A stretch of DNA of 64,000 bases from a candidate division WOR-3 bacterium (lineage in GTDB: Bacteria > Hydrothermota > Tepidihabitantia > SM23-42 > JAOAFX01). The notes beneath the pieces were generated by a model, which searched no databases, was not told the DNA's origin, and saw only the letters and a program-made list of their open reading frames with translations. Within the stretch, counting starts at the first letter, position 1. Every line of letters starts with the position of its first letter. The translations under genes and the position numbers were made by a program. The DNA lies in NCBI GenBank assembly GCA_039802005.1, contig JBDRVV010000001.1, positions 1 through 64,000 of the forward strand. Direction: 5' to 3'. Shown piece by piece: positions 1-64,000 of this stretch.

Positions 1-1349
1 ATGGAACCGAAAATGACTGGATTGTGATACAACCTTATTCCAGCGGTGTGATTATCAATGGCGTCAACTATGATAATGTTATTGATATCTATAATTGTCA
101 TTATGTTGAACTTAGAGGAATTGAAATCACAAATTCTTATGCAGGTTCAGGGATTGATGGGATAAAATTCAGAACCACGAGCGACCATATTTTAATGGAA
201 AACTTACATATCCATGATCTCACTGGTGTCGGGATAAGTGCCAATCCTGCAGGACAGTCTTTCACTTATCTCACAATCCGGCACTGCCATATCCACGATA
301 TAACTGATGTTGGTGAAGGTCTTTATATTGGAAATCATGATGGTCTATCCCCGGTCCATCATTGTCTTGTAGAACTGAATTGGATACACGATTGCCATCC
401 CCATAAAGGGATACAATTCAAGCGGGGTACATATTTAAACATCATTCAGGATAATGTTGTTTACAATTGTGATGAGGCAGGGATTGTTTTGTATAAAACT
501 GACCAGAGTTCAGCAAGTGATAACAATATTGTACGCAGAAATGCAATCTGGAATACAACGGAGGGAATCTTTGCCGTGGGTCAGACCAATATTGACAATA
601 ATGTCATATTCAGTTGTGATTATGGAATAAATGTTAGAAACTACAGCGGCTGGGGGATGAATGATTTATATATCCGTAATAATACAATATATCACTGCAA
701 TACAACCTGCCTCAGGCTTGATGACTGGAATATTGCGACCGGAGAAATGGTCTGCATCAATAATGCCTGTTATCAGGATACCATAACCGCGAGTGCGATA
801 CAGGCACCGGATGGAATAGGACCCGGTTATGTTGCATATAATTGGCATTATGGTCAATCCCAGGTCACAGGTTCAACATTGGGTAATCATCCGAGCCAGG
901 AATTTATAAATCCAGTCCCAACACCGGGTGTTATCAATCTTTATCCAAAATCCAGTGCTACATTGCTCAATAACGGGACACAATCTTATGGCGCACCGGA
1001 GCATGATTTTAATCTTTTATCCAGGCCTTATGGAAGTTACTGGGATGTTGGTGCCTATGAATGGCGTGGATTAAATAATCCAGGCTGGCAGATTCAAGAA
1101 GGATTCAAAGAGATCCTTGTCGGGGTATCCGAGAGCAGGCAAATAGATGGCTACTTGAATTTCGCTATCCCGACAATTTTAAGGCGCGGATGCCGATTTG
1201 AGAACCCATCTGAGGTGCAATGGACTATTTATAACATCCTGGGGAAAAGGGTGGAAAAAGAATTGAATAATCTCCCAGCAGGATTATATTTTTATAGGAT
1301 TGAAAAGAGGCAAATTGTAAAGTGTGGTAAGTTTATTGTTATTGAGTAA
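1..1349 (+). CDS. Secreted right-handed beta-helix protein, 3' part, with C-terminal sorting domain
   Basis: The reading frame is open to the left edge (first full codon at position 3), so the N-terminus and any signal peptide lie outside the window; the GTG at 24 is internal. About the first 250 visible residues are successive short beta-strand coils of the parallel beta-helix type, such as LHIHDLTGVGIS, CHIHDITDVGEG and NTIYHCNTTCL, rich in His, Asn and Asp, as in pectate-lyase-like or NosD-like surface proteins. The last 70 residues (YNILGKRV ... LPAGLYFYRI ... GKFIVIE) look like a type IX secretion type A sorting domain, so the protein is probably exported and surface-anchored or released. 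No catalytic residues can be assigned, and a polysaccharide-binding or lyase role is only a guess. Confidence 0.75.
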   Translation, partial: GTENDWIVIQPYSSGVIINGVNYDNVIDIYNCHYVELRGIEITNSYAGSGIDGIKFRTTSDHILMENLHIHDLTGVGISANPAGQSFTYLTIRHCHIHDITDVGEGLYIGNHDGLSPVHHCLVELNWIHDCHPHKGIQFKRGTYLNIIQDNVVYNCDEAGIVLYKTDQSSASDNNIVRRNAIWNTTEGIFAVGQTNIDNNVIFSCDYGINVRNYSGWGMNDLYIRNNTIYHCNTTCLRLDDWNIATGEMVCINNACYQDTITASAIQAPDGIGPGYVAYNWHYGQSQVTGSTLGNHPSQEFINPVPTPGVINLYPKSSATLLNNGTQSYGAPEHDFNLLSRPYGSYWDVGAYEWRGLNNPGWQIQEGFKEILVGVSESRQIDGYLNFAIPTILRRGCRFENPSEVQWTIYNILGKRVEKELNNLPAGLYFYRIEKRQIVKCGKFIVIE

Positions 1350-1359
1350 TGAAAGCCTA

Positions 1360-1623
1360 CTATAGTTTATATAGTAAATAAATCATCAAAAACACAAATA
1401 CAATTGTCAGGACGGTGATATTAAAAAAGAGTCCGAAGGAAAGGGCGATAAATCCAAGATTTATATGGACGGTTGAAAAACCAATCTTTAAGGCATTAAA
1501 GAAAAATCCTTTTACCGGTCCGGGTGGAAAAAGACTACCAAGAAAATGGGATAATGCCGAGCCGATTATCCCACCGATGATTATTCCTAATATTATTGTT
1601 GGTAATTTCCTCTTTGCTGCCAT
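1360..1623 (-). CDS. DUF4321-like small membrane protein
   Basis: This 87-residue protein has two hydrophobic segments: residues 9-30 (IILGIIIGGIIGSALSHFLG) and about 60-86. A central segment resembles the DUF4321 family (FSTVHINLGFIALSFGL). Its function is unknown. I place the start at the ATG at 1623 rather than the TTG one codon upstream, because a GGGGGTG Shine-Dalgarno lies at the right distance. It is the last gene of a minus-strand group behind apbE and amrS and is convergent with the beta-helix gene, 10 bp away. A perfect 8-bp-stem palindrome lies just upstream. Confidence 0.7.
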   Translation of the reverse strand: MAAKRKLPTIILGIIIGGIIGSALSHFLGSLFPPGPVKGFFFNALKIGFSTVHINLGFIALSFGLFFNITVLTIVFVFLMIYLLYKL

Positions 1624-1635
1624 CAATCACCCCCT

Positions 1636-1654
1636 TTTTGCCATAATGGCAAAA
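1636..1654. repeat. Palindrome upstream of the DUF4321 gene
   Basis: TTTTGCCATAATGGCAAAA is a perfect 8-bp inverted repeat with a 3-nt spacer, 13 bp before the DUF4321 start. It could be a mobile REP-like palindrome or a hairpin in the amrS-DUF4321 transcript. Just beyond it, CGCAGAT occurs twice (1657-1663 and 1667-1673). Confidence 0.6.
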
Positions 1655-1706
1655 CACGCAGATGAGCGCAGATTTTGACACGGATATATGCAGATATAAA
1701 AATTTT

Positions 1707-2690
1707 TCATAAAATAATATTTATCTTCTCTCCGCATTTTGCACAATTAGAACCTTTTAAATTTTTGATCAATGCCTTGAAATACATTCTTTCAATCAAT
1801 AGTGCGCCACATTTTGGACAATAGGTATTGGAACCATCCTCACCCGGCACATTTCCGAGATATACATATTTTAATTTTTTCCTTGCCTTTTCATAGGCAT
1901 CAAAGAGAATATCTGTCGGCGTTGGTGGTTTGGTATATTTGTAGTTTGGATAATAGCGGGAGAAATGCAAGGGAATCTCGGGATTCACGCCCGCAACATA
2001 ATCAATGAGTGCATCAATCTGCTCCGATTTATCATTCAAACCGGTCACAATGAGATTTGTTATCTCAATATGACAGAATTGGTGCGATATCTCAATCGTT
2101 CTTTTTACTGTATCTAAATCACCGCCTAATTTCTTTTTATAAATATCAGGATTGATTGTCTTTAAATCAATATTCATTGCATCAACAAGTGGCAGAAGTT
2201 CTCGCAGGGGTTCTTCATTTATCATACCATTCGTTACCAGCACATTTTTTCCACCATTATCTCTTATCAACTTTGCGGCATCAAGGAGATACTCAAACCA
2301 CATCAAGGGTTCGGTATACGTATATGAGACACCCAAAGAAGGGTGCTCTTTATAAATCTTCACCAGCATTTCCGGTGAAAGGTATTGAGTATTTACATCA
2401 ATCTGAGAAATCTCCCAGTTCTGGCAGAACGGACACCTCATATTACAACTATTACAGGCAATGGAAAGAATCTGGGAACCGGGATAAAAATGATACAATG
2501 GTTTCTTTTCGATCGGGTCTAATGCAATGGATGTCGTTTCTCCATAATCAATTGCCCATAATTTATTGTCTTCGTTAATTCGTGCCCGACAGATTCCTTT
2601 TTTACCCGGCAAAATCTTACACTGGTGGGGGCAGAGTTTACACTGGACATAACCTTCAAAGGCCTCGTAATATCTTGCTTCAACTTTCAT
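1707..2690 (-). CDS. amrS: AmmeMemoRadiSam system radical SAM enzyme (AmrS)
   Basis: This 327-residue protein matches the AmrS family along its length. An N-terminal CKLCPHQC motif (residues 17-24) is followed by the radical SAM cluster motif CNMRCPFC with Cys82, Cys86 and Cys89, the SAM-barrel segments YTEPLMWFEY and NIDLKT, and a C-terminal zinc-ribbon-like pair (CPKCG ... CAKCG). In other genomes the family occurs with AmrA (AMMECR1) and AmrB (MEMO1); neither partner is in this window, and the reaction is not well established. The start codon overlaps the apbE stop by 4 bp (ATGA), so the two are translationally coupled. The C-terminal zinc ribbon is typical of the longer family members. 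Confidence 0.9.
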   Translation of the reverse strand: MKVEARYYEAFEGYVQCKLCPHQCKILPGKKGICRARINEDNKLWAIDYGETTSIALDPIEKKPLYHFYPGSQILSIACNSCNMRCPFCQNWEISQIDVNTQYLSPEMLVKIYKEHPSLGVSYTYTEPLMWFEYLLDAAKLIRDNGGKNVLVTNGMINEEPLRELLPLVDAMNIDLKTINPDIYKKKLGGDLDTVKRTIEISHQFCHIEITNLIVTGLNDKSEQIDALIDYVAGVNPEIPLHFSRYYPNYKYTKPPTPTDILFDAYEKARKKLKYVYLGNVPGEDGSNTYCPKCGALLIERMYFKALIKNLKGSNCAKCGEKINIIL

Positions 2691-3637
2691 TCGATTGCCA
2701 GCCTTTCCAGTCGATTATCTTTTTCATAATATATTATACCTTTAATCCCCATAGAGTCAAGAAATTTTTTGCCCTTTTCTGCATTCATCACTGATACTGC
2801 GGTGGCGATACCATCCGCAAAGGTTGTATTTTCGGCAAATATGGTGACTGAAGCAAAATCCCGCGCTGGATAACCCGTCTTGGGGTCTATGATATGGGCA
2901 TAACGGACCCCATTGACAATAAAGAATTTCTCATAATCACCGGATGTTGACAAGGCGCAATCAACCAGTCCAACTTTTTCAATCACCCCTTCCTGCCGGG
3001 GATGTTTTATTCCCACGACCCAGGGTCTGTTCTTGGGTGATTTACCAATCGCATAGACCTCACCGGCGATATTAACAATCGCCGATTTGATATTAAATTT
3101 TCTTAAGATATCAACCATTCGGTCCGCGGCAAAACCCTGGGCAATCCCGCCAAGGTCAATCTTCATACTATCAGGGATAAAAATGGAATCACCAATGAAT
3201 CTTATCTTTTTATAATCCACCAATCTTTTTGCCCGTTCAATTTCTTTCTGGTTCGGGATTCTTTTTTCTTTACCATAAAATCCCCATATCTCAAGGAGCG
3301 GTGCAATTGAAATATCAAATAGACCATCCGTCAGCCGACTAATCGAATCCGCCATTAAAAATATCGGTTTAATATCGGGTGGGATATGAACACGATGTTC
3401 CTTATTTATTTTACTTACCAGACTTTTTGGTGAAAAATAATTCAATAGAGAATCAAGATATTTTAATTCTTTATCAATCTCATTCAAAACCTTCTGGGAA
3501 TTATTTTTATCTGCGCAGTAAAATCTTATCTCACACGGACCACCGACTATGACATTCTGATAGTGGTATTCTTTTTCAATTCTGGTGCAGAAAATCAGGG
3601 TTAGAAGAATAAGTGATATAACTTTTGATATCCGCAT
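2687..3637 (-). CDS. apbE: FAD:protein FMN transferase (ApbE), lipoprotein
   Basis: A 316-residue ApbE-family protein. The N-terminus is a lipoprotein signal (ISLILLTLIFC, lipobox Cys17), placing it on the periplasmic face. Family motifs in order are YFSPKSLVSKIN, DGLFDISIAPLLEIWGF, IDLGGIAQGFAADRM, ALSTSGDYEKF, HIIDPKTGYPA and FADGIATAVSVM, the last containing the metal-binding Asp and Thr. ApbE moves FMN from FAD onto a Thr of flavoproteins such as Rnf or Nqr subunits; no such substrate is encoded nearby. The ATG lies only 6 nt after a strong -10 box, so the mRNA is probably leaderless. It is the first gene of the apbE-amrS-DUF4321 group. Confidence 0.93.
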   Translation of the reverse strand: MRISKVISLILLTLIFCTRIEKEYHYQNVIVGGPCEIRFYCADKNNSQKVLNEIDKELKYLDSLLNYFSPKSLVSKINKEHRVHIPPDIKPIFLMADSISRLTDGLFDISIAPLLEIWGFYGKEKRIPNQKEIERAKRLVDYKKIRFIGDSIFIPDSMKIDLGGIAQGFAADRMVDILRKFNIKSAIVNIAGEVYAIGKSPKNRPWVVGIKHPRQEGVIEKVGLVDCALSTSGDYEKFFIVNGVRYAHIIDPKTGYPARDFASVTIFAENTTFADGIATAVSVMNAEKGKKFLDSMGIKGIIYYEKDNRLERLAIE

Positions 3638-3643
3638 AATCGG

Positions 3644-3671
3644 ATTATATATGAAAATAGAAACCAGTCAA
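3644..3671 (-). promoter_or_regulatory. Promoter of apbE
   Basis: On the minus strand, TTGACT (3671-3666), a 16-bp spacer and TATAAT (3649-3644). The apbE ATG follows 6 nt later, so the predicted transcript start falls at or next to the start codon. Confidence 0.75.
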
Positions 3672-3711
3672 TTAAAAAAAATTTCGAAAGTCAACAATTT
3701 TCAATCTGCTT

Positions 3712-3730
3712 AAAAAATGTTGATTTTTGC
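3712..3730 (-). terminator. Small A/T hairpin downstream of the P-ATPase gene (repeated element)
   Basis: Read on the minus strand it is AAAAATCAACATTTTTT, a short stem-loop followed by a T run, placed 27 bp after the P-ATPase stop. The same 17-mer lies just after pfkA (24845-24861), with further similarity in the neighbouring bases. It may be a weak terminator or a 3'-UTR repeat. Confidence 0.4.
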
Positions 3731-3756
3731 AATTACTACTACAATATTTTAAACTT

Positions 3757-6375
3757 TTATTTTGCCCGCAACCGTTTTATCAATTTTTCTATCTCCACAG
3801 CAAAAAATACGATACTTGAAAGGGCAATGCAGAATAATAATTCAGAAAGACTCAATGCCTGGGTCTTAAATATGGGTTGTAAAAACGGAATGTATATAAC
3901 ACACAATTGTAGCAAAAATGTCAAAAGGACCGCACCCAATAAAGGTTTATTGGAAAAAATACCCTGAGTAAATAAGGATTCTCTTTCTGAACGGATTGCC
4001 AAGACATGTGCCATCTGGTTAAAACATAAGACTGTGAATACCATTGTCTGCCAGTGGGCATCGCCGATATGAATTGCCCAGTATTGAGTAAAAATAGTAA
4101 TTATACCCATTAATAAACCAACCCATATTATATGAAAACCAAGTCCATGGGCAAAAAGACTTTCCTGGGGTGCCCTGGGTGGTCTTTGCATAATATATTT
4201 CTCTTCAGGTTCTACACTCAAGGCAAGTGCTGGCGCACCATCAGTAACAAGATTTATCCACAATAAATGAATTGGTAAAAGTGGCAAAGGGAGACCTAAA
4301 AAAGGCGGAAAGAATAGTGTATAAATCTCTCCTGAATTGCTGGTCATAAGATATTTTATAAACTTGCGGATATTATCAAATATCCTCCTTCCTTCCCTTA
4401 CCGCCTTCACTATCGTTGCGAAGTTATCATCAAGGAGTATCATATGAGATGCCTCTTTTGATACCTCGGTCCCCATTATCCCCATTGCCACACCAATGTC
4501 TGCCCTTTTTAATGCCGGCGCATCATTCACACCATCCCCGGTCATCGCGACATACTGCCCTTTATCCTGCAATGCACGGACAATCTTTAATTTCTGTTCC
4601 GGGGCAACCCGGGCATAAACCCTGATATGCTCTACTTTCTTTTCAAACTCTTCAAGTGACAATGCATCAAGTTCTTTACCTGTGATCACAGCCTGCGCAT
4701 CATCACCCATAATTCCGAGTTGATATGCAATGGAGCGGGCAGTAATTGGATGGTCACCTGTGATCATCACCGGAATTATACCTGCAGTCTTGCACTGCTG
4801 GATTGCATCCTTAACTTCTAATCTTGGCGGGTCAATCATACCCACAAGTCCCAGAATGACTAATTTATCTTCAATATGTGCCGGATGTAGATTCTTCGGC
4901 AATTCTTTCCATTCCCTCATTGCAATCGCCAGCACCCTCAATCCATCATTTGCCATCTTCAAATTTGCCTTATTAAGCATTTCAAAATCTTTTTTAATTT
5001 CACCGTTAATCAAACATCCAATGGACTTTTCGAGGAGCGAATCTATCGCACCCTTGGTAAATGATACAATCTTGCCGTTATCCATTTTATGGATTGTGGT
5101 CATACATTTTCTATCTGAATCAAAAGGAATCTCAGCAATCCTTGGATGTTTTTTTATCAACTCACGTTTATCATATCCTGATTCATAGGCGGCGACACAA
5201 AGTGCGGTTTCGGTTGGGTCGCCAATTATCTTACCGTCTTTATCGTATTGTGCATCATTGCTCAAGGCAAGGGCAAGAAAGAATTCAGGATTTTTTTCTG
5301 CATAATTAGTAAATTCTTCGTCTCTTATAATTTTGTTATTAATAAAAATCTCCCGCACAATCATTTTGTTTTGAGTAAGGGTTCCAGTTTTATCAGAACA
5401 TATATAAGTCACTGAACCGAGTGTCTCAACTGCGGATAATTTGCGCATCAATGCATTCTCTTTTACCATTTTCTTTGCGCCCAATGCAAGGGCGATCGTA
5501 ACCACTGCTGGTAATGCCTCAGGTATTGCTGCAACAGCAAGACTGACTGCAGTTAAAAACATCAAAGTTATTGGCTCCCCGCGGAGAATTCCAAAAACAA
5601 AGACAATCCCACATACGACAAGAAAGATAACCGTTAGCCATTTACCAAATGCAGTGAGCCTTCTTTGTAATGGTGTCTTTACCCCTTCTTCTTCCTGTAT
5701 CATTGTCGCAATCTTACCGAGCTCTGTCTCCATTCCGGTTGCAACAGCCACACCCGCGCCCCTGCCATATGTAACAATCGTTCCCTTATATGCCATATTT
5801 TTTCTATCACCAATTGGAATTGTCGGGTCATGGAGTTCTTTTGTGAATTTTTCCACTGCAATAGACTCACCGGTCAGCGGTGCCTCATCAATCTTTAACT
5901 GGGCAACTTCAATCAAGCGCATATCTGCAGGAACAATATTCCCCGCCTCAAGAAGGACAATATCACCGGGGACAACTTCAGACACTGGAATTGTATAAAC
6001 AATATTATTTCTGCGGACATTGATATTTGCCTGCGCCATTTTCTTCAGTGCCTCAATCGCCTTTTCTGCACGATATTCCTGGATAAATCCGATAATGCCA
6101 TTGAGAATCACAATAACAATTATCGCAATCGTATCTATCGGTTCACCAACAATCCCTGAGATTATTGCTGCCGCAATAAGAATCAAAATCATAAAATCCT
6201 TGAACTGATCAAGGAGCATCTCAAAAGGGGTCTTCTTTTTTGCCTCTTTTATTTCATTCGGACCGAATCTTTCAAGACGCGAGCGTGCTTCTTCTGAGTT
6301 TAATCCTTCAGCACTGGTCTTGAGGGATTCAAAGATTGCATCTATGGATAATGTATGCCAGTATTCCTTTTCCAT
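3757..6375 (-). CDS. Calcium-transporting P-type (P2A) ATPase
   Basis: This 872-residue cation pump has the whole P2-type layout: an N-terminal cation-ATPase domain (residues 1-70), the actuator loop with TGES, the M4 motif PEALP, the phosphorylation site DKTGTLTQN, the hinge [17 protein letters not shown], and C-terminal helices M5-M10. Residues matching the SERCA calcium ligands are all present: Glu in PEALP, Asn and Glu in SNSGE (M5), and Asn, Thr and Asp in NLVTDG (M6). Ca2+ export is therefore the best call, though Mn2+ or Na+ cannot be excluded. It lies behind the atp operon but has its own promoter; its ATG sits 8 nt after the -10 box, without a clear Shine-Dalgarno. Confidence 0.9.
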
Positions 6376-6383
6376 TAAGGGAA

Positions 6384-6411
6384 ATAATATCTATTTTTTG
6401 ATTGGTGTCAA
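6384..6411 (-). promoter_or_regulatory. Promoter of the P-type ATPase gene
   Basis: Minus strand TTGACA (6411-6406), 16-bp spacer, TATTAT (6389-6384). The ATG at 6375 is 8 nt from the -10 box, so the leader is absent or 1-2 nt long. Confidence 0.7.
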
Positions 6412-6461
6412 GGAAAGTAATTTTGCAAAGCAGTTCTTCGCGGAGTAAAAATGTATGATAC

Positions 6462-6872
6462 TTACTTCTTTCTCTTCCTCTGCCCGACCTTTATCCTCAC
6501 CAGGGCGCGCTGGAATGCCGCCATTGCCTCAGCATGGGTAATTTTGTCCCCTCTTTTTTCTTCCATTAATTTTTGTGCCCTCTCCCTTGCTTTCATCGCC
6601 CTTTCAAGATCAATCTCTTCTGCGCGCTCCGCGGCATCAGCAAGGATAATCACCTTGTGGGGCAAAACCTGGACAAATCCACCGGTTATTGCCATAAATT
6701 CAGTCTCATTGTCCTTTTTTATCTTTATCTCACCCGGGCTGATAATACTAACCAGGGGAACATGTTTTGCAAGGATACTTATCTCACCCTGAATTGTTGG
6801 AACGGTGAGCACATCAATATCTTCTGAATAGACAAGTCGTTCAGGGGTAACAATCTCTAATCTAAACTTCAT
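6462..6872 (-). CDS. atpC: F1Fo ATP synthase epsilon subunit
   Basis: This 136-residue protein has the N-terminal beta-sandwich of epsilon subunits (FRLEIVTPERLVYSEDIDVL ... GEISILAKHVPLVSIISPGE ... GGFVQVLPHKVIILAD) and the C-terminal two-helix hairpin (AEEIDLERAMKARERAQKL). In F-type synthases it links the c-ring to the rotor stalk and can inhibit hydrolysis. It is the last gene of the atp operon, 76 bp behind atpD. That spacer holds a palindromic repeat, and no good Shine-Dalgarno precedes the ATG, which is unusual for this operon. Confidence 0.95.
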   Translation of the reverse strand: MKFRLEIVTPERLVYSEDIDVLTVPTIQGEISILAKHVPLVSIISPGEIKIKKDNETEFMAITGGFVQVLPHKVIILADAAERAEEIDLERAMKARERAQKLMEEKRGDKITHAEAMAAFQRALVRIKVGQRKRKK

Positions 6873-6918
6873 TTTTGAGCAGTTACCAAAACCGAGGAAA
6901 TGTTTTTATTTTCGTTTT

Positions 6919-6941
6919 GTGCGATAAATCGCACCGCTACA
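6919..6941 (-). repeat. Palindromic repeat between atpD and atpC
   Basis: GTGCGATAAATCGCAC (6919-6934) is a 7-bp-stem hairpin flanked by CGCTACA. It shares the core GATAAATC and the GT...AC ends with the palindrome at 43997-44012, while the stem bases differ in a compensating way. No T run follows on the minus strand, so it is not a classical terminator. Confidence 0.6.
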
Positions 6942-6948
6942 TTTTGGC

Positions 6949-8313
<1,365 letters not shown>

Positions 8314-8327
8314 TTAACCTCCTAACT

Positions 8328-8717
8328 CTAATCACAATAATTTTCTAATTCCCCTCCCTTGATGGGAGGGGACAAAGGGGAGGGTGATAATTCTCTCATT
8401 ATTGCTTGCATCACCCCATTGGTATTTCTCAATACCTCATTGTTCCAAAACCTTAATACCCTGTAACCTTGTCCTTGAAACCATTTATCCCTTATCTTAT
8501 CTGTTCCACTTTCAAAATGCCCGCCGCCATCAATTTCAATAACCAATTTTTTCTCAAAACACACAAAATCAACAATATAATTTCCTATTAATTGTTGCCT
8601 CCTGAATTTTACACCCAGTTGTTTTTTTCTAATCGCATACCAAAGTTTCCTCTCTGCATCTGTCATATTTTCTCTGAGCCGACGCACAAAACTTTTCTTA
8701 TCTGGAGTGAACTTCAT
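8328..8717 (-). CDS. DUF559-family endonuclease-like protein inserted in the atp operon
   Basis: This 129-residue protein belongs to the DUF559 / Vsr-like group with a restriction-endonuclease-like fold. It shows the N-terminal helix (NMTDAERKLWYAIR), the basic strand GVKFRRQQLIGNYIVDFVCF, and the PD-(D/E)XK-like pair KLVIEIDGGGH, then YRVLRFWNNEVLRN. Its activity has not been shown. The last 18 or so residues (SPLSPPIKGGE) are translated from a palindromic repeat (8349-8386), and an inverted copy of that repeat lies just upstream (8721-8760) and supplies the GGGAG Shine-Dalgarno. Gene plus two inverted repeats looks like an insertion between atpG and atpD. Its codon use is not obviously foreign. 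Confidence 0.85.
   Translation of the reverse strand: MKFTPDKKSFVRRLRENMTDAERKLWYAIRKKQLGVKFRRQQLIGNYIVDFVCFEKKLVIEIDGGGHFESGTDKIRDKWFQGQGYRVLRFWNNEVLRNTNGVMQAIMRELSPSPLSPPIKGGELENYCD
8349..8386 (+). repeat. DUF559-associated palindromic repeat, copy R1
   Basis: CCCCTCCC / GGGAGGGG hairpin followed by ACAAAGGGGAGGGTGA. It overlaps the 3' end of the DUF559 gene and encodes that protein's Pro/Ser-rich tail. The same repeat occurs inverted at 8721-8760 and alone at 12501-12550. Confidence 0.75.
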
Positions 8718-8720
8718 TAT

Positions 8721-8760
8721 TCACTCCCACCTTTTTCCTCCCCCATCAAGAGGGAGGAAA
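8721..8760 (-). repeat. DUF559-associated palindromic repeat, copy R2 (inverted)
   Basis: TCACTCCCACC and a TTCCTCCC / GGGAGGAA hairpin. It is the inverted counterpart of R1, sharing the CTTGATGGG core and the AAAGG(G/T)G(G)GAG arm. It lies between the atpG stop and the DUF559 start. Confidence 0.75.
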
Positions 8761-8783
8761 TAATAATATTGTAAGATTTCATT

Positions 8784-9644
8784 CTATTTCCCCAAACTTT
8801 CAATAACTGCCTTGGTTGTAGAAAGTTCAGTCAATTCTTTGGTAATACCTTCCTGTCGGGCTTTATTATAAGAAAGGGTAAGACTTTGAATTAGATTTTC
8901 AGCATTCTCCGTTGCATTTTTCATTGCCATCATTCTTGCGGAAAATTCCGATGCCTGTGATTCAAGGACTGCCGCATATATCTTGTATTCAATTATCCTT
9001 ACAAGCAGGGTATCAATAACTTCCTTAGGAGAAGGTTCATAAATGAACTGGGCAAGAAAAGGCTCCTCTGGTTGTTCTTGTTGAAACGGCAATAATTGTA
9101 AAACTGTAGGACGTTGGACAACATTTGATACATAATCGCTGTATACAAGTTTTACTTCGTCAACATTGCCTTTTATAAATTCATCAATAATTATTTGAGA
9201 GATTGGTGTAATGCTGATGAATGGAACCGGTGCACCAAGACCCGTGAATTCAGCAATGACTTTATATCCACGGCGGATAAAAAAATCCCTTCCTTTCCTG
9301 CCGACCGCGAGGATATAAGAAGTTTCTTTATCTTTAATTAATTTCATTGTTTCCATGATTAGATTCATATTAAATGCACCGCATAGCCCTCGGTCTGAAG
9401 TGATAAGGACAATCAGGGTATTTTTAATATCCCTTTTTTGTAATAATGGATGGAGTTCGCGCTCGGTCTTTGGTGCAAGATTTAACAAAAGATTCCAGGC
9501 AAGCTGGGCATAGGGTCTTGAGGCAAGAAGGGTTGACAATGTCTTTGTCATCTTTGCACCGGCAACCATCTGCATAGTCTTTGTGATCTTTTTTATATTG
9601 CCTACGGACTTAATGTGTCTTTTTATATCACGGACCGAAGCCAT
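8784..9644 (-). CDS. atpG: F1Fo ATP synthase gamma subunit
   Basis: This 286-residue central stalk subunit has the conserved N-terminal helix (VRDIKRHIKSVGNIKKITK, MVAGAKM), the internal SDRGLCGAFN motif, and the C-terminal helix (ASEFSARMMAMKNATENA ... YNKARQEGITKELTEL) that turns inside the alpha/beta hexamer. The length is normal. GAGGAG before the ATG supports the start. It follows atpA by 41 bp and is followed by the DUF559/repeat insertion instead of atpD. Confidence 0.97.
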   Translation of the reverse strand: MASVRDIKRHIKSVGNIKKITKTMQMVAGAKMTKTLSTLLASRPYAQLAWNLLLNLAPKTERELHPLLQKRDIKNTLIVLITSDRGLCGAFNMNLIMETMKLIKDKETSYILAVGRKGRDFFIRRGYKVIAEFTGLGAPVPFISITPISQIIIDEFIKGNVDEVKLVYSDYVSNVVQRPTVLQLLPFQQEQPEEPFLAQFIYEPSPKEVIDTLLVRIIEYKIYAAVLESQASEFSARMMAMKNATENAENLIQSLTLSYNKARQEGITKELTELSTTKAVIESLGK

Positions 9645-9685
9645 TACTCCTCGCTACACTTGAACAAAATCGTTATGGATATTCA

Positions 9686-11197
9686 TCACTTAAGAAACAA
9701 ACTTTTAAATTCCTGTATTGCCTGACCAAGCTTTTTCTCGGTCTCTTCATCAAGGTCTTTGGTTTCCTTTATCTTTCTGCCAATATCAGGATAAGAGGTA
9801 TCCATATATCTTAAAAATTCATCCTCAAATTTCTTTATCTTATCAATCGGAATATCATCAAGCATGCCGGAAATTCCAGCGTAGATTATCATAACCTGTT
9901 TTTCAACTGACATTGGGACATATTGTCCCTGCTTCAAAATCTCAGTCATTACCTTACCACGGGTCAATTGTTTACGGGTTGCCTCATCAAGGTCACTTGC
10001 AAACTCAGCAAACGCAGCCATTTCGCGATACTGGGCAAGGTCAAGCCTCAATTTACCCGCAACCTTTTTCATTGCTTTTATCTGGGCACTTGAACCCACC
10101 CTTGATACAGAAAGTCCAACATTGATTGCCGGTCTAATGCCCTGATAGAATAATTCTGGCTCAAGATAAATCTGACCATCAGTGATTGAGATAACATTTG
10201 TTGGAATGTATGAAGTTATATCACCTGCCTGGGTTTCAATTATGGGTAACGCAGTGAGAGAACCACCACCGTGTTCTTTATTCAATTTTGCTGCCCTCTC
10301 TAAAAGTCTTGAATGCAGGTAAAATATATCACCAGGATATGCTTCTCTACCTGGCGGTCTTCTCAATAATAAAGAAATCTGACGATATGCCCAGGCATGT
10401 TTTGAAAGGTCATCATATATGACAAGGGCATCCTTTCCCTTGTCCATAAAATATTCACCCATCGCACAACCCGCATAAGGTGCAATATACCAGAGAGATG
10501 CCGGGTCTGAAGAACAGGCACCAACAACAATTGTCCAATCCATTGCCCCATATCTTTCCAGTTCGGAAACAATCCTTGCCAGTTTAGATTCTTTTTGACC
10601 GATTGATACATATATACAAATTACATTTTCTTCTTTCTGATTGAGTATCGTATCAATCACAATTGCAGTCTTACCCGTCTGCCGGTCACCGATTATCAAT
10701 TCCCGCTGTCCCCTTCCAATCGGAATCATACTATCAATTGCCTTGATACCTGTCTGCAGGGGTGTATTTACACCCTCACGCTGTATCACCCTTGGAGCAA
10801 TCTTTTCTACAGGATAGTAAGTTGTTGGTTTCACCGGTCCTTTTCCATCAAGTGGTTCACAGAGTGGATTTATAACACGACCGACAAGGTTTTCTCCAAC
10901 ACCGACTTCAAGAATTCTACCGGTTCCTTTTACTACATCACCTTCTTTAATTTTCTCATAATCACCCAGAACAATTGCACCGATACGGTCTTCAAGTAGA
11001 TTCAGTGCAACACCATATATACCATTGGGAAATTCAAGCATCTCTGAGGCAAAACAGTCCTGAAGTCCATTAATGTGGGCAACACCATCTCCAATTTCAA
11101 TGACCGTGCCCACCCTTTCTACCTTTATCTTCTTTTCAAATTCAAATAAATCTTTCTTTAATTCTTTTAATAATTTTGTCTTTATATCCTGACTCAT
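9686..11197 (-). CDS. atpA: F1Fo ATP synthase alpha subunit
   Basis: This 503-residue subunit has the P-loop GDRQTGKT, the segments [14 protein letters not shown] and [26 protein letters not shown], and the C-terminal [16 protein letters not shown] motif. It forms the non-catalytic half of the F1 hexamer. Length and order are standard, and it lies 3 bp after the atpH stop. Confidence 0.98.
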
Positions 11198-11200
11198 AAC

Positions 11201-11695
11201 CTATCCCTGTTTTAAGTTTTTCAGCAATTCTGCAATCCTTGATTTCAAACTTGCATCAATCATTATATCTCCACTCTTGATAACAACCCCACCAATTATA
11301 TCCGGGTCAATGATATTTTTTATACTCACTGGCTTCTTTAATTTCTCAGAAAATTTTGTATACAGCATATCTTTTTCTTCATCTGTCAGAGGAACCGCAG
11401 TCTTCACTTCAATCTCTAAGACACCGGTATCAACCCTTGTTCGTTTGTAATTCCTTAATATCTCACTCAAACTTGACAATGCATTGCAGCGGAGGAGCAA
11501 GAAGACAAATTCATAGGTCTGGGCACTGATATAATCTTTGAAAAGATCTCTTAAGGTCTTTTGTTTCTCTACGAAAGTAATCCTTGGATTTTCAAGATAA
11601 CCGCGCAGTTTGGGCGAAGAACGGAAAGAGGAATCTACAAGTTCCAGTTCAGAAAGTATCTTTTCCATATCTTTATCTTGCAGTCCGTCCGCCAC
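11201..11695 (-). CDS. atpH: F1Fo ATP synthase delta subunit, with an atypical N-terminus
   Basis: From about residue 20 on, the protein is a clear delta/OSCP subunit: SSPKLRGYLENPRITFVEKQ and GVLEIEVKTAVPLTDEEKD, ending in DPDIIGGVVIKSGDIMIDASLKSRI. It joins the b-subunit stator to F1. The family's usual first helix (RRYAKALFELA-like) is only vaguely present as RKVADGLQ, and the region is occupied by a palindrome. I choose the GTG at 11695 (164 residues); an ATG at 11668 would drop the first helix, and a TTG at 11785 would lie deep inside atpF. Neither near start has a good Shine-Dalgarno, so translation probably depends on coupling with atpF. Confidence 0.85.
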   Translation of the reverse strand: MADGLQDKDMEKILSELELVDSSFRSSPKLRGYLENPRITFVEKQKTLRDLFKDYISAQTYEFVFLLLRCNALSSLSEILRNYKRTRVDTGVLEIEVKTAVPLTDEEKDMLYTKFSEKLKKPVSIKNIIDPDIIGGVVIKSGDIMIDASLKSRIAELLKNLKQG

Positions 11696-11726
11696 TTTCC
11701 GCCCATCTGTTGGGCGGATTGGTGGA
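11688..11726 (-). repeat. Palindrome at the atpF/atpH junction
   Basis: Core CCGCCCA-acaga-TGGGCGG (11699-11717), with a further CCAC/GTGG pairing outside, starts at the base after the atpF stop and covers the probable atpH start. It is much more GC-rich than its surroundings, which suggests an inserted REP-like element, or a hairpin controlling atpH translation. Confidence 0.65.
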
Positions 11727-12251
11727 TTATCCTCTTGACGCTGCCTTCTCAAGTTCCTTCTCCACTTCTTTGATTGCCTCTTCAATCAATGCCCGCTGAG
11801 ATTTCTCATCCAGTTTCTTCCTTATTAAATCCGCACTGAGTGTAACAACCATTTCGCCCACTTCTTTCTTTATTTCTGCCATAATATTCTGCTTTTCCGA
11901 TTTGATCTCTTGCATCGTTCTTTCCACAATCTTCCGCGACTCTTCATTCGCCATCTCAATAATTTTCTTTTTTTCCTCATCACCCAATTTTGTCGCCTGT
12001 TCTATTATACGATGCGCCTCTTTCTTTGCCTCTTCAATCAACTGGCGATGCCTTTCTTCAGCCTCCGCAGCCTGTTTTTTCAAATTCTCTGCAGTTTTTA
12101 TGCCATCTTCTATTTTGCTGGAACGGTCTTTGAAGAGTTTTAAAATCGGTTTATAGAGAAATCTATTCAAAATCCACAATAGAATCAAGAAATTCAAAAT
12201 CTGGGCAATGAGTAACAATGGATTTATGCCGAGTTTGGTAAGGGCTTCCAT
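11727..12251 (-). CDS. atpF: F1Fo ATP synthase b subunit
   Basis: This 174-residue peripheral stalk subunit has one N-terminal transmembrane helix (residues 12-30, LLIAQILNFLILLWILNRFL) and then a long charged amphipathic coiled coil (KTAENLKKQAAEAEERHRQL ... KEVEKELEKAA) that dimerises and reaches up to delta. Only one b gene is present, so the stalk is probably a homodimer. It starts 5 bp after atpE. Confidence 0.95.
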   Translation of the reverse strand: MEALTKLGINPLLLIAQILNFLILLWILNRFLYKPILKLFKDRSSKIEDGIKTAENLKKQAAEAEERHRQLIEEAKKEAHRIIEQATKLGDEEKKKIIEMANEESRKIVERTMQEIKSEKQNIMAEIKKEVGEMVVTLSADLIRKKLDEKSQRALIEEAIKEVEKELEKAASRG

Positions 12252-12256
12252 AATTA

Positions 12257-12550
<294 letters not shown>

Positions 12551-12551
12551 C

Positions 12552-13367
12552 TCAATGTTCCTCTTCAGTAGTTGCAATTTTTATAAAAAATAAAGTCAAA
12601 AATGAAAATATTATTGCCTGTATTATCCCAACGAATATTTCAAGGGCAAGAAAAGGTACTGGAATAGCTAAAGGCAATAAAAATAACATCACGGTTAAAA
12701 GCACTTCACCCGCAAAGATATTTCCAAAAAGACGGAAAGAAAATGAAATTATTTTCGCAATTTCCGCAATCAATTCCAATATCCCAACGAAGAACATTAT
12801 CGGATTTTTTAATTTTATGAACCGCTTTAAGAATCCTTTAAAACCGAGAATCTGTATGCTGTAAATCTGAGTAAATATCACCGATATCAATGCCAGTGCA
12901 AGGGTCGTATTGAGGTCTGCGGAAGCGCCTCTAAATAGAGGCACGAATTCCTTATGCTCTTTTATCTCGGGAGCATGGGATTCCTCAACTGTATTGTCTT
13001 TGTGTTCAACCTGCTCTGCATGAGCCGGCCTTTCCCGGTAAATCCCGATAGAACCAACACCTGGTAAAAGTCCAAACCAGTTTATTATCAAAACGAATAG
13101 GAATATAGTCATCACCAGTGGAAAAAATTTTCTACCCTTTTCTTCGCTACCGAATACCTCGCAAACGAGATTGTAAAAATATTCCATAATATATTCAACA
13201 ACATTCTGAATTCCCACGGGGATGATATTCTTTTTCGCCCTTATCAGCGCTATAATGATAATAAATAAGAGAATTGTGAGATAGGTGACGAGTAAAGAAT
13301 TTGTTACCGGTAAAGGACCTATTCTAAATAACTCCTCAGCTGCGATTGATATATGAATATTTTGCAT
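12552..13367 (-). CDS. atpB: F1Fo ATP synthase a subunit
   Basis: This 271-residue membrane subunit carries the key segment ISFSFRLFGNIFAGEVLL with the essential Arg that faces the c-ring, and about five to six helices. A hydrophilic insert rich in His and Glu (ERPAHAEQVEHKDNTVEESH) lies around residues 112-135, probably a periplasmic loop after the second helix; it is longer than usual. The gene opens the operon; no atpI precedes it. Its ATG is 8 nt from a TATAAT box, so the operon mRNA is nearly leaderless. Confidence 0.95.
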   Translation of the reverse strand: MQNIHISIAAEELFRIGPLPVTNSLLVTYLTILLFIIIIALIRAKKNIIPVGIQNVVEYIMEYFYNLVCEVFGSEEKGRKFFPLVMTIFLFVLIINWFGLLPGVGSIGIYRERPAHAEQVEHKDNTVEESHAPEIKEHKEFVPLFRGASADLNTTLALALISVIFTQIYSIQILGFKGFLKRFIKLKNPIMFFVGILELIAEIAKIISFSFRLFGNIFAGEVLLTVMLFLLPLAIPVPFLALEIFVGIIQAIIFSFLTLFFIKIATTEEEH

Positions 13368-13375
13368 AGAAATAA

Positions 13376-13403
13376 ATTATATCCAATTTTTGAAAAAAAT
13401 CAA
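13376..13403 (-). promoter_or_regulatory. Promoter of the atp operon
   Basis: Minus strand TTGATT (13403-13398), 16-bp spacer, TATAAT (13381-13376). The -35 box is 7 bp from the -35 box of the divergent rpmB promoter. Confidence 0.75.
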
Positions 13404-13410
13404 GTCAGTA

Positions 13411-13438
13411 TTGACAGTGCATAAAAATTACTTATAAT
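13411..13438 (+). promoter_or_regulatory. Promoter of rpmB
   Basis: TTGACA (13411-13416), 16-bp spacer, TATAAT (13433-13438). The leader to the ATG is about 15 nt and contains GAAAGGAG. Confidence 0.8.
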
Positions 13439-13460
13439 TGATTTGTGAAAGGAGCGAAGA

Positions 13461-13649
13461 ATGGCGAGAGAATGTTCAATATGCGGGAAAAAGGCACAGG
13501 TCGGTTCAAAGATCAGCCATGCCCATAATGTCTCAAAGAGAAGGTTCAATGTTAATCTTCAAAGGGTAAGGATAAAAATAGACGGCAAGATTAAAAGGGT
13601 GCTGGTTTGTACCGACTGTTTAAGTGCCGGAAAAGTGACCAAGGTTTAA
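13461..13649 (+). CDS. rpmB: 50S ribosomal protein L28
   Basis: This 62-residue L28 has the CSICGKK and CTDCL Cys pairs of zinc-binding L28 forms and the typical SHAHNVSKRRFNVNLQRVR core. The length is normal. It has its own strong promoter and an AAAGGAG ribosome-binding site. The neighbouring ZIP transporter begins 15 bp downstream and is probably cotranscribed. Confidence 0.97.
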   Translation: MARECSICGKKAQVGSKISHAHNVSKRRFNVNLQRVRIKIDGKIKRVLVCTDCLSAGKVTKV

Positions 13650-13664
13650 TATAAATAATGAATT

Positions 13665-14408
13665 ATGGTCGTTGCCTATACCCTGGTCAGTGTTGCTTTG
13701 GTAAGTTTGATTTCTCTTATCGGCGTACTATTCTTATCAATAAAACCTGAGAAATTAAACAAAATCCTTTTGTTGCTGGTAAGTTTTGCAGCAGGTTCTT
13801 TATTCGGAGACGCCATTATTCACCTGCTGCCCGAGGCATTTGAACAGATTGAAAATACCCTAAACGCTTCCCTGCTTACAATAGCAGGGATCTTTATATT
13901 TTTTGTTTTGGAAAAATTTGTGCGCTGGCGCCACTGCCATATACCAACTTCAAAAGAACATCCCCATCCCATGGTGACACTGAATCTCGTAGGCGATCTG
14001 GTTCATAATTTAATAGATGGGATGATTATAGGAGCAAGTTATTCCGTAAGCATTCCAATAGGTTTTGCAACTACAATAGCCGTTATTATGCATGAAATTC
14101 CACAGGAAATTGGCGATTTCGGCGTCTTCCTCCATGGTGGTTTGAGCATAAAGAATGCACTGATACTAAATTTTCTATCAGCACTCACTGCCGTCTTTGG
14201 CGGTGTGATCTCTCTAATTCTCGGTCCTGCTGTAAAGAATTATTCAATCGTCCTTTTACCCTTGACTGCAGGTGGATTTATCTATATCGCAGGTTCTGAC
14301 CTGATTCCTGAACTACAGGGATGTGAGACCCCGAGGATGTCTTTTATCCAGTTGATTGCAATGGCTTGCGGTGTTGGCATAATGGCACTCTTGATAATCT
14401 TGGAATAA
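13665..14408 (+). CDS. ZIP-family divalent metal transporter
   Basis: A 247-residue membrane protein with about eight hydrophobic helices. The metal-path residues of ZIP proteins are present: HLLPEAFE in helix 2, a His-rich cytosolic loop (RWRHCHIPTSKEHPHP), VHNLIDGMIIGAS in helix 4 and HEIPQEIGDF in helix 5. It probably imports Zn2+ or another divalent ion. There is no strong Shine-Dalgarno; it sits between rpmB and a prenyltransferase gene, with a 7-bp gap to the latter. Confidence 0.9.
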   Translation: MVVAYTLVSVALVSLISLIGVLFLSIKPEKLNKILLLLVSFAAGSLFGDAIIHLLPEAFEQIENTLNASLLTIAGIFIFFVLEKFVRWRHCHIPTSKEHPHPMVTLNLVGDLVHNLIDGMIIGASYSVSIPIGFATTIAVIMHEIPQEIGDFGVFLHGGLSIKNALILNFLSALTAVFGGVISLILGPAVKNYSIVLLPLTAGGFIYIAGSDLIPELQGCETPRMSFIQLIAMACGVGIMALLIILE

Positions 14409-14415
14409 ATCTACA

Positions 14416-15357
14416 TTGAATCAAGATAAAAAGATAAATATTTTTGATTATTTTTTCATCCTCAGACCACTCATTTTAATTCCGGTTTTTGATTTCTTTC
14501 TCATTGGAAATTACACTGCCTATGGAAAAAGTATTTTTACCCATAAAACACTGCTGGGGCTATTTATCTACGGTATATTAATGGGTGGCGTATATATTTT
14601 AAATCAAATCACAGATATTGAAACCGATAGAATAAATAAAAAACTATTTTTACTCTCAGAAAATTTTATACCTGTGCAGCATGCATACATTGAGATGTTT
14701 ATGTTGTGGGGTATTTCATTGTTTCTCTCATGGTATTTTGGTTTGTCATTTTTTTTGGTAATGTTAGGGTCATTACTACTCGGTGTTTTTTATTCCTTGC
14801 CTCCGATAAAATTAAAAGGAAAGCCTATTCTTGATACCCTGAGTAATGGATTTGGCTATGGTATGCTGAACTTTATTGCCGGCTGGTTAATGCAAAAGGA
14901 TTTTGAATGGCAGGCTTTTTTAATATTTTTACCCTATTTTTTTAGTATCTGTGCAGTCTTTATAAATACAACAATTGTTGATATTAAAGGAGATAGAGAA
15001 TCGGGTGAGATTACAACATCTGTCTTTCTGGGTGAAAAACTATCTTATATCATTTCTTCAAGCCTCATTTTATTGGGTGTTTTATTTTCAATAATAAACA
15101 GGGATATAATCTGCCTGATTCCTTCTGCAATTGCGCTTCCTTTATTTACCTATTTAACCTTTTATTATTTTATATATAAAAGAGTAAATCGCAAGTTCAC
15201 CATTTTATCTTTCAGATTGCCAGGGCTCATATTTACCGCAATCACCTGCGTTATATATCCAGGATACATTCCATTTTTATTAGTCGTTATGATAGGAATG
15301 AAAATATATTACAAAAAGCGATTCAATATGGATTATCCTACCTTGAATCAGGGATAA
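14416..15357 (+). CDS. UbiA-family prenyltransferase
   Basis: This 313-residue integral membrane enzyme has both Asp-rich motifs of the UbiA superfamily, NQITDIETDRINKK (first third) and DIKGDRESGEITT (second half), and about eight to nine helices. It should transfer a polyprenyl group to an aromatic or other acceptor. The segment LPPIKLKGKPILDTLSNGFGY is reminiscent of chlorophyll-synthase-like and geranylgeranylglyceryl-phosphate enzymes, but the substrate cannot be assigned, and no menaquinone genes are nearby. The start is a TTG directly after the ZIP gene. A bidirectional terminator follows. Confidence 0.85.
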   Translation: MNQDKKINIFDYFFILRPLILIPVFDFFLIGNYTAYGKSIFTHKTLLGLFIYGILMGGVYILNQITDIETDRINKKLFLLSENFIPVQHAYIEMFMLWGISLFLSWYFGLSFFLVMLGSLLLGVFYSLPPIKLKGKPILDTLSNGFGYGMLNFIAGWLMQKDFEWQAFLIFLPYFFSICAVFINTTIVDIKGDRESGEITTSVFLGEKLSYIISSSLILLGVLFSIINRDIICLIPSAIALPLFTYLTFYYFIYKRVNRKFTILSFRLPGLIFTAITCVIYPGYIPFLLVVMIGMKIYYKKRFNMDYPTLNQG

Positions 15358-15362
15358 AAAAT

Positions 15363-15394
15363 AAAGGGGATTGGTAAAACCAATCCCCTTTTTA
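15363..15394. terminator. Bidirectional intrinsic terminator between the UbiA-family and HU genes
   Basis: AAAGGGGATTGGT / ACCAATCCCCTTT stem (15363-15375 with 15379-15391), with T runs on both strands. It serves the convergent prenyltransferase and HU genes. Confidence 0.9.
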
Positions 15395-15407
15395 TTGGAT
15401 ATTTGAA

Positions 15408-15689
15408 TTACTTTACAGCCTTCTTTAGCTCACGTCCTGCCTTGAATTTCGGAACGCGCTTTGCTGGAACCTTAATCATTTCTCCTGTTTGGGGATTCTT
15501 TGCCGTACGCGCTTTTCTCTTTGCCACCATGAATGTACCGAATCCCACGAGCGTTATTCTATCACCCTTCTTGAGCGCAGCAGTGACTGTGTCAACAAAT
15601 GTATCTAACGCTACGCCCGCTGCTTTTTTACTAATATTTGCCTTTTTGGCAATGGCATCTATAAGTTGTGCCTTGGTCATTTTAAACAC
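15408..15689 (-). CDS. hup: HU-family DNA-binding protein
   Basis: This 93-residue nucleoid protein has the HU/IHF dimer core (KAQLIDAIAKKANISKKAA), the GFGTF motif, and the beta-arm containing ARTAKNPQTGEMIKVPAK with the DNA-intercalating Pro. It bends and compacts DNA. A strong promoter and a GAGGAGG ribosome-binding site point to high expression. Confidence 0.95.
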   Translation of the reverse strand: MFKMTKAQLIDAIAKKANISKKAAGVALDTFVDTVTAALKKGDRITLVGFGTFMVAKRKARTAKNPQTGEMIKVPAKRVPKFKAGRELKKAVK

Positions 15690-15708
15690 CTCCTCTTTTA
15701 GATGCTAA

Positions 15709-15736
15709 ATTATACTTATATTTCCCGCTTTGTCAA
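15709..15736 (-). promoter_or_regulatory. Promoter of the HU gene
   Basis: Minus strand TTGACA (15736-15731), 16-bp spacer, TATAAT (15714-15709). Unlike several neighbouring genes, HU has a leader of about 15-20 nt with a Shine-Dalgarno. Confidence 0.8.
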
Positions 15737-15745
15737 GCATCAAAA

Positions 15746-16093
15746 TTATATTTTAACGGGTTCTAAAAAACTCTGGAATTCGACCAACCTACCTTCTGGG
15801 TCTTTGATAAAAAAGTGGTAAATTTTATATTTTTCATTCACCATTGGCTCCGCCAGTGCCTCAAGCCGGAATTTTTTATACATTTCATAAACCTGGTCCG
15901 TATTCTCATAGAAAAATGTGATTATTCCCTGAGTATCAACTTCCTCACGCTGGCAGAAACCAAGCAACAAATTTCCATGTTTGAGTATTGAACAATCTGC
16001 CTGTTCCAGCCAGATTTCCATACCAATCATTTTTGTATAAAAATCCTTAATTTTGGTTAAATTCTTTGTCTTAAAAAAGATAATGCCTGACAT
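15746..16093 (-). CDS. VOC-family (glyoxalase/bleomycin-resistance fold) protein
   Basis: This 115-residue protein is one VOC module: NLTKIKDFYTKMIGMEI at the N-terminus and FFIKDPEGRLVEFQSFLEP at the C-terminus, the latter with the family's metal-site Glu (VEF). Two modules, usually from a dimer, make one site. The substrate is unknown. The ATG is only 5 nt after a TATAAT box, so the mRNA is probably leaderless. Confidence 0.85.
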   Translation of the reverse strand: MSGIIFFKTKNLTKIKDFYTKMIGMEIWLEQADCSILKHGNLLLGFCQREEVDTQGIITFFYENTDQVYEMYKKFRLEALAEPMVNEKYKIYHFFIKDPEGRLVEFQSFLEPVKI

Positions 16094-16098
16094 AGCAT

Positions 16099-16126
16099 AT
16101 TATATTTAATTCAAGGCAAAAATCAA
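16099..16126 (-). promoter_or_regulatory. Promoter of the VOC gene
   Basis: Minus strand TTGATT (16126-16121), 16-bp spacer, TATAAT (16104-16099), with the start codon 5 nt downstream. Confidence 0.65.
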
Positions 16127-16173
16127 GACCGGCACTTTGATTTTTTTCTAAGTAATCATATTCCTGGTAGTTC

Positions 16174-16201
16174 TTGACTTTGGGCAATTTTTCAATATAA
16201 T
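16174..16201 (+). promoter_or_regulatory. Promoter of the 2-oxoacid oxidoreductase operon
   Basis: TTGACT (16174-16179), 16-bp spacer, TATAAT (16196-16201). It gives an unusually long leader of about 155 nt before the ferredoxin gene. Confidence 0.7.
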
Positions 16202-16207
16202 ATCTCC

Positions 16208-16362
16208 ATTAGCAGAAAGGCAGCGATAATTTTGATTAGATTTGGCTTTAGCAAATTCCGAGAGAAAATTTTTATTTATTCTCTCAAAATAAATAAATCC
16301 GCAAAGGCATTTCCTATTAATAAATGGATATGCCCTATATTTAATAACATTAAGGAGGTTTG
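16208..16362 (+). other. Long, possibly structured 5' UTR of the oxidoreductase operon
   Basis: About 155 nt without a gene. It holds a GAGAGAA / TTCTCTC hairpin (around 16259-16286) and a second imperfect stem, GGCAT ... ATGCC (around 16304-16336), then AAGGAGG. I recognise no known riboswitch. It may be a cis-regulatory RNA or just a long leader. Confidence 0.35.
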
Positions 16363-16572
16363 ATGCCTGAAGTCAAGATTTTGGAAGAAGTTTGTAAGGG
16401 ATGCGGTCTTTGCTGCGATAGTGTATGCCCGGCAAATATATTAAGGCTTGCACCTGACCGTATCAATTCAAGCGGTTATCACCCTGCAGAGGTGACTGAT
16501 ATGTCAAAATGTATTGGCTGCGGATACTGTTATATGACCTGTCCAGAACCAGCGATTGAGGTTTACAAATAA
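16363..16572 (+). CDS. Ferredoxin-like delta subunit of 2-oxoacid:ferredoxin oxidoreductase
   Basis: A 69-residue protein with two [4Fe-4S] motifs, CKGCGLCCDSVCP and CIGCGYCYMTCP. It passes electrons from the oxidoreductase core to ferredoxin. The ATG at 16363 is chosen over the TTG one codon before it, because AAGGAGG ends 4 nt upstream. It is the first of four genes in the order delta-alpha-beta-gamma, the usual layout for 2-oxoglutarate or branched-chain 2-oxoacid oxidoreductases. Confidence 0.92.
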   Translation: MPEVKILEEVCKGCGLCCDSVCPANILRLAPDRINSSGYHPAEVTDMSKCIGCGYCYMTCPEPAIEVYK

Positions 16573-16581
16573 GGAGATATT

Positions 16582-17646
16582 ATGGCTGAAAAAGAATTAA
16601 TGTATGGAAATCATGCACTGGTTGAAGGGGTGATATATGCGGGTTGCAGATTTTTTGCAGGTTACCCAATAACCCCGCAGAATGAAGTTCCCGAGTATAT
16701 GTCAATAAGGATGAACGAGGTGGGTGGTGTATTCCTCCAGACCGAAAGTGAGCTTGCCGCAATAAATATGCTTTTTGGTGCAGCATCCGCAGGTGCAAGG
16801 GCAATGACTTCATCCAGTTCTCCTGGAATAAGTTTAATGCAGGAAGGGCTTTCTTATATTGCGGGTGCTGATGTGCCGGTCCTTGTTGCGAATATTGTGC
16901 GCGGCGGGCCCGGGTTAGGAAATATCGCACCTGCTCAATCCGATTATTTTCAGTCAGTAAAAAGTGGTGGTCATGGAGATTATCATACAATAGTCCTTGC
17001 CCCGAATTCTGTCCAGGAACTCTTTGAATTTCCGAAACTTGCCTTTGAACTTGCGGAAAAATATAGAAATCCGGCATTGCTCCTTGCTGATGGTTTACTC
17101 GGACAGATGATGGAACCGGTGGAGATAAAAGGGGAACCCGTTGACCCGAAATCGTTGCCCGAACAGGATTGGTGGCTTACTGGTTGTAAGGGAAGAGAAA
17201 GAAGGGTGATACGCTCTTATGATTTGAGACCGGGTAAACTTGAGGAATGGAACTGGCGTAGATGGGAAAAATATCAAACGATTATCAAAAATGAGCAGAG
17301 GTATGAAGGAATTAAAATTGACGACGCTGAAATAATTATAGTTGCTTATGGAACTTCATCCCGTGTTGCTGAGGCAGGCTTGAGGATTGCAAGAGAAAAG
17401 GGTATAAAGGTTGGTTTATTAAGACCAATTACACTTTGGCCATTTCCTGCAGATATAATAAGTGAACTATCAAAAAGAATTGAAAATTTCCTCGTTATTG
17501 AAATGAGTCTTGGTCAGATGATTGAAGATGTGAAACTGGCAATTGAAGGGCGTTCAAAGGTCCATTTCATAGGCCATCCTGGTGGGGGATTACCAAATGC
17601 CCAGGAGGTCTATAATAAGATTGTTGAAATAAGGGGTAAGAAATGA
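16582..17646 (+). CDS. vorB: 2-oxoacid:ferredoxin oxidoreductase alpha subunit (VorB-like)
   Basis: This 354-residue subunit carries the pyrimidine-binding TPP domain: YAGCRFFAGYPITPQNEVPEY, the LQTESELAAINMLFGAA segment with the catalytic Glu, TSSSSPGISLMQEGLSYIAG, and NIVRGGPGLGNIAPAQSDYF. These closely resemble 3-methyl-2-oxobutanoate (branched-chain) oxidoreductase VorB; a 2-oxoglutarate enzyme (KorA) is the main alternative. The complex oxidatively decarboxylates a 2-oxoacid to its acyl-CoA with reduced ferredoxin, a mark of anaerobes. Its stop overlaps the beta-subunit start (ATGA). Confidence 0.9.
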   Translation: MAEKELMYGNHALVEGVIYAGCRFFAGYPITPQNEVPEYMSIRMNEVGGVFLQTESELAAINMLFGAASAGARAMTSSSSPGISLMQEGLSYIAGADVPVLVANIVRGGPGLGNIAPAQSDYFQSVKSGGHGDYHTIVLAPNSVQELFEFPKLAFELAEKYRNPALLLADGLLGQMMEPVEIKGEPVDPKSLPEQDWWLTGCKGRERRVIRSYDLRPGKLEEWNWRRWEKYQTIIKNEQRYEGIKIDDAEIIIVAYGTSSRVAEAGLRIAREKGIKVGLLRPITLWPFPADIISELSKRIENFLVIEMSLGQMIEDVKLAIEGRSKVHFIGHPGGGLPNAQEVYNKIVEIRGKK

Positions 17647-18392
17647 AACTACTATTTGGTAGACCTTCAGGCTTGACTGAGATAAAACAACGCTATTGCC
17701 CTGGTTGTGGCCACGGGATTGTCCATCGTATAATTGGTGAACTGCTTGTTGAAATGAATATCAGGGAAAAGGCGATCGGTATTGCACCTGTCGGTTGTTC
17801 GGTATTTGCCGATGAGTATTTCAACTGCGATATGATACAGGTTCCCCATGGCAGGGCACCGGCAGTAGCGACCGGGATAAAAAGAGCAAGACCTGATTGC
17901 TTTGTCTTTTCATATCAGGGTGATGGTGACCTTGCCGCAATTGGAACTGCCGAAACGATTCATGCTGCAGCAAGAAATGAAAATATAACGATAATCTTTA
18001 TCAATAATGCAATTTATGGTATGACTGGTGGACAGCTCGCACCGACAACCTTACCGGGTATGAGGTCAACGACTTCAGTAAAAGGAAGGGATGTGGTAAA
18101 ACAGGGTTATCCCATAAGGGTATGTGAACTTCTAAATGGGCTTGATGGTCCATATTATCTTGAACGAGTTGCGGTTGATACACCGAAGAATATCATAAAG
18201 ACAAAAAAGGCAATAAAGACTGCATTCCAGTATCAACTTGATAATAAAGGATTCTCCCTTATTGAGGTTCTTTCTATGTGTCCCACAGGTTGGGGTGTTA
18301 CACCAATTCAGGCAAAGAAATGGATTGCTGAAGTAATGGCAAAGTATTATCCAATGGGTGAATTCCGCAATCGGGCAAAGGAGGTAAAGTGA
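17643..18392 (+). CDS. 2-oxoacid:ferredoxin oxidoreductase beta subunit
   Basis: This 249-residue TPP- and FeS-binding subunit has YCPGCGHGIVHR with two of the cluster Cys, APVGCSVFADEYFNCD, and the TPP motif GDGDLAAIGTAETIHAA followed by FINNAIYGMTGGQ. It is coupled by 4-bp overlaps to both the alpha and gamma genes, so subunits are made in equal amounts. Confidence 0.95.
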   Translation: MKLLFGRPSGLTEIKQRYCPGCGHGIVHRIIGELLVEMNIREKAIGIAPVGCSVFADEYFNCDMIQVPHGRAPAVATGIKRARPDCFVFSYQGDGDLAAIGTAETIHAAARNENITIIFINNAIYGMTGGQLAPTTLPGMRSTTSVKGRDVVKQGYPIRVCELLNGLDGPYYLERVAVDTPKNIIKTKKAIKTAFQYQLDNKGFSLIEVLSMCPTGWGVTPIQAKKWIAEVMAKYYPMGEFRNRAKEVK

Positions 18393-18922
18393 CAAAAGAA
18401 TTCATCATCGCCGGATTTGGTGGCCAGGGCATTGTATCATCAGGCATAATACTTGCCTATGCTGGGCTATTAGAAGATTTAAATGTCACATTCTTCCCTT
18501 CTTATGGGGCGGAAATGCGCGGTGGCACAGCAAATTGCCAGGTAGTGGTGTCTGATGAAAAGATTGCTTCACCGGTAGTGGTCAATCCCGATATTGTCAT
18601 AATAATGAATGAACCATCGCTTTTAAAATTTGAACCATTAGTTAAACCGAACGGAATTCTATTTTTCAATCAGACCCTAATCAAATCTCGTCCTACAAGA
18701 AATGATATTGAGGTAATTCCCATAGAGGCAAATAAAGTTGCTGAAGAACTCGGACAGGGCAGAATTGCAAATATGGTGATGCTGGGCGCGGTTATAAAAA
18801 AGACAAAAATAGTGAGCATTGAGTCAATGAAGAAGGCACAGCGCAAAAGGTTTGGTCGTGCAAGCGAAGAGCAGCTTGTCCTAAATGACCGTGCGCTTGA
18901 AAAGGGTTACGAATTACTGTAA
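18389..18922 (+). CDS. 2-oxoacid:ferredoxin oxidoreductase gamma subunit
   Basis: This 177-residue subunit begins IIAGFGGQGIVSSGIILAYAG and contains FFPSYGAEMRGGTANCQVV, both hallmarks of the gamma domain that binds CoA in this family. The start is a GTG overlapping the beta-subunit stop (GTGA). It closes the four-gene set; a 63-bp gap separates it from the next gene, without a visible terminator. Confidence 0.95.
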   Translation: MTKEFIIAGFGGQGIVSSGIILAYAGLLEDLNVTFFPSYGAEMRGGTANCQVVVSDEKIASPVVVNPDIVIIMNEPSLLKFEPLVKPNGILFFNQTLIKSRPTRNDIEVIPIEANKVAEELGQGRIANMVMLGAVIKKTKIVSIESMKKAQRKRFGRASEEQLVLNDRALEKGYELL

Positions 18923-18985
18923 AAAATTTTTTAATAGGTTCTTCTAAAAATTTAAAACTTTGCAGTTGATTGGTGTTCTTAAAAT

Positions 18986-21400
18986 ATGTTAGATGAGATA
19001 TTACCGCTTGTAAAACGCCCTGTCAGATATACGGGTGGAGAACTAAATATTACCATTAAAAACAATCCCACCGTCTATATTGGCATAGTATTTCCGGAAG
19101 TCTATGAAATTGGAATGTCAAACCTCGGAATAAAGATTATCTATCATATGTTTAATCAATATCCTTCAATCCAGTGTGAGCGAATATTTGCACCCTGGCC
19201 TGATTTCGGTGATTGGTTAAAGCAACACAATCAATCTCTTTATAGTCTTGAGACAAAAAAACCGATACATACATTTGATCTTTTAGGATTTTCACTCCAG
19301 AGTGAGTTGAATTACACAAATGTGCTATATGTCCTGGATATTGCGCAGATCCCCTATAAATCTACCGACCGAGACCATAATTATCCTATATTGATTGCGG
19401 GCGGACCCTGCACTTTAAATCCTGTGCCAATGAGCCCGGTGTTTGATGCCTTTGTGATTGGTGATGGTGAAAATATAGTAAAAAAAATAAGCGAGATTTT
19501 AATCAACATTCCAAAAGAGAAGAAAAACCAGAGAATAAAGGCATTGGCAGATATTGAAGGAATATGGGTTCCTCAAATTCATAAAAAAGAAAAGAGAATA
19601 AAAAAAATAGTTGCAAATGAGCTCGCTGAAGAAACTATTCCTTCTCCAGCAATCCTTCCAATATGTGATATTACCCACGACCGCCTGGCAATAGAAGTAA
19701 TGAGGGGTTGCACCTATGGTTGTAGATTCTGTCAGGCAGGATACACAAATCGTCCCTTGAGGATAAGGTCGGAATCAGCAATAATAAAGGCAGTTGATAA
19801 AGGGATAAGAGAGACCGGGTGGGAAGAAGTTTCTCTTTTATCATTTTCTATTCTTGATTATCCCAATCTTCCCAATCTTATCAGGAAACTTAATGAACTG
19901 TTGAAAAAAAAGAATATCAGTGTATCATTACCAGCAATGCGTGGTGAATTATTTACTGAAGAGATTGCTTATTTGTTAAAGGAAATAAAAAAGACCGGTT
20001 TGACATTCGCACCGGAGGCAGGTTCTGAAAGATTAAGAACAAAAATTAATAAACCATTCTCTGAGGAACATTTAATGAATGCAGTCAGGATAGCCTATGA
20101 ACAGGGCTGGCGCCAGGTCAAATTATACTTTATGGTTGGTCTGCCATTTGAGAAAGAAGAAGATGTCAATGAGATAAAAAGGTTAGTAAATGAGATTCTC
20201 AAGGTATGTCCAAAGGGTAGCATAAAACTTTCTTTATCCGCATTTGTTCCAAAGCCCCATACCCCATTTGAATCTGTGCCTTTTATTCCAATAGATGAAT
20301 TAAATGAACGGATTGGAATAGTCAAAAGATTGAAAAAAAATCGGATTGATTTAAACTATCAGGCACCGGAAGTATCATTTATTGAAGCATTACTATCAAG
20401 GGCGGATGAAAAACTTTTTCCCGTCATTGAAGAGGTTTATAATAATGGCGCACGATTTGAAGAATGGCGTGAATTCTTTAATTTTGATAAATGGAAAAAT
20501 GCCTTTGATAAAATTGGAATTGATCCAACAAAGTACCTGAACGGTGGTGAAGACCACCCATGGGATTTCATTGATATCGGTGTAAAAAAGGAATTTCTGC
20601 ATTCTGAATATGAACGGGCACAGAAAGGAGAAGTAACTCCAAATTGTTATTATGAAAGTTGTAGTAATTGTGGCGCCTGCAATGGTGCTATTGCAAAATT
20701 TTCTAAGGGCGAAGAGAAGTATCTCAGTTATGGTAGATATCCAAAGAGAATGCTACAGCGTTCTCTATATCGTGTAAAATATTCCATCGGTGAGAATTTT
20801 CGTTATGCATCACATCTTGATATAACGAGAACTATTTATCGCGCACTTAGAAGAACAGACCTCCCTTTAAATTTCACCTCGGGATTCTCACCAATTCCAA
20901 AAGTTTCATTTGGTCCACCAAAGAATGTAGGACAGATTTCTAAATCAGATTATTTTGATTTCTACCTTGAAGGAGAATATTTTGGCAATATTTCCCGTGA
21001 ATTGAATACACGATTTCCGCCGGGTATAAGGATTCTTGATGTTCGTGGTATCTCTCCTAATACACCGTCCTTATCAAGTTCAATTAATTTAATCTACTAT
21101 GAAGTTTCTATATTATTGAGCGAAATCCGTAAGCCCCTTGAGAATCTTAAAAATCAACCTGTGTATATCAGTTCAAAATCAAAAGTTAAAAATATATCAG
21201 AATCAATAGAATCAATCTCGTATAATGAAAATATTTTAACCTGTGGACTGTATTACGGTGAAAAATATGTAAACATATACGAACTTCTTTCATATCTCAC
21301 CGATTTACCGATAGAAGAGGTAAAGAAATACAAAGTTACAAGGACATTGATGTTTATAAAAAAAGGTGGACTGCTGTATTCGCCAATGGAGGTAAAATGA
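18986..21400 (+). CDS. B12-binding-like radical SAM protein (TIGR03960) fused to DUF2344 (TIGR03936)
   Basis: This 804-residue protein has three parts: an N-terminal region resembling B12-binding domains (TVYIGIVFPEVYEIGMSNLG), a radical SAM core with CTYGCRFC (about residue 235) and FAPEAGSERLRTKINKPF, and a C-terminal DUF2344 domain beginning YRVKYSIGENFRYASHLDI with TSGFSPIPKVSFGPP. The fusion is typical of genes sitting just before RNase G, as here, with a 4-bp overlap. A role in tRNA or rRNA modification is plausible from this linkage but not shown. A cysteine cluster near 20649-20687 (CYYESCSNCGACNG) may hold another metal site. Confidence 0.85.
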   Translation: MLDEILPLVKRPVRYTGGELNITIKNNPTVYIGIVFPEVYEIGMSNLGIKIIYHMFNQYPSIQCERIFAPWPDFGDWLKQHNQSLYSLETKKPIHTFDLLGFSLQSELNYTNVLYVLDIAQIPYKSTDRDHNYPILIAGGPCTLNPVPMSPVFDAFVIGDGENIVKKISEILINIPKEKKNQRIKALADIEGIWVPQIHKKEKRIKKIVANELAEETIPSPAILPICDITHDRLAIEVMRGCTYGCRFCQAGYTNRPLRIRSESAIIKAVDKGIRETGWEEVSLLSFSILDYPNLPNLIRKLNELLKKKNISVSLPAMRGELFTEEIAYLLKEIKKTGLTFAPEAGSERLRTKINKPFSEEHLMNAVRIAYEQGWRQVKLYFMVGLPFEKEEDVNEIKRLVNEILKVCPKGSIKLSLSAFVPKPHTPFESVPFIPIDELNERIGIVKRLKKNRIDLNYQAPEVSFIEALLSRADEKLFPVIEEVYNNGARFEEWREFFNFDKWKNAFDKIGIDPTKYLNGGEDHPWDFIDIGVKKEFLHSEYERAQKGEVTPNCYYESCSNCGACNGAIAKFSKGEEKYLSYGRYPKRMLQRSLYRVKYSIGENFRYASHLDITRTIYRALRRTDLPLNFTSGFSPIPKVSFGPPKNVGQISKSDYFDFYLEGEYFGNISRELNTRFPPGIRILDVRGISPNTPSLSSSINLIYYEVSILLSEIRKPLENLKNQPVYISSKSKVKNISESIESISYNENILTCGLYYGEKYVNIYELLSYLTDLPIEEVKKYKVTRTLMFIKKGGLLYSPMEVK

Positions 21401-22875
21401 CAAGGAAAGATATATTTGTAAGTGTTGCGACGACTGAAACGAGGATTGCCGTTTTGGAAAACGATGTTTTAATTGAGTTCCATGTGGACCGTCCTGACCA
21501 GATCAGCCTTGTAGGAAACATATATAAGGCAAGGGTCCTTAATCTTATGACCGGATTAAAAGCAGCATTTGTTGATATTGGTATGGAGAAGAATGGCTTT
21601 CTGCCCCTTGATGAGATTCCATTTAAAGAATTTTCTGAATTGTTTGAAAGTGAGGATATTGAGATTGAAGAAGAAGTAAAAACCGAAGGTGTTAAATTAA
21701 AGGAAAACCAAGAGATAATCGTTCAGATCACAAAAGATTCCTATGGAGTAAAAGGTCCTCGTGTCACCTCTTATATTTCAATCCCGGGCAGGTATGTGGT
21801 GTTGCTTTTAAATGCTAAAAATATTGGTGTATCAAGGAAAATTCATCATCGTCATGAAAGGGAACAACTCGCACGCCTTGCTAAAGAGATAAAACCACAG
21901 GGAATGGGATTGATTATCAGAACCGCAGCCGCGACTGCCCGTCCCGAAGAGATTCAGCAGGAGGTCCAGTATTTAAAATCGCTCTGGGAAAAAAGTTTGA
22001 AAACAGCTGAAGAACCCGCACCGAGATTGATCTATGCAGAACCGAGTACATTGATAAAGATTGTCCGCGACCTTTTTAATCAGGAAGTAAGAAATCTTTA
22101 TGTTGATAATGAATTAAAATATCGTGAGATAATCCAGTATCTAAGCAATGTATCTCCACGGATGCGTTCGAGGGTAAAATTGTACAAAGACCCGGAGCCA
22201 CTATTTTTTAAATTTGGTATTGAAGAACAGTTGAAGACAATCTTTGAAAGAAAGGTATGGCTACCGAGTGGCGGATACATTGTCCTTGACCATACTGAGG
22301 CATTCCTGGCAATAGATGTGAATACCGGTAAATCCTCAAGGGAAAAGCAGGCAGAGAGACTTGCACTTTCAACAAACCTTGAGGCAATAAAAGAAATTGC
22401 AAGGCAGCTACGTTTGCGCGATATTGGTGGACTCGTCGTGGTTGATCTCATTGATATGGAAAAAAGAGAGAGCATAGATAAAGTTGTGCGCGAGTTTAAA
22501 TCATTGATACGCAGCGACCGTGCCCGTTACCGGATTGGTGAGGTGAGCGAATTTGGCTTATTCCAGTTTACAAGGGAACGTTCGCGAACGAGTCTTACCT
22601 ATTCATTGAGCGAAGTCTGCCCGGTATGTAAAGGCAGGGGCAGGATTATTTCAAAGATGAGTGTGATAAGTGATATTGAACGCTGGTTCTTTAATAATGC
22701 AAGGTCTATTAAGAATAAGATTGTTGAATTACAGGTCTCACCACGTATTGCAGATTTTCTCACCACCCGCGGTTCTGATATTCTGGCAAAATTCTCCAAG
22801 GATTGTAATCTCATTTTAAAAATAAAACCAGATTATACAATTGCTGAAGATGACTTTAAGGTGTCGGTGGTATGA
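21397..22875 (+). CDS. rng: Ribonuclease E/G
   Basis: A 492-residue RNase G-type enzyme. An S1 domain interrupts the N-terminal part (residues about 35-130; GNIYKARVLNLMTGLKAAFVDIG). The catalytic DNase-I-like subdomain has the two Mg2+-binding Asp residues in LAIDVNTGKSS and GGLVVVDLIDM. CPVCKGRG is the zinc link that joins two subunits. There is no long C-terminal scaffold, so it is closer to RNase G than to RNase E. It acts in 16S rRNA 5' maturation and mRNA decay. It overlaps both neighbours by 4 bp. Confidence 0.95.
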   Translation: MTRKDIFVSVATTETRIAVLENDVLIEFHVDRPDQISLVGNIYKARVLNLMTGLKAAFVDIGMEKNGFLPLDEIPFKEFSELFESEDIEIEEEVKTEGVKLKENQEIIVQITKDSYGVKGPRVTSYISIPGRYVVLLLNAKNIGVSRKIHHRHEREQLARLAKEIKPQGMGLIIRTAAATARPEEIQQEVQYLKSLWEKSLKTAEEPAPRLIYAEPSTLIKIVRDLFNQEVRNLYVDNELKYREIIQYLSNVSPRMRSRVKLYKDPEPLFFKFGIEEQLKTIFERKVWLPSGGYIVLDHTEAFLAIDVNTGKSSREKQAERLALSTNLEAIKEIARQLRLRDIGGLVVVDLIDMEKRESIDKVVREFKSLIRSDRARYRIGEVSEFGLFQFTRERSRTSLTYSLSEVCPVCKGRGRIISKMSVISDIERWFFNNARSIKNKIVELQVSPRIADFLTTRGSDILAKFSKDCNLILKIKPDYTIAEDDFKVSVV

Positions 22876-24770
22876 AAAAAATTAATTTTTTCAGTGAAAT
22901 AAATGAACAGGTCTGGAAAGAATTAAAAGAACTTTCCCGACTCTGCAGGGGCGATATTTTAAAGATGACGACGATTGCTGGTTCTGGTCATCCCGGCGGG
23001 TCTATGTCGTCGATTGATATCTATCTTACGCTGCTTTATTTTGCTAATATCACACCGGAAAATTACGATTCCCCACAACGGGATAGAGTGGTTGTTAGCC
23101 ATGGCCATACATCACCAGGTTTATATTCAGCCCTCGCAAGGTTAGGATTTATTGACCTTGAAGAACTGCTCTTGGGTTTCAGGAAAATACATAGTCTTTT
23201 TGAAGGGCATATTGAAAGACATATCCCTGGTGTTGAATGGACAACCGGCAATTTAGGGCAGGGTTTGTCTGCGGGTTGTGGCTTTGCCCTTGCGGCAAAA
23301 TTAAAAAATTTAGATTATCATACATTTGTGGTGATGAGTGATGCGGAACAGGCAAAAGGGCAGGTCAGCGAGGCAAGACGTTTTGCGAAGAAATTCAATT
23401 TAACCGATATCACGGTTTTAATTGATTACAATCATTTCCAGATCTCAGGTCGGGTAGAAGATATAATGCCGGTCAATATTAAAGAGAATTACCTTGCCGA
23501 CGGCTGGAAGTTTATTGAAGTTTCAGGGCATAATCACAAAGAGATTTTTGAGGCAGTAAAAAAGGCAATCTCTGACCGTTCAAGTCCATATGTAATAATT
23601 TGTGAAACCACAATTGGTAAAGGTGTATCATTTATGGAAAACAATGCGAAATATCATGGTCAGGCACTCACACGAGAAGAATGCAAAAAAGCCTTGAAAG
23701 AATTAGACATAGAAGATGATATAGAACTTTTATTAAAAAGGGAAAACAAAAAGATAAAATCGTATAAAAGAATAGAGATTGCCCAGCCCGAGCTCAAGTT
23801 AGGCAAACCAAGAATATATAAAGATACTACCGACCCAAGGGTAGTATTTGGAGATGTTCTTGAGGAAACTGCAAAATTAAATCCTGCCAACACGATTGCG
23901 GTATTTGACTGCGACCTTATGGACTCGGTGAAGACAAATAAATTTGCCAAAATCCGGCCGGAAAATTTCTTTGAAGCCGGTGTGAGCGAACATACAACTG
24001 CCACAATTTCCGGTGCTTTATCAATAAATGGAATAGTAACTATCTGGGCAGATTTTGGTGTATTCGCAATCGATGAGGTTTACAATCAACTTAGACTGAA
24101 TGATATTAACCATACAAATTTAAAGATCTTCGCGACGCATTTGGGATATAACGTTGGACCGGATGGCAAAACCCATCATTGTATTGATTACCTCGGGCTC
24201 TTAAGAAATCTTTTTGGATTTAAAGTCTTAATTCCTGCGGATCCAAATCAGACCGACCATATAGTCCGTTATGTTTTAAATCAACCTGGAAACTGGGTCA
24301 TTGGCGTGGGTCGGACAAAACTGCCGATAATAAAAGATACCAGCGGTAAAATATTATTTGATGAGGATTATAGATTTGAATATGGGAAGATTGATTTGAT
24401 AAGGAATGGTGATGCCTGCGCAGTATTTACAATGGGTGCAATGTTATCAAAGGCAATTGAGGCATATGAAGAATTAAACAACCATGGAATCAAGATAAAG
24501 ATATATAACATTTCTTCACCATTTGCGATTAAGCCAGAGTTCATAAAAGAAGCAGCAAAAACAGGCTTAATAATCACCTATGAAGACCACATCATCCACT
24601 CCGGGTTGGGCAGCCTCATCGCCCAGGTCCTCGCTGAGGAGAACTTAAATACTAAATTTGTCAAAATGGGTATTGAGCAATATGGTGGTTCAGATGAACC
24701 TGATGCATTATACAAAAAATACCGACTGGATAGCCAGAGTCTTGCAAAAAAGATAAAAGAAGTTTTGTAA
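22872..24770 (+). CDS. tkt: Transketolase
   Basis: A complete one-chain transketolase (632 residues): an N-terminal TPP domain (IAGSGHPGGSMSSIDIYL, SHGHTSPGLYSALARLG, GNLGQGLSAGCGFALA), a central pyrimidine domain with the catalytic Glu in FFEAGVSEHTTATISGAL, and a C-terminal domain. The usual GDGE of the TPP/Mg2+ motif reads SDAE here (23337-23348), while the Asp and the later Asn (LIDYNHFQ) are kept. It moves two-carbon units in the non-oxidative pentose phosphate pathway. Its start overlaps the rng stop, an unusual operon partner. Confidence 0.92.
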   Translation: MKKINFFSEINEQVWKELKELSRLCRGDILKMTTIAGSGHPGGSMSSIDIYLTLLYFANITPENYDSPQRDRVVVSHGHTSPGLYSALARLGFIDLEELLLGFRKIHSLFEGHIERHIPGVEWTTGNLGQGLSAGCGFALAAKLKNLDYHTFVVMSDAEQAKGQVSEARRFAKKFNLTDITVLIDYNHFQISGRVEDIMPVNIKENYLADGWKFIEVSGHNHKEIFEAVKKAISDRSSPYVIICETTIGKGVSFMENNAKYHGQALTREECKKALKELDIEDDIELLLKRENKKIKSYKRIEIAQPELKLGKPRIYKDTTDPRVVFGDVLEETAKLNPANTIAVFDCDLMDSVKTNKFAKIRPENFFEAGVSEHTTATISGALSINGIVTIWADFGVFAIDEVYNQLRLNDINHTNLKIFATHLGYNVGPDGKTHHCIDYLGLLRNLFGFKVLIPADPNQTDHIVRYVLNQPGNWVIGVGRTKLPIIKDTSGKILFDEDYRFEYGKIDLIRNGDACAVFTMGAMLSKAIEAYEELNNHGIKIKIYNISSPFAIKPEFIKEAAKTGLIITYEDHIIHSGLGSLIAQVLAEENLNTKFVKMGIEQYGGSDEPDALYKKYRLDSQSLAKKIKEVL

Positions 24771-24844
24771 AACAAATGCAAAGTTTTTTAACATAGTTTA
24801 AAAAAAGATCATTGTTTGCTATTTTTCAATATTTTCTGCCTGGC

Positions 24845-24861
24845 AAAAAATGTTGATTTTT
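24845..24861 (-). terminator. Small A/T hairpin downstream of pfkA (repeated element)
   Basis: AAAAAATGTTGATTTTT on the plus strand, identical to the 17-mer after the P-ATPase gene (3712-3728). On the minus strand it follows the pfkA stop and ends in a T run. It may be a weak terminator. Confidence 0.4.
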
Positions 24862-24863
24862 AT

Positions 24864-25835
24864 TTAGCCTGATAAGATTTTTATCATCTTGTATATATAG
24901 TCTTCAACTGGTTTTTTTATTGAATAGGTATCTTCAAATGGTGTATATACAATTTTGCCTTCAATTTCTCCGACCATAACTCCATACCTATCATTCTCCA
25001 GTGCTTCAACCGCATAATAGCCAAGTTTTGAGGCAAGGATTCTATCATTCGCGGTCGGCGTCCCACCACGCTGGATATAACCCAACACCGCAACACGATA
25101 ATCTTCGCCGGTCAATTTCTTGACTTTCTTTGCAATCGTCAAGGCGTTTCCTGCTTCATCACCCTCGGCAACGATGATAATATTTGATTTTTTTCCTTTT
25201 TTAATATTATTTTGGATTGTTCGGGCAATCTCTTCAATATCGGTTGGGGTCTCAGGAATGATTACATCCTCAGCACCTCCTGCAAGCCCAACTGCCAAGC
25301 TAATGAAACCTGCGTATCGCCCCATCACCTCAATAAAGAATACCCTTTCCAAAGATGAGGCAGTATCTCTTATGCGGTCGACTGCCTCAAGTGCACTATT
25401 CACAGCCGTATCAAAACCAATGGTAAAATCTGTGCCATAAAGATCGTTATCAATCGTCCCCGGAAGTCCAATGAGATTCATTCCGAACTTTTCAGAAAAT
25501 GCCTTTGCCCCGCGCATTGTTCCATCGCCACCTATCACGATAACACAATCTATTTTATTCTGTTCGATAATTTTCTTTGCCTTCTTCATCCCTTTATCAG
25601 TCTCAAATTCATCACACCGTGCAGTGCCGATAATGGTACCTCCACGCTGTATAATATTCGCTACAGCATAGTGATCTAATCTTATCATATCGTTATTAAT
25701 TAATCCCTTATAGCCGTGTTTTATCCCCAGAACTTCATATCCTTTATAAAGTGCAGTGCGGACAATCGCCCGGATTGCGGCATTCATACCCGGTGCATCA
25801 CCGCCACTGGTCAGAACACCAATTCTTCTTTTCAT
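24864..25835 (-). CDS. pfkA: ATP-dependent 6-phosphofructokinase
   Basis: A 323-residue glycolytic enzyme with SGGDAPGMNAAIR, GGDGTM, PGTIDNDLYGTDFTIGFDTA and MGRYAGFISLA. Gly in GGDG and Gly in PGTIDND mark the ATP-using type; PPi-dependent enzymes have Asp and Lys there. It phosphorylates fructose 6-phosphate. The ATG is 5 nt after TATAAT, so the mRNA is probably leaderless. It is convergent with transketolase and divergent from the BTAD regulator. Confidence 0.95.
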   Translation of the reverse strand: MKRRIGVLTSGGDAPGMNAAIRAIVRTALYKGYEVLGIKHGYKGLINNDMIRLDHYAVANIIQRGGTIIGTARCDEFETDKGMKKAKKIIEQNKIDCVIVIGGDGTMRGAKAFSEKFGMNLIGLPGTIDNDLYGTDFTIGFDTAVNSALEAVDRIRDTASSLERVFFIEVMGRYAGFISLAVGLAGGAEDVIIPETPTDIEEIARTIQNNIKKGKKSNIIIVAEGDEAGNALTIAKKVKKLTGEDYRVAVLGYIQRGGTPTANDRILASKLGYYAVEALENDRYGVMVGEIEGKIVYTPFEDTYSIKKPVEDYIYKMIKILSG

Positions 25836-25840
25836 AATGT

Positions 25841-25868
25841 ATTATAACACATTCATAGTAAATGTCAA
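25841..25868 (-). promoter_or_regulatory. Promoter of pfkA
   Basis: Minus strand TTGACA (25868-25863), 16-bp spacer, TATAAT (25846-25841). It is back to back with the promoter of the regulator gene, the -35 boxes being 14 bp apart. Confidence 0.8.
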
Positions 25869-25882
25869 TAAAATTTTTATCC

Positions 25883-25910
25883 TTGACAAATATTTCTATT
25901 TATTTATACT
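25883..25910 (+). promoter_or_regulatory. Promoter of the BTAD regulator gene
   Basis: TTGACA (25883-25888), 16-bp spacer, TATACT (25905-25910). The ATG at 25917 coincides with the expected transcript start. Confidence 0.8.
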
Positions 25911-25916
25911 TGTATT

Positions 25917-28838
25917 ATGGGTGAGGAAAAATTTGTGTTACTGACCAAACTACAACTTCCTGAGGTAAACCCGAGAACACTCTACAGGGATAGACTCATC
26001 CGCCTCCTTTATCAAAATATGCATAAAAAACTTATTTTTATCTGCGCTGGTGCAGGCTATGGGAAAACAACCCTGATAACTCAATTCATCAATGCAACAA
26101 AAGTGCCGTATGTATATTATCAACTAAGGAAAGAAGATGGTGATCCTTCAATATTTTTATCACATTTGATTGCGGGAATAGAAAACATTCATCCTGATTT
26201 TGGGAAAAATTTATATAAATTAAGTCAATTTTTCAATCTTCCACCAAATATGGCTGGCATTGTTTTAGGAACCTTCATTAATGAAATGATAAAGAAAATA
26301 AGTAATGATACATATTTGATTTTTGATGATTATCATAACCTTGAAAGTCCATCAACAATTGATGATATTATATCTTTTTTCCTACAAAATATGCCAAAGA
26401 AATTACATATTATTCTTTCATCGCGTAGCAATCTTCCTCTTTCATTTACCCAGTTAAAATCAAAAGATGAAATGTTTGAAGTGAATACAGAACTTTTCCG
26501 GTTTACCAAGGAAGAAATCCAAGCATTATTTCAGTCGATTTTTAATTTAAAACTTAATCCCAGCCAAATTGAATGGTTATATGAACATTCAGAAGGTTGG
26601 CCTGCATGCCTCGGTTTGATGTTACAATCTTATGAAACCGTATCCAATATAAATATTGATTCATTTTTTGCAAAACTACAGAAAAATTATGAAAAGATTA
26701 CCGAAGATATATTTGATTATTTCGCATTAGAAATTTTTAAAAATGAGAAAACTGAACATCAGCAATTTCTCATTGATTGTGCATTACTTGATAATTTAAA
26801 CCAGGAAATCTGTACGGCAGTGACCGGAAGAGACGATTGTCAAAAAATACTTGAAGAACTTGTGCAAAAAAATGCATTTGTTTTTTCTCTACCTGATGGT
26901 AATTACAGATTTCATTCTTTATATCAGGAATTTCTGAAAAGCAGATTTATAAACGAAGATAGAAAAAAAGAGATATATAATCTAATCGCGGAATATTATA
27001 AGAAGCAAAATTATGAGGAGGCATTAAAATATTATCTGCTTGCAGAAAATTGGACTGCTGCGATAAAGATTATTGAAGGTGTGGGAAAAGATATGTTTAA
27101 GCAGGGAAAATATACAACGATCGTTTCATCAGTAGAAAAAATACCAATTGATTTATTAAACAAAAATCCCCGTGTACTAAAATATTATGGTGATGCATTG
27201 GGCTACCTTGGTAATCAAGAAAAGGCAAAAGAGATTCTAAATAAGGCATTGAAATTGAGCAAGAATTTAAAGGAGTTAAAGTCGGAAATAATGTATTCAT
27301 TATCAGGGGTTCTTATTAACGAAGGGAACTTGAATCTGGCGATAAAATACCTTACGAAACTTATAAAAAAATGTCCTAAAAGACTTAATTTATTAAGGGC
27401 TTCTGCACTTAATTCCCTTGGTGCGATAAATAATGCGATTGGAGGCAAGAGACTTTATCTGGCAAAGAAACTTTTTAAGGAAGCATTCATTATTGCTGAA
27501 AAACACAACTTTCAAGAACTTAAGACGAGCGTATTAAACAACTGGGCAATGAATGAATTTAAATTGGGGAATCTTGAAAATGCTTATGAGAAGATTATTC
27601 CCGCGATCAATCTCTTGAAAGACCACTTTTCCTTAGGTTGTGGTGCGGCATTCTATAATGGAGCAAGGATTTCACTTTTGTTAGGGCACAAGAACATTGC
27701 AGAAAATATACTTGAAAATGGTTCAAATATTTGTAAAATTTTTAATGACCCCTGGTCAACAGCGAATATCCAGCGCGGATATGGTTTATTGTATATTGAG
27801 AAAGATGATTTAAAAAAGGCGAAGGAGTTTTTCTTAAAGGCGCTTGAATTTTATAAACAGATAAAAATCCCTTGGTTAATTGTTACGACATTAATTGAAT
27901 TATGCAAGATAGAAATAAAGAAAGAAAATTTGACCGAGGCAGAAAAAATATTTGACAGGATGCAGAAATTAACGAAAGGAACAGATTCAGAAAAGATACA
28001 TATTATGTATACTGAGACTTTGCTGAAAATTGCAAAAGAGCAATACGGCGAAGCAGAAATTATAGCAAATGGCGGGATAAAACTCAGCAAAAAATATAAC
28101 CTTCCATTAGAAAGATTTTTTATCCAAGTAAAATTATGTTCAGTTTTCCAAAGGCTGAATAAGGTTCTTGAAGCAGTTAGACTTCTGAAGAAACTGATTA
28201 ATATGGCAGAGAGAATGGATTATGACTACCTATTGGTGAAATTGTTGAAGGAGGAACCCGGGCTGGTGGATTTGATGGTAAAATATAAAGTCAAAACAAG
28301 TTATTTATACTCCTGTTTGAAAAAATACAGGGTGTTCAGTGTGCTAAAGGTGTCCTTCTTTGGTATACCAACATTAGAAATAAATGGCGAGAGGATTCAG
28401 GATGGTGAGTGGAAAACGGAGAAGGCAAAGAAATTATTTTTTTATCTGTTGTTTAATAAAAATAAAGATTTGGCTCAGGATAAATTAATAGAAACCTTCT
28501 GGCATAAGGCGGGGCTGAAAAAAGGATATGATAGTTTGAGAAAGGCGGTGTACTATATCAGAAAGGCATTAAAAAATTATGGCGTTGAAGAACCGATTTT
28601 GGTCCGTACTGGCTATTATCAACTTACGCCCCATTTATTTGTTTATTCCGATATTGATGAGATAGACTCCCTTGTTGAAGAATATAAAACAAAAGGAAGA
28701 CTGAGTGAAAAACAATATCGTAGATTTTTAAATATTTATAAAGAAGGGTTTGCCCGAACCTGGTATGACAATTGGGTGATTGAAATGGACGACAAATACA
28801 GAATTATGTTTGAGAAAATTTCTAAACTTTCCCAGTAA
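25917..28838 (+). CDS. Large STAND-ATPase transcriptional regulator with TPRs and BTAD domain
   Basis: This 973-residue regulator has the MalT/SARP-like layout. An N-terminal NTPase has a P-loop (GAGYGKTTLITQF, about residues 42-54) and Walker B (YLIFDDYHNLE). A long middle of TPR-like helical repeats (residues about 370-790) follows. The C-terminal winged helix (VSFFGIPTLEINGERI ... AKKLFFYLLFNKNKDLAQD) and bacterial transcriptional activator domain (DSLRKAVYYIRKALKN) bind DNA. Such proteins act as signal-gated activators. It stands directly before the secreted-protein cluster, which it may control; this is inference. The mRNA is probably leaderless. Confidence 0.85.
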   Translation: MGEEKFVLLTKLQLPEVNPRTLYRDRLIRLLYQNMHKKLIFICAGAGYGKTTLITQFINATKVPYVYYQLRKEDGDPSIFLSHLIAGIENIHPDFGKNLYKLSQFFNLPPNMAGIVLGTFINEMIKKISNDTYLIFDDYHNLESPSTIDDIISFFLQNMPKKLHIILSSRSNLPLSFTQLKSKDEMFEVNTELFRFTKEEIQALFQSIFNLKLNPSQIEWLYEHSEGWPACLGLMLQSYETVSNINIDSFFAKLQKNYEKITEDIFDYFALEIFKNEKTEHQQFLIDCALLDNLNQEICTAVTGRDDCQKILEELVQKNAFVFSLPDGNYRFHSLYQEFLKSRFINEDRKKEIYNLIAEYYKKQNYEEALKYYLLAENWTAAIKIIEGVGKDMFKQGKYTTIVSSVEKIPIDLLNKNPRVLKYYGDALGYLGNQEKAKEILNKALKLSKNLKELKSEIMYSLSGVLINEGNLNLAIKYLTKLIKKCPKRLNLLRASALNSLGAINNAIGGKRLYLAKKLFKEAFIIAEKHNFQELKTSVLNNWAMNEFKLGNLENAYEKIIPAINLLKDHFSLGCGAAFYNGARISLLLGHKNIAENILENGSNICKIFNDPWSTANIQRGYGLLYIEKDDLKKAKEFFLKALEFYKQIKIPWLIVTTLIELCKIEIKKENLTEAEKIFDRMQKLTKGTDSEKIHIMYTETLLKIAKEQYGEAEIIANGGIKLSKKYNLPLERFFIQVKLCSVFQRLNKVLEAVRLLKKLINMAERMDYDYLLVKLLKEEPGLVDLMVKYKVKTSYLYSCLKKYRVFSVLKVSFFGIPTLEINGERIQDGEWKTEKAKKLFFYLLFNKNKDLAQDKLIETFWHKAGLKKGYDSLRKAVYYIRKALKNYGVEEPILVRTGYYQLTPHLFVYSDIDEIDSLVEEYKTKGRLSEKQYRRFLNIYKEGFARTWYDNWVIEMDDKYRIMFEKISKLSQ

Positions 28839-28896
28839 ACAAATAAAATTTCACAAAAATTTCACGTTCTAAAGGTATAATCATACTGGAGGAGCT

Positions 28897-31821
28897 ATGC
28901 TTATGTTAATCCTTTTTGTTGTTCAATATAATCAAGTTATCTTGAATTGTTGCCGGGTATGGGATAGCAAAATTCATAATATCAATGCTATTGAGTTCGG
29001 TATAACGAACTATGGTATCGTAGGAAATCCTTGTTTTTGGCCCAAAGGTTCCGAACAAAATTATATTTATGGCGCAGGGCTCTGGGTTGGCGCCTTAGAC
29101 ACAATTACCCATGACACAATGGTGACTATTGGTTATGGCCCTCATGGAGGAGAGGTTGAATTTGCTCCAGGGTTATATCATCAGACTCCATATGCACCAG
29201 AGGCAAAAATTTATTTATATCCAGATATTTGGCCCCCACCAAAAAACATTTTTCCTATGGCAGTTCAAAAATCATTTTCCCAACAGGACTCCTGGTGCTG
29301 TTATAATGATTGTGATATCACCTATCATGTTGCCGGCGATTCAAAACCGATTGGTATTGAGGTTTATCAAACAGTATATGCCTGGGATATAGGTTTGTTA
29401 AGCAGTATGATATTTTTAACCTTTGAGATAAAAAATGTCCTTCATAATCCGATAGATGATCTCTATATAGGATTCTGTAGTGATTGTGATATAGGAAATG
29501 AATCGGGAATTAATGCTAATGATATATGCTATGGATTTAGAGAAAGGCAGTATGTGATAGGCAATGATACATTCTTTATTGATAATCTCGCATTCCAGTG
29601 GCAGAATGTTTTAGAACCCGGGTGGATTGGTCATCCCGGTGTTATTGGTTTTGATCTGCTCCAAACACCTTTTGATCTTAAGCCTGGTTTTGATAAAGAC
29701 TTAGATAGCATTTTTGATCAACACGAAAGGGATAGTGCATACTATGTAAATAATCTCCCAGTGACAAAATGGGATGTAGATAATGATAAAGTGCCGGACT
29801 GGCGCGATCCATCTGAAATCCCTCAAATGGGTATGACTTCATATAAAAGATTCACATTGAATCTTGAACCGAATAAAGACAATGAGCGTTATCTCACCCT
29901 TGCTGGATACAATTATAAAACAATGGAATATTGCCCTTATGATACAATAATCCCATTGCCTGATGACCAGAGATTTTTAATGTCAAGCGGACCGTTTAAT
30001 CTCATGCCAGATTCAACGGTAGTTATGAGAATCGGACTGATGATCACTCCCTGGGATCCAGAAAATCATTCAATGCCGGATACAGAAATTGTAATGATTG
30101 ATCATTGGCTACAATTTTTCTTTGATATGAACTGGTTACTTCCTGGTCCGCCACCGCCGCCGAAATTGACCTGTGTGCCGGGTGATGCAAAGATTACGCT
30201 GGTCTGGGACAATTCTTCGGAGACTACGCCTGACCCCTATTATGATGTGGTGAGCAATCCTTCTTCGCCGAACTATGATCCCTACTATAAGAAATACGAT
30301 TTTGAAGGTTATCGGGTCTGGAAGAGTCCGACGGGCAAGACCGGGACCTGGAGTCTGCTTGCCTCGTTTGATTTATCTAATGGGATAACCTTTAAGGATC
30401 CGAATGCTCCGGATTCAATTGCGCTTACGGCGACGGATGTGGGTTTGGTGCATAGTTATGTGGATACGGATGTGCGTAATGGTTTTGGTTATTATTATGC
30501 GGTGACTTCGTTTGATTACAATTATGTGAAGGATTATTTTGATTCGGTTTTTGTGAAGGATTCGTTATGGTATGCGCCTGATTCCAAGTGGATATACATT
30601 TATGATACGGTGAAGGTTCAGGGTCCGCGTCCGATTTATTTTGAGAGTGGTTTGACGGGTGTGGTGGCGGTGCCGCGGCGTGATCCGGTGGATTATCAGT
30701 CGGGTAGTGTTAGTGGTGCGTTATTGAGTGGTAATCCGCGATTGATTGCGAATGTTGGGGCGCGGGTTGTGTATCCGTTGAATATGAAAGAGGATCCGCA
30801 GTATTTAGAGTTTGGTCCGATTGTGCGTGTGGGTAGTGAGCCGCAGTATACGGCGTATTTGCGGGATAAGGATTCGGTGAAGGTGGATAGTTTCAGTGTG
30901 GTGATGCCTTTGGATACCTTTGCGCATAGTTATTTTTATGAGTTTAAGGAGTTCAATGGTGTGAGTGTGACGCCGTGGTTTATCAAGAATAAGATTAAGG
31001 GTAGTGTGGTGATATTCAGTGCGGTGGAGAAGGAGTCTGGTACCTATCCGGATTCGTTGATTCGTTTGGATGCGACGGCTGCGGGTCGTGCGATCAATTG
31101 GGCGTATCGGGGTAATGATTTCAAGGTGATATGGAAGAAGAAGGATCCTTCTGGCGAGGTGAATACGGTGGTGGTGATAGATATGTTTACTGGGGATACG
31201 ATTCCGTACAGGCCTTATTTAGAGACTCCGGCGACGGATAGTTTAGCGGATGGTTGGTGTTTTCGTTCGATGAATTTTTCCAGTGATACTTTAGTGTATT
31301 CCAATACGGCGTCGCAGGGTACGAGGGCGTTATATATTTGCAGTGGTAAGTTTGGTATCAGTAAGACCTGGATGAGGCCGGGTCATCCGCGTCCATCGGA
31401 GAGTGATGTTTGGATTGTGCGTGCGGATGCTAAGTATGCGCCTGCGCCGTTTGGTGCCTGGTTTTCTATCAATTCTACGCCGGCGAGGATGGTGCAAGAT
31501 TCTACATTAGCGTTGAATGTGAAGGTGGTGCCGAATCCGTATTTGATTCACAATGAGTGGCAGCAGTCGTCGTTGATTCGGCGGTTGCGGTTTATCAATT
31601 TGCCTTCGGAGTGTGTGATACGGATATTTACCTTGAATGGTGATTTAGTGAAGACGATAGTGCACAAGGCGACGGTGGGTTCGGTTTTAGGAGATGCTGG
31701 TGGTGATGAGTGGTGGGATTTATTGACGGATAATCGGCAGTTAGTGGCGAGTGGTGTATATGTCTTCCATGTTGATTCCAAGGTTGGTCAACAGACCGGT
31801 AAATTTGTAGTCATCCGATAG
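28897..31821 (+). CDS. Large secreted protein with fibronectin-like and C-terminal sorting domains
   Basis: A 974-residue protein of unknown function. A short hydrophobic N-terminus (LMLILFVVQYN) may be the signal peptide. The first about 415 residues (AIEFGITNYGIVGNPCFWP, GAGLWVGALD) match nothing I can name with a function. A proline linker (PPPPPK) leads to a fibronectin-type region, and the end (VPNPYLIHN ... IRIFTLNGDLVKTI ... ASGVYVFHV ... GKFVVIR) is a type IX-style sorting domain. Codon use changes sharply near the linker: from about 30150 to 31780 third positions are almost only G or T, unlike the first half and all neighbours. The start is backed by TGGAGG. Confidence 0.75.
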   Translation: MLMLILFVVQYNQVILNCCRVWDSKIHNINAIEFGITNYGIVGNPCFWPKGSEQNYIYGAGLWVGALDTITHDTMVTIGYGPHGGEVEFAPGLYHQTPYAPEAKIYLYPDIWPPPKNIFPMAVQKSFSQQDSWCCYNDCDITYHVAGDSKPIGIEVYQTVYAWDIGLLSSMIFLTFEIKNVLHNPIDDLYIGFCSDCDIGNESGINANDICYGFRERQYVIGNDTFFIDNLAFQWQNVLEPGWIGHPGVIGFDLLQTPFDLKPGFDKDLDSIFDQHERDSAYYVNNLPVTKWDVDNDKVPDWRDPSEIPQMGMTSYKRFTLNLEPNKDNERYLTLAGYNYKTMEYCPYDTIIPLPDDQRFLMSSGPFNLMPDSTVVMRIGLMITPWDPENHSMPDTEIVMIDHWLQFFFDMNWLLPGPPPPPKLTCVPGDAKITLVWDNSSETTPDPYYDVVSNPSSPNYDPYYKKYDFEGYRVWKSPTGKTGTWSLLASFDLSNGITFKDPNAPDSIALTATDVGLVHSYVDTDVRNGFGYYYAVTSFDYNYVKDYFDSVFVKDSLWYAPDSKWIYIYDTVKVQGPRPIYFESGLTGVVAVPRRDPVDYQSGSVSGALLSGNPRLIANVGARVVYPLNMKEDPQYLEFGPIVRVGSEPQYTAYLRDKDSVKVDSFSVVMPLDTFAHSYFYEFKEFNGVSVTPWFIKNKIKGSVVIFSAVEKESGTYPDSLIRLDATAAGRAINWAYRGNDFKVIWKKKDPSGEVNTVVVIDMFTGDTIPYRPYLETPATDSLADGWCFRSMNFSSDTLVYSNTASQGTRALYICSGKFGISKTWMRPGHPRPSESDVWIVRADAKYAPAPFGAWFSINSTPARMVQDSTLALNVKVVPNPYLIHNEWQQSSLIRRLRFINLPSECVIRIFTLNGDLVKTIVHKATVGSVLGDAGGDEWWDLLTDNRQLVASGVYVFHVDSKVGQQTGKFVVIR

Positions 31822-31830
31822 GAGGTAAAA

Positions 31831-32943
31831 ATGAAAAGGTATCTTGCGATAATCCTTATATTATCAATTCCCCTGTTTGCAGATTTTGCAAAACTCGGGA
31901 CATCAGGTGCCCAATTTTTGAAAATCAGTGTTGGACGCGGGTCAGCAATGGGCGAGGCATTTGTGGCGATCTCCGATGATGCCTCAGCAACATACTGGAA
32001 TCCTGCAGGACTGGGCATTCTGAATGGTCGTCAGTTTGCACTCCAGCATAACGAATGGATTGCGGATATAAAACACGATTATCTTGCGGTTGCACTTCCA
32101 CTATCAAATATGGGAACCCTCGGTTTCAGCCTCACCGCATTGACAATGGGCAAGATGGAATATACTACAGTTGATGACCCGAATACAAAGACAGTACGTG
32201 AAGATACGGGTACTGGAACATACTTCAATGCCTCTGATTTTGCCCTTGGAATTTCATTTGGAAGAATGTTTACAGACCGTCTTGCTGCTGGCGCTACAAT
32301 AAAGGCGGTCCAGGAAATGATCTGGGATATGTCGGCATCGGGAATTGCCACTGACTTTGGGATCCATTACAATACTGGTTTTAAGGGTTTGAAGATTGCG
32401 GCATCAATGGCTAATTTCGGCGCGGATATAAATTTTGGTGGTAGGAACCTTGACCGTTCATATGATCCATTCCCTGATTCTCCACTTGATTACGAAAAGA
32501 TCCCTATCACAGTAAAAACAACGCCATTCCCGCTACCATTGATATTCAGATTTGGTATTGCAATGAATCCTTTAGAGACCGAAGCCCAGCGTCTTACCGT
32601 TGCCCTTGATTTAAACCATCCCAATGATAATTACGAAACAATAAATTTAGGACTTGAATACGGCTACTTGAATACCCTTTTCTTAAGAACTGGCTACAAG
32701 ATGTACCTGAATTTTGATTATATGAAGGCGATGACCGGTGCTGAGCCAGTCTATGATTCAACCGCAGAAAAATATACATATCCAAAATGGGGTGATAATA
32801 CCGAGTGGCTACTGAATAATCTGACCGCTGGTGTTGGTTTCAATCTCAAGATGGGTGCTCGTGAAATGCGGATTGACTATGCTTATATGAATAAGGGAGT
32901 GCTCAGTCATACGCATCGTATCGGACTGCTCTTTGGATTCTAA
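31831..32943 (+). CDS. PorV/PorQ-family outer-membrane protein
   Basis: This 370-residue protein has a signal peptide (RYLAIILILSIPLFA) and the family's N-terminal signature (GTSGAQFLKISVGRGSAMGE, SDDASATYWNPAGLG), followed by beta-barrel strands ending in Phe (HTHRIGLLFGF). PorV-type proteins are outer-membrane barrels of the type IX secretion system that hand cargo to the sortase step. Its place between cargo genes with sorting domains supports that role. No other type IX core genes are in the window. AGGAGG precedes the ATG. Confidence 0.88.
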   Translation: MKRYLAIILILSIPLFADFAKLGTSGAQFLKISVGRGSAMGEAFVAISDDASATYWNPAGLGILNGRQFALQHNEWIADIKHDYLAVALPLSNMGTLGFSLTALTMGKMEYTTVDDPNTKTVREDTGTGTYFNASDFALGISFGRMFTDRLAAGATIKAVQEMIWDMSASGIATDFGIHYNTGFKGLKIAASMANFGADINFGGRNLDRSYDPFPDSPLDYEKIPITVKTTPFPLPLIFRFGIAMNPLETEAQRLTVALDLNHPNDNYETINLGLEYGYLNTLFLRTGYKMYLNFDYMKAMTGAEPVYDSTAEKYTYPKWGDNTEWLLNNLTAGVGFNLKMGAREMRIDYAYMNKGVLSHTHRIGLLFGF

Positions 32944-32949
32944 AAATCA

Positions 32950-32983
32950 AAGGGGTGGGGTTCAATATTGAACCCCACCCCTT
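32950..32983. terminator. Long perfect palindrome after the PorV-like gene
   Basis: A 17-bp perfect inverted repeat, AAGGGGTGGGGTTCAAT and its complement, with no spacer, lies between the PorV-like gene and the next coding region. The plus strand has no T run after it, so it may act as an RNA-processing or stabilising hairpin rather than a full terminator. Confidence 0.65.
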
Positions 32984-32998
32984 AAAAAGAGGTGGATA

Positions 32999-35647
32999 AT
33001 GAAGAAGTTATTTGTATTGTTAGGCATTACAGGGTTATTGCTGGCATCTGATTTTATCCAAATAGATAAGATACAGGATATCGCCAGCAGGTTTGTAAAC
33101 CAGAGATATGGCACTGGATATATTCTTTACAGTGTAATTCCATATTATGGTGTTGATGAACAGCCAAATGCCTATGGTTTAACATTTGCGAATGCTGAAC
33201 AGGATTTGATTACAGTTATAATGGGGGCGAGATACACAACTTCACCGATAGGTGAGGTATATAAGGGAAGTCCACATTGCGAAAAATTTTATAATAAAGC
33301 CTTGGAAAAAGTTAGAAAAAATTTTCAAGGCGAACCTGTCTTCAAGAAGTATTACTATTTTGGACCGGGGGAAGAGTACGCAGGATTTGAGATAGATAAT
33401 AAAAAGGTCCTGATAAATGTCTTAAATTCGCAAATCAGAACCGGTGAAGATATGGTAAGAGTCAAAGCCGACCCAGTTTTAGAAAAAATTACGAGAGAAA
33501 AATGGAGTCGGTATTTGAATACATATGAGTTTGTAACCCGACAGGGTAATTATATTGATTCAGTTCCATTTATTGATTGGGTCTATGGTTGCTCACCCAC
33601 TGCTGCTTCGATGATGTTCTGGTATTGGGATTATCGTAATTATGGCAAACTTGTTGACCATTTCTATACCCACTGGGATACACCGGAAAACGAATGGAAT
33701 GATTGTGCCAATACCAATCGTGAACTTGCCCTGGCAATGAATACAGATACACTTACTGGCGGTACATATATCGGTAGCATTGCTCCGGGAATGATAACGG
33801 TTGCGAATTCATATAATGGTTATTCTTTCAGTGCAACGACTTCTCCACAAGGTGGTTACTGGAATCAATGGGTGTTTTCTTATTTGAAGGCAGAGATAGA
33901 TGCCCAGAGACCATGCCACTGGAATGTGCTCCAGTACTGGTATCCACCGATGAGTGATTATATAAATCACTCGGTCACCGGTGTCGGATATGAGATTACA
34001 AGTAATGATACATTCGTAATTGTTCATACAACATGGGGTAATGATGAGCCATTGTGGCCACTCGGAACATATTATAACGGAGTCTATTCTTATGATTATG
34101 TAGTAAGTCTTGTTCCCGGCGGTTCAAATCCCAATAATGTCTTTCTGGATTATCCAAGAGGTGGCGATGTTTATAATCTACCTATAATGTTTAAGAACCT
34201 GAAATATGCGATTCGCTGGCATACGACCGGAAGTGATATAAGTTATCTAAAACTCTGGTGGTCCAAGGGAAATGATGGGGATGGTTATGATTCTTTGCGC
34301 TGGACTTTAATCGCCAACAATGTACCCAATACTGGAAAATATATCTGGACCTGCCCGACACTCAGCTGTTCTTTAAGAGTAAATATTTCGGCAATGAATG
34401 CCAGTAATGTAAGACTCGCTGCAGATGGTAGTTTTGGTAGGTCTCGGGTTGTGGAATTGAACCATTCAGCAAATGTCAATCTTATTGGGCATTATGATAC
34501 ACCAGTATGGGCAAATGACCTTGTTATAATCGGTAATTACGCTTATATCACAGATGGTACAGGAGGTTTGCAGATAGTTGATATTAGTGATTCTACACTT
34601 CCTGAACCGGTTAATAAAGTAACCTTACCAGGAAATTCATATGCAATTGCCGGAACATCTCAGTATCTTTATATTGGGGATCGTGAAGACACTTTGAGAA
34701 TTTTATCTCTTTCAAACCCAACCAATCCTGTTCAGGTAGGAAAATTGGCAATGGGTGATGATGTTCTTGGCTTGTTTGTGAATGGCAGCAGGGTTTATGT
34801 GGCTGCACGCTCCCAGGGGCTTGTGATTGTTGATGTCCAGAATCCTGCTAACCCTGTGATATTGGGAACATTTAATACAAGCGGCTTTGCTTATGATGTG
34901 GTTGTAGATAATAATTACGCCTATGTTGCCGATGCAACAAAGGGTGTAAGGATAATAGATGTTTCAACACCATCAAATCCAGTTGAAACTGGATTTTATG
35001 ATACGAATGGAGTAACATACGGAGTTGCAAAACACGGCAGCTATCTTTATGCTGCAGATGGTAATCCAGGAATTAAGATCTTTGATGCCTCAAACCCTGA
35101 TACCCTTCTCCTTTTAGGTTCACTTGATACCCCAACTTCAGCAACAGGAATTCAGTATTATAATAACCATGTATTTGTAGCAGATGGGGCATTGGGTGGA
35201 TTAAGGGTGATAAATGTTTCAAACCCATCTTCACCTTCAGAGGTTGGCTATATACTCTCTATGAGTACGGTAAATTCTGTCTATCTGAGAAATGGGTTGG
35301 TTTATCTACCAGACGGTAGCACGGGGTTGCTCATAATAAAACAGGATATCGTGGGGATTGAAGAAAATAAACAAATGTCTGTAATTACTTCTTTAAAAAT
35401 AATGCCTCAGCCTGTAAATCAGAAAAATAGTGTAATTATCAGATTCACAGTAGAAAGAGAGTCTATGGGTAAGATTGAAATTCTTGATATTTCAGGAAGG
35501 GTTTTAAATACAGTTTATCAGGGAGGATTCAATAAAGGCAAAAATGAGTTCCTGTGGTTACCAGACGGGATTGCATCGGGTGTATATTTTGTCAGAGTCA
35601 AGACCGATGCAGAAACGATGATAGGTAAGATGCTTATAATAAAATAA
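32999..35647 (+). CDS. Secreted C39-like cysteine protease with LVIVD beta-propeller and sorting domain
   Basis: This 882-residue protein begins with a signal peptide (KLFVLLGITGLLLAS). Residues about 185-375 look like a C39-type papain-fold domain: the nucleophile Cys in VYGCSPTAASMMFWYWD and the His in INHSVTGVGYE, then an Asn-containing TTWGNDEP. Residues about 490-780 hold at least six LVIVD-type repeats (GLQIVDISDST, GLVIVDVQNPANP, GVRIIDVSTPSNP, GLRVINVSNPSSP), predicted to form a beta-propeller. The last 80 residues are a sorting domain (KIEILDISGRVLN ... ASGVYFVRVKT). It is probably a surface protease or toxin-like enzyme; the substrate is unknown. Confidence 0.85.
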   Translation: MKKLFVLLGITGLLLASDFIQIDKIQDIASRFVNQRYGTGYILYSVIPYYGVDEQPNAYGLTFANAEQDLITVIMGARYTTSPIGEVYKGSPHCEKFYNKALEKVRKNFQGEPVFKKYYYFGPGEEYAGFEIDNKKVLINVLNSQIRTGEDMVRVKADPVLEKITREKWSRYLNTYEFVTRQGNYIDSVPFIDWVYGCSPTAASMMFWYWDYRNYGKLVDHFYTHWDTPENEWNDCANTNRELALAMNTDTLTGGTYIGSIAPGMITVANSYNGYSFSATTSPQGGYWNQWVFSYLKAEIDAQRPCHWNVLQYWYPPMSDYINHSVTGVGYEITSNDTFVIVHTTWGNDEPLWPLGTYYNGVYSYDYVVSLVPGGSNPNNVFLDYPRGGDVYNLPIMFKNLKYAIRWHTTGSDISYLKLWWSKGNDGDGYDSLRWTLIANNVPNTGKYIWTCPTLSCSLRVNISAMNASNVRLAADGSFGRSRVVELNHSANVNLIGHYDTPVWANDLVIIGNYAYITDGTGGLQIVDISDSTLPEPVNKVTLPGNSYAIAGTSQYLYIGDREDTLRILSLSNPTNPVQVGKLAMGDDVLGLFVNGSRVYVAARSQGLVIVDVQNPANPVILGTFNTSGFAYDVVVDNNYAYVADATKGVRIIDVSTPSNPVETGFYDTNGVTYGVAKHGSYLYAADGNPGIKIFDASNPDTLLLLGSLDTPTSATGIQYYNNHVFVADGALGGLRVINVSNPSSPSEVGYILSMSTVNSVYLRNGLVYLPDGSTGLLIIKQDIVGIEENKQMSVITSLKIMPQPVNQKNSVIIRFTVERESMGKIEILDISGRVLNTVYQGGFNKGKNEFLWLPDGIASGVYFVRVKTDAETMIGKMLIIK

Positions 35648-35656
35648 AGAAAGGAG

Positions 35657-35710
35657 GTGATAGAAATCAATAAAAAATATGGTTTAACAGCCCACGATGA
35701 TGGGCAGTGA
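35657..35710 (+). other. Candidate 14-17 residue leader ORF after an extreme Shine-Dalgarno
   Basis: AGAAAGGAGGTGAT (35648-35661) is fully complementary to the usual 3' end of 16S rRNA. Behind it is a short frame with no ATG: either GTG at 35657, too close to the motif, or ATC at 35666 at ideal spacing, reading NKKYGLTAHDDGQ to TGA at 35708-35710. It could be a leader peptide, a decayed gene or a ribosome standby site before the 534-residue cargo gene. Confidence 0.3.
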
Positions 35711-35748
35711 GATCTTTTTAAAATGGCTATAAAAGAAAGGAGTGAAAA

Positions 35749-37353
35749 ATGAAGAAAGTATTAACATTTATTGGTCTAATGTGTATATTTGTTTGGGCAA
35801 CTGTAGTGCCAGGAAATGTTGATAAGGCAAAGATGGATGATGGGACTGGTTCGTGTGATAGGTTTGTACCAGTGATGACAACCAGAGACATTGTAGTTGC
35901 AGATTCGTCAGCGAATCAATATTGTATGTGGACACAACAGCAGGAATGTCTTGCCTATAACCCAACCGACGAATATATTGAATTTGTCTGCAGAAATTTT
36001 GCAGTTGGTAATAATCTTGATGTCTGGCAGAATGATAAAACATTCAGTGGTGCGTGGACCGATGAGAATGCCTATACTGCACAGCTTGGTGGTGCAAGGT
36101 ATCCACATTCAATTGCTTCGGTTGATGGACAGGGACCGCATATTTCAGCACCGGTCCTCATATCTGGTGCCTGGGGAGCAATGATGGGGCAATATGAGAG
36201 TGGCGGCTGGTTCTCATCACTCTGGGATAATCCGGTCGACCTCTCGGGGAATGTAGGAACCCATAAAAACGATGGTCATCAACTCCCCAATGGAAATATC
36301 CTGTTTATTGGCGTTACAGGGAGTTATGACATTCTCTACAGAACCTACAACACCGATTTGAGCCAGCAACTTGCCAGCGGAACCGTTGCACCAGCAACAT
36401 CCTATTTCTGGGGGTTTGATGTCAATGGTGGAACTGCCTATGTATTCTGGTATGACGATAATTTGAATGTTTATTACAAAACCACGACCGATGGTATCAA
36501 CTGGAGTGCAACCCAGACATATAATTTGGTCTGGCCACAGCCATTCACCCAGAATGTTTTCTATTGGGGACAGATGGCGGTTACTGATGCGGGAAATCCA
36601 ATTCTTGTGTTTGATATAATTGATGGTAGCGATGCCGAGTATCCTTACGTTGGTAAAGTTTATGTTTCAACTGCCTCTGGTCAACCCTGTACTGAGGTTG
36701 GTGTAACAACATCTGGCGCTGAGAATTTCTATCCTACAGTCGCTGCCGGTGGTAATTATGTTGTTGTTTTATTTGGTGAGGCGAGAGGTGGTACAGGTAC
36801 TAACACATTCTGGGATGTCTATTACAACTATTCAATAGATAATGGAACAACCTGGGCTACACCAATAAACCTTACTCAGAATATAACCGACCATAATAAT
36901 TGTCTCTGGCAGATTGCCAAAAGAGTCGACCCAGTTGGCAATGGTCAATTTTTCTTTGCATTTGGTTGTTCTATATCTTCGCCATTGGATGATCTTTATG
37001 CCCTTATCCAGAGCAATACTGCTGCAGCCTCACGTTGGTATGTTGGTAGAAATCCAATAATTGGTATTGCTGAGAACAAGACCGAGACTCCAAAGAAACT
37101 TGCACTCAATATTGCACCGAATCCAGTTCGTAGCCAGGCTGGTATTTCCTATGCATTACCAAAATCCGGCAATGTATCCATTACCCTTTACAGTGCGGAT
37201 GGTAGACTTGTTAGAACGATTGACCAGGGTTATAAGAATGCTGGGTTCTATACTACAACAATTGATACCCGCGAACTTGCCAACGGTGCCTATGTGGTTG
37301 TGTTGAAGACTGATAACAAGAATCTCTCCGGCAAACTCGTTATCACCCACTAA
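35749..37353 (+). CDS. Secreted beta-propeller-like protein with C-terminal sorting domain
   Basis: This 534-residue protein has an N-terminal signal peptide (VLTFIGLMCIFVWA). Repeated blocks resembling sialidase-type propeller strands (NGTAYVFWYDDNLNVYYKT, WDVYYNYSIDNGTTW) fill residues about 60-430. It ends in a textbook type A sorting domain: IAPNPVRSQAGISYALP, VSITLYSADGRLVRT and ANGAYVVVLKT, ending KLVITH. No catalytic residues are recognisable. AAAGGAG before the ATG and a strong terminator after the stop frame the gene. Confidence 0.8.
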   Translation: MKKVLTFIGLMCIFVWATVVPGNVDKAKMDDGTGSCDRFVPVMTTRDIVVADSSANQYCMWTQQQECLAYNPTDEYIEFVCRNFAVGNNLDVWQNDKTFSGAWTDENAYTAQLGGARYPHSIASVDGQGPHISAPVLISGAWGAMMGQYESGGWFSSLWDNPVDLSGNVGTHKNDGHQLPNGNILFIGVTGSYDILYRTYNTDLSQQLASGTVAPATSYFWGFDVNGGTAYVFWYDDNLNVYYKTTTDGINWSATQTYNLVWPQPFTQNVFYWGQMAVTDAGNPILVFDIIDGSDAEYPYVGKVYVSTASGQPCTEVGVTTSGAENFYPTVAAGGNYVVVLFGEARGGTGTNTFWDVYYNYSIDNGTTWATPINLTQNITDHNNCLWQIAKRVDPVGNGQFFFAFGCSISSPLDDLYALIQSNTAAASRWYVGRNPIIGIAENKTETPKKLALNIAPNPVRSQAGISYALPKSGNVSITLYSADGRLVRTIDQGYKNAGFYTTTIDTRELANGAYVVVLKTDNKNLSGKLVITH

Positions 37354-37367
37354 GAGAGAACAAAAAT

Positions 37368-37396
37368 AAAAAAGGGGGCATTCTGCCCCCTTTTTT
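37368..37396. terminator. Bidirectional intrinsic terminator
   Basis: AAAAAAGGGGGCA / TGCCCCCTTTTTT stem with a TTC loop, shared by the convergent 534-residue cargo gene and the GT39/TPR gene. Confidence 0.92.
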
Positions 37397-39428
37397 ATTT
37401 ACTCAATAATTTTAAATTCTGTAATATTGGCTGATATTTCCTGTTTTTTCTCAAACCCATAATCCAGTATTTTTTTGCATTTTCTAAATCGCCCAATTTC
37501 ATATAACAAATCCCAATGAGGTTGAATATTTCAGGTGTAATTTCGTATCCTTGTGGGTATTTTATCGCCATTTTCAAATTTTCAATGGCATTTATATAAT
37601 TTTGTTTTTTAATATATAGTCGTGCCAATCCTTCATAAATAATGGGATTCGGTGAAGGTTTATTTTCAATATATGATTCGAAAACTGCCATTGCATTTTC
37701 TAATTCATTTTTTATTAAATGGCAATCAGCAAGATTGAAATAAACAATAGCATCTGCATGGGGAATTTCTACTGCCATTTTGAGATAATAAATTGCACTA
37801 TCAATCTGTTTGGTTTTTTTATATAAATACCCCAATTGATTGTATGCATAATGGAAATAAAGATTTAAATCTACAGCCTTTTTAAAATATTCAGTTGCTT
37901 CTTCAAATTTGTTTAGTTTATTATAATAGAGTCCGCCGATATAATATAACTCATATGTGAGTTCATCAGGTGGTAATTGTAGTCCAGCAATTAAATATTT
38001 ATTTGCTTCAGTAATTTTATTATTTTCCAGAAGTGCCCTGCTTATCTGGATATAGCCCAATGATTTTGGCTTTTCATAAGGATATTCGTTTTTGAAGAAT
38101 TTTATCTGGGTGAATAAGACTAACATAATAAAGAAAATGATTATTTTAAATACGGATTTTAATTTTTTCTGTTTTAATGACTCTATTAATTTGATAATTA
38201 GATAGCCTGCAAATAGACAGAAAAAAGGGATTATAGGTAAACGATAACGAGAAGTAATAAATATTAAAATAATTGTGAAGGCATAACCTAACGATATTAA
38301 AATTATTAAAACAATAACTTCTTTTTGTTTTGCATTTTTCAGAGAAAAGATAACAAAAATTAATCCAGCAAAGCTTATCGGAAAAAGTAAATTTGATTTG
38401 AGAAAAGGGAATTTACTGATTATTGAATAATTGTTAAAAAATTCTTCGTCGGTATTACGTGGAAATTCCCAGGCATTAAAGAACAATATTGCTTTTTTGA
38501 TTGTTATATTAGCCCATTTTAAGGGATTATTTATAATAAATTGCAGCGCCTTTTTATACCAATAATTTTGCATTTCACTGAAATTACTTATCTTTTCAGA
38601 AATATACGCCGTTGTCATTAAACTATCCCATTGATAACCTGGCTGTATGGAAACCGTCTTATTTATGTCGGGATTATTTCCAATATAAAAATTTATTCCA
38701 CCATTGTATGATATTAAAACTAATTCACCTGAATGAAGATAATTACGCAAGGTGACAAGAAACGAAGGCAGAATAGTGATGAACAAAAATATTATAATAT
38801 ATTTTATTTTTAGTATCGGCCTTGTTTTTCTTAACAAGGCATAAAGCCATAATAATATGAAAGGCAGAATGATTAAAAAATTTGTGAACGTGATAATTAA
38901 AAATCCATAGGAGATTGCTGAGATTAATAACCATGCAATCTTTTCCTGTTGTTTTTTTATATTTTCATAGATTTTTATTAAGCCCAATACAGATAAAATT
39001 AGCAAGAATATGATTAATATAGAGGGTAGTATCTCAGAATTTGCTTGAATCACTGGTATATAAACTGCATATAAAAATGCCGAAATTAATCCAATAGAAT
39101 TTGTGAATAATCTTTTGGCAAGAAAATAAACTATTAATAGACTCATAAGGTCAAGAAGTATCTGTAATATCCTTATTGCATCTATTGAATGATTAAATAT
39201 CTTTAGTATGAATGCTACAAAATAATAATAAAGAGGAGGATGATAGTAAGAATTGGGAAGTCCGAAAAAATTCTTATCAAGGATATATTCTGCAACTTTC
39301 ACATATTCAGCGGAATCAACAATGGGAATGTTAAATATCGGGTTGTTTATTTTTAATTGATAAAAATGGAACAGACGTAGGAATAACGCGATTGCTAATA
39401 TTAAAAAAATAGATTTGTTTAATCGCAA
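37395..39428 (-). CDS. GT39-like membrane glycosyltransferase with C-terminal TPR repeats
   Basis: A 677-residue protein. The N-terminal about 430 residues have around ten or more helices and the PMT/ArnT-like start, with an acidic pair in IPIVDSAEYVKVAEYIL and YYHPPLYYYFVAFIL. Such enzymes transfer a sugar from a lipid carrier on the outer face of the membrane. The C-terminal about 220 residues are TPR repeats (AEYFKKAVDLNLYFHYAYNQ, AIYYLKMAVEIPHADAIVYF). The start is a TTG 4 nt after the stop of the upstream cassette gene, so it is probably translated by coupling with cassette A. Donor and acceptor are unknown. Confidence 0.75.
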   Translation of the reverse strand: MRLNKSIFLILAIALFLRLFHFYQLKINNPIFNIPIVDSAEYVKVAEYILDKNFFGLPNSYYHPPLYYYFVAFILKIFNHSIDAIRILQILLDLMSLLIVYFLAKRLFTNSIGLISAFLYAVYIPVIQANSEILPSILIIFLLILSVLGLIKIYENIKKQQEKIAWLLISAISYGFLIITFTNFLIILPFILLWLYALLRKTRPILKIKYIIIFLFITILPSFLVTLRNYLHSGELVLISYNGGINFYIGNNPDINKTVSIQPGYQWDSLMTTAYISEKISNFSEMQNYWYKKALQFIINNPLKWANITIKKAILFFNAWEFPRNTDEEFFNNYSIISKFPFLKSNLLFPISFAGLIFVIFSLKNAKQKEVIVLIILISLGYAFTIILIFITSRYRLPIIPFFCLFAGYLIIKLIESLKQKKLKSVFKIIIFFIMLVLFTQIKFFKNEYPYEKPKSLGYIQISRALLENNKITEANKYLIAGLQLPPDELTYELYYIGGLYYNKLNKFEEATEYFKKAVDLNLYFHYAYNQLGYLYKKTKQIDSAIYYLKMAVEIPHADAIVYFNLADCHLIKNELENAMAVFESYIENKPSPNPIIYEGLARLYIKKQNYINAIENLKMAIKYPQGYEITPEIFNLIGICYMKLGDLENAKKYWIMGLRKNRKYQPILQNLKLLSK

Positions 39429-39432
39429 TGTA

Positions 39433-40053
39433 TTATTTAATCAGTCCAAGCCAGGTGCCAAAAAGAAATTGTAATCTGCCAATTAATAAAGATAGCCGTG
39501 CCATTACGGTATAACCAAAGGAGGCGCCGAAACCCACCATAATAAAAATAATACCGACATAAGAAACCGGCTTAAGAATACCTTTGTGCTCTCTTGAGAA
39601 GAAGAAAAAGAATATCGTCGCAAGAACACCGATAAATATCAGAATCGCCCATAGTCCCTGCTGCCAGTTGGCAAATAAATGGGGATAGACGACTGTACCC
39701 TGGATTTGTTTAATCACATCTGCCTGTATTATTGCGGGAATGCTTACGCCTGAAGAAAAACCCAATGCGACTGCAATCGGAATTCTTACAAGCCAGGATA
39801 ATTTGGGGATGAATCTACAGAAATAGAATAGGCCAATAATCATTGGAATTAACACAAGATAATTTCCGCCCTGTAAGGGCATTATCAATCTTGGTGTCAA
39901 AATGAGATGCCAGGTTACGGCAATCGCATAGCCATTTGCAACACCAACGAATAAATGTTCACAGAATCTATAAAATGGATTCTCTTTATACAGAAAAGAG
40001 AGAATCCCAATCGTCAAAAATGCACCAATCCATACCCAGGGGTCATGACTCAC
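39433..40053 (-). CDS. Cassette A gene 4: conserved multi-helix membrane protein
   Basis: A 206-residue membrane protein with about six or seven helices. I set the start at GTG 40053, behind GGAGG, which gives VSHDPWVWIGAFL and matches the paralogue at 44146-44787 (MNISLDPWVWISALL); a start at 40122 would add residues absent there. The two copies share long blocks, above all RHLFVG-type ANGYA, RIPKLSWLVRIPI-like and GYTVMAR.SLLIGRLQFL near the C-terminus. It overlaps the upstream gene by 11 bp. I do not know the family. Confidence 0.75.
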   Translation of the reverse strand: MSHDPWVWIGAFLTIGILSFLYKENPFYRFCEHLFVGVANGYAIAVTWHLILTPRLIMPLQGGNYLVLIPMIIGLFYFCRFIPKLSWLVRIPIAVALGFSSGVSIPAIIQADVIKQIQGTVVYPHLFANWQQGLWAILIFIGVLATIFFFFFSREHKGILKPVSYVGIIFIMVGFGASFGYTVMARLSLLIGRLQFLFGTWLGLIK

Positions 40054-40915
40054 GGGTCCTCCTTGTTGCAAAATAACCAATATTGCCAATGACAACAAGA
40101 ATAAGTATCGTAAGGTGAGCAATTGACTGAGAACTCATTCCCTTTGTCGCAGGTGTGGGACCGGTAAGATTATATTTTGTGTGCACAAGGTATTCATATT
40201 CAGAGGCACCCTTTAACCCTGCAATCATTCCACTCATCTGTCCGGTCTGTAGGAATGGATAAAAATCCGGGGCTGTAACTGCTGTTGCACCTGAACCGAC
40301 CTTAACCCCAAATCTTGTGTTTGCATAAACGACCCAGGATTGGGGTATTGCGCTTCCTGCAATTGAAACAATAATGCCAATGTCATTATAATTTTTTATT
40401 TTCTTCATCATTTCAAGAGAGGCCGTTCTATTTTTGTAATAATCAGCGGGAAATGCCTGGCTGATATCAGAACCCATTCTCAATACTGCTGCAAGCCATA
40501 AAGGCGGAAATCCCAAAAAGACATAATCCCTTCCGTATATTAAGGAATCAGCATTGGTCATTGCTTGGCTATTGAATTCTTTGGTTACCTGGTCAAGTCC
40601 TTGTTTAGCAAGACCTGGACCCTGAATATAAGATGTCATTACGAGGACAGGAATTTTCCGTGCGAAGGCATGTCGTAAAAGGGCGATAAACATCGGATGG
40701 AGTTCGGGCATTGTCTGGGGGTCATAGTCAGCCGAGATTAAAATTCCCTGTGCTTCAGGGTCAATCTCTTCAATGACATCAAATAATTTCTGGGTATAAG
40801 GCATTACATTGGTCTTTATGCGAAAAGGAAATATGAGGGGAATCAATACCGATAGCCCAACGAGCAGGAATACAATCCTTCTATCAATCTTCAATAAATA
40901 TTCCCAGAACTTCAT
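40043..40915 (-). CDS. Cassette A gene 3: conserved protein with two membrane anchors
   Basis: This 290-residue protein has one helix at the N-terminus (residues 13-30, RIVFLLVGLSVLIPLIF), an alpha/beta domain of about 220 residues and one helix near the C-terminus. The domain contains LISADYDPQTMPELHPMFIA, ALLRHAFARKIPVLVMT, YGRDYVFLG, MKKIKNYND and YLQTGQMSGMIAGLKGA, all conserved in the paralogue at 44784-45647. Alternating hydrophobic strands and helices suggest a Rossmann-like or ClpP-like fold, but no catalytic motif is certain. Function unknown. Confidence 0.75.
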   Translation of the reverse strand: MKFWEYLLKIDRRIVFLLVGLSVLIPLIFPFRIKTNVMPYTQKLFDVIEEIDPEAQGILISADYDPQTMPELHPMFIALLRHAFARKIPVLVMTSYIQGPGLAKQGLDQVTKEFNSQAMTNADSLIYGRDYVFLGFPPLWLAAVLRMGSDISQAFPADYYKNRTASLEMMKKIKNYNDIGIIVSIAGSAIPQSWVVYANTRFGVKVGSGATAVTAPDFYPFLQTGQMSGMIAGLKGASEYEYLVHTKYNLTGPTPATKGMSSQSIAHLTILILVVIGNIGYFATRRTRES

Positions 40916-40968
40916 ATCTATACTCCTTTTTATTTAACCATTTAACCAATTATTATTTAACCAGCTTT

Positions 40969-41649
40969 TCATTTCCCACCCCCAAGCCAGTTTCTTTCAA
41001 TACCGAGCATAATCTTTAATGATGTGGCGGCGACTCCAAGTCCTACACCAAAGAGGATTCCCCTCTTTGATGCAGTGTTAGGCACATCCATTATCCACTG
41101 GGCAAGATGGGGAAGTTTGGGAGAAATATAATAACCAATCGGCACAACGCCAACCATAACGATAAAGGCTGCGATAAGTAAGAGCGTCGCTTCAAATGTT
41201 CTTGCGCGGAATGCACGATATGCTGCGGATGACATAAAGAATGCTAATAGCGCAAACATTGTTCCACCAAGGGGTGTGATTATATTGTCATATATCGTCT
41301 GGATTGAATATTTTATGACAATTAATTTATTTCCTATCATAATCTGTGGTTGAACTGGTAAAGGTCCCTTTCCTTCCATTCCACCGAATAATCCAATGAT
41401 TGCGACAATCAATATAGAAATGAGTGTAACCCAGGAATATTGCCAGTGCTCCCTTTTTCTTTGAATCTTGTCAATGTGGTGGTTTATTAGACTTCCGAGT
41501 CCAAGGACCAATGCAAACGAGGCAATAATTCCAAGCCAGTCCAGGAAGTTCATATAGATTTCTTTGGATATTTTATGGGGAATGAAGAATTGGATAAGCA
41601 TGGCAATGCCAATTATTAAAACAATCATTAAAGGGATTGTTCTCTGCAT
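40969..41649 (-). CDS. Cassette A gene 2: conserved five- or six-helix membrane protein
   Basis: This 226-residue protein begins MQRTIPLMIVLIIGI and has about five or six helices. Blocks shared with the 219-residue paralogue (45644-46303) include FALVLGLGSL, HWQYSWVTLIS, LPHLAQWIMDVPN (LPSFAQWIMDVPN in copy B) and a C-terminal GIERNWLGGGK. A Shine-Dalgarno AAGGAGG precedes the ATG. The family is not one I can name; the strong conservation across the whole chain suggests a fixed part in a complex. Confidence 0.75.
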   Translation of the reverse strand: MQRTIPLMIVLIIGIAMLIQFFIPHKISKEIYMNFLDWLGIIASFALVLGLGSLINHHIDKIQRKREHWQYSWVTLISILIVAIIGLFGGMEGKGPLPVQPQIMIGNKLIVIKYSIQTIYDNIITPLGGTMFALLAFFMSSAAYRAFRARTFEATLLLIAAFIVMVGVVPIGYYISPKLPHLAQWIMDVPNTASKRGILFGVGLGVAATSLKIMLGIERNWLGGGK

Positions 41650-41659
41650 AAAACCTCCT

Positions 41660-41678
41660 TTTCAGCCAGAGGCTGAAA
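41660..41678. repeat. Palindrome within cassette A
   Basis: TTTCAGCCAGAGGCTGAAA, an 8-bp stem with a 3-nt loop, lies directly before the Shine-Dalgarno of cassette A gene 2 (minus strand). It is probably a REP-like palindrome or a translation-affecting hairpin. Confidence 0.6.
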
Positions 41679-41761
41679 CATCGATTTAAACGAATATTGA
41701 AACGGATTCACACGGATATTTTTCTTTCTGTATAGCCATTTAGTTAATTTACTAAACTTAT

Positions 41762-43879
41762 TCATTGTATGTTAAACAAATTAAATACTGGAATCCCTAA
41801 TTTCAGTAATGCAAGGAATGTTGCTATAATCATAATCCCTGCAATAACAAGTTTACAATAATCCTGGCTCTTCAATGCGGCAAGGAGTGTCGGATTCCTT
41901 GAGATATATGCACTCGCTGCATATAGTTCTTCACCAATAAGTGTATAATCACAGGCAGTTATAAAAAACGGCAGCTGTGTAACTGCATCAGTCCCGGCAA
42001 TCTGTATTGCCCCGGTTGATGCGCCGCTTTCTGCCATAATCAGGGATTCTGCCCAGAACATACCCACTAAGAAATTTGTTGCCGGTTTTTCTCTTATCAT
42101 TATTCCGCTCACTGCTGCAGCATAAGCAAACTGGGAATCGGTTACATAATAGACACTATCCGGATTGAATGCATCAGGCCTTCCCACTTTATTATATGAT
42201 TCTTTTACAACTTCCCGTGCTACAGTAAAAACAATTGGGTCACGGTTTGGAACTATTAAAGGTGTATTATACTGAGCAGTCTTTTTGGCAACTTCACTGA
42301 GGATATTTAAAGAGGCAATTGTTGCAACATCGCTGATATCAGAAGTTCCAGGAACATATAATATCGGTCTTCCCATTTCGGTTGCCCTACCCACTGCCTC
42401 ATCAATTGCTGACAATCCTGCGATGCGCCGCACGAAGATATCTTTTCCAGCTTTTTTTGTATATTCCATAAAAAATGTGACTAAAAAGATGAAGATGACA
42501 AGACCAATCAGGGCATTAATTCTACCGGTATGGAACCACTGGGGCGAGGCAATAACATAAGGCGTTGTCTCAGAAGAAATTTTTTCTCCTTCTTTTGTTA
42601 TTGCGACTATGCGATATGCATAAGGTATTCCATTGTAAATACCAACTCTATCTTGAAAGGTGTTTACATGTGTCCCCAGTCTTGCATAAACACCATAATT
42701 ACCGCTATCCTTTTCTGCCCGCATTACATAATAGCCCAAAAATTCAGGTGGTTCTTTTGATTTTTTCCACGAAAGAGAGACCATCCTCTTTTCATCAATG
42801 ATTGTATCCTTTTCAATTTTGAATGGAATTGAGACTCCTTTTACTGCCCTTGCTTCATAAATATATTCTTTATCTGGTTCGGCTGTACCATCAAGAAATT
42901 TTTCTTCATCCGGTGCAGTGTAATCAACATATTTGAAATTTTCAGCACTATCTTTTTCAGCACGATAAATAAGGGTCAGGTCATAATTCTGACCCACTAC
43001 TTTTGGGTTCAGTTTCCACTCTATCTTTATTACCCTGCCGGTCATTCCTATTGAATCCGCAACAATCTTTGCCGGCATTATAATCTGATAATTTTTTTCA
43101 ATGTAGTAATGATATTCAATATCTTTTTTTACAATTGTATCGGTGTAAGAAAAGGTATCCTTGAAAGCAGCAATAGAATCATAGGCAAGGCGTAGTAATG
43201 CATAACTCTTTATCATATCAAAATTCGGAGATGGTTCCCAGTTTATCTTAAATCCCCCACCTTCATCATTTGGAATATCATAGGCATATACAAATTTGGG
43301 AGTGCCAATCGTAAAGAGTGGGGCGGATGGTTCTGAAAATATCCGTTCGTTATCTTTTAGCCCTGCGACCTTATAAAAATATTTTACCCCATCCTTCATC
43401 GTTGTATCACGAAAACTATTTTGATATTTATCCACACTGCCGATGAGTTCATAATCACCATTCTTTTCAGTTCGCCAGACTTCGTAGGTCTCGCCAAGGT
43501 ATAAATCGTTTGGCCTTTTCCATTTTATAATAATACTTTTATTAATTGTATCTTTTATAATATGATAACCGATTGAGACAATTTTTAGAAAATTCTTCTG
43601 ATGATTATATTCCTTCATTCTTTCTCTTTTAACTATATCGTAGAGATATTCATTATCAGTCTTGATATTGTTATCAATGAAGATAGTATCCTGAAAGACA
43701 GTCTTTAACAGCGTATATTTTGAGCGGTAGATTTCAAATCTATCTACATCAATATCTTTCTTTATGTCCCAGGTGATTGTAATGCTGATACTATCTTGAT
43801 TTATTATCTTCAAGGCTCTAACACTCTCAGGTGGGTTTAAATTCAAGAGCATAGTTATTATAAAAATGTTATTAAGCAT
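41762..43879 (-). CDS. Cassette A gene 1: fn3-repeat membrane protein with DUF6754 domain
   Basis: A 705-residue protein. After a signal peptide (IFIITMLLNLN) come about five fibronectin type III-like modules (residues about 15-450; PESVRALKI ... FEIYRSKY, YEVWRTEKNGDYELIGSVDK, FLGYYVMRAEKDSG). A transmembrane helix (INALIGLVIFIFLVTFF) leads to a DUF6754-like domain (AGLSAIDEAVGRATEMGRP, DVATIASLNILSEVAKKTAQ, ESGASTGAIQIAGTDA, EELYAASAYISRNP), and a last helix ends the chain. Modules should face the periplasm and DUF6754 the cytoplasm. Start ATG 43879 is chosen by analogy with copy B, two codons inside a GTG. Function unknown. Confidence 0.8.
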   Translation of the reverse strand: MLNNIFIITMLLNLNPPESVRALKIINQDSISITITWDIKKDIDVDRFEIYRSKYTLLKTVFQDTIFIDNNIKTDNEYLYDIVKRERMKEYNHQKNFLKIVSIGYHIIKDTINKSIIIKWKRPNDLYLGETYEVWRTEKNGDYELIGSVDKYQNSFRDTTMKDGVKYFYKVAGLKDNERIFSEPSAPLFTIGTPKFVYAYDIPNDEGGGFKINWEPSPNFDMIKSYALLRLAYDSIAAFKDTFSYTDTIVKKDIEYHYYIEKNYQIIMPAKIVADSIGMTGRVIKIEWKLNPKVVGQNYDLTLIYRAEKDSAENFKYVDYTAPDEEKFLDGTAEPDKEYIYEARAVKGVSIPFKIEKDTIIDEKRMVSLSWKKSKEPPEFLGYYVMRAEKDSGNYGVYARLGTHVNTFQDRVGIYNGIPYAYRIVAITKEGEKISSETTPYVIASPQWFHTGRINALIGLVIFIFLVTFFMEYTKKAGKDIFVRRIAGLSAIDEAVGRATEMGRPILYVPGTSDISDVATIASLNILSEVAKKTAQYNTPLIVPNRDPIVFTVAREVVKESYNKVGRPDAFNPDSVYYVTDSQFAYAAAVSGIMIREKPATNFLVGMFWAESLIMAESGASTGAIQIAGTDAVTQLPFFITACDYTLIGEELYAASAYISRNPTLLAALKSQDYCKLVIAGIMIIATFLALLKLGIPVFNLFNIQ

Positions 43880-43914
43880 AAACACCCCTTTTTAAAATTT
43901 TAAATATATTTCAA

Positions 43915-43972
43915 TGTAGGGCAAACCTTTAGGTTTGCAATTATTTATGCAAGGCTAAAGCCTTGCCCTACA
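43915..43972. repeat. 58-bp compound palindromic repeat between cassettes
   Basis: Ten-bp perfect terminal inverted repeats (TGTAGGGCAA / TTGCCCTACA) enclose two hairpins, GCAAACCTTTAGGTTTGC and GCAAGGCTAAAGCCTTGC. It can fold into a cruciform-like two-arm structure. It looks like a composite REP/BIME-type element. Confidence 0.8.
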
Positions 43973-43996
43973 ACTTTAAAAAAACTTAACCCTGTG

Positions 43997-44012
43997 GTCG
44001 GATTTATCCGAC
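43997..44012. repeat. Short palindromic repeat
   Basis: GTCGGATTTATCCGAC, a 7-bp stem. Its complement, GTCGGATAAATCCGAC, matches the atpD-atpC palindrome in the central GATAAATC and differs in two paired stem positions. The rest of the 44013-44145 spacer shows nothing recognisable. Confidence 0.6.
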
Positions 44013-44145
44013 AGACTCTTAAGTATATTTATTATATTGGAAAAATCAAGTAAAGAATTGAATTATACTTCTTTAAACCAGCGTCCCAACCCAAACCTAC
44101 TCAATTATATTTTTAGGTATTTAGGTATTTTGGACTTTTAGGTAT

Positions 44146-44787
44146 TTATTTTATTATACCAAGCCAGGGACCCAATAGGAATTGCAGTCTGCCAATCAAT
44201 AGAGAGACCCTTGCCATAACTGTATAACCGAATGCTGCGCCGAAGCCAATCATAATAAATATTATGCCGATGCGGGATGTGACCTTTAGCACACCTTTGT
44301 GTTCTTTAGAAAAGTAGAAATATGAGAGCGTGCACAGCACACCAATAAATAAGATTATTGACCAGATAATTCCTGCATTCCCGGCATGCCAGGCAAGAAA
44401 GTTTTCTTTGGTAAGAATTGTTCCCTGAATCTGTTTGATGATATTCGCCTGAATACCTGCCGGGATTGAGGCACCCGTATAATAACCAATGGTAATGCCG
44501 ATTGGTATGCGCACGAGCCAGGAGATCTTCGGTATGAAGCGTGTGAAATATAGCACACCGATTATGAGTGAGATGATATAAAGCAATTTACCCTGTCGGA
44601 ATAATGGGTCAAAGAGTGAAGGAACCAAGATATTGTGCCAGTAGAATGTAACTGCATAGCCATTTGCTGCACCTACAAAGACATGTTCGGCAAATTTATA
44701 AAATGGGTTATCTTTGTAAAGGAATGAAAAAATTGCAAGGCTTAGAAGTGCACTGATCCATACCCAGGGGTCTAATGAGATATTCAC
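44146..44787 (-). CDS. Cassette B gene 4: conserved multi-helix membrane protein
   Basis: This 213-residue paralogue of the protein at 39433-40053 has about six or seven helices. Conserved landmarks are DPWVWISALLSLAIFSFLYK, VFVGAANGYAVTFYW, ISWLVRIPIGITIGY, ANIIKQIQGTI and GYTVMARVSLLIGRLQFLLG. The start overlaps the upstream gene by 4 bp (ATGA). It ends cassette B; no terminator is obvious before cassette A. Confidence 0.75.
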   Translation of the reverse strand: MNISLDPWVWISALLSLAIFSFLYKDNPFYKFAEHVFVGAANGYAVTFYWHNILVPSLFDPLFRQGKLLYIISLIIGVLYFTRFIPKISWLVRIPIGITIGYYTGASIPAGIQANIIKQIQGTILTKENFLAWHAGNAGIIWSIILFIGVLCTLSYFYFSKEHKGVLKVTSRIGIIFIMIGFGAAFGYTVMARVSLLIGRLQFLLGPWLGIIK

Positions 44788-45647
44788 TTCTGCCTCCTTT
44801 TTATGAAATAACCAATATTACCAATGATAATAAAAGCCATCATTACAAGATGGGCATAGGTAAGTGAAGGTAATGCCTCACTTGCCTTTCGGCGTTTATA
44901 GATATTTAAACGCGATTCCACAAGTTCTTCATATTCTGCCGCACCCTTCATTCCCACCATCAGTCCGCTGAATTGCCCGGTCTGGAGATAAGGATAATAA
45001 TCGCTCGCTGATACCGCAGTGCAGCCAACGCCAACCTTTAGTCCGAAGCGATTCTGGGCATAACCAACCCACCATAATGGAGGGTCGCCACTGCTTATTG
45101 ATATCAACAATTCTACCTGATTATAATTTTTTATCTTCTTCATCAAGGGGAGTGTATCGGTCTGATTTCCATAATAATCCTTTTTGTAAACATTCGTAAT
45201 ACTCTCACCCATTCCAAGTATAGGCACAAGGGGTGGTGGTTGCCAGCCCAAAAAGACATAATCCCTTCCATATATTATACTATCTTCATAAGTTTTTGCA
45301 GTTGAATTATATTCGCTAATGACCTGGTCAAATGCGGACTTGGCAAGTCCCAATGGCTGGACATAGAGACTCAATCCCAGGACTTTGATTCGTTTATTAA
45401 ATGCATGTCTCAAAATTGCCAGTGCCATTGGTTCCAATTCTGGTTGTGTCTGCGGGTCATAGTCAAAGTCAATCATTAAGACTTTATCAGAATGGATTGT
45501 ATCAACTGCAGTGAATAACTTCTCAACTGGTGGCATTACCCGGACATGCTGGGCAGAAGGAATCACCAGGGGTAATATCACAACTACTGCCAGGACAAGA
45601 TAGATTATTCTTCGGTCAATCTTCAACATTAAATCAAATATCTTCAT
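44784..45647 (-). CDS. Cassette B gene 3: conserved protein with two membrane anchors
   Basis: This 287-residue paralogue of the protein at 40043-40915 has an N-terminal helix (IIYLVLAVVVILPLVIP), a middle domain with MIDFDYDPQTQPELEPMAL, AILRHAFNKRIKVLGLS, YGRDYVFLGWQP, MKKIKNYNQ and YLQTGQFSGLMVGMKGAAEY, and a C-terminal helix (YAHLVMMAFIIIGNIGYFI) followed by a basic tail (KRRQK). It overlaps both neighbours by 4 bp. Function unknown. Confidence 0.75.
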   Translation of the reverse strand: MKIFDLMLKIDRRIIYLVLAVVVILPLVIPSAQHVRVMPPVEKLFTAVDTIHSDKVLMIDFDYDPQTQPELEPMALAILRHAFNKRIKVLGLSLYVQPLGLAKSAFDQVISEYNSTAKTYEDSIIYGRDYVFLGWQPPPLVPILGMGESITNVYKKDYYGNQTDTLPLMKKIKNYNQVELLISISSGDPPLWWVGYAQNRFGLKVGVGCTAVSASDYYPYLQTGQFSGLMVGMKGAAEYEELVESRLNIYKRRKASEALPSLTYAHLVMMAFIIIGNIGYFIKRRQK

Positions 45648-46303
45648 TCACCACCTCCAAGCCAGGAGCGTTCAATACCTAAAAGAATCTTTAATGCAGT
45701 AGCAAGAGAACCAAGGGCAATCCCGAATGCTATGCCCCGTTTGCCGGCGACATTCGGCACATCCATTATCCACTGGGCAAAAGAAGGAAGTTTTGGTGAA
45801 ATCTGGTTACCGAGGGGAAGGATTCCAATCATTACAATAAACGCCGAGAGCAAAAGCAGGGTTGCCTCGGTTGAGCGGGCACGGAAAGAGCGGTATGCTG
45901 CAGATGCCATAAAGAAAGAAAGTAGCGCAAACATTGTAGCACCGAGCGGAACTTCTACATTGAGATAGATTGTTTGAATATCAAAATGGAAATTACCAAT
46001 CTTTGTAGGCAGTGGTCCGGTACCAGCAACACCGCCGAAGAGCCCAATTATTGAGGTGAGAAAGAATGTTATCAAAAGAACCCAGGAGTATTGCCAGTTT
46101 TCCCTATGGTGCTGGATTTTGTCAAAATGGACACGCAGGAGACTTCCCAAACCTAAGACAAGGGCAAAGGCAGCAAGGATTCTCAATAAATCATTACGCA
46201 GAAATTCATCGGTATGCTGGACTGAAGGATGGGGAACGATGAATGGAATTATACCCAGAATTCCAAAGATAAAAACGAGTATTAAAGGAAATGTTCTCTG
46301 CAT
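45644..46303 (-). CDS. Cassette B gene 2: conserved membrane protein
   Basis: This 219-residue paralogue of the 226-residue protein of cassette A starts with the same MQRT motif and ends GIERSWLGGGE. It shares FALVLGLGSLL, MFALLSFFMASAAYRSFRAR and LPSFAQWIMDVPN with its partner. The region between helices 3 and 4 is shorter than in copy A. Confidence 0.75.
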   Translation of the reverse strand: MQRTFPLILVFIFGILGIIPFIVPHPSVQHTDEFLRNDLLRILAAFALVLGLGSLLRVHFDKIQHHRENWQYSWVLLITFFLTSIIGLFGGVAGTGPLPTKIGNFHFDIQTIYLNVEVPLGATMFALLSFFMASAAYRSFRARSTEATLLLLSAFIVMIGILPLGNQISPKLPSFAQWIMDVPNVAGKRGIAFGIALGSLATALKILLGIERSWLGGGE

Positions 46304-46313
46304 ATTTTCTCCT

Positions 46314-47390
46314 TTATTTAAATAGAGCCAAGACCGGGAATTTTGTTAATAATCCAATAATTGAGGCACATATTAAAAGCCCGGCAATTATCAATTTTCC
46401 CCAGTCTTCACCCTTTATTGCACCCATTAAGAGTGGTTCTCGTGAGATATAGGCACTTGCAGCATAGAGTTCTTCACCGATCAGTGTATAATCACAGGCA
46501 GTTACAAGAAATGGCAACTGGGCAAGTGAATCAGTTCCGCTGATCTGAATCGCACCAGTTGAGGCACCGGTCTCAGCAAGAATTAGTGATTCAGCATAGA
46601 ATGTTCCAATGAGAAAGTTTGTTGCGGGTCTTTCCCTCAACATTATTCCATCAAGTGCGGCCGCATAGGCAAACTGGGAATCGGTAACAAAATAGATATT
46701 CTCCGGGTCAAATGCATCAGGCCTGCCGACCTTTGTATAAGATTCTTTCACAATTTCCCTTGCTACAGTATAAACAATCGGGTCATAATGGGGATTTATC
46801 AACTTTGTATTATACTGGGCAGTCTTTTTTGCGACTTCGCCAAGGATATTTAAAGATGCAATCGTTGCAATCTGTTCAATATAGCCAATACCAGGGCAAT
46901 ATAGTATTGGTTTTCCCATTTCAGTTGCCCTGCCTACCGCTTCATCAACTGCCTGGAGTCCGGAGATCTTTCTTATATAAAGTTCCTTCCCTTTACGTGC
47001 CTGGGAAATGAAATAAAGAATTATGCCACCGAGAATAATAAGGGCAATGATGATATTGATTTTATTGCGGTCTATCCATTGGGGAGCGCTCGTTGCTGGA
47101 GAAGATATTTCTGAAAATGCCCTCAATGTATCCTTTAGTGCTGCTATTTTATAATAATATTTCTTTCCATCTTCAGTCTGGTCATCAATTGAGTTTCTGC
47201 TTTTGCCAATAAAACCTATCTTTTCAAAATCCGCTCCATTCTCACTCCGGTAGATTTCATAACCATCAATAATGGCATCATCCGGAGATAACTGCCATTC
47301 TATTATTAAAACACCACCGCCATCATCAGGTGCATCATAAGCCCGCACCTGAGCGGGTGGGGAGAGGGTAAATAATAGGATTAAAAACAT
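46314..47390 (-). CDS. Cassette B gene 1: single-fn3 membrane protein with DUF6754 domain
   Basis: A 358-residue paralogue of the 705-residue protein with only one fibronectin module (residues about 10-105; VRAYDAPDDGGGVLIIEWQL, DGYEIYRSENGADFEKI) after a short signal peptide. A helix (INIIIALIILGGIILYFI) and a DUF6754-like domain (SGLQAVDEAVGRATEMGKP, TGASTGAIQISGTDSLAQ, EELYAASAYISREP) follow, then a C-terminal helix. It differs from copy A mainly in the number of outer modules, which suggests the cytoplasmic part is the conserved core. AAAGGGG precedes the ATG. Confidence 0.8.
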   Translation of the reverse strand: MFLILLFTLSPPAQVRAYDAPDDGGGVLIIEWQLSPDDAIIDGYEIYRSENGADFEKIGFIGKSRNSIDDQTEDGKKYYYKIAALKDTLRAFSEISSPATSAPQWIDRNKINIIIALIILGGIILYFISQARKGKELYIRKISGLQAVDEAVGRATEMGKPILYCPGIGYIEQIATIASLNILGEVAKKTAQYNTKLINPHYDPIVYTVAREIVKESYTKVGRPDAFDPENIYFVTDSQFAYAAALDGIMLRERPATNFLIGTFYAESLILAETGASTGAIQISGTDSLAQLPFLVTACDYTLIGEELYAASAYISREPLLMGAIKGEDWGKLIIAGLLICASIIGLLTKFPVLALFK

Positions 47391-47418
47391 AAAACCCCCT
47401 TTGTGGTTTTGTTAAGCG

Positions 47419-47847
47419 TCAATCGGTTGCGAAATGCGTTTCATGATCTTCTGACGGTTTCTTCTTTCGCGTTCCAAAAGATTGCCAGACAACGCTAAGG
47501 TTATATAACTGTCTAGAGATTTTATCGTAAATATCAATGAGTTCATTGACTAACTCAGGTTGAATTTTGTATACATCACGCACATGACTTAAAGAGACGA
47601 TAGTTTCATTACTTTCTCCAGCTGCATCATCAAGATACTTCTGGAAGGCTTTGGGTTGGTGTCTTTTTGCGAATCCTTCAGCAATTAGACGCGGAACTGC
47701 TTTAGTTGAGCGGCGCAACTGATCAACAAGGTCAAATTGCTCACATTTGGGAACTTTGGGAATAATTTCTGTCAAAATGATTACTGATGCTTTGTACGAA
47801 TTCTGATAAACCTCAAGGTCTGTAAAACTTCTTATTTTTTTACGCAT
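47419..47847 (-). CDS. Four-helix-bundle (S23/TIGR02436-like) protein within inverted repeats
   Basis: This 142-residue protein has the family's start (RSFTDLEVYQNSYKASVIIL), the middle motif DQLRRSTKAVPRLIAEGFAKR and YLDDAAGESNETIVSLSHV. Homologues occur in 23S rRNA intervening sequences, as Avd-type helpers of diversity-generating retroelements, and as stand-alone genes; no rRNA or reverse transcriptase is near. The last six residues (THFATD) are encoded by an inverted repeat whose partner lies upstream of the start. The protein is a basic, possibly nucleic-acid-binding bundle of unknown role. Confidence 0.85.
   Translation of the reverse strand: MRKKIRSFTDLEVYQNSYKASVIILTEIIPKVPKCEQFDLVDQLRRSTKAVPRLIAEGFAKRHQPKAFQKYLDDAAGESNETIVSLSHVRDVYKIQPELVNELIDIYDKISRQLYNLSVVWQSFGTRKKKPSEDHETHFATD
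47423..47438 (+). repeat. Inverted repeat, left end, around the four-helix-bundle gene
   Basis: TCGGTTGCGAAATGCG. Its inverted partner at 47875-47890 differs by one base. Together they bracket the gene. Confidence 0.7.
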
Positions 47848-47874
47848 TACAACTCCCTTTTAGCGAAACCGTTG

Positions 47875-47890
47875 CGCTTTTCGCAACCGA
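47875..47890 (-). repeat. Inverted repeat, right end, around the four-helix-bundle gene
   Basis: Minus strand TCGGTTGCGAAAAGCG, 15 of 16 identical to the left copy. It also forms a local hairpin GTTGCG / CGCAAC and lies between mazG-like and four-helix-bundle genes. Confidence 0.7.
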
Positions 47891-47903
47891 CAAACGAAAT
47901 TGT

Positions 47904-48191
47904 CTATTTTTCTCTGCAAATACAATTTTTTCTTCTGCATTTAGGGCAACCACGGATATACTTCTCCATCGCTTTTTCTGCATTAATTCCAAGAATTGAA
48001 CCCACGGACAAAAGCCAGGCAAGGCAATCTGCGAATTCTTCGTTTATCATCTTTTTGTCTTTTTTCCGAATTGCCCTTGCCAGTTCACCAATCTCTTCAA
48101 TTAGCCAGTTAAAGGTCTTATCAAGACCCCTTTTTGAGTCCTTTTTAAAATATATCTTTTCAATGAGTTTCTGGTATTCATTTAAATCCAT
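47904..48191 (-). CDS. MazG-like nucleotide pyrophosphohydrolase
   Basis: This 95-residue single MazG-type domain has the metal-binding EEIGE motif (WLIEEIGELARAI) and the second motif EEFADCLAWLL. These hydrolyse nucleoside triphosphates to monophosphates, often for housecleaning. The chain ends in CPKCRRKNCIC, an extra Cys cluster that may bind a metal and is not part of the usual fold. The ATG at 48191 is chosen over a GTG two codons earlier, because GGGAG lies at the proper distance. Confidence 0.85.
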   Translation of the reverse strand: MDLNEYQKLIEKIYFKKDSKRGLDKTFNWLIEEIGELARAIRKKDKKMINEEFADCLAWLLSVGSILGINAEKAMEKYIRGCPKCRRKNCICREK

Positions 48192-48212
48192 ACCCACTCC
48201 CTATAATTAAAA

Positions 48213-48240
48213 AAGGGAAGGGCATTTATGCCCTTCCCTT
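48213..48240 (-). terminator. Intrinsic terminator after the Ig-like lipoprotein gene
   Basis: Minus strand AAGGGAAGGGCA / TGCCCTTCCCTT stem followed by TTTTTT, 24 bp after the stop at 48264. Confidence 0.9.
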
Positions 48241-48263
48241 CTATTTTTAGTCAATTTCAACCC

Positions 48264-49496
48264 TTAGAATGCACCCTTATAATCATCCCAGGGTTCGCCA
48301 CCGATGCCGTTTCCATTGCCGTCAAGGTTATATCCATTTGTCGCCTTAACCTCTTTTGATACGAAGACCCTTCTACCTCCACCGATTGTCCTCTTGAAGT
48401 AATAGTCAATTATTGTTCTATCACCAGCATTATTTGTATATATCCTCATATCACCAGGAACATAACCGGTATTGTCGTATACATATATATTGCTTGAAGT
48501 GATTGTGGCATTATCAATGAGTCTTGAGAATGTAATCATTACGCCACTTGTACCAATCGCTGTAACATTTTGGACTCTTGGTGGATTATTCGGATCATCA
48601 ACCCTGAAATAAGACTCAAGGTCTGGCTCTGCTTCTTCAGGACCATCATTGTCACCATCAAGACATAATAAATATGCAGGTGTCTTTGAATCTCCGAGTC
48701 TCTTTATATTTTTGCAGACGACGGTGATTGTATAATTCTTTCCGGTTGTCAATGGATTGACAGGTTGTAGGATAATGCCGTAGGGGTCGCGGGATACTAT
48801 ATTCAGGGTAATTGCCCCACCGCCTTCCTGGGTAAGTTTTATGTTACTTGCGTTTAGTGTATTTGTATCCATAGGCGATACTGCAGGGAATCCAATCTGT
48901 ATCTGTGGTGTAGTATTGTTCATTGCAACCGTATCCGGTGAGAAGCTTGCAATCGTAGGCTGGAATGTTGCAACGAGTGTATCAGAGAGAGGTGCAGTCC
49001 AGAAGGTAGAATGGTAATCATCATAAGGTGTCCCATCAGCAAAATCATCATTATCTCCATCCAGGGGTGAACCGTAAAGATTTTTCATTCCTTCAGAGCC
49101 AGAGACGAGGCGGAGCAGGAATGAGCCTGAATCCGGAACATCAGAAATTGAAATGTAAAGCGTTCTGATTTCCTGATAGTACTCGGCTGTTATCTTATCC
49201 GCAGATATTGTGCTGTTTGTTCTTACATCAAGTATGATTATGTTATCCTTTTTCGTTACACTTGCTGGATCCATATAATCAGAAAAATGCACCGTTATCA
49301 AACCCTGAATTCCCGGTGTACTTCCATTCTCATCGGTCATCTGGGTGTAGTTCGCAGGCGATATGCTCGTCACTGTGGGTAAATTTCCTGCGCCAATTCC
49401 CTGTGGCATATCTGGGTCTGGTGAAAGAATATTCTCTGCCTTCTGGCAGGCAATCATTGTTAACAAAATTAGACTGAGGATATAAAGTTTTTTCAT
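48264..49496 (-). CDS. Lipoprotein with Ig-like (Big_5/SbsA type) domains
   Basis: This 410-residue protein has a lipoprotein signal (LYILSLILLTMIAC, Cys17). Three segments look like bacterial Ig-like modules of the Big_5 kind: PTVTSISPANYTQM ... VHFSDYMDPASV, PTIASFSPDTVAMNN ... and PPRVQNVTAIGTSGVMITFS. Asp/Asn-rich loops (DGDNDDFADG, DGDNDGPEEAE, DGNGNGIGG) may bind calcium. It is probably on the outer-membrane inner or outer face. It follows a predicted barrel gene by 9 bp, so the two may work as a pair. Confidence 0.75.
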   Translation of the reverse strand: MKKLYILSLILLTMIACQKAENILSPDPDMPQGIGAGNLPTVTSISPANYTQMTDENGSTPGIQGLITVHFSDYMDPASVTKKDNIIILDVRTNSTISADKITAEYYQEIRTLYISISDVPDSGSFLLRLVSGSEGMKNLYGSPLDGDNDDFADGTPYDDYHSTFWTAPLSDTLVATFQPTIASFSPDTVAMNNTTPQIQIGFPAVSPMDTNTLNASNIKLTQEGGGAITLNIVSRDPYGIILQPVNPLTTGKNYTITVVCKNIKRLGDSKTPAYLLCLDGDNDGPEEAEPDLESYFRVDDPNNPPRVQNVTAIGTSGVMITFSRLIDNATITSSNIYVYDNTGYVPGDMRIYTNNAGDRTIIDYYFKRTIGGGRRVFVSKEVKATNGYNLDGNGNGIGGEPWDDYKGAF

Positions 49497-49505
49497 TTTA
49501 TCCTC

Positions 49506-51149
49506 CTAAAATTTTAATGTTGCTGAAATTCTCCAGTTTTCTAAATTGGTGAGTTCACTGAATCCCATTATATCAATCTGAAGGTTATCTGTGACATTCC
49601 AGCCAATTCCATAGAAATAATCGGTATTTGGTGTATTTACTTTTTGTGTTTCATCAGAGCCGATTGGTGCTGGATTAGGGTCGATAAGGTCTTCGGTAAC
49701 CGCACCTGTGCCATCAACAGTTCTCGTCCTTTGCGGTTCATACTGAACGAGTTCTGTAACTGTGGTAATATCATCCATTGTATATGTATGCCTTGCACCA
49801 AGCCTGAAGGTAAGTTGCGGGAAGAGATTGAATTCTACACCGACCGGCAGTTCAATTGTTCTTGATACACCGGTGACTTTGGTCATCCAGGTCTCACTTG
49901 ACCAGACAGTAGTCACATAGTCATCAGGGTCAAATGAGATCCCGTCATTATCATCATAGACCCTTACTGATACCGTTGTATCTTTGGCAAGCGTAGAATC
50001 AAAGACGGAATTATTTATAAACATTGCGCCAAAACCGATTCTTAATTTCTCTGAGATTTTAAATAAGTGTTTTGTGCCAATCTGAAATCCCTTTATGTTA
50101 GAAGAGCCATTATAATAGGTAAAGGTATTGATTGTATCCCACGTGAACTGTGCCATAATGTTATCCCTTGTTTTGTAGTAATGGTCTATTGCATCATCAC
50201 CGTATCCGAGCGACTGGGTAAAGAAACCGAGATAATATCTTCCCTGAATATTTTCATTATAATTGTAAAAGGCACGCAGGTTTACAGTGATGATATTGCC
50301 TGATTGTTTTTGATTTGATGAGTCGAGGATATTGGCTCGGGTATAGAATGTATTTGTATCTGCAGGCTGGGTATAGATTGCTGAATCACCAGCTATATTT
50401 GCGTTATATCCATAACCAAGAAATCCAAAACCAGCAAGGAGTCCAATTGAGAGTTTTTCCATATCCTTCCAGATACTGAATAAAATATCATTCTCACCAT
50501 AATTATTATTTTCATCACCAGAGAATTTTGCGCGGTTGATCAGTGTGAATGAATTTGTAGTGAGGTCTTCTATTGTGTAATCATAGGTAAAGTTATTATC
50601 AGGGTCTGTAGAGATATATTTGCTATTTACCCTTAGATAGCCAAGTCCGAGGCGGAGATTCTCAAGTTTATAACCCAATCCTATGAACATATTGTTATCT
50701 TTTATCTGTTCATAGGCAGAACGGGTCTCGGTCTCAATTGTCCTGCGGTCAAATATACCATTATTATCGGTATCATCCCAGTCAATGGTTGTCAATTCTC
50801 CATCACCATAAATTTGATTACCATTTGGATCAAATAGGCCAGTTGCCAGCGCAGTTTTATCAACGCTGTGGTCATAGACCATTCCGGGATAAAATTTGCC
50901 AAAGTTTGTCGTACCACCTATAAGGATATATGGGAGACTACCGTTAGAAAAGAGATTCTCATTACCGCTGACAAAGTTTGATAGACTCGTCCATAACCGA
51001 GAACCCTGTATTTCACAGATCCTTGCCGGGTCAAAGAGCAGGTCATAATCATCTTCAAATAGACCAGCAGTGGACTGGTATCTAAAAGACTCGTAGACCA
51101 GTCCAGAAGACAGCGATAACATTATCGCTATTATCAAGGCATATCTCAT
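49506..51149 (-). CDS. Predicted outer-membrane beta-barrel protein
   Basis: A 547-residue protein with a signal peptide (MRYALIIAIMLSLSSGLVY) and alternating amphipathic strands throughout (LRLGLGYLRVN, LSIGLLAGFGFLGYGYN, LTFRLGARHTYTM), ending in ISATLKF with the terminal Phe of barrel proteins. Its specific role is unknown. AAGGAGG before the ATG. It is the first gene of a two-gene unit with the Ig-like lipoprotein. Confidence 0.7.
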   Translation of the reverse strand: MRYALIIAIMLSLSSGLVYESFRYQSTAGLFEDDYDLLFDPARICEIQGSRLWTSLSNFVSGNENLFSNGSLPYILIGGTTNFGKFYPGMVYDHSVDKTALATGLFDPNGNQIYGDGELTTIDWDDTDNNGIFDRRTIETETRSAYEQIKDNNMFIGLGYKLENLRLGLGYLRVNSKYISTDPDNNFTYDYTIEDLTTNSFTLINRAKFSGDENNNYGENDILFSIWKDMEKLSIGLLAGFGFLGYGYNANIAGDSAIYTQPADTNTFYTRANILDSSNQKQSGNIITVNLRAFYNYNENIQGRYYLGFFTQSLGYGDDAIDHYYKTRDNIMAQFTWDTINTFTYYNGSSNIKGFQIGTKHLFKISEKLRIGFGAMFINNSVFDSTLAKDTTVSVRVYDDNDGISFDPDDYVTTVWSSETWMTKVTGVSRTIELPVGVEFNLFPQLTFRLGARHTYTMDDITTVTELVQYEPQRTRTVDGTGAVTEDLIDPNPAPIGSDETQKVNTPNTDYFYGIGWNVTDNLQIDIMGFSELTNLENWRISATLKF

Positions 51150-51252
51150 TTTACCTCCTTTTTGTTATGCCACTTTTGTTAAAAACCTTTATTATTTTTT
51201 TGCCAATCACCTCCCTTCATTTGCCGAAATTATAATGATTTTTTTAAAAAAG

Positions 51253-53664
51253 TCAAGGTTTAAGTGTATTTGATTTTATGCGGTATTTTACTGCCAGGCG
51301 CCATAAACCGAATGGTATATAAAATCCCAATAACGCAAAAATGGTTGTTACTGTTATTATTAACCCGATAGCGAATGGTTTTGATTTATATTCAAATACT
51401 ACGCTGTGTTTGCCCTGGGATAAAAATACTGCCCGGAAGGTATAATTCGCACGGTGTAATTTCCCTTCTTCTCCATCTACATAGACCCGCCAGTCGGGAT
51501 GCCAGTTATCAATTAATAAAAGAAAACCTGGATGCGGTGAGTCGGTTTCTATGATTATCTGATTGGGAGTATATTTTTTTACTACTGCCTCAAGCATAGA
51601 CGGTTTTTTATCAGGGTGGGGATATGTGACACTGTCTTCAAGAATTATCATTTCTTTGGGGTTAAAGACAGGCGACTTCATAAAGTCAATTATCTTTTCT
51701 GGGGACATAATAATATAATCTGGAATGAGGCATGCCCTGGGCAGGACGCTATCATTCTGATATACGGTATGCTGATAACCTTTATAAACCGGTCTGAATC
51801 TTGATAAATAACTTTTTATCATCAGGATAATTCGCTGTGAATTTTGGTCATATCCTGAAATATCGTCGGGCAGATTAGGGGCAATGATATATTTTAGATT
51901 TAATATATCAACAAATTTTGGATACTGAATCAGATTTTGGGGATTGAACATTACACTCATCCCCGCACCAATCAAATCCTGATAGCGCTGGATCGGATTG
52001 GCAATATATCCACCTGCACTCTGGATATTGTGATATAATAGATATGAATCACGGTCGTGTTCACCACGGACACCATATTGAAAAGGAAATACCCGATATA
52101 TTGTTTTATCATTCTTGAGAAAATTTACTACATCGTCTGCCTTATAATATATTTCCGGTGCTGGTCCTGAAGGTAAATATTTTGCCATAACCGGCATTTG
52201 ATGGAGTAATGTTATACCAGAAAAAATAAGTGTAGCAGTTGAAATGCGAATTCTTTGATTTAATGATAAATAGATAAAAATAAGTGTTAAGATTACAATA
52301 ATAGAGCTTATTATTGCTCCGTTATAATAAGATGGTAGATTCCTTTTGAGATAAGCAATTTTCTGTCCTGCTTCGGAATGTGCTATTGCCGGTGCAATTA
52401 AAAACAGAATGATGATAAAAAACCCAAGGATTATAATACCGGTGAGCATAAATTTCTTTTTATCAATCTTCTTCTGAATAATCAATTCTTCAAATCCTAT
52501 TGCACCTATTACAACCATACTGAATGCGGCAATATAAAATGCAAGCCCGGGCGCACGCATTAATTTAAAGCCGGGGATTAGTTCATAGAAAATTCTGTGG
52601 ACAAATGTTGCTCCACCAAAAGAATAAAAAAGTGCAATCAGTCCTGTGATGAAAAAAAATTTTAAATATTGTTTTTTCCAGCAAAAGAATAGGGCAAATA
52701 CTACAAATAAAATTATCATTATTCCAAAGAATTCGGTATGGAGTTTCATAGGGTTGTGGCTCCAGTAGTTTTCAAGTCCACCGGAAAAATTAGGAACGAA
52801 TAAATCAAAAATCTCTATCGGTGGCAAATTCCAGGATGCTGCATATTCATATCCCCGCTCAACACCCCGTGCAACCGTTTTCATCCCGCCGAGGACCGGT
52901 AGCCATACCACTGCCATCAACAAAAAGATAAGGGCAATAGAAAGGAATCCATAACCAAATATTTTTCCATAATCTTTTTTTGTCAGCTCTTTTCTATGGG
53001 TTATAATAAAGTGGATTACATAAGCAACAAGTACAATAAGACTATAATATGTGAGCTGGAAATGTCCCTGATAAAAGGCGAAGGCGATTGATATACCGAG
53101 CAAGATGAAAAAATTAAATTTTCTTGTAAATAAAGACTTGTGAAGGAAGAATAGAATCAACCCGAATATTGCAACACTCGCTGCCCTTCCAGCATGCCCT
53201 GCTTCAGGTGTCGTTGCAAGGTTACCAATCCATTGATAGACAAATGCGCCCACTGCTGCAGAATATTTTGAAAGATCGAGTTCTTTCAGATAAAGATACA
53301 TTCCAAGTCCGGCAATGAAAAAAAGGATTATAAATATTAAACAATGGACGATATGTGGTGGAAAGAAGTGTTTTAACAGGGCAAGGGGTGCCAATTGTCC
53401 ACCAACCGGGGCACCGAGTGCAGGAAATCCACCAAAGACCATTGGATACCAGAATACAAACCCACCATTTTCAATTGAGTATTTTTCAAAAGGATAGCCA
53501 TCAAGCAAATAATCTGAACCTGCAATCATTTTGTCGGGTGATAAGAATTGCGCGAAATATATAAACGGAAGTAAAAACAAAAGGATAATAATAATTTTAT
53601 CCCAGTTTTTTTCTATAAAATTATCTTTTTCGGATTTTTGTTTTGGTTTTTCTTTTTTCGCCAT
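51253..53664 (-). CDS. YfhO-family membrane protein
   Basis: This 803-residue protein has a basic N-terminus, a dozen or more helices and a C-terminal extracytoplasmic beta domain (LLIDNWHPDWRVYVDGEEG, RANYTFRAVFLSQGKHSVVF), the signature of YfhO. In Gram-positives YfhO takes part in glycosylating lipoteichoic acid; here the acceptor is unknown. The start is the ATG at 53664: a TTG six codons upstream would fall inside the -10 box and so cannot be in the transcript. The mRNA is probably leaderless (ATG 7 nt after TATACT). Confidence 0.88.
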   Translation of the reverse strand: MAKKEKPKQKSEKDNFIEKNWDKIIIILLFLLPFIYFAQFLSPDKMIAGSDYLLDGYPFEKYSIENGGFVFWYPMVFGGFPALGAPVGGQLAPLALLKHFFPPHIVHCLIFIILFFIAGLGMYLYLKELDLSKYSAAVGAFVYQWIGNLATTPEAGHAGRAASVAIFGLILFFLHKSLFTRKFNFFILLGISIAFAFYQGHFQLTYYSLIVLVAYVIHFIITHRKELTKKDYGKIFGYGFLSIALIFLLMAVVWLPVLGGMKTVARGVERGYEYAASWNLPPIEIFDLFVPNFSGGLENYWSHNPMKLHTEFFGIMIILFVVFALFFCWKKQYLKFFFITGLIALFYSFGGATFVHRIFYELIPGFKLMRAPGLAFYIAAFSMVVIGAIGFEELIIQKKIDKKKFMLTGIIILGFFIIILFLIAPAIAHSEAGQKIAYLKRNLPSYYNGAIISSIIVILTLIFIYLSLNQRIRISTATLIFSGITLLHQMPVMAKYLPSGPAPEIYYKADDVVNFLKNDKTIYRVFPFQYGVRGEHDRDSYLLYHNIQSAGGYIANPIQRYQDLIGAGMSVMFNPQNLIQYPKFVDILNLKYIIAPNLPDDISGYDQNSQRIILMIKSYLSRFRPVYKGYQHTVYQNDSVLPRACLIPDYIIMSPEKIIDFMKSPVFNPKEMIILEDSVTYPHPDKKPSMLEAVVKKYTPNQIIIETDSPHPGFLLLIDNWHPDWRVYVDGEEGKLHRANYTFRAVFLSQGKHSVVFEYKSKPFAIGLIITVTTIFALLGFYIPFGLWRLAVKYRIKSNTLKP

Positions 53665-53671
53665 TAAACAA

Positions 53672-53699
53672 AGTATAGCCAAATCCTTTATTAAGTCAA
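53672..53699 (-). promoter_or_regulatory. Promoter of the YfhO-like gene
   Basis: Minus strand TTGACT (53699-53694), 16-bp spacer, TATACT (53677-53672). It decides the start codon of the gene. Confidence 0.75.
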
Positions 53700-53721
53700 G
53701 GATCGCAATTTTTTGATACCC

Positions 53722-53749
53722 TTGACTTTTTGTCTTCGGAAATTATAAT
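53722..53749 (+). promoter_or_regulatory. Promoter of rpoN
   Basis: TTGACT (53722-53727), 16-bp spacer, TATAAT (53744-53749). It leaves a leader of about 8-10 nt without a Shine-Dalgarno. Confidence 0.75.
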
Positions 53750-53764
53750 ATATATGGATAATCT

Positions 53765-55120
53765 ATGGAAAAAAGAAGCTCAATATACCATGGTTTAGGA
53801 GTAAGTCCAAGCATAATGCATTCTTTAACTTACTATTTAAAATTATTGGAGATGCCTAATCTTGAACTTGAAGCCCTGGTGCGGCAGGAACTTGATACGA
53901 ATCCATTACTGGAAGAAGTTGAAGAAGTGCCGGAACTGGAATCAGAAGAAAATGAAATGGATAAAAAGAGTAAAAATGAAGACTTTGACCTTCTTGATTT
54001 TTATGCCCGTGAAGACCTTTCTAATACATCTGATTATTCTGAGGAAGAACAATTAGACCTTTTTGAGAATACACCAGCCCAAAATGACAAATTATACGAC
54101 CATCTTATGAAACAGGCGGAAAGAAGATTTGCTGGAAAAGAACTTGAAATTGCGGAGCTGATTATATCAAATATTGAGGATGATGGTTATCTCACAGTAT
54201 CCTTAGAAGAACTTGCCAGCGAAGGATATAATTTGGATGAAATAGAGAAAGTGCGAAAGGAAATACAGTTTTTTGAACCGGTGGGCTGTGCATGGCGTGA
54301 TGTGCGCGAACCACTCCTTGCTCAATTAAAAAATCTTGGTTATGCATCGGATTCAATTGAGGCAATTTTGGTCAGAGATTATTTAAAAAACTTACGCACT
54401 GGAAACCTGAGAGAATGCCTTGAAACTTTAAATATTGATGAAACACGGTTCAATCAGGCAAAACAGGTTATAATGAAACTTGATCCTAAACCCGGTTTGC
54501 GGTATTCATATTTTGATTCACCATATGTTTATCCCGATTTTATAGTTTTCTGGCAGGATAATGAACTTAGTGTTCGTCTCAACGAAGAGAATATACCAAA
54601 GATAAGAATAAAAAGAGAATATCTTGAGAAAATAAATCAGAATACTGATGATGTTGAATTTATAAAACAGAAATTGAAATCTGCTTATAATTTGATTCGT
54701 GCGATTGAAAAAAGAAGAATTACCTTGAATAAAATTACAAAAATGCTCCTTGATTATCAAAAAGAATATTTTTTGAAGGGTGATAGTTTTTTGAAATCAA
54801 TTACAATAGTAGATTTTGCAAAGCAATTAGGTGTTAATCCTTCAACGGTTTCAAGGGCAATCGCAAATAAATATCTTGAATCGCCGAGGGGAATACATAA
54901 GCTAAAATTCTTTTTCTCTGCACCGGTAGGCAGCACAGACAAGTCATATATATTTGATAAAATTAAAGAAACAATTCAAAACGAAGATAAAACATCTCCA
55001 CTTTCTGATGTTCAGATTGCCAAAAAACTCGCGCGAATGGGTATCATAATCTCGCGCAGAACCGTGACTAAATACAGGGAGATGTTAAATATTCCACCCC
55101 ATAATCTTCGTAGAATTTAA
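53765..55120 (+). CDS. rpoN: RNA polymerase sigma-54 factor
   Basis: This 451-residue factor has region I (LTYYLKLLEMPNLELEALVRQ ... ELDTNPLLEE), the core-binding domain, the helix-turn-helix (VDFAKQLGVNPSTVSRAIAN) and the RpoN box SRRTVTKYREMLNIP close to the C-terminus. It recognises -24/-12 promoters and needs AAA+ activators, none of which is in the window. The short leader lacks a Shine-Dalgarno, and an out-of-frame ATG at 53754 sits close to the expected transcript start. Confidence 0.96.
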   Translation: MEKRSSIYHGLGVSPSIMHSLTYYLKLLEMPNLELEALVRQELDTNPLLEEVEEVPELESEENEMDKKSKNEDFDLLDFYAREDLSNTSDYSEEEQLDLFENTPAQNDKLYDHLMKQAERRFAGKELEIAELIISNIEDDGYLTVSLEELASEGYNLDEIEKVRKEIQFFEPVGCAWRDVREPLLAQLKNLGYASDSIEAILVRDYLKNLRTGNLRECLETLNIDETRFNQAKQVIMKLDPKPGLRYSYFDSPYVYPDFIVFWQDNELSVRLNEENIPKIRIKREYLEKINQNTDDVEFIKQKLKSAYNLIRAIEKRRITLNKITKMLLDYQKEYFLKGDSFLKSITIVDFAKQLGVNPSTVSRAIANKYLESPRGIHKLKFFFSAPVGSTDKSYIFDKIKETIQNEDKTSPLSDVQIAKKLARMGIIISRRTVTKYREMLNIPPHNLRRI

Positions 55121-55241
55121 TATTCAAAACATAAAAAATTTGCTATTATTTGGACTCATAATTTTTATATAATTCCTGAATTAATGCCATTGCATCGTGA
55201 TTAATTAAAATTAAATTGATATTACCTCTGGTTCTTTTTGC

Positions 55242-55269
55242 TTGATTTCTATACAGAAATTAGTATACT
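55242..55269 (+). promoter_or_regulatory. Promoter of the tricorn-like protease gene
   Basis: TTGATT (55242-55247), 16-bp spacer, TATACT (55264-55269). AAAGGAG follows, before the ATG at 55288. Confidence 0.75.
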
Positions 55270-55287
55270 TGAATTAAAGGAGTATTT

Positions 55288-58200
55288 ATGTTAGGATATT
55301 ATCGGTTTCCAAGTATAAATAATGATACAATTGTTTTTGTTAGTGAAGATGATTTGTGGATTGTGCCACTAAAGGGTGGTGTTGCCCATCGTTTAACATC
55401 AAATTTGGGTAGAATTGGAAATTGTAGTATTTCTCCTGATGGTGAATATATTGCATTTACAGGTAGGGAGGAAGGGTCTAACGAGGTATATTGTATTTCA
55501 ATCAAAGGTGGTATCGCAAAAAGGCTTACCTTCCTCGGTGCAAATACAACTGTGCGGGGCTGGACAAGGGATGGGGATAGAATCATATTTGCAAGTGATA
55601 CAGGACAATGGTATCCAGGATTTACCTATATTTATACCGTTGATAAAAACAAGGATATCCCTAAGATAGTTCCGGTTGGACCGGCCAGGACGATTTCATA
55701 TGGACCCAAAAAAGGTGTTGTCATAGGTAGAAATACTGCTGACCCTGCTCGCTGGAAGAGATACCGGGGTGGCACCGTTGGCGAGATATGGATTGACCCT
55801 GAGGAAAGAGGTAATTTTAGAAAACTTATAGATATAAAAGGAAATCTTGCTGACCCAATGTGGATTTGTGAGAGGATATATTTTATTTCAGACCACGAGG
55901 GTGTTGGTAATATCTATTCTTGCACAATCCAGGGTAGAGATTTAAAGAGGCACACAGACCATAAAGATTTTTATGTGCGCAATGCCAAGACTGATGGGAA
56001 GAATATTGTTTATCACGCTGGCGGGGACATATATGTGTTATATCCAGAAACGAACCGGGTAGAAAGGGTAAAAATAGATTTTCGGAGTCCCAGGGTTCAA
56101 ACCCAACGCAAGTTTGTGGATGCGGGCAGATACCTTGAAGATTATGCTATCCATCCTGAAGGTGCCCGGGTTTGTGTTACAAGCAGAGGTAAAGTTTTTT
56201 CAATGCCTAACTGGGAAGGGCCTGTGATACAAAATGGTTCAAAACCCGGTGCACGTTATCGGCTTGGTAGATGGCTTTATGACGGTATGAGACTTATCGT
56301 GGTGACGGATGAGAAAGGAGAAGATTCACTGCAGGTTCATTATAATGATGGAAAGCGTATAGTTAATTTGCCTCCGATGGATATTGGAAGACCAATTGAA
56401 CTTGAACCTTCGCCGAAAGAACCTCTCGTTGCTTTAACTAACCATAGAAACGAATTGATTGTTGTGAACTTGAAGTCAAAAAAGCGCATAATTGTTGATA
56501 AAAGCAAATATCGGAGAATAACCGGGGTAACCTGGTCTTCGGACGGTATCTGGATTGCATATAGTTATCCTGATTCTGAAAGGACATCCTGTATCAAACT
56601 TGCAAATGTCATTGAAAAGAAGACTTATTATGCTACAAAGAGCGTTCTTTACGACTTTGCTCCAAGTTTTGACCCTGATGGGAAATATCTGTATTTTTTA
56701 TCGGCACGCCATTTTGATCCAGTCTATGATACAATGCAATTTGAGTTAAGTTTTCCCTGTCATATAAAACCTTATCTGGTTCTGTTGAGAAAAGACCTTA
56801 CCGACCCATTTAAATATACAAAGTCAGCACCCCAGGGGATGGATATGGGTTTTGACATCCCGAAAATAGAAAAAGGTAAAAAGCAGGTAAAGAAAATAAA
56901 TATTGATATTGAGGGTATTACCGATAGAGTGGTTCCATTACCTGTCGCCCACGGTATCTATAAACAAATCAAGGGGATAAAAGATAAAGTATTATATACG
57001 ATTTTTCCTATCACTGGTGGAAAGGCAGAGTGGTTTACAGATGAAATACCCGCAAATGGCACTCTTGGATTCTATGATTTTAAAGAGCAGAAAGAAGGTG
57101 TTATATTAACTGGTATAACAAATTTCAAGGTTTCGCAGAATAACGAAATAATAATATATCGCGCAAAGGACCGCCTGAGGATTATAAAGCCCATTGAAAA
57201 AATTGAACAGAAACTTGAAAAACAAGCGGTTGGACCCAAGAGCGGTTGGCTCGACCTTTCAAGAATAAAACTTCTTGTTGAACCGAGAATGGAATGGAAA
57301 CAGATGTATCGAGATGCCTGGCGATTGCAACGAGACCATTTCTGGACAAAGGATATGTCAGGTGTGGATTGGAAAAAGGTATATGAAAAATATCTACCAT
57401 TGCTTGATAGGATTGGAACCCGTTCTGAATTTTCTGATTTGATATGGGAAATGCAGGGTGAATTAGGGACTTCGCACGCCTATGAATGGGGCGGTGATTA
57501 TCGTGAAGAACCAAGGTACACACAGGGATTCTTAGGCGCTGACCTTGTATATGACAAAAATAAAAATGCTTACCGAATTATGAAAATTATAAAAGGAGAC
57601 CCCTGGGAGCCATATGCTAAATCACCTTTAATGGGACCTGGTCTGGATATTAAGGAGGGTGATATTCTACTTGAAATAAACGGTGTTGCACTGAGTAAAA
57701 AAATTCAACCCGGTGAGCTTCTTGTTAATCGCGCAAATACTGAAATTACAATAACCATTGCAAATTCCAATGGCAGAAATAAAAGGACATTTTCAATCAA
57801 AACACTTTCTGATGAGTCATCAGCACGGTACCGAGATTGGGTTGAGCATAATCGGGAATTAGTCCACCGATTAAGCAAAAATAAGATTGGTTATGTTCAC
57901 ATTCCTGATATGGGACCCCGGGGTTATGCAGAATTCCACAGATATTTTTTGAGTGAAATAAGATATACAGGATTGATTGTGGATGTTAGATTCAACCGGG
58001 GTGGCCATATCTCACAATTATTGCTTGAGCGATTAAGAAGAAAGAGGATTGGTTATGATATCACGAGATGGGGAACTCCAGAACCATATCCAAATGAATC
58101 GGTTCTTGGTCCAATTGTGGCGATAACCAATGAATATGCAGGTTCTGATGGTGATATATTCAGCCACGGATTTAAATTGTATAAAATTGGTCCATTGATT

Positions 58201-58491
58201 GGTAAGAGGACCTGGGGTGGAGTCATAGGCATTTCTCCTTATTACCGTCTTTCAGACGGTGGCTTGACGACACAGCCCGAATATTCATTCTGGTTTTTTG
58301 ATGTGGGATGGGGTGTTGAAAATTATGGAACAGAACCTGATATTGAAGTGGAAATTACACCCACGGATTATTTAAAAAACAGAGACCCACAATTACTTAC
58401 CGCAGTTAGAGAATGCATTAAGTTAATTAAAAAAACAAAGCCCAAAATACCAAATTTCGGGAAGAAACCGGTGTTAAGATTGCCCTGGTAA
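55288..58491 (+). CDS. Tricorn-like S41-family protease
   Basis: A 1067-residue protein with the order of tricorn protease: beta-propeller repeats over residues 1-600 (GRIGNCSISPDGEYIAFTG, VTWSSDGIWIAYSYPDSE), a core helical domain (MYRDAWRLQRDHFWTKDMSGVDW), a PDZ domain (LDIKEGDILLEINGVALS) and the S41 catalytic region (VDVRFNRGGH, then EYAGSDGDIFSH with the nucleophile Ser). GELGTSHAYEW supplies the Ser-His pair. No signal peptide is seen, so it is probably cytosolic and trims peptides made by other proteases. Confidence 0.92.
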   Translation: MLGYYRFPSINNDTIVFVSEDDLWIVPLKGGVAHRLTSNLGRIGNCSISPDGEYIAFTGREEGSNEVYCISIKGGIAKRLTFLGANTTVRGWTRDGDRIIFASDTGQWYPGFTYIYTVDKNKDIPKIVPVGPARTISYGPKKGVVIGRNTADPARWKRYRGGTVGEIWIDPEERGNFRKLIDIKGNLADPMWICERIYFISDHEGVGNIYSCTIQGRDLKRHTDHKDFYVRNAKTDGKNIVYHAGGDIYVLYPETNRVERVKIDFRSPRVQTQRKFVDAGRYLEDYAIHPEGARVCVTSRGKVFSMPNWEGPVIQNGSKPGARYRLGRWLYDGMRLIVVTDEKGEDSLQVHYNDGKRIVNLPPMDIGRPIELEPSPKEPLVALTNHRNELIVVNLKSKKRIIVDKSKYRRITGVTWSSDGIWIAYSYPDSERTSCIKLANVIEKKTYYATKSVLYDFAPSFDPDGKYLYFLSARHFDPVYDTMQFELSFPCHIKPYLVLLRKDLTDPFKYTKSAPQGMDMGFDIPKIEKGKKQVKKINIDIEGITDRVVPLPVAHGIYKQIKGIKDKVLYTIFPITGGKAEWFTDEIPANGTLGFYDFKEQKEGVILTGITNFKVSQNNEIIIYRAKDRLRIIKPIEKIEQKLEKQAVGPKSGWLDLSRIKLLVEPRMEWKQMYRDAWRLQRDHFWTKDMSGVDWKKVYEKYLPLLDRIGTRSEFSDLIWEMQGELGTSHAYEWGGDYREEPRYTQGFLGADLVYDKNKNAYRIMKIIKGDPWEPYAKSPLMGPGLDIKEGDILLEINGVALSKKIQPGELLVNRANTEITITIANSNGRNKRTFSIKTLSDESSARYRDWVEHNRELVHRLSKNKIGYVHIPDMGPRGYAEFHRYFLSEIRYTGLIVDVRFNRGGHISQLLLERLRRKRIGYDITRWGTPEPYPNESVLGPIVAITNEYAGSDGDIFSHGFKLYKIGPLIGKRTWGGVIGISPYYRLSDGGLTTQPEYSFWFFDVGWGVENYGTEPDIEVEITPTDYLKNRDPQLLTAVRECIKLIKKTKPKIPNFGKKPVLRLPW

Positions 58492-58505
58492 AATAAGATA
58501 AATAA

Positions 58506-58535
58506 AAAGCCCCTCTACTTGATTAGAGGGGCTTT
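58506..58535. terminator. Terminator between the tricorn-like gene and asnA
   Basis: AAAGCCCCTCTA / TAGAGGGGCTTT stem with a 6-nt loop, in the convergent gap. T-rich on the plus side and AT-rich on the other. Confidence 0.85.
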
Positions 58536-58551
58536 CTATTATAATAAATGA

Positions 58552-59709
58552 CTATTCGAGCACATAAATATTTCTCTTCTCGCAGATTTCTTTAAGTTCT
58601 TTGGGCCAGACCGTTACACTTACCTCACCGAGATGCGCGGTTCTTAGTATATACATATAGGTTCTTGATTGTCCTATGCCACCGCCGATGCTCAATGGAA
58701 TTTTGTCATTCAATATTGCCTGATGATAAGGCAGTTTTAAAAAATCAAGTTGTCCGGTAATTTCAAGTTGTTTTTTGAGGGTCTCTTTTGTAACCCTGAT
58801 ACCCATTGAACTTAGTTCGTGACGTCTCTTTGTAACAGGGTTCCATACAAGTATATCCCCATTTAATCCATGCATGGGCCTGCCATCTTCAGATACTGTT
58901 TCGGTTACCCAATCATCATAATCAGCAGCTCGCATTTCATGCGGGTATCCATCTTTTAATGTCCAGCCAATACCGATTATAAATATTGCCGGGTATTTCT
59001 GCAAAATCGCTGTTTCGCGTTGTTTTCTTGGCATATCTGGATACATGTCAAGGATATCTTCTGCATGCAGGAAAGTGAGTTCTTCAGGAATTGGTGGGTA
59101 CTTTGGATTTTTTAGTTCAGGCCAATTTTCCTGGGCAAATTTTGCTGCGCCATAAATAACCTTCCATATTTTCTTTACTATTTCCTTTAAAAATTTTAGA
59201 TTGCGTTCTTCAGGGGTGATAACCCTTTCCCAATCCCACTGGTCAACATAACAAGAATGGTCGTGGTCCATAAAATAATCTTTACGAACCGCCCTCATAT
59301 CTGTGCAAATTCCTTCACCAGGTTTGCATCCAAACTGGGCAAGTGCCATTCTCTTCCATTTTGTTGCTGCCTGGACAATCTGGGCTTCAATCGGTTTCTT
59401 CAAACCCAGTCCGCATTTAAATTCAATAGGTGTTCTTGAACCATCTCTATCAAGATAATCATTGACACCGCTTTCTTTTGTAACAATTAAAGGCACCTGA
59501 ACCATAGTAAGGTTCAATTCCTTGCATAGATTCTTTTCAATGTATTCCTTTACTGCAAATAAAGCCTTCATCCTTTCCAGAGGGGGCAGAAGAGGTTTAT
59601 AATCGTTCGGCAGTATCTTCTCCACCTCTTCGTATGTGCTCACACCAGGACCTGCCAGGTCTGCTTCTTTACCCGTTTTCTTAAGTTTTGTTGCTCCTTT
59701 TTTTGGCAT
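58552..59709 (-). CDS. asnA: Aspartate-ammonia ligase (asparagine synthetase A)
   Basis: This 385-residue class II synthetase-like enzyme has FAVKEYIEKNLCKELNLTMVQ, VKKDYF-like ADP-binding and IEFKCGLGLKKPIEAQIVQA segments, and the C-terminal signature LSIGGGIGQSRTYMYIL. It makes asparagine from aspartate, ammonia and ATP. The N-terminus carries a Lys-rich extension of about 40 residues (KKGATKLKKTGKEADL) before the normal start of the family. GGAGG supports the ATG. The leader is about 85 nt long. Confidence 0.95.
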   Translation of the reverse strand: MPKKGATKLKKTGKEADLAGPGVSTYEEVEKILPNDYKPLLPPLERMKALFAVKEYIEKNLCKELNLTMVQVPLIVTKESGVNDYLDRDGSRTPIEFKCGLGLKKPIEAQIVQAATKWKRMALAQFGCKPGEGICTDMRAVRKDYFMDHDHSCYVDQWDWERVITPEERNLKFLKEIVKKIWKVIYGAAKFAQENWPELKNPKYPPIPEELTFLHAEDILDMYPDMPRKQRETAILQKYPAIFIIGIGWTLKDGYPHEMRAADYDDWVTETVSEDGRPMHGLNGDILVWNPVTKRRHELSSMGIRVTKETLKKQLEITGQLDFLKLPYHQAILNDKIPLSIGGGIGQSRTYMYILRTAHLGEVSVTVWPKELKEICEKRNIYVLE

Positions 59710-59799
59710 TTTTGTCCTCCTTTCTCTTCATTTTATTTGGAATGCCGTTGTTTCATTAAAAAATTCCTGATTCGAAATCATCGGATTTTACTATGATAT

Positions 59800-59827
59800 A
59801 TTATCCACAAAAAAATTAAAAAGTCAA
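59800..59827 (-). promoter_or_regulatory. Promoter of asnA
   Basis: Minus strand TTGACT (59827-59822), 16-bp spacer, GATAAT (59805-59800). The leader (59793-59710) holds a small hairpin, CC-TGATT-tcg-AATCA-GG with a bulge, followed by AATTTTTT, which could be an attenuator. Confidence 0.6.
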
Positions 59828-59842
59828 TAGAAAATTTTGTTT

Positions 59843-59871
59843 TTGATATGTGCATCTTGACCCATTATAAT
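59843..59871 (+). promoter_or_regulatory. Promoter of the CapA-like gene
   Basis: TTGATA (59843-59848), 17-bp spacer, TATAAT (59866-59871). The ATG is 19 nt downstream, without a Shine-Dalgarno. Confidence 0.65.
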
Positions 59872-59890
59872 TTTTGAATAGAATCAATGT

Positions 59891-60904
59891 ATGAAAAAAA
59901 TTTTTCTTTTTGTTTTCTTCGGGGCATTTATTTTAGGGGATACATTGACTATAATCGCTGTTGGTGATATTATGATGGGCACGACCTATCCCGAAAAAAG
60001 GTTGCCACCCAATGATGGGGCAAATATTTTTACGAATGTCGAAGAAATATTGAGAAGTGCAGATTTAACCCTTGGTAATCTTGAGGGTCCACTTGCCGAT
60101 TCCGGTAAATGCACAAAGAAGATTGAGAAAGGCAAAGTCTATGCATTTAAAACTCCACCGCACTATGCCCGATATCTTGCCGAGGCAGGATTTGATTTTG
60201 TGAATCTTAAAAATAATCATATAAATGACTTCGGGCAGGAGGCTTTTTTATCTACTATCAATGTCCTTACTCAGTACGGGATAAAATACGGAACCGACGA
60301 TATTTGTGGTGAATTTGTAATCAATAATAAAAAAATCTGTATCATTTCTTTTTCTCAGGCATTCTGGGGAAATTCAATATTGAATATCCCTTCCGCACAG
60401 AAAATTGTAGCAGAAAAATCAAGAGAATATGACATTGTGATTGTTTCATTCCATGGGGGCGGTGAGGGGGTCAATTATTTACATACCAAGGATACAATGG
60501 AGTATTTTTTGGATGTGCCGAGGGGCAATGTTGTTAAATTCAGCCGTGCCGTCATTGATAGTGGAGCTGATTTTGTATGGGGACACGGTCCTCATGTGCC
60601 GCGGGCAATTGAGATATATAAAAATCGTTTGATTGCATATAGTCTGGGTAATTTTTTCACTTATGGTTTTAATATTGATGATGTAAGAGGCTATGCACCA
60701 ATTCTTAAAATTTCAATTGATTCTACAGGTAACTTTTTAAATGGACAGATTATCTCGGCAATCCAGAAACCAGGTGGGATGCTTACAATAGATTCTTTAC
60801 ATCGGGCGGCAAAATTGATAAGAGATCTATCAATAGAAGATTTTCCAAAAACTGCACCATTTATCACCGATCAGGGATATATAAGTTCAAATATTTTAGA
60901 CTGA
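59891..60904 (+). CDS. CapA/PgsA-family metallophosphoesterase-like protein
   Basis: This 337-residue protein has a signal peptide (IFLFVFFGAFILG) and CapA motifs: VGDIMMGTTYP, LTLGNLEGPLAD, FDFVNLKNNHINDFG, VVSFHGGGEG and FVWGHGPHVPRAIEIYKNRL. The family resembles calcineurin-type phosphoesterases and includes proteins needed for poly-gamma-glutamate capsule export; no other capsule genes are here. A periplasmic role in envelope polymer handling is likely. Confidence 0.88.
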   Translation: MKKIFLFVFFGAFILGDTLTIIAVGDIMMGTTYPEKRLPPNDGANIFTNVEEILRSADLTLGNLEGPLADSGKCTKKIEKGKVYAFKTPPHYARYLAEAGFDFVNLKNNHINDFGQEAFLSTINVLTQYGIKYGTDDICGEFVINNKKICIISFSQAFWGNSILNIPSAQKIVAEKSREYDIVIVSFHGGGEGVNYLHTKDTMEYFLDVPRGNVVKFSRAVIDSGADFVWGHGPHVPRAIEIYKNRLIAYSLGNFFTYGFNIDDVRGYAPILKISIDSTGNFLNGQIISAIQKPGGMLTIDSLHRAAKLIRDLSIEDFPKTAPFITDQGYISSNILD

Positions 60905-60929
60905 TAAGCAATTCAATTTCTAATAACCC

Positions 60930-60957
60930 TTGACACGGGTTCTTTTTTAAGTATAAT
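60930..60957 (+). promoter_or_regulatory. Promoter of the rpsL operon
   Basis: TTGACA (60930-60935), 16-bp spacer, TATAAT (60952-60957). It is consensus in both boxes, as expected for ribosomal protein genes. Confidence 0.85.
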
Positions 60958-60982
60958 TTTATTTCTATAAGAAAGGAGGCTA

Positions 60983-61369
60983 ATGCCAACAATAAATCAG
61001 TTGATTAGGTTTGGACGAAAAAAGGTCGTCAAAAAAAGTCGGGCTCCAGCGTTGACTGGTTGTCCTCAAAGAAGGGGTGTCTGCACAAGGGTTTATACAA
61101 CGACCCCTAAAAAACCAAATTCTGCCTTGCGCAAGGTCTGCAAGGTTAGAATGACAAATGGATACGAGGTTACTGCCTATATTCCTGGAGAAGGGCATAA
61201 CCTTCAGGAACACTCAATTGTACTGGTACGCGGTGGCAGGGTTAAGGATTTGCCTGGGGTACGTTATCATGTCGTGCGTGGAAAATATGACGCGGCGGGT
61301 GTTGAAGATAGAAAAAAGAGCCGTTCCCTCTATGGAGTGAAAAGGCCTAAGGCGGCTGCATCATCTTAG
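60983..61369 (+). CDS. rpsL: 30S ribosomal protein S12
   Basis: This 128-residue S12 has [59 protein letters not shown] and [13 protein letters not shown]. The residues where streptomycin resistance arises (Lys in TPKKPN and the PGVRYH region) are wild type. AAAGGAGG precedes the ATG. rpsG follows after 9 bp. Confidence 0.98.
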
Positions 61370-61378
61370 GGAGGTAAT

Positions 61379-61849
61379 ATGGGTAGAAGAAGAAGGGCGA
61401 CTATTAGAAAGATTCAACCCGATCCAAAATACAATAGTGTGCTCGTGAGCAAGTTTATAAATAACCTTATGTGGGATGGAAAAAAGAGCATTGCCCAGAA
61501 GATTTTTTATGGAGCAATTGAGCGTATAGAGAAGATAACGAAAGAAGACGGACTTGCGGTCTTTGAAAGGGCACTTAATAATGTGAAACCAATTCTTGAA
61601 GTCAGACCGAGAAGGGTTGGTGGGGCTACCTATCAGATACCAATGGAGGTCAGACCAAATCGTAAGGAAAGCCTTGCGATTAAATGGATTATCCAATCTG
61701 CACGGGAACGACCTGAGCATAGAATGGAAGAGAGACTTGCCCAGGAAATTATCGCCGCCAGCAGAAACGAAGGAAACTCAATAAAGAAAAGAGAAGAGGT
61801 CCATAAAATGGCAGAGGCAAACAAGGCATTTGCGCACTTCCGCTGGTAA
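61379..61849 (+). CDS. rpsG: 30S ribosomal protein S7
   Basis: This 156-residue S7 contains [40 protein letters not shown] and [15 protein letters not shown]. It nucleates the 30S head on 16S rRNA. In most bacteria fusA and tuf follow; here an aminopeptidase gene begins 1 bp after the stop. Confidence 0.98.
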
Positions 61850-61850
61850 T

Positions 61851-62795
61851 ATGGATACTAAAAAATTAATATCTTCGGCAGATATAGTTATTCATCAGTG
61901 CTTAAGCATTAAGAATGGGGAAAGAGTAGTTATAGTTACTGATAAACCCTGTAAGAAAATTGGCGAAGTGCTCTGGGAGCAACTCCCTGACAAAAAGGAT
62001 TCGTACTTAGTGGAAATAGCACCGACAGGTGGACATGGTAAAGAGCCACCTCCACTCATTGGTGAGATTCTAAAAAAGTGCGATGTCTTTATTATCCCAA
62101 CGAGTTTCTCTCTAACCCATACCCAGGCGCGCATTCAGGCAACAAAATCAGGGGTCCGGGGTGCGACAATGCCCGGCATAACCACCGATTTGATGATACG
62201 GACATTGAATGCTGATTATAATAAAATTGCCCGTTTGACAAAGAAAGTGGAGGCACTACTTACGAGAACAAAAGAGGTTTTAGTGAAAACAGGAAATAAT
62301 GAACTTTATTTAGACATAACTTCGCGCAGAGGACATCCTGATACAGGAATTATCCGAACCCCTGGAAGTTTCTCTAATCTTCCTGCCGGTGAATCTTATT
62401 GCGCACCACTTGAAGATAAATCTGAAGGAAAAGTTGTAATTGATGGTTCTTTTGCACCTCTTGGGCTCCTTAAAAAGCCAGTCATCCTTACTTTAAAATC
62501 AGGCAAGATTGTGAAACTTGAAGGAAATAAAACCCTTGAGAAAATATTTGACCAGGCTGGTGAAAAAGGTAGGGTGCTTTGTGAGTTGGGTATAGGGACC
62601 AATTATAAAGCAATTATCACTGGTAATGTCCTTGAAGATGAAAAAGTTATGGGGACTATTCATCTTGCATTTGGTAACAATTTAGGATTTGGTGGAAAGA
62701 ATGATGCAAAGATACACCTTGATGGTGTTATTAGAAAACCCTGGGTCTGGTTTGATAAGAAATTAGTAATAAAACAGGGTAAAATTGTCATTTAA
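61851..62795 (+). CDS. M29-like (leucyl) aminopeptidase
   Basis: This 314-residue protein shows the C-terminal M29 metal-site region: CELGIGTNYKAIITGNVLED, MGTIHLAFGNNLGFGG and KIHLDGVI, with Glu, His and Asp ligands. It is shorter than classic M29 enzymes (about 400 residues). The ATG at 61851 lies one base after the rpsG stop; an upstream in-frame TTG inside rpsG is less likely. It would free N-terminal residues from peptides, and cotranscription with ribosomal genes is odd but clear. Confidence 0.8.
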   Translation: MDTKKLISSADIVIHQCLSIKNGERVVIVTDKPCKKIGEVLWEQLPDKKDSYLVEIAPTGGHGKEPPPLIGEILKKCDVFIIPTSFSLTHTQARIQATKSGVRGATMPGITTDLMIRTLNADYNKIARLTKKVEALLTRTKEVLVKTGNNELYLDITSRRGHPDTGIIRTPGSFSNLPAGESYCAPLEDKSEGKVVIDGSFAPLGLLKKPVILTLKSGKIVKLEGNKTLEKIFDQAGEKGRVLCELGIGTNYKAIITGNVLEDEKVMGTIHLAFGNNLGFGGKNDAKIHLDGVIRKPWVWFDKKLVIKQGKIVI

Positions 62796-62798
62796 TCT

Positions 62799-64000
62799 TT
62801 GACTTGGATACTCTTAATAAATTTTCTCATAACCCTTCCTATTTCAAAAATTAATTTTGAGGGTAATTACTCTGTTAAATCGAGAGAACTTTCCGGGATA
62901 ATTCTTTCTCGTAAAAAAGAACAATTCAGCGATTTTAATTTAATACAGGATGTTAGCCGAATAATTCGTTTTTATAACAACCGTGGTTTTTTTGATACAA
63001 AGGTTGAGCCTGTAATAAAGGAATCAGATAAAGATATAGAAATTCTTTTCAAAATTTTTGAAGGTAAAAGACCACGGGTTAAAGAAATCAGGTTTTCAAA
63101 TGGTGAAAAAGATTTGGTTCGTTTCCTGGAAATTGAAAAAAATGAATTTTTTATCCAGGAAAAGATTAAAAAGTCTGCAGAACAGATTGAAAATTATTAC
63201 AAGGACATTGGATATGCGTTTGCAAGGGCAAATACGCGCAGTTTGCCTGATTCTGGAATTTTAATTTTTGAAATCCAGAAAGACAAAATTTTTTACATAA
63301 ATGACATTTCAGTCAAGGGGCTTAGATTTTGCAATCCATCTGTAGTTCATCATGAGATTGAGATAAAACCCGGTGATACCTACAGCAAAAAGAAGATTTT
63401 CAATAGCCAGTTGCGCATCTACCGTTTGGGTTTTTTTAGTACCGTGGATATTGATATGATTAAAGTCTCTGATGATTCATTGGATCTTATATTTAATTTA
63501 AGGGAATTGAAATCCAGAATTCTCAATTGGGGTATTGGTATATCTATACCGTTGAGTTTCATTATTTCTATTGGACTTGAAGAAATGAATCTTTTTAATG
63601 CTGGACATCGTTTTAAAATCCAGCCTTCATTTAAGATAAACATAAAAAAAGAGTGGGAGACAAAATTTGATTTTATCTATTCCATTCCTTATTTTACAAA
63701 ATTTAGATTGAGTCCGTCAGTTTTACCCTTTTACTGGTATGAAAACAGACAGGATTTTATAAGAAAATCCTGGGGTGCTGAATTTAGGGTTTCAAAAATT
63801 TTCAATGAACATATTCAGGCGAATATCGCCAATAAATATAAATATGTAGATATTGATATGAAATCTGAATTACCGGATACTTTTTCAGGAAGCACAAATA
63901 GTATGAAATTTCAATTAATGGGTGATTACCGCAATGAATTTTTCAATCCTGTTTCTGGTATATACATTGTTCCCATTTTAGAGTATGCTGGTGGTATATT
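62799..64000 (+). CDS. Omp85/BamA-like outer-membrane protein, 5' part
   Basis: The frame is open from just after the aminopeptidase stop to the window end (about 400 residues seen). A TTG at 62799 starts a signal-like stretch (WILLINFLITLPIS). Several POTRA-type segments follow: KINFEGNYSVKSRELSGIIL, VSRIIRFYNNRGFFDTKVEP, RVKEIRFSNGEKD ... IENYYKDIGYAFARAN and YINDISVKGLRF ... IEIKPGDTYSKKKI. From about residue 230 on, barrel strands begin (ILNWGIGISIPLSF, KFDFIYSIPYFTKFRLSPSV). It is BamA- or TamA-like, inserting barrels into the outer membrane. An upstream start other than TTG is not available in frame. Confidence 0.85.
   Translation, partial: MTWILLINFLITLPISKINFEGNYSVKSRELSGIILSRKKEQFSDFNLIQDVSRIIRFYNNRGFFDTKVEPVIKESDKDIEILFKIFEGKRPRVKEIRFSNGEKDLVRFLEIEKNEFFIQEKIKKSAEQIENYYKDIGYAFARANTRSLPDSGILIFEIQKDKIFYINDISVKGLRFCNPSVVHHEIEIKPGDTYSKKKIFNSQLRIYRLGFFSTVDIDMIKVSDDSLDLIFNLRELKSRILNWGIGISIPLSFIISIGLEEMNLFNAGHRFKIQPSFKINIKKEWETKFDFIYSIPYFTKFRLSPSVLPFYWYENRQDFIRKSWGAEFRVSKIFNEHIQANIANKYKYVDIDMKSELPDTFSGSTNSMKFQLMGDYRNEFFNPVSGIYIVPILEYAGGI

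Follow-up and report, generated by a model that had tools for sequence, protein, structure and literature searches.

What does a four-gene membrane cassette that occurs twice in tandem encode, and do its products act as one? This question arose from a window, i.e., the whole 64,000-nucleotide stretch of DNA analyzed here, which derives from a WOR-3/Stahlbacteria metagenome-assembled genome (MAG). An initial annotation had proposed that two similar cassettes in this window, each headed by a DUF6754 protein, encode a fixed membrane complex that was duplicated as a unit. All eight genes that it had placed there are present on the minus strand, at the positions and in the order it had given. We refer to the four protein families as D1 (DUF6754), M2 (MQRT), A3 (alpha/beta), and P4 (DPWVW); identities below are from BLASTP comparisons of the two cassettes.

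Cassette B, 47390-44146, minus strand: D1-M2-A3-P4
B1 (D1), 46314..47390, minus strand: signal peptide, one fn3 module, transmembrane segment (TM), cytoplasmic DUF6754 domain, and C-terminal TM; 358 aa
DUF6754 alpha/beta domain of B1 (aa ~143-318), 46437..46964, minus strand: placed from the AF2 secondary structure
B2 (M2, MQRT family), 45644..46303, minus strand: polytopic membrane protein, 219 aa, from the family profile, alignment, and hydropathy
B3 (A3), 44784..45647, minus strand: TM, predicted extracytoplasmic alpha/beta domain, TM; 287 aa
B4 (P4, DPWVW family), 44146..44787, minus strand: polytopic membrane protein, 213 aa, from the alignment
Cassette A, 43879-39433, minus strand: D1-M2-A3-P4
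A1 (D1), 41762..43885, minus strand: about five fn3 modules, TM, DUF6754 domain, TM; 707 aa; 54% identity with B1 over 342 aa; start at GTG 43885 or ATG 43879, both possible
A2 (M2), 40969..41649, minus strand: 226 aa; 61% identity with B2 over 229 aa
A3 gene of cassette A, 40043..40915, minus strand: 290 aa; 49% identity with B3 over 288 aa
A4 (P4), 39433..40053, minus strand: 62% identity with B4 over 211 aa; likely GTG start near 40053

The two first genes matched the DUF6754 profile (PF20539) at 381 and 385 bits against a curated cut-off of 27 bits (E=2.5e-114 for B1, E=1.5e-115 for A1), confirming the family to which they had been assigned, and A1 additionally matched fn3 (PF00041). Genes 2–4 of both cassettes matched no Pfam or NCBIfam family above cut-off. 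The pairwise likeness noted between the cassettes holds for all four proteins, at 49–62% identity. Likewise, five distinct parts of the outer region of A1 aligned to the fn3 region of B1, as would fit five fn3 modules in A1 versus one in B1, and the AF2 model of B1 (pLDDT 93.0, pTM 0.76) contains one fn3; both results agree with the original count of about five modules in A and one in B. The further suggestion that these modules let A and B recognize different extracellular partners is plausible. The report of several overlaps of 4–11 bp applies to three of the six junctions, the other three being gaps. Specifically, cassette B has a 10 bp gap between D1 and M2 followed by two overlaps of 4 bp each (M2/A3 and A3/P4), while cassette A begins with two gaps, one of 112 bp and one of 53 bp, and ends with an overlap of ~11 bp, provided that translation of P4 initiates at the GTG near 40053, a start favored by the P4 alignment over the longest open reading frame (ORF), which extends to 40122.

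We then looked beyond the window. The pair described initially is part of a larger set: the host genome carries five DUF6754 genes, each heading a complete D1-M2-A3-P4 cassette, with two in the window and a single one on each of the contigs C33, C26, and C32. Across the phylum, PF20539 was detected in 140 of 147 genomes, in one to seven copies each (all genomes are MAGs, and absences may be assembly gaps), and in none of 14 well-known control genomes, Bacteroides among them. The gene-neighborhood survey that had been suggested as a check recovered the order D1-M2-A3-P4 in 117 of the 140 loci with enough room on the contig, a recurrence far beyond chance, the median spacing at the successive junctions of the 117 ordered cassettes being +9, −4, and −1 bp; several of the 23 remaining loci adjoin truncated, mis-started, or split ORFs. 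Relatives also occur well outside WOR-3. Among the best 80 of 568 confirmed matches were sequences from Zixibacteria, Latescibacterota, Poribacteria, Edwardsbacteria, Eisenbacteria, Fermentibacteria, Coatesbacteria, TA06, CSSED10-310, UBP2, Aegiribacteria, and others, so that the true range must be wider, and 19 tandem cassette pairs were found in several phyla. A literature search, which left out preprints and reached few subscription papers, returned nothing on DUF6754 or the cluster, and this four-gene membrane machine appears to be undescribed.

In one family (f23), the operon is split. There, adjacency persists only between D1 and M2, and we rejected an apparent loss of A3 and P4, both being present elsewhere in the genome: D1 was found in 8/8 genomes, A3 in 8/8 (two as contig-edge fragments), and P4 once in each of the eight, while M2 adjoins D1 in the four loci read. 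Retention of all parts without linkage argues that they function as a set. The competing explanation, that four unrelated genes are held together by operon inheritance without any physical complex, draws on the fact that an operon can move or be duplicated as a block even if its products do not physically interact. We consider it the least likely of the alternatives, since this family keeps the genes although they lie in three places, and since no subunit of 117 cassettes crosses between classes in any of the four gene trees described next. Overall, the four proteins very probably form an obligate complex, a reading drawn from co-occurrence and co-inheritance.

In a concatenated tree of these 117 cassettes, two groups separated, class I (51 cassettes) and class II (66 cassettes). 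Separate trees of D1, M2, A3, and P4 returned the identical split with 0/117 cassettes misplaced in each, at supports of 0.875, 0.884, 0.871, and 0.494, respectively, and a larger D1 tree of 163 sequences supported it at 0.978 (FastTree supports, not bootstraps). Each class includes sequences of several phyla, 9 of the 19 tandem pairs combine a class I with a class II cassette, and in five WOR-3 genomes that carry exactly two cassettes, each representing a different family (G004, G027, G030, G046, and G054), there is one of each class. Given the same split in four trees without a single misplaced cassette, the most parsimonious interpretation is a single joint duplication of all four genes before the phyla diverged, with no exchange of subunits between classes since then. 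These sequence comparisons show a four-gene set that is very old, has been passed on as one unit, and occurs almost throughout the phylum. As for the idea of a fixed complex duplicated as a unit, the fixed order in many phyla and the shared deep split bear it out, but a simple local duplication does not account for A and B: both belong to class II (B1 by its tree position), and B is nearest to orthologues of other families (L067, L059, and L074), with A branching outside that group, so that the pair must be old.

The predicted anatomy of the subunits places alpha/beta domains on both sides of the membrane. In D1, the charges following the first TM indicate that DUF6754 lies inside and the fn3 modules outside, and length variation is concentrated in the outer part (N-terminal part 41–487 aa; interquartile range of the C-terminal part 204–219 aa). 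In A3, the positive charges at both termini predict, from the K/R bias, that the domain lies outside the cytoplasm. Of the single cytoplasmic core that the two cassettes had been thought to share, the DUF6754 domain remains, while the positive-inside rule predicts an outer location for the A3 domain. AF2 models of D1 and A3 (for B3, pLDDT 94.8, pTM 0.90) show alternating strands and helices, i.e., a Rossmann-like alpha/beta fold; the elements of the A3 domain succeed one another as H E H E H E H E H E H E H, ahead of a TM helix, and the main elements of the DUF6754 domain come in the same order. This resemblance may hint at common descent. Profile alignment with hhalign gave ≤4% and equal scores for reversed profiles; homology of the two domains is therefore not claimed, and we dropped it as a candidate relationship because none is detectable in sequence. 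Among compact folds, Foldseek placed the A3 domain closest to two structures (PDB 6y01 and 2iz5; probability 0.91, TM-score over target 0.51, E=0.036, 9% identity), whereas for the full DUF6754 protein the 50 matches listed were of fn3 type only, leaving the DUF6754 domain itself unplaced. The PDB yielded no sequence relative of A3, M2, or P4, and no relative with a known function emerged for them, whether by fold or by sequence. A match to an unrelated known system had been named at the outset as grounds for abandoning the proposal, and no part of the cassette matches one.

Next, we examined what lies around the cassettes. In WOR-3, genes for DUF4388, several small proteins, TolQ, two ExbD, and TonB lie downstream of class I cassettes (9/9 class I loci). 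Class II cassettes are preceded by a MazG-type gene (9/9), and only in this class is the immediate upstream neighbor an SLBB/polysaccharide-export gene (4/4). These class-specific neighbors hint at an activity of the complexes in the envelope. Cassette neighbors vary between lineages, however, so that neighborhood does not fix the role. The window itself also encodes a Por_Secre_tail protein (32999-35647), the sole protein with such a tail that was encountered.

A second association involves a putative ATPase module. In several phyla, one or two cassettes are immediately preceded by a block of GcvPB, c2, c0, and c1, and in some loci a gene that we read from its sequence, rather than from a family search, as lipoate-ligase-like follows the cassettes. 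The c0 protein is a MutL-family ATPase (PF13941, E=1.7e-131); c1 (373 aa) has weak barrel-sandwich matches (biotinyl/lipoyl, RnfC) and a weaker, sub-threshold match to RraA; and c2 is a small helical protein without an assigned family. Within the phylum, c1 is present in 139/147 genomes, mostly in single copy, and in many WOR-3 genomes, including the host, c1 and MutL do not adjoin a cassette. A functional link is also indicated by one genus (g67), where no D1, A3, P4, c1, c2, or MutL was found in two genomes that are 94 and 95% complete (G126 and G127). In four genomes of the same family (G124, G125, G128, and G129), D1, P4, c1, c2, and MutL are all present, as is A3 in 3/3 checked. Loss of the outer membrane was ruled out as the cause, since g67 retains POTRA proteins. 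Of the cassette, D1, A3, and P4 were compared here and are absent together, and the parts are retained together in f23; one 77% complete genome (G009) has a P4 match without D1. GcvPB-like matches, i.e., matches to the gene next to c2, are also missing from g67, and both blocks fall within 26 kb in G129, making a block deletion possible. Because the absence is one event in one genus, and may in part be such a deletion, the link between cassette and MutL module is likely but not proven, and we regard it as probable that the complex works with this module.

Several roles can be envisaged for such a complex. The cassettes could encode transmembrane receptors, with the fn3 stack binding a ligand or surface, DUF6754 relaying the signal inward, and M2, A3, and P4 shaping the receptor. 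The concentration of D1 length variation in its outer part, the up to seven copies per genome, and the DUF4388 genes adjoining class I copies would all suit this role, but the recurrent neighbors included no recognizable kinase, cyclase, response-regulator, or chemotaxis gene, and four obligate subunits retained in single copy in small genomes (families f22 and f23) fit a core machine better; we consider a receptor unlikely. A membrane-bound metabolic enzyme, whose Rossmann-like domains would bind a cofactor for glycine, lipoate, or B12-type chemistry, is somewhat less likely again. Its appeal lies in the GcvPB and lipoate-ligase-like genes recurring around the MutL-c1-cassette block, in the disappearance of GcvPB along with the system in g67, and in the many invariant polar residues of D1 and A3. 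However, the predicted location of the A3 domain is extracytoplasmic, a setting poor in nucleotide cofactors, inspection of the consensus of alignments A2 and A3 revealed no GxGxxG-type nucleotide loop after strand 1, and no pair of invariant histidines was seen in M2 or P4. A resemblance of M2 to QmoC was discarded, as it amounted to 20 bits against a cut-off of 300 in one M2 and was absent from its paralogue.

The Por_Secre_tail protein of the window and the TolQ/ExbD/TonB motor adjoining class I copies raise a further option, namely that the complex is a component of a secretion route for cargo with type IX-like sorting tails. This is very unlikely given the absence of PF20539 from the 14 controls, including Bacteroides, and of any Pfam or NCBIfam match to the PorLM/GldLM family that forms the type IX inner-membrane motor. 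Two other origins were dismissed: an anti-phage defense system, as no PADLOC model matched the four subunits, MutL, or c1, and a phage, plasmid, or mobile-element origin, as no relatives were found in phage, plasmid, or viral collections.

Instead, the explanation that we favor, and to which we give close to an even chance when taken as a whole, is an obligate inner-membrane complex that works with the MutL module in envelope transport or assembly. The envelope role, an activity that we infer, is the more tentative part; it was chosen because class I cassettes in WOR-3 share operons with DUF4388 and TolQ-ExbD-ExbD-TonB genes and some class II cassettes adjoin an SLBB exporter. In this model, D1 would present variable fn3 modules outside and its Rossmann-like DUF6754 domain inside, A3 would hold a similar Rossmann-like domain on the outer side, and M2 and P4 would form a polytopic membrane core. 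The MutL/c1/c2 module would engage the cytoplasmic DUF6754 face in an ATP-dependent manner, and the resulting state would pass via M2 and P4 to the outer face formed by A3 and fn3, where the complex would move or assemble envelope or surface material. Paralogous cassettes with different, interchangeable fn3 stacks may then serve different clients.

If so, these cassettes could represent a core two-sided machine of many uncultured phyla, with related alpha/beta domains on both faces of the inner membrane, two ancient classes, and a MutL-like actin-fold ATPase that drives or gates it, a broader view that we advance as a possibility. A multi-copy complex near-universal in a phylum and present in a dozen or so related lineages would mark a large gap in the current picture of uncultured cells, and g67 offers a natural deletion control. 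MutL-like ATPases, a family otherwise linked to B12-dependent mutases, would possibly acquire a second role.

Compared with known systems, the cassettes share individual features with several. Genes of TolQ/ExbB-ExbD-TonB complexes are found downstream of class I cassettes in WOR-3, but D1, M2, A3, and P4 lack any MotA_ExbB, ExbD, or TonB match (eight proteins), and such genes do not adjoin class II. The Rossmannoid molybdenum-cofactor carriers (6y01 and 2iz5) are similar to A3 at the fold level only, A3 being membrane-anchored and predicted to be extracytoplasmic. The c0 protein is a member of the MutL/GlmL ASKHA ATPase family, yet it scores below the GlmL and Or-4 equivalog cut-offs, is ~600 aa long, and is found with c1, c2, and the cassette, no B12-dependent mutase having been seen alongside it. 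Finally, both D1 proteins of the window clearly belong to Pfam PF20539 (E ~1e-114), an entry that describes one domain without the other three subunits, the two classes, or the partner module; DUF6754 can now be placed in a defined system of four subunits, two classes, and three candidate cytoplasmic partners.

Beside the cassette, a gene order repeated in several phyla runs GcvPB, the small protein c2, the MutL-like ATPase, c1 and then one or more cassettes, and in some loci this block is closed by a lipoate-ligase-like gene.
L049:1-16796, GcvPB, c2, MutL-like ATPase, c1 and cassette(s); also in L071, L103, L117, L130 and L150

The 373-aa c1 is an undescribed protein in its own right and highly conserved, being found in 139 of the 147 phylum genomes. 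In both genomes of genus g67 (G126 and G127), DUF6754, A3, P4, c1, c2 and MutL were missing and GcvPB apparently so, while same-family genomes carried all of these.

Genes upstream of cassette B also recurred elsewhere: in other families the first pair below again preceded class II cassettes, and the 547-aa protein was seen again in L059, L067, L074 and L075, where it lay 2–4 genes ahead of class II cassettes.
Window 47419-48197, 23S rRNA-intervening-sequence-type protein (PF05635) and MazG pyrophosphohydrolase, immediately upstream of cassette B
Window 49506-51149, 547-aa protein with no Pfam family

Further genes of the window and its genome comprised a sorting-domain protein, a protease and a protein lacking DUF6754. 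The C-terminal tail of the protein at window 35749-37353 resembled, as judged by eye, that of the sorting-domain protein, and the 809-aa protein was 35% identical to D1 over a shared fn3-like stretch of 75 aa.
Window 32999-35647, protein with Por_Secre_tail (type IX sorting) domain and LVIVD repeats
Window 55288-58491, protease of the Tricorn type, containing PDZ and S41 peptidase domains
L032:1770-4199 (genome contig C2), 809-aa protein without DUF6754

Downstream of WOR-3 class I cassettes lay DUF4388, four small family-less proteins, TolQ, two ExbD and TonB, a set that possibly constitutes a second conserved envelope system.
L030:11141-16282, class I locus with DUF4388 through TolQ, ExbD, ExbD and TonB; same in eight more class I loci
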